Below the pieces are notes generated by a model, which worked only from the letters and a program-made list of their open reading frames with translations, searched no databases and was not told the DNA's origin. Below, piece by piece: positions 1-26,746 of a stretch of 26,746 nucleotides of DNA. The DNA comes from a virus. Where the stretch lies: positions 1 to 26,746 of IMG/VR virus record IMGVR_UViG_3300046836_000655, one strand, 5' to 3'. The translations under genes were made by a program, and so were the position numbers. Numbering within the stretch: position 1 is the stretch's first letter; every line of letters begins with the position of its first letter.

Positions 1-733
1 CACGCTGCGCTGCCGGCAGACCTGCCGCTTTTCGCGCGACGGGATCGCCCGCGCCGAAGCGCGTGGTCTGCTGCGCGTGCGGAGCCGATCCGTTCGCCGC
101 GGCGCTTTCAACCTCTTCGTCGTCCGCGGCCGGCTCGGTCTGGAAAATCTCGATGAAGTCGGGCACCTCGCGCTCGATGTACGTGTCCAGCGGTTCGAGT
201 GAGGCCTTCTCGTCGGCCTTGGCGCGGACCATCGCCACCTTGACCGTCACCATCTTGCCCGACTCCTCGTCGCGCTCCTGCACGTCCTTGAACTCCACGT
301 GGAGCTTTTCCCGCTCCATGAAGCGCATGAACGCTGGCAAGTTCGCGAAGCCCATCGCGTCGGCCACGTCGACGTACAGCTCCTCGGCGTCGCGTTCCGC
401 GAGCCGGGTCTTCTGGTCGCCATGCTCCTTGACGAGCGTCACGAGGTCGGCGGCCTTGAGATTCAACTTCTTGAATGCCTCGAACTCGGCCGCGTCCTCT
501 TTCGACAGCAGGACTTGGCCATCCTTCGGCTTGGCGCCTTGCGCTTGCTCGGCTTGCTGCTCGAGTTCGCGGTTCCGGAGGCGCAACTTGAACAGGCGTT
601 GGTTGAGCTTTCGCTCGCGGGCGGGGACGTCGTTGCCGCGATACAGCGCGGTCAGCTCGTCCTTGAACTCCGCGAGAATACTCTCGCGGGTTGGTGCTGC
701 GCCCTTACCGTCGCCGTTCTCGCCTGGAGGCAT
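1..733 (-). CDS. Phage scaffold-like protein, C-terminus cut by window edge
   Basis: The frame is open from an ATG at 733 to the left edge, giving 244 visible codons with no stop. The product is highly charged. It has a helical, coiled-coil-like stretch around residues 40-65 rich in Arg, Glu, Gln and Leu, then a Lys/Glu-rich middle and an acidic tail after about residue 200 (DDEEVESAA). That composition, and its place after terminase, portal and the minor head protein, fit a capsid scaffolding protein, which guides procapsid assembly and is later lost. It is the first gene after a 195-bp non-coding stretch holding a promoter-like sequence, so it may begin a separately expressed scaffold/capsid transcript. 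The long plus-strand frame over the same bases is Ser/Arg-rich and looks like an antisense shadow. The function is inferred from composition and position, since no catalytic motif is visible. Confidence 0.6.
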   Translation of the reverse strand, partial: MPPGENGDGKGAAPTRESILAEFKDELTALYRGNDVPARERKLNQRLFKLRLRNRELEQQAEQAQGAKPKDGQVLLSKEDAAEFEAFKKLNLKAADLVTLVKEHGDQKTRLAERDAEELYVDVADAMGFANLPAFMRFMEREKLHVEFKDVQERDEESGKMVTVKVAMVRAKADEKASLEPLDTYIEREVPDFIEIFQTEPAADDEEVESAAANGSAPHAQQTTRFGAGDPVARKAAGLPAAQR

Positions 734-880
734 GGGTGCGCGCGCCGCGCGCGGGTCTAGAAGGGTCGTGCGCGAGTCGTATTCGTGGCTCGCGTGACCG
801 GCGCCTCGCGCTCGATCGAGGGGCACTGCGGTGCTACGGCTGCTCGGTGGCGCGCGGTCGCGCTGCGCACCGATGCGGGA

Positions 881-911
881 ATTACTAACACAACGGCGTG
901 GAGAATGTCAA
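881..911 (-). promoter_or_regulatory. Candidate sigma70-type promoter before the scaffold-like gene
   Basis: On the minus strand a perfect TTGACA lies at 911-906. A T/A-rich segment reading TTAGTAAT (888-881) follows, so a -10-like hexamer can be placed 17 to 19 bases downstream, the best match being AGTAAT. The site sits in the 195-bp non-coding stretch 734-928, in otherwise very GC-rich DNA, upstream of the scaffold-like gene. The -10 match is imperfect and the 5' leader would be about 140 bases long. Confidence 0.4.
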
Positions 912-928
912 CATTTCCACATTCGCGG

Positions 929-1534
929 TCACTGGTATTCGACGGTGCAGCGGTCGTTCCCGAGGCACGTTCGTTCGCCGATCGGGATGAGTCGTCCGAT
1001 CTGCACCCAGCCGCGCTCCGCCTCCGAGACACAAACGTCGCAATGCTCCGACGCGTGGAGTAGCGAGCGCTCGTGCGTGTACCCGGCGCCCGCCAAGACG
1101 ACGCCCTGCGACGCGTAGAACGCAGGTCGCGACGACGCGGCGTACATCTTCGCGCGAGCGAGGAACCCGCCGTCGAGTCGGACCGTCCCGTCGCGCAGCT
1201 GCGTCGTGAAGGCGGCGAGGAAGCGATACTGCGCGCGGACGCGCTGACCGACGCGGCCGAAGTCCGCTGGCGTCAACTGATTCCAGCCGCCGCGGGCGAG
1301 CGCTTCGGCGACGAGATGGCTGTCTTTGATTTCGTCGCGCATCGTCGACTGCCAGCTCGCCAGCGTGATCTGCCCGGCGCGCAGCGCGTTCGACGCTTCG
1401 AGGACCTTCGCCTGGCTGGCGGCGATGTACTGGTCGAGCCACTGGCGGACCTGGACGCGCGTGATCCAGCGACCGGTGTCTGGATCTCGAAAGCGAGCGG
1501 TGCTGCCCGAGAACTGAAACGGCGGTCGCGCCAT
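929..1534 (-). CDS. Phage minor head / head morphogenesis protein
   Basis: This 201-residue protein begins two bases from the TAG of the upstream gene. The N-terminal half is helical (TGRWITRVQVRQWLDQYIAAS and following). The C-terminal 40 residues carry a small Cys cluster, EHCDVC followed by RTCLGNDRC and the end CTVEY. Minor head proteins of the SPP1 gp7/Mu F group often end this way, with the pattern C-x2-C-x(n)-W-x-P/Q-I-G-x(n)-C-x(n)-C, which may bind zinc. Such proteins normally lie just after the portal gene and enter the procapsid with it. Here the portal lies upstream, separated by a few small genes, which agrees with that role. It is shorter than full Mu F-type proteins, so it may be only the C-terminal module. 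Confidence 0.6.
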   Translation of the reverse strand: MARPPFQFSGSTARFRDPDTGRWITRVQVRQWLDQYIAASQAKVLEASNALRAGQITLASWQSTMRDEIKDSHLVAEALARGGWNQLTPADFGRVGQRVRAQYRFLAAFTTQLRDGTVRLDGGFLARAKMYAASSRPAFYASQGVVLAGAGYTHERSLLHASEHCDVCVSEAERGWVQIGRLIPIGERTCLGNDRCTVEYQ

Positions 1535-1948
1535 CTACGCGACGCGCGACGTCTGCCTCGTCGCCCCGAGTTCGCCCTTCTTGCATCGCGTGCATGTGAC
1601 CTGCCGCGGGCCGGTCGGCGTGAACGTCTCGTGGCACGTATCGCACGCCTTATCCTGGTACGACCGCACCGTCTTACCGTTTCGCCGCGGCTTCTCGTCG
1701 GTGCGCGGTCCGAGGCGACGGAGCGCGGGGTTGATCGCGCGGAGCTGCTGGCGCGCCGCCTTCATCGTCCGGGTGACGTGTTCCGTTCCGCATTCGCCCG
1801 GACAGGTGAGCACCAGTTCGCGGCCGCAACAGACGCAGCGGAGCGCGCCCGTGGTCGGGCTGACGATCTCCGGGATGTGCGGGCAGCTGCAGCCGCTACT
1901 GCGTTCGGCTGTCGGGGATTGGTCCAGTGACGCCGCCGGCGGTGTCAT
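1535..1948 (-). CDS. Zinc-ribbon protein of unknown function
   Basis: The 137-residue product has two Cys clusters. The N-terminal one reads CSCPH, then CVCCGREL and CPGEC. The C-terminal one reads CDTCHETF, then CTRCKKGELG. Each resembles a zinc knuckle or rubredoxin-like ribbon, so the protein probably binds two metal ions. The linker is basic (RRLGPRTDEKPRRNGK), compatible with nucleic-acid or protein binding. The chosen ATG overlaps the preceding small gene by 53 bases, more than elsewhere in this genome, so a later start is possible. It lies between the portal and the minor head protein. No specific family is recognised. Confidence 0.6.
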   Translation of the reverse strand: MTPPAASLDQSPTAERSSGCSCPHIPEIVSPTTGALRCVCCGRELVLTCPGECGTEHVTRTMKAARQQLRAINPALRRLGPRTDEKPRRNGKTVRSYQDKACDTCHETFTPTGPRQVTCTRCKKGELGATRQTSRVA

Positions 1949-2090
1949 CGCGCTCGGCGTTCAACGCGCGCGACGCTTGCGGCACGCGCTCGGCGGCGAG
2001 TCGTTTCGCGCGCGCGATGTCCGCTGCGGTCACTTCGGCCAGTTGATCGAGTTCGGCGGCGCTCGGTGTCTCGGAGTCGCGAATCGGCAC
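1896..2090 (-). CDS. Small hypothetical protein, 64 residues
   Basis: A short frame starts at a GTG at 2090, 15 bases after the stop of the upstream 99-residue gene, and ends with TAG at 1896. The product has a helical middle (ELDQLAEVTAADIARAKRLA) and a polar tail. No family is recognised. Its 3' end overlaps the start of the zinc-ribbon gene by 53 bases. It fills an otherwise empty slot in the tightly packed head-gene cluster, which is the main reason to call it. Confidence 0.45.
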   Translation of the reverse strand: MPIRDSETPSAAELDQLAEVTAADIARAKRLAAERVPQASRALNAERDDTAGGVTGPIPDSRTQ

Positions 2091-2105
2091 GGCGAGAATA
2101 TAGCC

Positions 2106-2405
2106 TCATTCGAGGATGCCGTCCGCCTTCTTCTCGCTCTCGTAGGCGATCCCGAATTCGCGCTGGGCGCGGCGCTGGTCACGCGTCTCGCGCTGGAGCC
2201 CGCGAATCTCCGAGACCGGGCAGGTGACGCCGCCGCCGCCCGGATATTCGACATGCACGAGGCGGTCGTTCCGCTGTCCGCTCGACATAAATTCGTTCCA
2301 CTCGGCGTCGATCCGGTCGTAGTCGGCCGGGTCGATGAACCGCCAATCGCGATCCGTCGCGAGCAGCATGCAGCAGACGTCGCCCAGCTCGACGTCGTTG
2401 ATCAC
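2106..2405 (-). CDS. Hypothetical protein in head-gene cluster, 99 residues
   Basis: The start is a GTG at 2405 that overlaps the TGA of the preceding 51-residue gene by four bases (GTGA). A long upstream extension of the same frame is discarded because it runs antiparallel through the portal coding frame and is almost pure Arg/Ser. The product reads INDVELGDVCCMLLATDRDW near its start, has an acidic centre and a basic, Gln/Arg-rich C-terminal helix. It may be a small virion or connector-associated protein, judged only by place. Confidence 0.55.
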   Translation of the reverse strand: MINDVELGDVCCMLLATDRDWRFIDPADYDRIDAEWNEFMSSGQRNDRLVHVEYPGGGGVTCPVSEIRGLQRETRDQRRAQREFGIAYESEKKADGILE

Positions 2406-2557
2406 GCCGGGCCACCTCGCGGAACCAGCCACTGCCAATGCCACCACATCCAGCAGTGAAACGGAGTCGCGCCGCCCGGTTTGACGTCGAGGCGCAGCAG
2501 CCAGTAAAGATCCGGGGGCAGGACGAACCCCACGGCCGGATTCAGCTTCGCGTTCAC
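2402..2557 (-). CDS. 51-residue tryptophan-rich small protein
   Basis: This frame starts with a GTG at 2557 overlapping the portal stop by four bases (GTGA). It ends with a TGA at 2402-2404 that overlaps the next GTG by four bases in the same way. The product contains PPDLYWLLRLDVKPGG, then a tryptophan cluster, HCWMWWHWQW, with five Trp in eight residues. The double overlap signature and the sensible residue pattern support a real gene although it is very short. The Trp cluster may contact a membrane or pack against the portal, but nothing proves either. No family is recognised. Confidence 0.6.
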   Translation of the reverse strand: MNAKLNPAVGFVLPPDLYWLLRLDVKPGGATPFHCWMWWHWQWLVPRGGPA

Positions 2558-4722
2558 GCCGCCGCTCCGCCCGGCGCACCACCGCCGGCCGTGGATCCGG
2601 GACTCGACGATGCCTTCGTGCCCTTCGCGCCCACAGCCGCGGCGGCTGCGGGGTTCGGCGCCGTATCGATCGCCACCGCCGTGGACGCTGCGCGTGGCTC
2701 TTCGAGCGCCGCCTGCGGCTCGATGACCTCGCCAGCGGCGCCCGGTTTCGGCTGTTTGACGCTGACACCACCGGGGAGCGCGGCGTACGTCTCGGGTGTG
2801 AGCAGATCTTTGACCTGCGCCGGCGTGAGGCCGAGCACCTTGGCCGCGCCCTCGAGCGTCGCGCCCGCCGTGGTGATCGCCTGGAGCGCCTTGCCCAGCG
2901 CCTCACCGCCTGCGTAGCGCGATGCCGGGTCTGCGGCCATGCGCGACTTCTCGGCGTCGACGTCGTCAACGTCGAGCATGAGCATCGCGGTGTCCTGGCT
3001 GATCGTCACGCCGATCGACGCTTCGATCGCCTTCCGCTCCTCGGGCGTGATCGGCCCGGTGTCCAGCTTGCACGAGCCCTGCACGCGGAGGAGGCTCGTG
3101 TACTGGCCCGCCTGCCCGGCAATCGCCTCGGCCATCGCGAGCGCCGTCTCGATGAGCCACGTGAACGCGGACTCGACCTCGGTCTTCGACTTGAGCAGCG
3201 TGTTGAGATACTCGGCGCGCGCCTGAATCCGCGAGACGGCGGACGAGGTCGCGTCGCCGGTGATCAGCACATGGCGCTGGCCGGTCTCGGCGAGGATCGC
3301 GTCGTAGTGCTCATCGGCGGCCGCGATCGACGCGTCGGGCTTGACCGGCTCGCGGAAGACAACGCTGGGGCTGGCGTGCTTGACGACTTTCTCGCCCTGG
3401 TCGTTCGTCTCCTGGACGTTGATGCCCTCGATGATGTTCGTCGTGCCGGCGCCGAGCTTGAGCGGCGAGGGGATGAACACCTTGCCGCCCTTGCCGTCGT
3501 CCTGGAACGCGCCGGGCACGGCGGCGTCGAGCAGCAGCCGCTCGACGAAGCCGCCCGTCGTGACGTTCCGCGGCACCATCGTGAGCGCGAAGTTCAAGGC
3601 GCGCTGATTCTGCTGCACCTGCGGCGTGACGAGCGCGGGGCGGCGCATCTCGAACATGGCGAGCCGGCCGCCGAGTTTGAGCGTCGCGTCGCCCGGCTGC
3701 GGCGTGTACTGATCCGGCGCGTCGGCTGCGGGCTTCTCCGGCTCCGCGTCGTCGTCCGAGAGGATCCGGATCACGGTCTCGCCGACGCGATTCAGGAAGC
3801 AGAGCCACGCGTAGTCGTTTGTCTCGTCGGAGTCGCCATCGCTGTCGTCGTCGTACGCGTCCGCCGCGCCCTCGTAGCGGACGACGCCGGCCTCGAGCTT
3901 CGTGTCGTCATCGCATGCGACCGTCGCCGATTCGGGCTGATTGTGCTCGGGCCAGATCTTGGTCAGCGCCTGCTCGATCGACGCCGCGACGACGCTGCGC
4001 ATCCCGTCGGCGCCAGCTTCGGTGAGCCCGTACGGCGTGTAGAGGCGGATCGACGAGCGCTCGGCGAGGAGGAGCGTCGCGGTCGCGTCCAGCATTAGCG
4101 TCGAGACCTTCCGCGCGTTGAGCCAGTCGCGGATGATGCCCGACGCGGCATCGATCGCCGTCTGCTCTTCGGTCGTCGGCTTCTGGTCGCCCGTCGCGCG
4201 GCGCGGCACCAGTGCCCAGCGGAACGGCTTGCCGATGACGCCCGCGGCGTGACGATCGACGACCTCTTTGATCGCGTTCTTCGACGTGAAGATGAGCGAG
4301 ATCTCGGTCATCGCGTCCTGGAACGCCGTGTCGCCGATGGCCGGGTGCGGGCCGATGTAGCCGGAGCCGTATTGCCAGTGGTCGCCGAGGTAAAACGCGC
4401 GATTCACGACGATCGGGTCTTGCGTGCGTCGCGCGGGCTGGAATCGCACCTCGCCGGCCGATGGCCCGATGGTCGCGACCGCGCGCTGAGCGACGTCGAT
4501 GGTCTGGTGCGCGACGGCGTCCGAGACCGCTTCGTTGGCGTCCTCGAAGCCCCAGAGCGCGAACGGGGACGGCGGGTAGAGCGGCGTGACCGTAGCACTC
4601 GACGTGGCGCCGCGCGACTTCCGGAGCGTGCCGCGGATCTTGGCGAGGCGCTGGAGGAGCGTCAGCTTGGGTTTCGCTGGCGCGGCGTCGCTGGCGGCGG
4701 TGGGCTCGGCGGTCGTGGCCAC
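2554..4722 (-). CDS. Phage portal protein
   Basis: The 722-residue product fits a portal protein, the dodecameric ring at the capsid vertex through which DNA is packaged and to which the tail joins. It lies downstream of the large terminase gene, separated by one small gene, as usual. The central part has the portal-like pattern of helices and an FTSKNAIKEVVDRHAAGV segment. An acidic insert, DAYDDDSDGDSDETND, lies in the middle. The helical region EYLNTLLKSKTEVESAFTWL fits the portal stem and crown. The C-terminal tail of about 100 residues is rich in Ala, Pro, Gly and Ser and is probably disordered. The start is a GTG with no clear ribosome site, so a few residues could be added or lost. The length is at the upper end for portals. 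The assignment rests on pattern and context. Confidence 0.8.
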   Translation of the reverse strand: MATTAEPTAASDAAPAKPKLTLLQRLAKIRGTLRKSRGATSSATVTPLYPPSPFALWGFEDANEAVSDAVAHQTIDVAQRAVATIGPSAGEVRFQPARRTQDPIVVNRAFYLGDHWQYGSGYIGPHPAIGDTAFQDAMTEISLIFTSKNAIKEVVDRHAAGVIGKPFRWALVPRRATGDQKPTTEEQTAIDAASGIIRDWLNARKVSTLMLDATATLLLAERSSIRLYTPYGLTEAGADGMRSVVAASIEQALTKIWPEHNQPESATVACDDDTKLEAGVVRYEGAADAYDDDSDGDSDETNDYAWLCFLNRVGETVIRILSDDDAEPEKPAADAPDQYTPQPGDATLKLGGRLAMFEMRRPALVTPQVQQNQRALNFALTMVPRNVTTGGFVERLLLDAAVPGAFQDDGKGGKVFIPSPLKLGAGTTNIIEGINVQETNDQGEKVVKHASPSVVFREPVKPDASIAAADEHYDAILAETGQRHVLITGDATSSAVSRIQARAEYLNTLLKSKTEVESAFTWLIETALAMAEAIAGQAGQYTSLLRVQGSCKLDTGPITPEERKAIEASIGVTISQDTAMLMLDVDDVDAEKSRMAADPASRYAGGEALGKALQAITTAGATLEGAAKVLGLTPAQVKDLLTPETYAALPGGVSVKQPKPGAAGEVIEPQAALEEPRAASTAVAIDTAPNPAAAAAVGAKGTKASSSPGSTAGGGAPGGAAA

Positions 4723-4823
4723 GGGTCGGGAGTTGAGGAAACTCGAACCGGTGTGGCGACCACGTCGTCCACGATGCTGCGGGACTACTCGGCGATCAGG
4801 ATACTACAACGGCGAGCGATCCG

Positions 4824-5273
4824 TCAACGATTGTCGCGGAAATCGGGGTCTTCTGCGGGCGGATGAGAGAACACGTCCTCAACCGGGAAGCCCATGAACC
4901 GGTTCTCGTTCTTGAACGGCGTACGGTCGATCGATGGGTCCGGCGGGAGATACGATTCGATCACGTCGGCGAGATCGCGCACGGCGTCAATCTCCGCGCG
5001 TTTTGTCTCTGCGCTGACAAAAGTCGTCCCGACGAGGTTCTCGATCGTGTGGCCGATCTGTCTCAGTAGCCCGACCGTCGCGCGCGTGAGCTTGCGTGGA
5101 TCCTCGTCGGCGAGCGCCGCGTTGGCGAGGGCGATCGTCGCCGCGAGCCCTGTCACGTCGCGCGTTACGAACGCCGCGTCGGCCAGCGCTCCCTCGAGCG
5201 CGTGGCGACCGCTGATCTCTCGCCACCTGTCTGCATCGAGTGCTGGCGGGATGTCGCGCACGTCATCCGACAT
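4824..5273 (-). CDS. Hypothetical protein between terminase and portal, 149 residues
   Basis: The gene starts at an ATG 30 bases after the large-terminase stop. The product is mainly helical and acidic, with a core ATIALANAALADED followed by LTRATVGLLRQIGHTIENLV and a polar tail ending in DPDFRDNR. No catalytic motif or family is recognised. Its place between terminase and portal suggests a packaging or head-assembly accessory. The 101-bp gap to the portal start holds a small hairpin (GAGTT/AACTC around a 5-base loop, about 4729-4743) just before the portal GTG. Confidence 0.55.
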   Translation of the reverse strand: MSDDVRDIPPALDADRWREISGRHALEGALADAAFVTRDVTGLAATIALANAALADEDPRKLTRATVGLLRQIGHTIENLVGTTFVSAETKRAEIDAVRDLADVIESYLPPDPSIDRTPFKNENRFMGFPVEDVFSHPPAEDPDFRDNR

Positions 5274-5303
5274 AACTAAGCCATTCTTTGGGCATTGTTA
5301 TGC

Positions 5304-6773
5304 TCACGCTCCGTGCGAGACGAACGATCCGCCGCGCGGCCGCCCGTTCGTGTTCGGCTCGTCGCGCTGCCGAATCATCGGCGAGAGCGCGTACCGCGCC
5401 GCGTCCCACGTGTGGTCATTCCCATCTTGCAGCACCGGGAGCACCTCCTGGGTGCGCGGGTCGACCTTGTACCGCCAGAGCCGCGCGTCCTGCACCGCCC
5501 GTTTGCATCTCGGGTGTATCACAATTTCCGCATACGTGCGGAGATGCGCAATGCCGTCCTCGACCGAGCCCTTCCACTTCCGCGCGGCGATGACGTTGAG
5601 CTTCCGCTTGCGCATCTCGTGGATCGTCTCAGGTCGCGCGGCATCCGCCCGAATCTCCCGCTGGACACCGGACCGGACATCGAACACGCCCGGCATCTCC
5701 TTGAACGCCGCCGCGGTGGCGTCGTTGTCGAGCTGCACGCCGCCGGCCTCGTAGTCAACCCAGAGGCGCGAGTCGGCGACCCAGAGCCGGACGAGCTGCG
5801 TCGGGTCGTGCGAGAAGCCCCAATCGGCGCCGTAGTACGGCCCCTGCCACGACGGCAGCGCGACGAACTCCGCGACGCGCCACTTGCCGTTCAGCACCTG
5901 CGCGTCCGAGCGTGACCACGGCTGGCCGCCCCAGACGTGCGCGTGCGCCTCGGGGTCTCGGACGAGGAGCGTTGCTTGCTCGTCGTGCAGCACTTGCGGC
6001 AGCCAGGGATTGTCCTTCCAGCTCACGGGCCGGATGATCGCGTTGGGCTCCGGGTTGACGACGAACTTCGCGTAGGTCGCGTCCGTGGGCAGCGCCGGGT
6101 TGAACGAGACCCAGATCTCGGAGCCCTCTTTCCGGATCGTCGGTGTCAGCGTGCCCCACGACTGCGCGGTGACCGACTCCGCCTCCTCGACCCAGCAGAT
6201 GTCAACGCCCTCGGTGGATTTGATCTGCGCGATGTCCTTCCGGAGTCCCTTGAAGATGAACTCCGTGCCGTTCTTGCCGACGATGCTCGACGCGCCGATC
6301 TCGTAGAACCCTTGGAGCGTGAGCGCGCGGATCTGGTCGGAGAGCAGCTTGTGGACCGAGTCTTTGATCGAGCTCTGGTACTCGCGCGCGCAGAGGATGC
6401 GGAGCTTTTTCGTCCGGCCATGCGCGAGCAACGCGCGGGCGAAGTTCCAGCTCGAGCCCTTGCCGCGTCCGCCGTACGCGACGCGGTACCGCACGGAGCC
6501 GAGCGGCGGGTCGTAGAGATAGCCGAACGCTGGCGGAGTCGCCACGTCGATCGTGGAGCTCGGCGCCTCGTCGTCTGGCGTCGCCTCAGTCGGCTCGCTC
6601 GCGACGAGCGCCAGCACACGTGGCGCGGCACCGGGGACGCGCACGACGACCTCGCGCCGATCCTGCGCATCGTGTTCGACGCCGTTCGCCTCGCTGTCAT
6701 CGGTGACCAGCTCGACCGATCGCTTCGGCGCGAAGATCGTCTCGAACGGGTGCGCGCGAAGGCGGAGGCTCAC
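5304..6773 (-). CDS. Terminase large subunit (PBSX-like)
   Basis: The 489-residue product is the ATP-driven packaging motor and nuclease. After an unusual N-terminal extension of about 80 residues comes the ATPase domain. The Walker A-like loop GGRGKGSS is at residues 101-108, with Lys at 105 where many relatives have Ser, and Ser at 107 where the usual Lys falls. The Walker B segment DICWVEEAE is at 191-199, and a coupling-type SFNPALPTD lies near 223-231. The RNase H-like nuclease domain shows acidic residues in GADWGF (Asp317), RADAARPE (Asp377) and GNDHTWDAARYAL (Asp453/457). The GTG start overlaps the stop of the upstream gene by four bases (GTGA), fixing the start and linking it to the candidate small subunit. 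Confidence 0.9.
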   Translation of the reverse strand: MSLRLRAHPFETIFAPKRSVELVTDDSEANGVEHDAQDRREVVVRVPGAAPRVLALVASEPTEATPDDEAPSSTIDVATPPAFGYLYDPPLGSVRYRVAYGGRGKGSSWNFARALLAHGRTKKLRILCAREYQSSIKDSVHKLLSDQIRALTLQGFYEIGASSIVGKNGTEFIFKGLRKDIAQIKSTEGVDICWVEEAESVTAQSWGTLTPTIRKEGSEIWVSFNPALPTDATYAKFVVNPEPNAIIRPVSWKDNPWLPQVLHDEQATLLVRDPEAHAHVWGGQPWSRSDAQVLNGKWRVAEFVALPSWQGPYYGADWGFSHDPTQLVRLWVADSRLWVDYEAGGVQLDNDATAAAFKEMPGVFDVRSGVQREIRADAARPETIHEMRKRKLNVIAARKWKGSVEDGIAHLRTYAEIVIHPRCKRAVQDARLWRYKVDPRTQEVLPVLQDGNDHTWDAARYALSPMIRQRDEPNTNGRPRGGSFVSHGA

Positions 6774-7210
6774 CGGCGGAGTCCGATGAACCGCGGCGCG
6801 ATCAGGGCGATCAGCGCCTCGGCCGCTTCGGGAGAGAGCGCGCGGAACCCACGAATGTCGTCCGTCATACCCATCAGCGCCTCGGTCAGCGCTGCCATCG
6901 GCACGCGATCCTCGTACGCGAGCATCCGAAGCTCAGCGATCGCCCGGATCTGGTTCGCCGTGCTGTGCGGCGCCTTCCCGGTCCGCTTGCCTTTGTTCTT
7001 TCCGCGCTTCGATCGCCCCGGAACGTTCATCGCAATCCGCGAGAGCTTCGGAATCACCTGGTAGAGGCGCTTCGTGGCGAGCGATGAGACGTGCGCGGGC
7101 GTCGGGTTCGCCGGCCGCGGATCGCCGCCGCGCATCAGCGCGCCGCCGTGAATCTGCGGGACGGGCGCTTTCGCCTCCGGCTCGGCGGCCGGGCGCTGTT
7201 CTTCGCTCAT
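6770..7210 (-). CDS. Candidate terminase small subunit
   Basis: The 146-residue product lies directly upstream of the large terminase and overlaps it by four bases, the usual place for the DNA-recognition subunit of the packaging complex. The start at 7210 has a good ribosome site, AAGGAAG, about five bases before the ATG. The N-terminal third is Pro/Ala-rich, the middle strongly basic (NVPGRSKRGKNKGKRTGK), and the C-terminal half helical (NQIRAIAELRMLAYED and a closing Ala/Leu helix). A basic DNA-binding region plus a helical oligomerisation region fits small terminases, but no typical helix-turn-helix is clear. The role is inferred from context. Confidence 0.45.
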   Translation of the reverse strand: MSEEQRPAAEPEAKAPVPQIHGGALMRGGDPRPANPTPAHVSSLATKRLYQVIPKLSRIAMNVPGRSKRGKNKGKRTGKAPHSTANQIRAIAELRMLAYEDRVPMAALTEALMGMTDDIRGFRALSPEAAEALIALIAPRFIGLRR

Positions 7211-7254
7211 ACTGCTTCCTTGAACACACCCACTATTCCGATCATCGTTGTGCG

Positions 7255-8073
7255 ATGAGCGAAACTCCGAACCGCGCCGGCTCTCTGTATAAGCCGGACG
7301 CCCCATCCGGGACGCACCCGTGGCTTATGGCCGAGGTCGAATTTGGGGAGCATCTCCGACCCTCGATCGAGCGCCACGTCGCCCTCGCAGCTCAATGCGT
7401 CGACGTCGGTGGAGCGTTCTTGGCTAGGGCCGCCAATCAGGCGGGGTCGGTCCTGTACCGCGTTCATGCAACACTGTTGATTCGGGCGCTGCAGGATCTT
7501 CGCGGCTGCGTTCTCTGCTCGATGGCCGGCTACACGGTCCAGGCCTGGTCGGTTGCGGCCTCGGCGTTCGAAGCCGCCTATATGCTCGGCTACGTCGGGC
7601 GGAGCACTGATCGCGCAGAAGAATGGCTGGGACATTCTTCCGAAACAAAATCCCCAGCGGCCGTCCCCAAGACGGTTGAGAGCACGATTGAGCTTCTCCA
7701 GGTCGAACCGAACAACCCTGAAAAGCGCGCAGCCGCCGTCAGCGATGCATACGGGCACTACAAATACTTGTGCATGGCCAAACACATCAACCCGATCTAT
7801 GAGCGCGACCGCTACATCTTCGGCGTCGACGGAATTCCGAACCTGCTCCTCAGCCCGGTCGTCACGAAGCGCAGGACGTCGCAGGCGCGCATCGGGATTC
7901 TGGTGGCGATTCAATCGGCTCATGTCGCGCTCTGGGCCTTCGACGTGATGCACCTCGCGGAGCCGGGCCTCGTCGACGCGCCGTTGGAAGACATGGCTCG
8001 CGAGCTCGGCGAATTGCTCTCGTCGGATCTGGCTCGTGATATGTCGCTCATTGAATCGCAAGGCGATCTATAG
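7255..8073 (+). CDS. Plus-strand cargo (moron) protein, DUF5677-like helical fold
   Basis: This is the only plus-strand gene in the window. The 272-residue product has an all-helical pattern: LLIRALQDLRGCVLCSMAGY, then VAASAFEAAYMLGYVG and EEWLGHSSE, a polar middle, and helices IGILVAIQSAHVALWAFDVM and MARELGELLSSDLARDM. The motif of a helix pair with an Ala-rich stretch and a following W-x2-H resembles DUF5677-type proteins, which are common in bacteria and of unclear function. The first start in a convincing frame is the ATG at 7255. It is only 44 bases from the divergent start of the small-terminase candidate, and no ribosome site is seen. Codon use looks less GC-biased than in the neighbours. 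The opposite strand, the lack of coupling and the place between replication and packaging blocks suggest independently acquired cargo, perhaps expressed during lysogeny. Confidence 0.65.
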   Translation: MSETPNRAGSLYKPDAPSGTHPWLMAEVEFGEHLRPSIERHVALAAQCVDVGGAFLARAANQAGSVLYRVHATLLIRALQDLRGCVLCSMAGYTVQAWSVAASAFEAAYMLGYVGRSTDRAEEWLGHSSETKSPAAVPKTVESTIELLQVEPNNPEKRAAAVSDAYGHYKYLCMAKHINPIYERDRYIFGVDGIPNLLLSPVVTKRRTSQARIGILVAIQSAHVALWAFDVMHLAEPGLVDAPLEDMARELGELLSSDLARDMSLIESQGDL

Positions 8074-8119
8074 CGCTGACACGGGTTCGGCGGCCGATAC
8101 TCGCATTCATGTCCGAATC

Positions 8120-8323
8120 CTACTCCTCGGGCGGACGTTTGAGTTTCCCCTGCCGTAGTTCCTGGTGGCCCCAATGCCATCGGCGGCAGTGCGGGCACCG
8201 ATACGCGACCATGCGCTGATCTGATCGGCGCCGGATCTTCCGCGCGAGTCGTAGCGCTGCGCCGGGCGACGTGAAGGACTGCTTTCCGTCGCACATAGCC
8301 TGGCGACGCGCGAGGCCGGTCAC
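8120..8323 (-). CDS. Small zinc-ribbon protein, 67 residues
   Basis: The GTG start at 8323 overlaps the preceding stop by four bases. The product has MCDGKQSF near its start, a basic helix (PGAALRLARKIRRRSDQ) and then the knuckle YRCPHCRRWHWGH, which supplies two Cys and two His for one zinc ion. Small proteins of this shape are frequent in phage genomes and are probably nucleic-acid binding, but have no assigned role. It ends the long coupled chain of the replication block. Its stop faces the end of the plus-strand gene with a 46-bp gap that shows no clear terminator hairpin. Confidence 0.65.
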   Translation of the reverse strand: MTGLARRQAMCDGKQSFTSPGAALRLARKIRRRSDQRMVAYRCPHCRRWHWGHQELRQGKLKRPPEE

Positions 8324-8577
8324 GATCGGCGCGTCGTGGAATTCGTCAGCTCGTCGACTGTCGCGAATTGCGCGTAGCCCTCCTTCGCTTCAGAGACTGC
8401 CGACCGCTGGCGCGGGTAGATCGTCGCCTCGTACGCGTCGCGGTAGAACGCGGCCCGGTATTCGTGGAGCTTCGACTCGCGCTCGTAGTGCTGGTGCAGC
8501 GCGCGCTCGTGGCGATACGCGAGGACGGCACCGATCGCTATGGCCGAGAGCGCGAAGATGAACGCGGCCAAGATCAC
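8320..8577 (-). CDS. Small membrane-anchored helical protein, 85 residues
   Basis: The GTG start at 8577 overlaps the resolvase-like gene stop by four bases. Residues 1-21 are hydrophobic (VILAAFIFALSAIAIGAVLA), forming one membrane segment or uncleaved signal anchor. A charged helix follows (RHERALHQHYERESKLHEYR) and then a polar tail. This shape, an N-terminal anchor plus a soluble helix, also occurs in inner-membrane spanins, but no lysis genes lie nearby and no partner lipoprotein is seen. It is best left as a small membrane protein of unknown function. Confidence 0.6.
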   Translation of the reverse strand: MILAAFIFALSAIAIGAVLAYRHERALHQHYERESKLHEYRAAFYRDAYEATIYPRQRSAVSEAKEGYAQFATVDELTNSTTRRS

Positions 8578-9002
8578 AGCGCCTCGACCGTGACGACGAC
8601 CCGCGGGTTCGCTGCGTCCTCGTGCCGACGCGCGACGATCTCGACGACCTGCGAATCGTTCAGGTAGAGAACACCCTGCAGCGCGTCGAAGACGACGCCG
8701 AGGCGTTTGTCGAGATCGCCGCTCCGGCGCTCGCGGTACCAGTCGAGTGTCACACGCACGGCATCGAAACACACGGCCCCGTCGGCGCCGAGTTGCTCGC
8801 GCACGAGGCCCGGCACCATCGCCTTATACTTCCGCGCCTCACTCGACAGGAGCATCCGCGCACTGCCGCGAATCGTGACCATGCGCCACCAGCGGTTCGC
8901 GCTCGGCGGATCGGGGAGGGTGACCGTGACCGATTTGAAGTTCTGGCCGGCGAAGAGCGGCGCATACTCGTACGGGACGAGTTTCGCGGCGACGCGCTTC
9001 AC
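8574..9002 (-). CDS. RusA-like Holliday junction resolvase
   Basis: With the GTG at 9002, which overlaps the upstream TGA by four bases, the product is 142 residues, close to the usual 120-140 for RusA. The N-terminal strand VTVTLPDPPSANRWWRM matches the RusA entry motif (P-P-S-x-N). The acidic active site is visible as GDLDKR (Asp96, Asp98, Lys99), FDALQGVLY (Asp106) and LNDSQVVE (Asp116). RusA enzymes dimerise and cleave four-way junctions formed during replication and recombination, which suits a phage with RecT and late branched DNA. The longer frame to 9050 is possible but would remove the overlap signature. Confidence 0.8.
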   Translation of the reverse strand: MKRVAAKLVPYEYAPLFAGQNFKSVTVTLPDPPSANRWWRMVTIRGSARMLLSSEARKYKAMVPGLVREQLGADGAVCFDAVRVTLDWYRERRSGDLDKRLGVVFDALQGVLYLNDSQVVEIVARRHEDAANPRVVVTVEAL

Positions 9003-9178
9003 CGGGAGGCCTTCGCGCGGTTCGCCGCGCGGCGCTTCCGGATCTCGCACGCCTTCCGATCGGCGCAGCGCCCTTTGCCGTGGCTGATCTCAACGACGAT
9101 CGGCGAATGCGCGGTCATCCAGCATTCGGTGCACGTCGCCTTCCCGGCGCGCGGCGGAGTCACTGTCGTGGAGATCAT
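8999..9178 (-). CDS. 59-residue Cys-containing basic protein
   Basis: The frame starts with ATG at 9178, overlapping the stop of the gene before it (ATGA), and ends with a TGA overlapping the resolvase GTG start (GTGA). The product has four Cys in two pairs, CTECW and GRCADRKAC, so it can form a zinc-binding site, and a basic C-terminal helix (EIRKRRAANRAKASR). The two overlap signatures and the Cys pattern support a real gene. It is probably a small nucleic-acid-binding zinc protein; no family is recognised. Confidence 0.65.
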   Translation of the reverse strand: MISTTVTPPRAGKATCTECWMTAHSPIVVEISHGKGRCADRKACEIRKRRAANRAKASR

Positions 9179-9438
9179 CGGTCCGCCTTCTGGCGCTCGC
9201 TGCGCACCACGCCGTCAGCCCACGCCGCCGTGGTCGCGTCGCTCGAGGTGAGCGGGAGGTCGGGGCGATAGCTCGCGTCGTGCGCGGTGCGTGGATGCTC
9301 GACAGCGCCACCGACTTCCGCCTGAACGCCGCAGACAGAGCAGACGAAGATGCCGGGGCGCGGCACCCTGAACGTGCCGAAGACGCTCGTCCGCTCGATT
9401 GGCGGCGCCGGCACGAAGTCGTGCTGATGGTCGCTCAT
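9175..9438 (-). CDS. Small protein with Cys pair, 87 residues
   Basis: The ATG at 9438 overlaps the stop-like signature of the preceding, frame-disrupted gene, and the stop overlaps the next ATG by four bases. The product starts MSDHQHDFVPAPP and has a single CSVCG knuckle near residue 35 and a polar tail. His residues at positions 4 and 6 may complete a metal site. The same frame stays open further upstream, but that part is Arg-rich and lies antiparallel to another frame, so it is not used. No family is recognised. Confidence 0.6.
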   Translation of the reverse strand: MSDHQHDFVPAPPIERTSVFGTFRVPRPGIFVCSVCGVQAEVGGAVEHPRTAHDASYRPDLPLTSSDATTAAWADGVVRSERQKADR

Positions 9439-9667
9439 CGCGTCACCTCTCGGAAATCCGGCTCGCCGTTGTGGACGTACAGCGTGACGCCAAGCTCGTG
9501 TTCCGCGTAGTCGGCTGATCGCCAGCATTTTGCGGCACGCGATGATCGCATCCATGCCCGCGCCGTACATCACGCGGTCGCTGATGCTGATGCCCTGCAG
9601 CCCATCGCCGTTCTTCCGCGCGAGGTCGCGCAGCTCTTCGCAAAGATTCGAACGAGCGAACCGTCAT
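9435..9667 (-). pseudogene. Frame-disrupted small gene of the replication block
   Basis: An ATG at 9667 overlaps the upstream stop (ATGA), and a TGA at 9435-9437 overlaps the downstream ATG (ATGA), as expected for one intact gene here. The two ends are in different frames. Protein-like sequence is found in pieces: MTVRSFES from the first frame, then LCEELRDLARKNGDGLQG and MYGAGMDAIIACRKML in a second, then ADYAEHELGVTLYVHNGEP and FREVTR in a third. Joining them needs two single-base skips, one near the TTT at about 9640 and one between the AAAA run near 9530 and about 9510. Both look like extra bases. This may be a decayed gene, recoding or a sequencing error. The rejoined product would have about 77 residues. 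An uninterrupted 74-residue frame (9443-9667) is also open but Arg-rich. Confidence 0.6.
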
Positions 9668-9894
9668 CGCTTCCGCCCTCCCTTCGCCTTGAGCTGGGCC
9701 TTCACGGTCGCGAGGTCATCGGTCAGCCGCCGGATCTCGACGTCGCGGACCTCGGACACGGTTCGCAGCTGCTCGTGCGAGAGCGCGATCGCGAGGAAGC
9801 GCTCTTTCAGATCCGATCCGGCGAGCGGATAGCGTTTCGCGGCGTCGACCCACGAGGCCACGTCTTTCGCGGGGACGATCGTGGAGTCAGACAT
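9664..9894 (-). CDS. Small coiled-coil protein, 76 residues
   Basis: The ATG at 9894 starts a product of 76 residues reading MSDSTIVPAKDVASWVD, then a helical part and a C-terminal coiled-coil-like segment (VRDVEIRRLTDDLATVKAQL) ending in a basic tail, KAKGGRKR. It overlaps the preceding Cys-rich gene by eight bases and the next gene by four. The heptad-like spacing of hydrophobic residues suggests a dimer. No family is recognised. Confidence 0.6.
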   Translation of the reverse strand: MSDSTIVPAKDVASWVDAAKRYPLAGSDLKERFLAIALSHEQLRTVSEVRDVEIRRLTDDLATVKAQLKAKGGRKR

Positions 9895-10210
9895 CGTTCC
9901 ACGCCTCGGCGCGCATTGCGGTGGATCCAACCGCCTCGCGACCGGGCAGAGGATGCGATTGGCACCAATCAGGCGAGTTGGTGCAATGCCACGATCCGCA
10001 CTCGCCGCGGCACCAGTTGCAGACGACGTTGTCCTCGGGATTCAAGCAGCAGCAGCAGTCTTCGCCGCAGTCGTGGTGGCTGTAGCCTTCCCCGCCGCAG
10101 TTCGAGCAGTTCACGAACTCGGCATCCCCGCCGCAGCGAGCGCATGACGCCGCCTCGCCCTCTTCGCCCTCGTATCTGAACCATTCGATCCCGCCGCGAA
10201 TTTCGCTCAT
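9887..10210 (-). CDS. Cys-rich zinc-finger protein (DnaJ-like CxxCxGxG motifs)
   Basis: The 107-residue product contains a run of Cys pairs: CARCGGD, CSNCGGEGY, a CCCC stretch within GEDCCCCLN, CNWCRGECG and a final WHC / WCQSH. The CxxCGGEG form matches the zinc modules of DnaJ-type cysteine-rich domains, so two or more zinc ions are likely bound. Without a J domain it is not a chaperone of that type. It may bind RNA, DNA or protein. The ATG at 10210 overlaps the previous stop by four bases. Confidence 0.7.
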   Translation of the reverse strand: MSEIRGGIEWFRYEGEEGEAASCARCGGDAEFVNCSNCGGEGYSHHDCGEDCCCCLNPEDNVVCNWCRGECGSWHCTNSPDWCQSHPLPGREAVGSTAMRAEAWNDV

Positions 10211-10476
10211 CGGCGCCCCGGCAACAGCCGAAACATCGTCGGCGCCTCGTACACGAACTCCGGCACCGTGCGCCGGTAGTCGTCGATCGCGCGCAGCACG
10301 CGCTTGCCCTGCTTCTCCGCCCGCTCCCGCTCGATGCGATACGCGGTGATCGCTTCGCGGCGCTTGGGATCGTCGAGCGCCTGACGACGAGCGGCTGCGG
10401 CCCGGGCCACGCGTTCAGCGGCTTCGCGTTTTCGCTGGGCGCGCTCCTGGCCGAGGATCTCGCTCTGGCTCGGCAT
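10207..10476 (-). CDS. Basic helical protein, 89 residues
   Basis: The start ATG at 10476 shares one base with the stop of the previous gene (TGATG). The product is almost entirely helical and very rich in Arg, Ala, Glu and Lys (AQRKREAAERVARAAAARRQ), then IDDYRRTVPEFVYEAP at the C-terminal end. A charged single helix or coiled coil that could bind nucleic acid is likely. No family is recognised. Confidence 0.6.
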   Translation of the reverse strand: MPSQSEILGQERAQRKREAAERVARAAAARRQALDDPKRREAITAYRIERERAEKQGKRVLRAIDDYRRTVPEFVYEAPTMFRLLPGRR

Positions 10477-10838
10477 CAGCGCGCGGCCTCACGCTTCGCA
10501 CGCTCGAGCGCGCGCTCGTATCGCTTCGCCTTGCGGTACGACTTCCCGCGGAAGCCGACCTCCCACGCGATGTTCAAGAACTCGCGCTTCGTGGCGTTGT
10601 CGCTGAGTGTCGGCTTCGAGCGCGGGCTGACCTTGACCGACGTCGGCTCGTACCGCTCCTGGTGCTGTCGTCGCTCCATGCCGCGCGGATTCACCTTCCG
10701 CGTTGATGCGATGCCGCGATTGCGATACCCGCGCTCACGCCCTGTCTTCCGGCGCGTCGGGAGTCGCTGCGACGGGACGAGGAAATCCGTCTGCTTCCAG
10801 GAGCGCTTGCCGCGAATGCGGTTTGTTGGAGCGGTCAC
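10476..10838 (-). CDS. Basic hypothetical protein, 120 residues
   Basis: The GTG at 10838 overlaps the stop of the STAS-like gene by four bases. The product is strongly basic throughout (NRIRGKRSWKQTDFLVPSQR, RRKTGRERGYRNRG) and ends with a conserved-looking helix pair, KREFLNIAWEVGFRGKSYRK and YERALERAKREAAR. The basic character suggests nucleic-acid binding. A longer frame starting at 11366 runs through the STAS-like gene in another phase and is rejected. Confidence 0.55.
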   Translation of the reverse strand: MTAPTNRIRGKRSWKQTDFLVPSQRLPTRRKTGRERGYRNRGIASTRKVNPRGMERRQHQERYEPTSVKVSPRSKPTLSDNATKREFLNIAWEVGFRGKSYRKAKRYERALERAKREAAR

Positions 10839-11269
10839 GCGAAGGCCTCGGGAGAATGGGGCGTGGTCGGAAACGCGGTCACGACGAGGTTGTCGATCCG
10901 CGGGAGTGCGTCGAGCACGACGGCCAGCTCCTCGGCCACGATGCTGAGCGTGAGCGAGCCGCGTCGCGGGAGGTGGCGCAGCTCGTTCGCGAGCTTCACG
11001 ACGTAGCCGAGCCCTTGCGATGTCGCGTCCTCGCCACGCACCGCGGCGCAGTCGAGCACGACGTCGGTAATGCCGGCCGCGAGCTGGTCGGAGACGAGGA
11101 TCAACAGCCGGCGCATCGTCGGGCCGTCGAGCGTCGGCATGGTCACGAAGAGATCCGCCCGACCGTCCGCGTGCATCTTCCGCGCGACGGCGAGGAAGCA
11201 CGGCGGCGCGAGGAGGCCACTGGCGAAGCGGCGCTCCGTGGTGGTGATCGGCACCCTGTGCGTCCTCAT
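10835..11269 (-). CDS. STAS-domain-like protein (anti-sigma-antagonist fold)
   Basis: The 144-residue product shows the order of a STAS domain: a strand DLFVTMP at about 39-45, DGPTMRRLLILVSDQL as first helix, the strand TDVVLDCAAV at 68-77, then DATSQGLGYVVKLANELR at 81-98. The last aligns with the D-S-S-G-L-G helix start that carries the phosphorylated Ser in SpoIIAA/RsbV-type antagonists. A strand SLTLSIVA follows, then a helix AVVLDALPRID and NLVVTAF. STAS antagonists bind kinases or anti-sigma factors. In a phage this could act on host sigma regulation, but function cannot be read from the sequence, and the expected phospho-Ser is replaced by a nearby Thr-Ser pair. It overlaps neighbours by four bases on both sides. 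Confidence 0.5.
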   Translation of the reverse strand: MRTHRVPITTTERRFASGLLAPPCFLAVARKMHADGRADLFVTMPTLDGPTMRRLLILVSDQLAAGITDVVLDCAAVRGEDATSQGLGYVVKLANELRHLPRRGSLTLSIVAEELAVVLDALPRIDNLVVTAFPTTPHSPEAFA

Positions 11270-11460
11270 GCCGGCACCTCAGCGTGCATCGCGTCCCAGG
11301 CGAAGCGCGCCAGCTCGTCGATCGTCGCGTCGAGGTTCGCGTTCGCCACGAACAGGGCCTCGCCACATGGCGACGTCCGCGCGCGCATCTCGCGCTCGTG
11401 CTTCTGCAGCACGTTCCGGGTCCGCTCGGCGAAGCCGGTGACGAAGTCGTCGCGCGTCAC
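11266..11460 (-). CDS. Small helical protein, 64 residues
   Basis: The GTG at 11460 overlaps the previous stop by four bases and the TGA overlaps the next ATG in the same way. The product is helical, with TRDDFVTGFAERTRNVLQKH at the start and NLDATIDELARFAWDAMHAE at the end. It has no Cys pair and no membrane segment. No family is recognised; the two overlaps are the main support. Confidence 0.55.
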   Translation of the reverse strand: MTRDDFVTGFAERTRNVLQKHEREMRARTSPCGEALFVANANLDATIDELARFAWDAMHAEVPA

Positions 11461-12065
11461 GCGGTCATCCGCGAGCCAGAGTAATCCGGCGTGCCGCCGA
11501 GGCGTTTTTGCGCGGCCGGCATGGCGCGCTGTTCCGCCGTCTTCTCGATCAGCGCCTTGACCGTCGCGTCGGCCCGTTCGAGCGCCAACGAGGTCTGCCG
11601 TTCCTCCTCCGCGTGGAGGCAGCTCGCCGTATACGCTTCGACGAACCGCTGCCGGGCCCACTTCACGTCGACCTCGAGGATGTTCTCGAGCTCGCGCCGG
11701 CCCCCGGCGGCGTGAAACGCCCGAGTCGTCGACGCGCCCAGCGCGAGCGTCTTCTCGCGGCGATCGTCGGGCGAGATTCGGGGATCGTTCCAGATCGCCA
11801 GCACGCGCTCGAACGCCTCGGCCGCGTCGAGCGTCGGGTTGGGAACCGGCGCGATGAGCTCCACCAGCTGCGCCGGAGACGGCCAGTTGCGATACGCCGC
11901 GTCCCAGGTCTTGAACGCCAGCGCCGTCGCGGCGTAGAACTGCTCGGTCGTGAGCTCGGCGTTCAGCTGCCGGAAGTACTCGGCCTGGACGGGCGGCTCG
12001 AGTTCGCGGCCGATGCGGCCGGCGAGCAGTGCCATGCGTTGCAGGAAAATCTCCTTGTCGATCAC
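11457..12065 (-). CDS. Replication-associated, helicase-loader-like helical protein
   Basis: The GTG at 12065 overlaps the initiator-like gene stop by four bases. The 202-residue product begins with LLAGRIGRELEPPVQAEYFR and then LTTEQFYAATALAFKTWDA followed by NWPSPAQLVELI. This order of short helices ending in a W/F-P-S/T-P-A-E/Q-L motif is common in phage proteins that sit after a replication initiator and are thought to load or partner the helicase. The rest is helical and charged. No AAA+ motif is present, so it is not a DnaC-type ATPase. Confidence 0.5.
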   Translation of the reverse strand: MIDKEIFLQRMALLAGRIGRELEPPVQAEYFRQLNAELTTEQFYAATALAFKTWDAAYRNWPSPAQLVELIAPVPNPTLDAAEAFERVLAIWNDPRISPDDRREKTLALGASTTRAFHAAGGRRELENILEVDVKWARQRFVEAYTASCLHAEEERQTSLALERADATVKALIEKTAEQRAMPAAQKRLGGTPDYSGSRMTA

Positions 12066-12955
12066 AGACCCTCCAGGGCGGCTTTGCCAGCGAGGTAGGA
12101 CCGTTCTCCGGGACCCGGCGCGGTAGGCGTGGTGCGGTACGGCGATTCGGGCTGGCCGGGCGGTGATCGTTCGGCGGCGATCGCGCGGCGCACGTATTTG
12201 CGAAAGAGCGCGGCGTTCCAGTCGCAGCCATTCGCGTTGAAGTCGCGGATCGCCACGCCCATCTCGACGGGCGTCGGCTGCAGCGGTTCTCCGCCGTCGA
12301 GGTACATCGCCACCGAGGCGACGACGCCGAGCTTTCTGCCGGATCGGGCGACGAGCGCAGTCAGCGCGGTGCGATCGGCGTCGGACGCAAGGCGCTCCGC
12401 GAGCGACGCTTCTTGGACCGGCCGCCACGAGCCGCCGTTCGCGCCCGCGGAAGAAGAGGCCTGTTGTAGTTCTTCGTTTCGTAACGTCTCGTCTTCGTTC
12501 GCGCGTGCGGGTTGCACTGTCCGCGTGACTGTCGGCGGAATGTCCGCAGGGTTGTCCGCGTGACTTTCCGCGTGACTGGCGGCGAGTCGTTCGCGCTCTT
12601 TCCGCTCACGTTCCAGCCGCTTCCGTTCACGCTCTGCGGCGCGGCGCGATTCGAGTTTGCCCGCGTACTCGTCCCACTCGTTGACGCACCCGTCGCCGTC
12701 AAGGTGTTGCGTGCGAATGAATTGAGCGAAGCGGCCGGGCTTCTTTCCGCGTCCGCTCCATCCCGCCCACATCTCGAGTTGCCGGTCGGTTCGCTGCCCG
12801 ACGAGGCCCTCCGTCGCGTACTGCGAGACCGCGCCCCAGAACTGGACAAGGAGCCCAATCGCTTCATGATGCGTGACACCGAGTGCATGGACAGCGCGAT
12901 CGACAACTGGCTTGTCGACGAGGTTTGCGTGTACACGGATCCAGGGCTCAGCCAT
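12062..12955 (-). CDS. Phage replication initiator-like protein
   Basis: The 297-residue product starts with PWIRVHANLVDKPVVDRAVH, then a winged-helix-like region (HHEAIGLLVQFWGAVSQY, QLEMWAGWSGRGKKPGRFAQ). This is the pattern of N-terminal replisome-organiser/DnaD-like domains that bind the origin. A basic coiled-coil linker (RRAAERERKRLERERKER) and a disordered Ser/Ala/Thr stretch follow. The C-terminal helical part contains VEMGVAIRDFNANGCDWN and ALFRKYVRRA. Such proteins usually carry their origin within or near the gene; no clear iterons were seen. It begins the long coupled block down to 8120. Confidence 0.6.
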   Translation of the reverse strand: MAEPWIRVHANLVDKPVVDRAVHALGVTHHEAIGLLVQFWGAVSQYATEGLVGQRTDRQLEMWAGWSGRGKKPGRFAQFIRTQHLDGDGCVNEWDEYAGKLESRRAAERERKRLERERKERERLAASHAESHADNPADIPPTVTRTVQPARANEDETLRNEELQQASSSAGANGGSWRPVQEASLAERLASDADRTALTALVARSGRKLGVVASVAMYLDGGEPLQPTPVEMGVAIRDFNANGCDWNAALFRKYVRRAIAAERSPPGQPESPYRTTPTAPGPGERSYLAGKAALEGL

Positions 12956-13036
12956 GTCGATTCGAGCCCTCCGGGCCGACGTCGAGGTTTTTGGCGCCCG
13001 GGGTTTCGACCGAAAAACAGCGTCTTCGTCGACGGT

Positions 13037-13441
13037 TCATCTGGTCGCGGTCTCCTCGGGATCGAGCATGGGCCGAGACATCGGGACCGGCGATTTTGTG
13101 ATGCTCTCGACGAAGCGGATCACCCTGGTGATCGCGCGCAACGGAAGGCGCCCGATCGCGCGGTGGACGCGCTCGAGTTCATCGGTGATCAGCTCGTGGC
13201 AGCTTCGGCATAGGCAACGAAGCTCGTCGTCTTCGTACTCCCACGGCGCCGCACCGGCGCGATAGTACCGGTGATGAACGTTCAGGCCGCTCAAATCGCC
13301 GTTGGGATCGAACGCGAGCCCGCACTCGTCGCAGGCGTAGCTGGCGAGAGCCATGATCTCTTCGCGGCGCGCGAGCCAGCGCCAATCGGAGAGCATTTCA
13401 CGGTACGTCGGGCGGCGGCCGGACTCGCGGTAGGCGCTCAC
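13037..13441 (-). CDS. HNH endonuclease-like protein, 134 residues
   Basis: The GTG at 13441 has a ribosome site, GGAGG, six bases upstream. The product shows a zinc-bound HNH fold: CDEC at 37-40, LNVHHRYYRAG with the catalytic His pair at 56-57, then LRCLCRSCHELI giving a second Cys pair at 78-81 and His82. HNH proteins cut or nick DNA; in many phages one acts with terminase, but this gene is far from terminase and next to attP and the replication genes. An 81-bp gap follows before the initiator. Confidence 0.75.
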   Translation of the reverse strand: MSAYRESGRRPTYREMLSDWRWLARREEIMALASYACDECGLAFDPNGDLSGLNVHHRYYRAGAAPWEYEDDELRCLCRSCHELITDELERVHRAIGRLPLRAITRVIRFVESITKSPVPMSRPMLDPEETATR

Positions 13442-13494
13442 GCCGCGCCTCCGCTTCTATAGAACAGCCCCTTCCCCGAACGGCAGTAAACAAC

Positions 13495-13513
13495 CGGGGA
13501 AGAAATCGGGGAA
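13495..13513 (+). repeat. Left copy of att-flanking direct repeat
   Basis: The 19 bases CGGGGAAGAAATCGGGGAA match those at 13686-13704 with one difference and lie 73 bases left of the att core. Each copy itself contains CGGGGAA twice. An inverted partial copy (TTCCCCG) lies at 13472-13478. The position, one copy on each side of the core, fits arm-type integrase binding sites. Confidence 0.6.
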
Positions 13514-13586
13514 CTTTGGCTGACTTTCGGGCGGGTTTCGCTGTTGTTCGGGGCAGGTTCACAGAGGGTCGAGACAGCCGCGACCC

Positions 13587-13630
13587 GACTGTTAATCAGA
13601 AAGTTCCAGGTTCGAGTCCTGGCGCCCCAG
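13587..13630 (+). other. attP core: 3' half of a tRNA-Asn (GTT) gene
   Basis: The 44 bases reproduce a tRNA from the end of its anticodon stem to the discriminator base. They hold the loop CTGTTAA with anticodon GTT at 13591-13593, stem half TCAGA, a perfect T-arm CCAGG-TTCGAGT-CCTGG and acceptor half CGCCCCA followed by G73, as in tRNA-Asn. No full tRNA can be folded: the bases before it do not pair (only 3 of 5 in the anticodon stem and a poor acceptor arm). A T-run follows at 13632-13636. This is the usual form of a phage attP that restores the 3' end of the host tRNA gene on integration, and the integrase gene ends 32 bases away. Direct repeats flank it on both sides. Confidence 0.85.
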
Positions 13631-13661
13631 CTTTTTACAGCATCGGCAGTTACGCGGTTGC

Positions 13662-14714
13662 TCATGCTTCGCTCGGGATCGCGGTCGGGGAAGAAACCGG
13701 GGAAGTGGGGACAGGAATCGTCAGAAAGGCGGCGATTTTGACCGCGTCCTCTTTGACGAACGCAGCCACCTCGTGGCGCTCGTACTGGTCGGTGACGTCC
13801 TTCGAGCCGTGCCCCATGTAGAGGCGTCGGCGCGTGCGCGGGACGCCGGCCGACTCCATCCAGCGGGAGTACGTGCGGCGCAGATCGTACGGCGTGATCG
13901 TCCCCGAGAATCGTTTGCGCATCGACTTCTCGAACCAATCGCGGGAGATCTTCGCGACCGCGGGAACGCGGACGAGCGGCACTTCGCGGAGCCTGCCCTT
14001 CCGTTTGGTGCCGCCGATCACGACGCGATCGCTCTCGACGTGCCACGGGCCGTAGTACTCCTTCGTGCCCATGCCCGTCGTCATCAAGGCCCATGCGATC
14101 GCGTCGACGGCGTCGGTCTCGGGGTGCGGGAAGTTCCCGCGCATCGCGTCCGGTGTGTGATAGGCGCGCGGGGCTGAGGGTGCGACCTTCCGCGCTTCGA
14201 CCGCGGCGCAGCTGATGTAGACCGGGTGCGATCGTTTGAGCGTCGCGCGCACGAACGCGAGGGCGTGGGCGCGCGCGAGGTTAAAAGAGCGCGGGTGCTT
14301 GATCCCGAGCGTCTTCCGGAGCTGCTCGAGCACCTTGGGCAGATCGGCGATGCGCGCTTTTTTGTTCGCGCGCTCGAAGTAGCGGCGCGACGTCTCGAGC
14401 GCGACCAGGTGCTTCGAGGAATACTCGTTCGTCTCGCCCGCGATCCAGGCCTTCATGGAATCGGCGACGAGCGGCATGGCGTCACCGACCGGGAGCTCGT
14501 GGAGCGCCTGACGCTTGTACGCGTCGTAGGTCGAGGCGAACGTCACTTGCCGCGCCTTGATGGCGCGCAGGATATCGAGCCGCCCCTGGTCATACAGGTC
14601 GCTCAGCATGCGCTCATAGCGCGTGCGCTGCTTAGGGTCGGTCGTGCCGCTCGCAAGGTTGATCCGGCCGACGTCACGGAAGCGCCGGTCGATGCGCATC
14701 GTCTCGGGTGTCAC
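13662..14714 (-). CDS. int: Tyrosine-type site-specific integrase
   Basis: The GTG at 14714 overlaps the stop of the small HTH gene (GTGA), giving 350 residues; a frame to 14768 exists but is less likely. The N-terminal part binds core DNA (SMKAWIAGETNEYSSKHLVAL). In the catalytic domain TGMGTKEYYG at 213-222 aligns with the usual first Arg box (TGLRxxE), where Gly replaces Arg. The beta-hairpin Lys is in GGTKRKGR (Lys237). Box II reads PYDLRRTY (Tyr276, Arg279) with Tyr in place of the common His. LYMGHGSKDVTDQY gives His302 and the nucleophile Tyr311. The enzyme integrates and excises the phage at the adjacent tRNA-Asn site. The last 20 residues overlap one arm-type repeat. Confidence 0.88.
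   Translation of the reverse strand: MTPETMRIDRRFRDVGRINLASGTTDPKQRTRYERMLSDLYDQGRLDILRAIKARQVTFASTYDAYKRQALHELPVGDAMPLVADSMKAWIAGETNEYSSKHLVALETSRRYFERANKKARIADLPKVLEQLRKTLGIKHPRSFNLARAHALAFVRATLKRSHPVYISCAAVEARKVAPSAPRAYHTPDAMRGNFPHPETDAVDAIAWALMTTGMGTKEYYGPWHVESDRVVIGGTKRKGRLREVPLVRVPAVAKISRDWFEKSMRKRFSGTITPYDLRRTYSRWMESAGVPRTRRRLYMGHGSKDVTDQYERHEVAAFVKEDAVKIAAFLTIPVPTSPVSSPTAIPSEA
13686..13704 (+). repeat. Right copy of att-flanking direct repeat, inside int
   Basis: The 19 bases CGGGGAAGAAACCGGGGAA differ from the left copy at one position and lie 56 bases right of the att core, within the last codons of the integrase gene. Being in coding sequence, the repeat is preserved both as DNA site and as protein tail (VSSPT region). 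Confidence 0.6.
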
Positions 14715-14932
14715 GCGGCCACCCTCTTTTTCGCGCGCTGCGCGAGGATGTCGAGCACGAGGCCCCACTGCAGCCGGCGGTCGCGCCCGATCTCGATCCA
14801 GGGAAGGTTGAGCTGCTCGACCTTCTCTTTGCTGATGCGGAGCGCGGCCATGACGTGTTCCGGCTGCACCATCGCGTCGTGCGGGAAGGTGACGAGCGGC
14901 GGGAACGCGGTGTCGTTGGTTGGCGTCGTCAC
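14711..14932 (-). CDS. Small helix-turn-helix protein, excisionase candidate
   Basis: The 73-residue product has a DNA-binding-like core: VQPEHVMAALRISKEKVEQL followed by PWIEIGRDRRLQWG. The helix-turn-helix followed by a short wing (I-E-I-G-R-D-R-R-L-Q-W) is the layout of MerR/excisionase-type proteins. It is coupled to int by a GTGA overlap and starts with a GTG overlapping the gene before it. Directionality factors are usually small, basic and next to int, so this is a reasonable candidate for controlling excision. It could also be a transcription factor. Confidence 0.55.
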   Translation of the reverse strand: MTTPTNDTAFPPLVTFPHDAMVQPEHVMAALRISKEKVEQLNLPWIEIGRDRRLQWGLVLDILAQRAKKRVAA

Positions 14933-16308
14933 GTCTGCATCGCCGGCTGGTAGTCCTCGGCGCGTTGGATCCCGAACGTCCAGGCTACGGCTTCGCGCGC
15001 GGTCGTCATGGTCGGCGGAACACGAAGTGAGTAGCGCCTGTACGTGCCGTCCGGCTCAGGCGTCGAGTTGACGACGCGCACCATCACTAGATCGGTGTCG
15101 TTTGGCCGCGTGATCCGGAACAGCTCACCGTAGTCGTCGGCCTGCTCGCGGACCGCGCCGGTGTCAGCCAGGTAGCGCTCGTAGCCGTAGCGCTCGGTCA
15201 TGACTCGCCGGACTTCGGCGTTCTCCTCCTGCTGAATGTGGGCGACCGTGATCCAGTCGGGCCGAACGATCACGAACGCCGGGACTAAGACGCCGTGCCA
15301 GAAGTAAAGGCGTTCGACATCCGACTCGAGGGCGGCCGTCTCGGCGGAATGCAGGCGCCGACCGGTCGGGATTTCCTCGACGTGCACGGCAGGCTTGGAA
15401 AACCAGAACAGCGTGTCGTCGGTGAACTGCATCGTCCACGCGCCGGCCAGAAACGCGTCGTAGATGTGCCGAGCCCAGGGCATCTGGTCGCTCGTCCCGA
15501 GCTGCTCGGCGCCGATATGCGTGCACGCCAGATAGGACAGCTCCTGATACCACCAGTACCAGCGAGACTGCAGGCACCACTGGGAGAATCGCTGGAGCGC
15601 ATTCCCTCGTCGGACGGAGTCCGACGCATCGCGAGCATCGCGAGCATCGCGAGCATCGAGAGCATCGAGAGCATCGAGAGCAGCGCGAGCATCGCGAGCA
15701 TCGCGAGCATCGAGAGCATCGAGAGCATCGAGAGCAGCGCGAGCATCGCGAGCAGCGCGAGCATCGCGAGCATCGCGAGCATCGAGAGCATCGCGAGCAT
15801 CGAGAGCAGCGCGAGCATCGCGAGCAGCGCGAGCATCGCGAGCATCGCGAGCATCGAGAGCATCGAGAGCATCGAGAGCAGCGCGAGCATCGCGAGCATC
15901 GAGAGCATCGCGAGCAGCGCGAGCATCGCGAGCATCGAGAGCATCGCGAGCATCGCGAGCAGCGCGAGCATCGCGAGCAGCGCGAGCATCGCGAGCATCG
16001 CGAGCATCGCGAGCAGCGCGAGCATCGAGAGCAGCGCGAGCATCGCGAGCAGCGCGAGCATCGCCGCCGGCGACTTCGCCGCGGCGCACGGCGAAGTCAT
16101 CGAGCACGCGTCCGGCGTACCGGACGAGCGACGGTTGTTCGCCGACGTGCCAGTCCGGTCCCAGCCGGACAATCTGCCGCTCGACGCCGAGCGCCTTCAG
16201 ATATGAGCGCAGCGCGTCTTCGACGGCCCGTTCGTCGAGCCGTCCAGGGTAGTCGCAGGCATCGGCGAACGCCTGCACGATCGGCTTCATCTCTGCGCGC
16301 CGACCCAT
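14929..16308 (-). CDS. DUF6745-like protein with internal DAR-repeat tract
   Basis: The ATG at 16308 lies two bases after the stop of the gene before it, giving 459 residues. The first 80 residues are ordinary (FADACDYPGRLDERAVEDAL). The next 144 are 48 copies of a three-residue unit, Asp/Ala-Ala-Arg/Leu. The remaining 230 residues form a conserved-looking domain with CLQSRWYWWYQELSYLA, LYFWHGVLVPAFVIVRPDWI and ENAEVRRVMTERYGYERYL, which resembles DUF6745, a domain of unknown function seen in bacteria and phages. The RYG and I-x-x-E-x-N-A-E-V-R-R pattern is its usual mark. It lies directly after the QGDV gene, a recurrent partner. The tract could form a long charged helix between the two folded parts. 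Function is unknown. Confidence 0.7.
   Translation of the reverse strand: MGRRAEMKPIVQAFADACDYPGRLDERAVEDALRSYLKALGVERQIVRLGPDWHVGEQPSLVRYAGRVLDDFAVRRGEVAGGDARAARDARAALDARAARDARDARDARAARDARAARDARDALDARDARAARDALDARDARAALDALDALDARDARDARAARDARAALDARDALDARDARDARAARDARAALDALDALDARDARDARAALDALDALDARDARDARDASDSVRRGNALQRFSQWCLQSRWYWWYQELSYLACTHIGAEQLGTSDQMPWARHIYDAFLAGAWTMQFTDDTLFWFSKPAVHVEEIPTGRRLHSAETAALESDVERLYFWHGVLVPAFVIVRPDWITVAHIQQEENAEVRRVMTERYGYERYLADTGAVREQADDYGELFRITRPNDTDLVMVRVVNSTPEPDGTYRRYSLRVPPTMTTAREAVAWTFGIQRAEDYQPAMQT
15631..16062 (-). repeat. Coding minisatellite: 48 tandem copies of a 9-bp unit
   Basis: The plus strand reads as 48 uninterrupted units of GCGAGCATC, with only two variable positions: base 2 is C or A, and base 8 is T or C. 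All four combinations occur, coding on the minus strand DAR, AAR, DAL or AAL. A block of six units (AAL DAL DAL DAR DAR DAR, 54 bp) occurs three times, twice in direct succession at the 15631 end of the tract, showing higher-order duplication. A 9-bp step keeps the frame on expansion or loss, and no frame on either strand contains a stop within the array. Confidence 0.97.
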
Positions 16309-16310
16309 TG

Positions 16311-16721
16311 TCAGTCGGCGACCTGGATCGGCTCTTCGGCGTCGGACCATTCCCGCTGACGCAGCACGACGAAGCGTTCGCCGGCGGCCAGTGGGATCGT
16401 CGCGTGCTCTTCGTGGCGGAGTTCTGCGGCCTCATCGACTTCGAGCAGGCCAACGACTTCCTCGTCGCGAATCTCGGCCTTGAGCCCGACGGACGCCAGG
16501 AGCTGCTTCGCGGCCGCGGCGTCGCTGATCGCACGCAGCGTGACCTTCGGCGATTCGATCGCGTGCGCGTGCCCGGTCACTTCGCCGTAGGCGAGCACGA
16601 TGCGACCCTTGTCCCGGGCGAGGGTCTTGCCGGCCGTCGCCGCGGCGACGGCGATCAGGAGCACGTCGCCCTGACGAAGCATTCTGGGGGGAGTGGATGT
16701 CGGACGCTTTCGTGTAGTCAT
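16311..16721 (-). CDS. QGDV-type conserved protein, partner of DUF6745
   Basis: The 136-residue product begins with a basic Thr/Pro segment, then RQGDVLLIAVA, and a central motif AYGEVTGHAHAI. The C-terminal part has AELRHEEHATIPLAAGERFV and VVLRQREW. In bacteria and phages proteins with QGDVLL, GEVTGHAHAI and RHEEHAPI motifs are found beside DUF6745 genes; this is a remembered association that could not be searched here. The several conserved His could bind a metal. The gene ends two bases before the DUF6745-like start, so the two are probably made together. The function is unknown. Confidence 0.65.
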   Translation of the reverse strand: MTTRKRPTSTPPRMLRQGDVLLIAVAAATAGKTLARDKGRIVLAYGEVTGHAHAIESPKVTLRAISDAAAAKQLLASVGLKAEIRDEEVVGLLEVDEAAELRHEEHATIPLAAGERFVVLRQREWSDAEEPIQVAD

Positions 16722-16776
16722 GTGGCCAATCCTCTGGGTCGAACAGGTGGAGTGCTACGGGAGAACTTCTAAAGAG

Positions 16777-17217
16777 TCATCCGGCGGCGTAGAGCCATGG
16801 CTGGCCCATCGCCAGGAACTTGTCAGGATCCTCCTCCGCCTCTGCGCGCGTGATCTCGGCGCCGCCGTAGTACGACGCGAAGAACCCGCAGACGTAGGGC
16901 ACGAACCACGGCGAGTGCGCCCAGAGCCACGGCCGCTCCGGAATCACGCGGCCCTGAATCGTGAGATGACAGCTCTGGCATAAGGCGAGCAGGTTCCACC
17001 ATGGATTCTGGCCCTTGTCGCCGGTGAGATGGTGGACCGTCAGAATGCGGAGCTTCCCGTCGCGCGGATGCGTGCACCGCTCGTCGCAGGGCATGCGAAC
17101 GTCCGGCGTATCGCCGCCAGGGTGGAAGCAGCGAATACACCGCTCGCCCGCCTCGGCGCGCACTGCGTTGTGCAGCGCCTTGCGATCGGGGACGTACTCG
17201 CTGCGGAAACGGGACAC
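16777..17217 (-). CDS. HNH nuclease-like protein, 146 residues
   Basis: The product has a zinc-bound HNH motif: CIRC at 27-30, two more Cys at 44 and 48, then RILTVHHLTGDKGQNPWWN with the His pair at 62-63 and Asn near 71-75, and CQSCHLTIQG. This is the layout of stand-alone HNH enzymes that nick or cut DNA. The GTG start at 17217 has no clear ribosome site. It sits between the metallopeptidase and the QGDV gene and may be a homing-type or accessory nuclease. Confidence 0.72.
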   Translation of the reverse strand: MSRFRSEYVPDRKALHNAVRAEAGERCIRCFHPGGDTPDVRMPCDERCTHPRDGKLRILTVHHLTGDKGQNPWWNLLALCQSCHLTIQGRVIPERPWLWAHSPWFVPYVCGFFASYYGGAEITRAEAEEDPDKFLAMGQPWLYAAG

Positions 17218-17228
17218 GGAATCGCGAC

Positions 17229-17903
17229 CTAGTTGACCGTGGAGGGCGTCGACGCCTTCTCGATCGGCGCCGAGAAGATGTCCAACTGACGCGCCTTCTC
17301 GATCGACGAGGCGAAGCGCTCGACGTCCGTCGACCAGAACCCCCAGCGCCGCACGATCGAGCCGAACTCCTCGATGTCGTGTTCGACCATCTCGTACGAC
17401 CCTCCGGTCCCCGACTCCGCGCGCGCGAAGTGCGTCAGCTCGTGGTCGATCAGCGCGATGCGCCGCTCGGCCGTCATGTTCTGCCAGACTTCGTGGTTGA
17501 CCTCGATCAAGAGATCGAGCTCCGTGAAGTAGTTGAGCTTCCCGCCGATCTTGGACGCCTTCGCCCCGATCGACTTGTCGTGCGTCTTGATTGCCTTCCG
17601 GAAGACGACCGCGAGTTGCGCGTTCTGCAGCTCAATGTGCAGCGCCCTCGTCAGCACCTTGGCGATCGCCGCAGGCTGCTCGGCCTTCACGTACGTCGCG
17701 TCGTCGTCCCACACCGGCGGGAACGGCGTCGCGCACGCCTTGAGCAGCTCGTCGTGATAGGACCGCAACGCGTCGGGGAGACGCAGCGACTTCGGTGCGG
17801 CGAGTTCGTTCGCCTTGGCGATCGTCGCGTCGAGACGTTTGCCCGACTCTTTGCGGAGCCCGCTCTTGGAGCGGTCGGCGGCGGGGGTTGGCGTTGCGGT
17901 CAT
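17229..17903 (-). CDS. Putative phage metallopeptidase
   Basis: With the ATG at 17903 the product has 224 residues. The zinc peptidase signature HELTH is at 154-158 in IALIDHELTHFARAE, and a strand LDLLIEVNHEVWQNM lies before it. The N-terminal part is a polar linker and a helical region (LPDALRSYHDELLKAC). This matches the group called putative phage metallopeptidase, found next to recombination and replication genes in temperate phages; the substrate is unknown. It may cleave a host or phage regulator, a role seen for some related ImmA/SprT-like proteins. A longer frame to 18053 is Pro/Arg-rich and rejected. Confidence 0.75.
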   Translation of the reverse strand: MTATPTPAADRSKSGLRKESGKRLDATIAKANELAAPKSLRLPDALRSYHDELLKACATPFPPVWDDDATYVKAEQPAAIAKVLTRALHIELQNAQLAVVFRKAIKTHDKSIGAKASKIGGKLNYFTELDLLIEVNHEVWQNMTAERRIALIDHELTHFARAESGTGGSYEMVEHDIEEFGSIVRRWGFWSTDVERFASSIEKARQLDIFSAPIEKASTPSTVN

Positions 17904-17965
17904 CGGTTGTTCGCTCGGCGTTAGATGGAGGGATGGAACGGGTAACAGCGGGAGAACGGGAGAGG

Positions 17966-19621
17966 TTAGGCGGCGCGCTCTTCGGTGGCCGGCACGCGGA
18001 GGTTGGCTTGGATGATCGCCGCAGCGAGCGGCGGGCAGACAGAATTCCCGCACATCCGCACCTGCGCGGTCTTGGTCATCGGCTTGCCGTTGAACTCGAT
18101 GTCGATCTTGTACGAGTCGGGGAATCCCTGCGCGCGGTAGAGCTCACGCGGAGCAAGCATCCGCATGCCGATGTCCGCGATCTGATACTCGATTCCCTCA
18201 ACCGTCACGAGGCCGAACCGGTCGCGCGGCGTGACCGTCGGCGCCGGCGCGTCGAGCCGACCGCTGGCCTGGTCGGTCCCGTAGTACGAGATCAGGAAGG
18301 CGCGGACCTCGGCGATGTGGCCGCCGCCGCGATCGTTCGCAGTCACGGTCGGCATCGGGAGCTCGAGCTGCGCGCCGTGCCTCGCGGTTCCGTAGAACTT
18401 CGTCAGATGCGACGTGACGATCGCCTTATTCACGTGCCCGGCGATCGTGTGCATCGGGTCGTCGAGCATCTGGCCGGTCGCTTCGTTGCCGCCGTTGTGC
18501 TTCGCGAGATACGCCGCGACAAGGTCGCCGCCGTTGCCGGTAGGAACGATGGCGGGCGCGGGTAACTCGAGCGATCGCGCGCGCGGCGCCTGCCCCAAGC
18601 CGCCTCGGCGCGACGGATCAGGATCCTCGCCGTAGCGCGGCTTGAGGAATGGTGCGATGAGCGCAGCGTTCGATTCGGCGAGGATCGTGCGGTGCGGGAG
18701 ATCGGCCGACCGCGGCTCGCCCTGGTACGCCGGACCGCCAGAGCCGACGACGTACGGCACGACGAGCGCATGCTCTCCGCGCTTTGCGCCGGTCACCGTG
18801 CGCAGCGGCTCGTCGATCGAGTGCGCGCGCGCGTCGCCGCGATGCGTTGTCGGGACGATGAATGGCCGCGGCGCGTCGATGACGTACCGCTGAATGCCCC
18901 GGGCAATGCGCCTCATCGTGTTGTCGGCAAGCGGCTTCGCGCGTTCGAAGATCGACGGGCACGGAAGCGACCAGTCGATGCACTCGGCAGCGGTCCGCCA
19001 TGGCGCGGTCTTACCCTTTCCGTGCGTCGCCGCCGGCCATGTGATCGGCTGGCCGTCAGAGCGCGCGACCAGGAACAACCGTTTCCGAATCGTCGGCGCG
19101 CCGTAGTCGCACGCGCGCAGCTCGCGCCACTCGACGACGTAGCCGAGCGCGGTCAGGCGCCGGACGAAGGCGCGAAACGTGTGGCCCTTGCGCGCTGGAC
19201 ACGGACGGCCCGTCTCGCGTGAGACCGGACCCCACGTCTGAAACTCCTCGACGTTCTCGAGCACGATCACGCGTGGCCGTACGGCCACGGCCCAGCGGAC
19301 AGCGGTCCACGCGAGGCCGCGGATCTTCTTGCTGACCGGCTTCCCGCCCTTGGCCTTCGAGAAATGCTTGCAGTCGGGCGAGAGCCACATGAGACCGACC
19401 GGCCGGCCAGCGCACGCTTCGACGGGATCGACGTGCCAGACGTCTTCGGGATAGTGCACCGAGTCCGGATGGTTCGCGCGGTGCAGCGCGATCGCCTCGC
19501 GGTCGTGGTTGATCGCGACGTCCGGTCCCCGGCCGAGCGCCCACTGGATGCCGAGCGAGGCACCGCCGCCGCCAGCGAAGCTGTCGACGACGATCTCGCC
19601 CGGTTGAAGCGATCCGTGCAC
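17966..19621 (-). CDS. DNA (cytosine-5) methyltransferase
   Basis: The 551-residue protein starts at a GTG two bases after the RecT gene stop. Motif I is DSFAGGGGASLG (residues 13-24). The catalytic loop is SPDCKHFSKAKG with Cys84, PDC replacing the usual PPCQ but typical of large phage enzymes. Motif VI is LENVEEF (121-127), and an R-K-R-L-F motif follows. The C-terminal half contains a variable target-recognition part, then APRELYRAQGFP and CGNSVCPPLAAAII (motifs IX-X). The enzyme transfers methyl from SAM to cytosine in phage DNA, protecting it against host restriction. No restriction endonuclease is visible beside it, so it is an orphan methylase. The target sequence cannot be read. Confidence 0.88.
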   Translation of the reverse strand: MHGSLQPGEIVVDSFAGGGGASLGIQWALGRGPDVAINHDREAIALHRANHPDSVHYPEDVWHVDPVEACAGRPVGLMWLSPDCKHFSKAKGGKPVSKKIRGLAWTAVRWAVAVRPRVIVLENVEEFQTWGPVSRETGRPCPARKGHTFRAFVRRLTALGYVVEWRELRACDYGAPTIRKRLFLVARSDGQPITWPAATHGKGKTAPWRTAAECIDWSLPCPSIFERAKPLADNTMRRIARGIQRYVIDAPRPFIVPTTHRGDARAHSIDEPLRTVTGAKRGEHALVVPYVVGSGGPAYQGEPRSADLPHRTILAESNAALIAPFLKPRYGEDPDPSRRGGLGQAPRARSLELPAPAIVPTGNGGDLVAAYLAKHNGGNEATGQMLDDPMHTIAGHVNKAIVTSHLTKFYGTARHGAQLELPMPTVTANDRGGGHIAEVRAFLISYYGTDQASGRLDAPAPTVTPRDRFGLVTVEGIEYQIADIGMRMLAPRELYRAQGFPDSYKIDIEFNGKPMTKTAQVRMCGNSVCPPLAAAIIQANLRVPATEERAA

Positions 19622-19623
19622 CG

Positions 19624-20745
19624 TCAGCCCTCGCCCGTCGGGCCGAACTCGCCCGCCGGCACGAGCTTCTCGAGTTCGGCGATCTGGCTCTCGGCATCCG
19701 CCGCGGCGTAATCCTTCCGGCCCGCGGCGCCGGCGACACGCTCCCGCGTGGCGTCGTCGACGTCGGCGGAGTCGAGCAGCTGCGTGATGCGCGCCTTCTG
19801 CTCGGGCGTGGCCTTCGCGGGGAGCGATCGATTCGTCAGCTCGTAGCTCGCGGAGCCCGCGGCCTCCGTTACTTCCGCGGGCAGTTCGCTCCGAGGCGCG
19901 GAGAGCTGACGCTGCTCGCCGCCGGTCGCCAATGCGTTCGGCGCGTCGATCTCCTCGAGCGCGGCGACTTCCTCAGCCTCGAACGCGCGGAGCACTTCGG
20001 CCAGCTTAGGCGTCGTCGGCAGCAGCTTGCAGATGCGGTGCACGCACGTCTTAAGGCCGTACCAGGGGATCTCGTCGAGCGTGTATGGCACCTTGCTGTT
20101 GTTGACCCAATGCTCTTTCCACGACTTCGAGTACTGCATGCGCACCTGGTCGACCTCGTCGCGGCTCATCACGAACACGCGAACGTCGTCGCGGCTGATC
20201 TTCGCCACGGCGTAGAATCCGATCAACTTTCCGCGCTTCCCCATGCCGGCGGGGCGGTGGCGGACGAACGGCGATGAGCCGAGCTCGTACTCGAACTCGT
20301 CGCCCTCGTGGACGGCTTGCGCGTCGATGAACCGCGCGGCGCCGGCGCGAATCGCCATCGTGGCGTCGCCCTTGTAGTCGCGCACGGCCTGGCACCGCGT
20401 CTCCCACTCCCACTCACCGTTCCCGTTCTTGACCTTCGTCTTGAACGGGACCAAGTGCGCGAGGACGCCGATCTCGAGATCCCATCGCGTGCACTGCGCC
20501 ACTGCCATCACGAGACTGGCGTCGGTGCAGTTCTGCAGCTCGGGATTCTTCTGAATGGCGAAGTACGTCTCGGCGAAGATGCGCTCGATCGTCACACCGG
20601 TCGGCAGCATGGATTCGATCAGCCGGCGCGCCTCGGGCTTGGTGAGCGCAGCGAGCTCTTTCGTCTTCGCGCGTTCGGTCATCGAAGGCGCGGGCGGTTC
20701 GACGGTCGCGACCGCGCGGGTGTTGGAACGAACGGCGTTCGTCAT
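19624..20745 (-). CDS. recT: RecT-family single-strand annealing protein
   Basis: The ATG at 20745 has a good ribosome site (AAGGA) and overlaps the previous stop by four bases, giving 373 residues. A longer frame to 20994 is an Arg-rich shadow. RecT features are the N-terminal helix-rich part (RRLIESMLPTGVTIERIFAE), NPELQNCTDASLVMAVAQC, a core strand region (VKNGNGEWEWETRCQAVRDY), and VHEGDEFEYELG, then the segment near SKSWKEHWVNNSKVPYTLDE and RICKLLP at the end of the annealing domain. It anneals complementary strands in phage recombination. The C-terminal 100 residues are polar and less conserved. Confidence 0.88.
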   Translation of the reverse strand: MTNAVRSNTRAVATVEPPAPSMTERAKTKELAALTKPEARRLIESMLPTGVTIERIFAETYFAIQKNPELQNCTDASLVMAVAQCTRWDLEIGVLAHLVPFKTKVKNGNGEWEWETRCQAVRDYKGDATMAIRAGAARFIDAQAVHEGDEFEYELGSSPFVRHRPAGMGKRGKLIGFYAVAKISRDDVRVFVMSRDEVDQVRMQYSKSWKEHWVNNSKVPYTLDEIPWYGLKTCVHRICKLLPTTPKLAEVLRAFEAEEVAALEEIDAPNALATGGEQRQLSAPRSELPAEVTEAAGSASYELTNRSLPAKATPEQKARITQLLDSADVDDATRERVAGAAGRKDYAAADAESQIAELEKLVPAGEFGPTGEG

Positions 20746-22016
20746 GCGGACTTCCTTGTCAAAGAGTCGGTGTGATGCTTCGTGAGTGGCGTGGCCCATT
20801 GATCGGGCGGCGGACCCGCTGCTTCCGGGCCGTACGCGTCGACGACGTGCTGATGCATTCGCGCGAGGGATCGGCGCCGGTCCGCGTCGCCGGCCAGGAC
20901 GGCGCCGAGTTGCTCGTCGTCGGCATCGTCGGGGGACAGCGCCGGCGCGTATTCGTTGGCAAAGATTGGATCGCCGAGCTCCTCGGCTGACCACTGCTCG
21001 CGGTCGGCGCGCAATGCTAGCGGGCTCGCCGATACGGTCTGGACCGCCGCGGGCCGGCGAACGTCAAGACGAAGAAAGAGCGTGCGGCGCTCGAACACGC
21101 GGAGCGCCTTCTGGTTCAGCGCATGCTCAACGTCGCTGCGGACGCCGAGGATTCGGAGCCGGACGACCGCGTCGTCGATCGGCTGCGAGCCGAGCGCGTC
21201 CGCGATCGCCCGATCGAGTTGCTCGGGCGTGAGGCCCTCGCCGTAGAGCGGGTCGAGATCGATGAAGCGCCGGCCTGGCGTCAGCTCGTGGAACGTTTCC
21301 GCGCCGGTCTCGAGGTCGACCTCGATAAAGCCTTTCGGCGTGCTAATCTCCTGCCACGGGTTCGAGCTGGTGAAGTCCAGCGAGCCCGAGTACGCCGCGT
21401 TGGGCGCGACGTGCTCAAACTGGTGGTAGTGACCCAGCGCGATCCACCTCCAGGCGTCGGCGCTCATCTCGTCGGGCGTGATCTCGGTGAGCGAGCACCG
21501 TGTGTCCGCCTTGGTCTGCTTCACGCCCATCGCTTCGCCGTGCAGGACGAGAATCTGCGGGCGATCGTCGAGCGGATCGGGCCGGAGGGAGGGTCGGCCG
21601 AGCCCCGGCACATCCGGCACGGCCAGGACGCAGAACTCGGGGAAGCGGAACCACATCGACTCGGCCCATGCGACGTAGACGTTCGGCAGTTCCGCGAAGA
21701 GCGGTAGCATCGACGATGCGTCAGTCCGCGCCCAATCGTGATTGCCGAGCGCCATCACTATCGCCGCCTTCGGCAGCGCACGGGTCAGGCGCGCGAACTC
21801 ACCAAAGGTGCGGACGACCACGCGATTCTTCGGAGAGGCGTGATGGAAGACGTCGCCCGCGACGGTGATCAGGTCCGGCTCGAGCTCGATCGCGCGATCG
21901 ACGAACCGCGAGAACGTCGCCGAGACATCGACGCTGCGCTGGTTCTCGCCCGTGGGCGCGAGCCGCTGGGAGGCTGTGTGGCCTAGATGAAGGTCGGCGA
22001 CGGCGAGCAGCTTCAT
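20742..22016 (-). CDS. SbcD/Mre11-like exonuclease (metallophosphoesterase)
   Basis: The 424-residue product has all five calcineurin-type metal motifs: DLHLG at 8-12, GDVFHH at 54-59, GNHD at 91-94, HGE at 159-161 and GHYH at 195-198. Two manganese ions would be held there. This is the nuclease fold of SbcD/Mre11, which cuts double-strand ends and hairpins. Beyond residue 260 the capping-like domain (TPEQLDRAIADALG) is followed by an acidic tail. No SbcC ATPase lies beside it. It is coupled to RecT, so it probably makes the single strands that RecT anneals, in place of RecE or lambda Exo. The ATG overlaps the upstream stop by four bases. Confidence 0.85.
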   Translation of the reverse strand: MKLLAVADLHLGHTASQRLAPTGENQRSVDVSATFSRFVDRAIELEPDLITVAGDVFHHASPKNRVVVRTFGEFARLTRALPKAAIVMALGNHDWARTDASSMLPLFAELPNVYVAWAESMWFRFPEFCVLAVPDVPGLGRPSLRPDPLDDRPQILVLHGEAMGVKQTKADTRCSLTEITPDEMSADAWRWIALGHYHQFEHVAPNAAYSGSLDFTSSNPWQEISTPKGFIEVDLETGAETFHELTPGRRFIDLDPLYGEGLTPEQLDRAIADALGSQPIDDAVVRLRILGVRSDVEHALNQKALRVFERRTLFLRLDVRRPAAVQTVSASPLALRADREQWSAEELGDPIFANEYAPALSPDDADDEQLGAVLAGDADRRRSLARMHQHVVDAYGPEAAGPPPDQWATPLTKHHTDSLTRKSA

Positions 22017-22852
22017 TCGACTGCTCCCAGCGCGACGGCCGAGGCGAGGAAGACGTCGAGCCGCGTGGCTTGCTTCGCCGCTTCCCAGGCGGCCAGGGAC
22101 GCCCAGCGCTCGGTCTCGGCGTTGCGCTGCTTCGATCGATGCTCGGCATAGAACGGATCCTGCTCGACGATCTTCTCGGCCGCGCTATTCGACGACGCGA
22201 GCCCCTGCTCCATAATCCGCTTGATGGCTTCCGGCTTGATGACGGATCTTTCGTCTTCAAGCTCCGAGACGCGGTTGTGTGTGCTCGCGCACCAGTTCGC
22301 GGCGCGATCGAGCGAGGCGATGGTCGCGCGGGCTCGTTCCTCGGCGGTCACCTTGCGCGGCGGATCGCTCCACGGCCCGCGTGGCGGCAAGGGATTGCCG
22401 GCGCGATCCGTCGTCGTCTCGCCCTCGTCGTCGAACTGCTGGAGGCAAGCGAAATGATGCTCGTGCTCGGCCGAGAGCTCCACTCCGAGCGCGTGCAGCG
22501 ATTCGATCCTGACCCAGAGATCCTTGCCGCACCCGCGGGTGCACTCGACTAGCAGGCAGAAATCGTCTTCTGGCCGAAGTGTGAACGTGAGGCCATCGAC
22601 CGTCGCACGATACTCGACGATCGCGTAGTTAATCATCGGGATTTCGTGCTCGACAACGGCGACCGTCTGCGGGTCGACGCCGAGGTGCCGCTCCGCCGCG
22701 CGTATGACGTCCTGGATGCGGCGGAGCGCCTCTTCGGCGCGGCGCGCTTCCCTGCCGGCCCTGATCGACGCTTCGACTTCGGCCGCTCGCGCTAGTGCAC
22801 GTTCGCGGAGCGTCGGCGCGCTCGGCGTCGATTCGATCAGCGCGGCGGTCAT
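22013..22852 (-). CDS. Recombination-operon protein with possible Zn site, 279 residues
   Basis: The ATG at 22852 overlaps the previous stop by four bases; the longer frame upstream is Arg-rich and rejected. The product has a helical N-terminal region (EVEASIRAGREARRAEEALR), a strand-rich centre, and a possible metal site CTRGCGK...HEHHFAC. The C-terminal half is a long charged helix (RVSELEDERSVIKPEAIKRI; EQDPFYAEHRSKQRNAETER) of the kind found in small phage proteins beside recT. It is translationally coupled to the SbcD-like gene, so a partner role is plausible. No catalytic residues are obvious. Confidence 0.6.
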   Translation of the reverse strand: MTAALIESTPSAPTLRERALARAAEVEASIRAGREARRAEEALRRIQDVIRAAERHLGVDPQTVAVVEHEIPMINYAIVEYRATVDGLTFTLRPEDDFCLLVECTRGCGKDLWVRIESLHALGVELSAEHEHHFACLQQFDDEGETTTDRAGNPLPPRGPWSDPPRKVTAEERARATIASLDRAANWCASTHNRVSELEDERSVIKPEAIKRIMEQGLASSNSAAEKIVEQDPFYAEHRSKQRNAETERWASLAAWEAAKQATRLDVFLASAVALGAVE

Positions 22853-23211
22853 GATCGGTGCTCCAGTCGAAACGCGATGCCGATCCGCCGCCCCGTCGTC
22901 GGCTCGCGCAACACGTTCTCGACGCGAATCGACTGATCCGCCTCGATCCCGCCGATGACGTCGAGGATCTCGCCCAGCGTCGTGCGCGGGTTCGAGAACT
23001 CGAGTGGCGGGATCGGCCCATGCTCGAGCACGATGCGCCGGCAGCGCGCTGCCTCCTGCGCTTCGATCATCCGCTCGCGCTGCGGCTCCGTCATCGCCGC
23101 GAGCAGCTCGTCGACGCGAGACTCGGGAGACGCAGCCTCGCTGAGCTGCGCGTTGTATGCCGAGTCCGACGTGAACGCGCCACGCGGACGAACAAAGGCG
23201 CCGGGGTTCAT
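22849..23211 (-). CDS. Hypothetical protein in recombination operon, 120 residues
   Basis: The product shows helices RVDELLAAMTEPQRERMIEAQ followed by strands and a helix GEILDVIGGIEADQSIRVENV. It has four-base overlaps with genes on both sides. No family, membrane segment or metal site is recognised. It belongs by position to the recombination operon. Confidence 0.55.
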   Translation of the reverse strand: MNPGAFVRPRGAFTSDSAYNAQLSEAASPESRVDELLAAMTEPQRERMIEAQEAARCRRIVLEHGPIPPLEFSNPRTTLGEILDVIGGIEADQSIRVENVLREPTTGRRIGIAFRLEHRS

Positions 23212-23441
23212 CGCGCCCCCCGCGCGCGCTTCTTGGCGCGGCGCTGCTCCGTCTTCGTCCGGCGCTCAGCGTCTGCGTAGAGCGTCGCGGCGCGCTGGAA
23301 CGCCACCCCGTAGGGCAGCAGATACGCCGTCCGACGTCGCGGCTCGCGGAGCCAGATCCCTTCCTTGTCGAGCATGACGACCAGCTCGTCACCGCGCGAC
23401 GTGCAGACCTTCCGGCGAACCGGTCGATTGAGCGGCGTCAC
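23208..23441 (-). CDS. Small basic protein, 77 residues
   Basis: The GTG at 23441 overlaps the previous stop (GTGA) and the stop overlaps the next ATG. The product has a strand-rich start (KVCTSRGDELVVMLDKEGIW; AYLLPYGVAFQRAATL) and a basic helix tail (RRTKTEQRRAKKRARGAR). The compact fold plus basic tail suggests a nucleic-acid-binding accessory. No family is recognised. Confidence 0.55.
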   Translation of the reverse strand: MTPLNRPVRRKVCTSRGDELVVMLDKEGIWLREPRRRTAYLLPYGVAFQRAATLYADAERRTKTEQRRAKKRARGAR

Positions 23442-23890
23442 TGTGCACCCGCTGCGGCCAGATAGAACTTGCCACCGAGGAACCGCTCGGCCACGGACTC
23501 CGCCGACTCACCGCGGTCGTACGCGATCCGCACCAGCGCCATCTCTTCCTGCGTCAGCACGCCATGGCCGGCGGCGATGCGATCGCGCCGCGCCTCGTCG
23601 TCCTGGACGAGCAGCTGCACGCGCCCCTGATACCGGAGCTCGTTGAAGAGGTCGAGCGGCATCTCGCGGATCGGCTCCTCGATGACACCGTTCGCCGCTC
23701 CGCCGAAGTGACGCGCCACGCCGATCGCACACTTGCGACAGCGGAACGTGCCGACGCTCGCGGCCTTGCATTCGATGTACGTCTGCGCCGGCAATCCACA
23801 CGATGCGCAAGGCACCCTGTTGAACGAACGCGTCCGCTCGGCGACGACGGCGACATCCGCCTCGAGGTCTTGAAAAGAACGCTGCGACAT
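23438..23890 (-). CDS. Zinc-ribbon protein opening the recombination operon, 150 residues
   Basis: The ATG at 23890 follows a good ribosome site (GGAAGGA). A longer frame to 24097 would run through the tRNA-like element and is rejected. The product has two Cys pairs, CASCG and CRKC, about 25 residues apart, one classic zinc ribbon, and a helical C-terminal part with VLTQEEMALVRIAYDRGESA followed by a short AESVAERFLGG helix. This last part resembles a helix-turn-helix, so it may be a DNA-binding regulator. It is the first gene after a 210-bp non-coding region with an inverted repeat, and the following genes overlap it. Confidence 0.6.
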   Translation of the reverse strand: MSQRSFQDLEADVAVVAERTRSFNRVPCASCGLPAQTYIECKAASVGTFRCRKCAIGVARHFGGAANGVIEEPIREMPLDLFNELRYQGRVQLLVQDDEARRDRIAAGHGVLTQEEMALVRIAYDRGESAESVAERFLGGKFYLAAAGAQ

Positions 23891-23918
23891 GCTTCCTTCC
23901 TGTCTGGTGGTGAGAATT

Positions 23919-23977
23919 CGAAGCGCCGTTGAACGCGTGAGGCTTGCCGGCCTACGACCGCGTTGGACGGCGCTTCG
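23919..23977. repeat. Large imperfect inverted repeat before the recombination operon
   Basis: Arms at 23919-23937 and 23959-23977 are 19 bases each and match in 17 positions; the two differences are adjacent (TG against CC). The 21-base loop contains a second small inverted repeat (AGGC/GCCT). The element lies 29 bases before the start codon of the zinc-ribbon gene. It could be an operator, a cruciform site, a structured leader or an origin-related palindrome. A T-run typical of a terminator is absent on either strand. Confidence 0.85.
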
Positions 23978-24008
23978 TGTTGCAAGGGCCTGCGACTGCT
24001 GCGCGCTA

Positions 24009-24085
24009 CCGCCCGCTCGGACTCGAACCGAGAGACTCGGGCCTAGCTTCCCGGCCTGGCAGCGTTCCGGCTGCGTCACGGGCGC
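24009..24085 (-). tRNA. tRNA-like element, anticodon not assignable
   Basis: The 77-base segment has a perfect T-arm (CTCGG-TTCGAGT-CCGAG), an acceptor arm pairing in 6 of 7 positions (GCGCCCG with CGGGCGG), and a D-arm-like hairpin GCAG-CCGGAACG-CTGC. The anticodon arm is poor: GGCC/GGCC closes a 9-base loop (GGGAAGCTA), the conserved T33 is missing, and two extra bases precede the D-stem. CCA is not encoded. It lies in a 210-bp non-coding gap. It may be a degenerate phage tRNA, an unusual tRNA or another att-like fragment. Confidence 0.45.
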
Positions 24086-24100
24086 GCGCATGAGCATTTC

Positions 24101-24247
24101 CTAGAACCCGCGCGCGAGACGCCGCGCGAGCAATTCGTTCCGCGACCGCTGCTGACGCGCCCGCGTATCGCGAACCAGCACCGCGACGCAATACGCGAGA
24201 CCCGAGACGAACGCGCCGAGGATGACGTACCGCGCGAGATCCGGCAT
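24101..24247 (-). CDS. Single-pass membrane protein, 48 residues
   Basis: The ATG at 24247 shares one base with the stop of the gene before it (TAATG). The product has one membrane segment near residues 8-25 (VILGAFVSGLAYCVAVLV) followed by a very basic tail (RDTRARQQRSRNELLARRLA), which would stay in the cytoplasm. Small proteins of this type in phages include holin-like and superinfection-exclusion proteins, but nothing here decides between them. Confidence 0.6.
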   Translation of the reverse strand: MPDLARYVILGAFVSGLAYCVAVLVRDTRARQQRSRNELLARRLARGF

Positions 24248-24747
24248 TACGAGACTCGCGTCCCTTCGATCGCGTCGAGCAGTACGCGCTCGGCATCGAG
24301 ATTCTCGCGCACCGCCTCCACCGCGAGCCGCTTCGTGACCGGACCGGGGTGCTGCTCGAACGAGCGCACGGCGACATCGGCCTTCCCCTGCACTTCGGTC
24401 TCGCGGTTGGACGCGCTGATGAGATCGAGATCGAACTCCCCGGCGCCGGAATGCTTGCGCACGAGCTCCGTGAACGACAGCCGGTGCGAGCTGCTTCTCG
24501 AACGGCGGGCGAAGTCGCAAAGCCGCTGGACGTTCTTCATGGGGAACCGCGTCTCGGCTTCTCGCGCGACGTCCTTCAGGTAGTTCCGCTCGGTCTCGTT
24601 CAGGTCGGGGACGCTGAGCAGGAATGCGCGAGCCAACGTGCGCAGCCCGGCGAGGAAGTCCGCCTCGCGATCGAGCCGCTCGAGGACCGGTGACGTCGCG
24701 GCATTTGCCGATACCGCGCTCGCCTCGGTTTCGTGGTACGTGTGCAT
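24247..24747 (-). CDS. Helical hypothetical protein, 166 residues
   Basis: The ATG at 24747 begins a mainly helical product: LERLDREADFLAGLRTLARA, DLNETERNYLKDVAREAETR, and a C-terminal VTKRLAVEAVRENLDAERVL. No Cys pair or membrane segment is present. It overlaps the next gene by one base. The gap before it (24748-24812, 65 bp) shows nothing clear. No family is recognised. Confidence 0.55.
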   Translation of the reverse strand: MHTYHETEASAVSANAATSPVLERLDREADFLAGLRTLARAFLLSVPDLNETERNYLKDVAREAETRFPMKNVQRLCDFARRSRSSSHRLSFTELVRKHSGAGEFDLDLISASNRETEVQGKADVAVRSFEQHPGPVTKRLAVEAVRENLDAERVLLDAIEGTRVS

Positions 24748-24812
24748 GGTGGTGCTCGGTGAGAGATGTTGCGGTGTGGATTCGTGATCTGCTGCCCGGC
24801 GTCTTCGCCGAG

Positions 24813-25034
24813 CTACTCAGTTGTGGCGCCGGCGACGCGGGACGCGATCAACTGCTCGATCGAGGCGCGGGAGACGAACGTCAGATGCGCCCGGTGGTCG
24901 ACGGTGAGCGTGCCGCGAAGAGCGAGGTTCAGGACGCGCTCTCGGCTCATTCCCAAGAGCTGCCGGGCCGCCTCGAGCGACACCCACTCTTCCGTCGCGT
25001 CTGGTAGCGGCTCCTGCTTGCGCGCTTCTGCCAT
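24813..25034 (-). CDS. Helix-turn-helix DNA-binding protein, 73 residues
   Basis: The product has a MerR/excisionase-type helix-turn-helix: EEWVSLEAARQLLGMSRERV then LNLALRGTLTVDHRAHLTFV, in which a winged strand follows the recognition helix, and a final helix ASIEQLIASRVAG. Two in-frame ATGs compete (25040 and 25034); the second has the ribosome site at a proper distance. Such proteins act as excisionases or as transcription factors. It lies between virion-type genes and the recombination region, so it may control early genes or be a second directionality-factor candidate. Confidence 0.7.
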   Translation of the reverse strand: MAEARKQEPLPDATEEWVSLEAARQLLGMSRERVLNLALRGTLTVDHRAHLTFVSRASIEQLIASRVAGATTE

Positions 25035-25041
25035 GGGCATT

Positions 25042-25048
25042 TCCTTCT
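25042..25048 (-). promoter_or_regulatory. Ribosome binding site deciding the HTH gene start
   Basis: On the minus strand AGAAGGA ends seven bases before the ATG at 25034 but only one base before the alternative ATG at 25040. Normal spacing favours the second ATG, so the protein is 73 rather than 75 residues. Confidence 0.6.
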
Positions 25049-25090
25049 CTCTGTTGAATGCGTTGCGAATCGGTTTGCAAGGATGTTTCC

Positions 25091-25468
25091 CTAACGGTCG
25101 TGAAGGTACGTTACGACCGGAACGCCGTCAAGGGTGTCGTTATGACTCATCGTGCCACGCTGGCACTTTCGCTCGCCGTTGATCGAGCACACCTCGAACA
25201 CCGGGTCGCCGGTGAGGATCGACACCAGGGCCGTCGTCACGTCGCTCGCCTGGAGCAGTCCGGACCAGAGCACGCGGCCGTCCGATCGATTGCCCGGCGC
25301 GCCGCGCGCGAGCACGACGACACTGCCCGGCGTGATTGGATCCCCCTTGTACGTCGCGGAGAGCCACGCCTCGACGTCGCTCGCTGCGTCGATGGGCTGC
25401 TCCTGTTCTTCAATTCTCCATTCGTAGCTCCATGACTCGCCGCGTGAGATCTGTGATGGACTCGGCAC
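25091..25468 (-). CDS. Small virion-type protein, 125 residues
   Basis: The GTG at 25468 has an excellent ribosome site (AAGGAG, six bases before). The product is strand-rich and acidic: ESWSYEWRIEEQEQPIDAAS, then YKGDPITPGSVVVLARG and VLWSGLLQASDVTTALVSIL. The layout, short strands with Gly and Asp turns and an EW-x-I start, looks like the beta-sandwich accessory proteins that follow tail or fibre genes in phages. It is 31 bases after the repeat-protein gene. The role is inferred from position. Confidence 0.5.
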   Translation of the reverse strand: MPSPSQISRGESWSYEWRIEEQEQPIDAASDVEAWLSATYKGDPITPGSVVVLARGAPGNRSDGRVLWSGLLQASDVTTALVSILTGDPVFEVCSINGERKCQRGTMSHNDTLDGVPVVTYLHDR

Positions 25469-25499
25469 GTTCGCTCCTTGGATGAGGCGCGCGGGTTCG

Positions 25500-26746
25500 C
25501 TATGGCGTCGACGCGGACTGCGACGACGCGGTGATCGCAGGCCCCGAGTGCGACACCGCGATCACTTCGGCCGGGAAGGTCTCTCTGCTGTTTGAGCTCG
25601 CGCTCACGATCGTGCGCTCGGCGGAGCGGGGAATTCCGACGAGCGATGAGGCAGCGCTCGGGCCGTCCGTGATTGCTGCGCCGCCGATCGCGACGCCGCC
25701 GCTTGGCCACCACGCCCGGCGCGTCGCGGTGGCCGCCGTCCCTGAGGTAGATAGGCCGCCGGCGGGAACGAACGCGAACCGGCGAGAGACGAGGGCGCTG
25801 CCTCCGGTCCGCACACCGCCTGACGACGTGAGGCTCCAGTGCGCCGCTGCTGGGGCGTGACCGGCGAGAGTGACGCCACCCGATCCGGTGTACGGGAACG
25901 TCTGCGCGCCACCGTTCGCCGTCTGCGCTGCGCCGCCCGTGTGCACACCACCGCCGATGACGGCGCGCATGTTGCGCGATACCAGCGCCCCGCCGCCCGT
26001 CGTGACGCCGCCGCTCGCCAGCGCCCGCATGTTCCGCGAGATCGGAGCTGCACCACCGGTCGTGACGCCGCCCGCGGCTCTAGTCGCTGCGTTGAACCGG
26101 ATGGACGCGGAGCCTCCAGAGCTTACGCCTCCGGCGACCCTGGTCGCTGCGTTGAACCGAACGCCGGCCGCGCCGCTCGTCTGCAGACCGCCGCTGACCG
26201 GCGCGACGAACAAGACGAAGGTTCCAGTCTGAGCGGCCCCGCCAGTGTGCACGCCGCCCGACGTCGTGAGCGCGACTCGATGCGACTCGGGACCGTGCCC
26301 TCCGGTCGAAACGCCGCCGGCGGGGCGCGTGGCTGCTCGGAAGGCGAGTGGCGCGGATCCGCCGGTATGCACTCCGCCGCCCGGCTGCGGAAACATGTGC
26401 GCGACAATCGTCGCAGCGCCGGCCGCGATGACGCCGCCGCTGATGATCGCGCGGAAGTTTCGAGAGATCGCCGCCGCGCCGCCCGTCGATACGCCCCCAC
26501 CGGCTACGCGAGTCGCCGCTCGGAAAGTGAGCGGAGCAGCGCCGCCAGTTGCTACCCCGCCAGCAGGAACGGGCTTCGCCGCGAACGTCTTTGGCGCTGT
26601 GCCTGCGCACGACGCGCCGCCCGTCGGAGCCGGGGCGACGTAGTTGTTGACCGCTTGCTTGAATCCGAGAGAAATGGCGAGCGCGCGAGCCGAGGTCGTG
26701 TTCGACCAGGTGACCGTCGCGGTGCCTGTCGATCCGGCGGCCGCCT
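25500..26746 (-). CDS. Glycine-rich tandem-repeat protein (virion appendage candidate), N-terminus cut
   Basis: The frame is open from the right edge of the window to a TAG at 25500, about 415 codons; the real start lies outside. Residues visible first (STGTATVTWSNTTSARALAI) look like the end of a beta domain. After a short linker follow about 15 tandem units of roughly 20 residues, each starting GG(V/L)xTGG(A/S)A, then a strand such as PISRNMRA or IRFNAATR. The C-terminal 45 residues are Ser/Ala-rich. Repeats of this kind form extended beta structures in phage fibre and surface proteins. It lies at the end of what is probably the late gene group. An ATG at 26396 is internal, not the start. 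Confidence 0.65.
   Translation of the reverse strand, partial: AAAGSTGTATVTWSNTTSARALAISLGFKQAVNNYVAPAPTGGASCAGTAPKTFAAKPVPAGGVATGGAAPLTFRAATRVAGGGVSTGGAAAISRNFRAIISGGVIAAGAATIVAHMFPQPGGGVHTGGSAPLAFRAATRPAGGVSTGGHGPESHRVALTTSGGVHTGGAAQTGTFVLFVAPVSGGLQTSGAAGVRFNAATRVAGGVSSGGSASIRFNAATRAAGGVTTGGAAPISRNMRALASGGVTTGGGALVSRNMRAVIGGGVHTGGAAQTANGGAQTFPYTGSGGVTLAGHAPAAAHWSLTSSGGVRTGGSALVSRRFAFVPAGGLSTSGTAATATRRAWWPSGGVAIGGAAITDGPSAASSLVGIPRSAERTIVSASSNSRETFPAEVIAVSHSGPAITASSQSASTP

Follow-up and report, generated by a model that had tools for sequence, protein, structure and literature searches.

A phage recT gene adjoins a gene for an SbcD/Mre11-like nuclease in place of a RecE- or Exo-type exonuclease

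In the virus DNA analysed here, the gene for a RecT single-strand annealing protein overlaps the gene for a nuclease of the SbcD/Mre11 type. This DNA, called the window below, is a virus record of 26,746 bases (G+C 67%) that may be a fragment. The pair is real in two phages, and it lies inside a clade of five phages whose SbcDs are without SbcC. We put at about even chances the reading that sbcD and recT form a two-gene recombination module of the phage, in which SbcD, without a phage SbcC, would process ends for RecT.

A first-pass annotation of this DNA had proposed that RecT stands beside an SbcD-type nuclease with no partner of the RecE or Exo type. Family searches in the window and in an overlapping contig, G001, confirmed this, and the interval that had been marked, 19624..22016, coincides with the recT and sbcD genes. 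No description of a RecT-SbcD pair was found in those parts of the open-licence literature that were searched.

Table 1. Genes of the module and its surroundings (gene or product, position in the window, strand, remarks).
sbcD/mre11-like nuclease gene	22016..20742	(-)	424 aa; phosphoesterase + capping domain + C-terminal tail
recT, ssDNA-annealing protein	20745..19624	(-)	373 aa; ATGA overlap 20742-20745 with sbcD
279-aa protein (p279), family not recognised	22852..22013	(-)	directly upstream of sbcD; ATGA overlap 22013-22016
C5-cytosine DNA methyltransferase	19621..17966	(-)	551 aa; next gene downstream of recT, same direction

The genes treated here all lie on the minus strand, sbcD being followed by recT and preceded by p279 (Table 1). 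The four-base overlap of sbcD and recT, already reported by the annotation, is real and reads ATGA. Alone, of course, it is weak evidence, because neighbouring genes of the operon overlap likewise; 4-bp overlaps also join the upstream ORFs 23441..23208, 23211..22849 and 22852..22013. Downstream of recT come the C5 methyltransferase, which is probably context outside the module, then a phage metallopeptidase, a DUF6745 protein, an integrase-like gene, a replication initiator, and the large terminase subunit. The DUF6745 protein (14929-16350, minus strand, 473 aa, 2.3e-44) contains a low-complexity stretch; such a protein would be unusual in a phage. The integrase-like gene (13662-14768, minus strand) matches Phage_integrase at 6e-4, below the cut-off, and is 36% identical to a gene of the related contig G043. 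This suggests a temperate phage. A scan for promoters and terminators gave matches at chance level.

The contig G001 (locus L003), which came from a scan with the terminase, has 38,675 bp and is 99.99% identical to the window across positions 1-15907. It represents the same phage and lengthens the left end of the window by ~22.8 kb, giving ~49.5 kb for the two together.

The family matches of the nuclease are clear but distant. Its sequence matches Metallophos in Pfam at 1.5e-9 and phrog_100 ("SbcD-like") at 2e-14. It matches TIGR00619 (sbcd) at 4.8e-17 with 62.6 bits, under the curated cut-off of 77.65, and would thus be a divergent member. All five of the phosphoesterase motifs that the annotation had claimed are there (DLH at residue 8, GD at 54, GNHD at 91, LHG at 158, and GHYH at 195), with 8/8 metal-ligand positions canonical. 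At position 92, three relatives in the same clade (L093, L094, and L117) have Asp for Asn. Twelve PDB sequences match the protein, named SbcD, Mre11, or "exonuclease, putative"; by their titles, the entries of the last name are T. maritima Mre11. The same structures are matched by a profile of 18 relatives, with values reaching 8e-45.

An AlphaFold2 model (mean pLDDT 80, pTM 0.75) places the phosphoesterase domain at residues 1 to ~250 and the capping domain up to ~322, leaving a tail of ~100 residues that is predicted with low confidence, largely below 50. When aligned with MjMre11 by VIA-align, residues 1-322 of the model, cap included, give Z 27.1 and an rmsd of 3.4 A over 282 residues. Generic phosphoesterases reach Z <=18.9, over the first domain only. 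Thus, the protein is predicted to have the Mre11 fold, with a capping domain of the Mre11 type rather than of the small-phosphoesterase type. Its tail (104 residues) gives E 28 or worse with three tail profiles. The tails of clades that have SbcC miss each other likewise, and comparison of tails as a sign of independence from SbcC was dropped as having too little power.

The assignment of RecT follows from PF03837 (6.6e-24, 85 bits against a cut-off of 24), phrog_148 (1.3e-46), and TIGR00616 (96.5 bits against 52.65). What adjoins RecT elsewhere was read in ten loci from named phages, picked by hand among 60 listed of 361 matching records. In these, the nuclease is YqaJ (6/10) or DUF3799 (4/10), and its gene lies directly upstream of recT in nine and one HNH gene away in the tenth. 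SbcD in the window occupies the place that YqaJ or DUF3799 holds beside these ten other RecTs. A survey of annealing proteins in Firmicutes likewise gives YqaJ, DUF3799, and DUF1351 as neighbours of recT, and SbcD is absent from its main text (PMC8093625).

AAA_23 (PF13476) and SbcC (TIGR00618) were both without a match when the window and G001 were searched, each on its own; no SbcC match lies within 4.7 kb on the sbcD side or in the rest of the ~49.5 kb, the genome being open at the window's right end. The family search thus bears out the annotation's remark that no SbcC is nearby. As refuting evidence it had named a gene for RecE, lambda Exo, or SbcC at another place in the phage; family searches of the ~49.5 kb found none, the right end being incomplete. 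YqaJ, DUF3799, and PDDEXK_1 have no match in the window, in G001, or in three related contigs (G041, G042, and G043), nor does PDDEXK_1, the one family of the three tested there, in a fourth (G051). SbcC, by PF13476 and TIGR00618, was found in 0/6 of these records; G042 and G051 each offered one loose candidate, which was scored and failed. Reading onward from SbcD revealed no start of an SbcC gene in L092 (~1.6 kb) or L094 (~0.5 kb).

The sensitivity of these searches has a limit. PF13476 scored above its cut-off in 14/14 control genomes, AAA_23 being a wider family than SbcC. In contigs G048-G050 (L100-L102), AAA_23 has matches, two of which (G048 and G050) are weak and below the cut-off, and TIGR00618 picked up the true SbcCs of contigs G036 and G003 only under its own cut-off. 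A divergent SbcC could, therefore, escape. Patterns for Walker A gave five matches in stretches of the clade phages, none of them SbcC-like. One belongs to an ATPase resembling HerA/DUF87 (L115, 13376-15217; 1.3e-5) in the SbcC-less phage G043. Archaeal HerA works with Mre11, and this ATPase is therefore a possible motor.

Finding relatives in viral contigs required an alignment; pattern scans with the single protein, SbcD of the window or p279, retrieved none there. With alignments, scans turned up 11 loci in viral contigs (including G036 and G003) and 5 in genome contigs, and a refined alignment gave 24 loci, 16 of them new. The terminase scan found 593 loci, of which 80 were kept; records of 40 were searched for SbcD, and 2 matched. 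The terminases of G036 and G003 are ~60% identical to that of the window, and both contigs have an SbcD relative followed by SbcC, with a small gene between them in G036. Among 377 genomes of one phylum, two matched at E 1e-20, one being the genome of L103.

A tree was built from the window and 22 of the 32 SbcD loci (L092-L107, L117-L132). The ten excluded loci (L100, L101, L102, L106, L107, L123, L124, L125, L128, and L132) are for the most part weak or truncated matches. With a midpoint root, the 23 sequences place the window with L092, L093, L094, and L117 in one clade (98/97). Adjoining it is a sister clade (100/98) of L095-L099 and L103, where SbcC lies within ~0.7 kb downstream of SbcD in every one of the six members. 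The four other members of the window's own clade come from contigs 41 to 43 kb long (G041, G042, G043, and G051). Among them, G042 (43.2 kb) has both ends in the same alanine-rich repeat frame, with 47 bases in common; because its ends fall in one repeat gene, it is probably circular and complete. This gene (L093, 12039-12818), with units like AAARAAAW, leaves the contig at one end and re-enters at the other.

In all four other clade members a gene abuts SbcD: RecT in one, a protein of a family here called A5 in two, and an unassigned protein in one. In L092, RecT (phrog_148, 6.8e-35) lies 5 bases upstream of SbcD, the gene order being reversed: SbcD comes before RecT in the window and after it in L092. 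The survey of phages for a RecT-SbcD gene pair that the annotation had suggested thus yielded one further phage, in the other order. In L093 and L094, an A5-family gene overlaps SbcD by 4 bases. In L117, the last base of the neighbour is the first of SbcD, and the neighbour matches phrog_10048, of unknown function. By Pfam, then, RecT is present in 2/5 clade phages (the window and L092); the neighbours in L093, L094, and L117 are not RecT by Pfam, so that a pairing with RecT itself has two phages behind it.

The two RecTs are mutual best matches among 13 RecTs, and they group together against ten RecTs paired with PD-(D/E)XK nucleases (100/99, and 100/100 without three long rows, long-branch warnings applying). 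From the ORFs of the window, only SbcD and RecT have a match in G041, the contig of the other RecT-SbcD phage, only SbcD in G042, and SbcD and the integrase-like gene in G043. When the ORFs of G001 1-20000 are included, G041 and G042 gain one match each. Between themselves, G042 and G043 have more genes in common; the comparison covered G041, G042, and G043. That only SbcD and RecT of the window match G041, and that these two RecTs group together, argues for a module rather than chance.

The A5 family occurs near SbcD in G036, G003, L096, L103, L093, and L094. As a RecT it was rejected: profile comparison gave 0.2% probability, the PDB held no sequence match, and four members tested had no useful match in PHROGs or Pfam. 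A model of the G003 protein (pLDDT 76, pTM 0.51) found nothing in Foldseek at E 0.001. Against lambda Redbeta, by VIA, it gave Z 6.2 and 4.8 A over 132/161 residues, tied with many unrelated helical rows. The model is suggestive only, and A5 may be regarded as a candidate annealing protein, possibly Redβ-like.

The annotation had proposed a two-component system with the 279-residue protein as a possible third part. The two-component reading gains from the place of SbcD where an exonuclease would be expected, from the failure to find SbcC or PD-(D/E)XK, and from the recurrence of SbcD without SbcC, beside RecT in one more phage and beside another protein in three. A role for p279 as the third part is unsupported because searches of phages, viral contigs, PDB, PHROGs, NCBIfam, and PADLOC gave it no relatives. 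Pfam gave a single match, TyrRSs_C at 0.019, below the cut-off, and tblastn gave none in loci L092-L107 or L117, which cover the SbcD regions of 4/4 sister phages. L118-L132 have coiled-coil proteins upstream of their SbcDs; a profile of ten of these gave no support for kinship with p279 (score -0.9), and the idea was dropped.

The RecT-SbcD pair departs from RecE/RecT and from SbcCD in one defining feature of each. As in RecE/RecT, YqaJ/RecT, and lambda Exo/Redbeta, a nuclease gene lies beside, and often overlaps, a gene for a RecT-family annealing protein. Unlike theirs, the nuclease in the window is an Mre11/SbcD metallophosphoesterase and not a PD-(D/E)XK enzyme, and its polarity as an exonuclease would be expected to be the opposite. 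What the SbcD of the pair has in common with SbcCD/Mre11-Rad50 and T4 gp46/gp47 is an Mre11 fold, as predicted, together with the cap and the metal site. It differs from these in that no SbcC/Rad50 was found, and in that its partner is RecT and not a strand-exchange protein (RecA/UvsX). Resection in phage T4 is ascribed to the gp46/gp47 complex (PMC3016280). In jumbo phages, SbcCD with both subunits is nearly universal, according to a survey (PMC7824862).

Closer at hand are the cassettes of the sister clade (G036, G003, L096, L097, L099, and L103), which have a related SbcD near a candidate annealing protein of the A5 family. They differ in that SbcC comes after SbcD, and Pfam did not assign the candidate to RecT in either of the two tested. 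Motif V differs as well (GDxH): its first His, a metal ligand kept in the remaining 17 rows of the tree, is replaced by Asp in 6/6 SbcDs of this SbcC-keeping clade. A cassette in L002 (7750-11412) has an SbcC-like ATPase (AAA_23 at 3.3e-19, with a weak zinc hook) followed by a small gene, RecT, and a gene that by eye resembles a metallo-beta-lactamase. As in the window, the partner of RecT is neither RecE nor YqaJ-like in the genes read. Unlike the window, it has an SbcC-like ATPase and no SbcD match in a 12.2-kb stretch, making it the mirror image. A second lineage of phage SbcDs (L118-L126, L128-L132) has, by eye, a gp32-like gene before SbcD in 14/14 loci and a RecA-like gene after it in the 12 loci that reach far enough, with families tested in L119 only.

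How else might an SbcD come to lie beside RecT? It might be one subunit of a hybrid complex that borrows SbcC/Rad50 from the host and, with it, processes ends for RecT. Mre11-family nucleases work best with Rad50 (PMC6265447), and AAA_23, wider than SbcC as it is, was present in each of the 14 control genomes. Also in its favour, L092, L093, L094, and L117 have a short motif in common in their tails beyond the cap, by eye a possible helix-loop-helix. The tail in the window, however, is without this motif and was missed by the three tail profiles, in a test of low power, and we hold the hybrid to be unlikely. Likewise unlikely, in our estimate, is that SbcD serves RecT otherwise than by end resection, acting on flaps, hairpins, or blocked ends ahead of annealing or following it, or that it attacks host DNA. 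The same source has SbcCD cutting hairpins and protein-blocked ends (PMC6265447), and a mycobacteriophage metallophosphoesterase, gp48, disrupts the integrity of host DNA (PMC12287305). The second lineage, with its gp32-like and RecA-like neighbours, also speaks for such roles. AAA_23 rose above the cut-off in L127 alone among the 16 records L117-L132 (one more was weak, and most records are short), and in four records of this lineage, of 42 to 74 kb, TIGR00618 was also without a match. SbcD without SbcC therefore occurs outside annealing modules too. Against a role other than resection, SbcD sits where resection exonucleases sit beside other RecTs, and its cap is predicted to be of the Mre11 type.

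That an SbcC is encoded beyond the right end of the window, leaving an ordinary SbcCD plus RecT, would fit the fragmentary state of the record and the closeness of SbcC to SbcD in the sister clade. Yet no match to one appeared in the ~49.5 kb or in the contigs of the other four phages of the clade, of which one is probably circular, and we consider this very unlikely.

Under the module reading, an SbcD-type nuclease without a phage SbcC/Rad50 would do the end processing otherwise done by a PD-(D/E)XK exonuclease (RecE, YqaJ, or lambda Exo). RecT would then anneal the exposed single strands, for example in joining replicated ends or repairing breaks. We infer here an SbcD that is active without Rad50, that acts on ends, and whose product feeds RecT. 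In Mre11/SbcD exonucleases, it is the 3' strand that is degraded (3' to 5'). If this polarity is kept, the tails left would therefore be 5' tails, opposite to those from RecE or Exo; an annealing protein could still pair them.

Established enzymes of the Mre11 family depend on Rad50/SbcC, which counts against the module reading: the exonuclease of SbcCD requires ATP binding, and the nuclease-and-cap part of SbcD without SbcC is mainly monomeric (PMC6265447). With ATP, SbcCD cuts hairpins as well as blocked ends and trims 3' termini (PMC6265447).

A bolder form of this reading is that a clade of phages shed Rad50/SbcC and that SbcD became, in these phages, a nuclease resecting on its own and dedicated to a neighbouring annealing protein, in a two-component system with the opposite end polarity (5' tails). 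This we hold to be possible but less likely than not.

From a natural pair of RecT with a nuclease of the Mre11 class one would learn that enzymes of unrelated folds can replace each other as the nuclease half of the module. Such a pair would also put to the test whether Mre11 does useful end processing without Rad50. RecT-type proteins are used in genome engineering with 5'-to-3' exonucleases; the pair described here could supply tools for recombineering with another end polarity.
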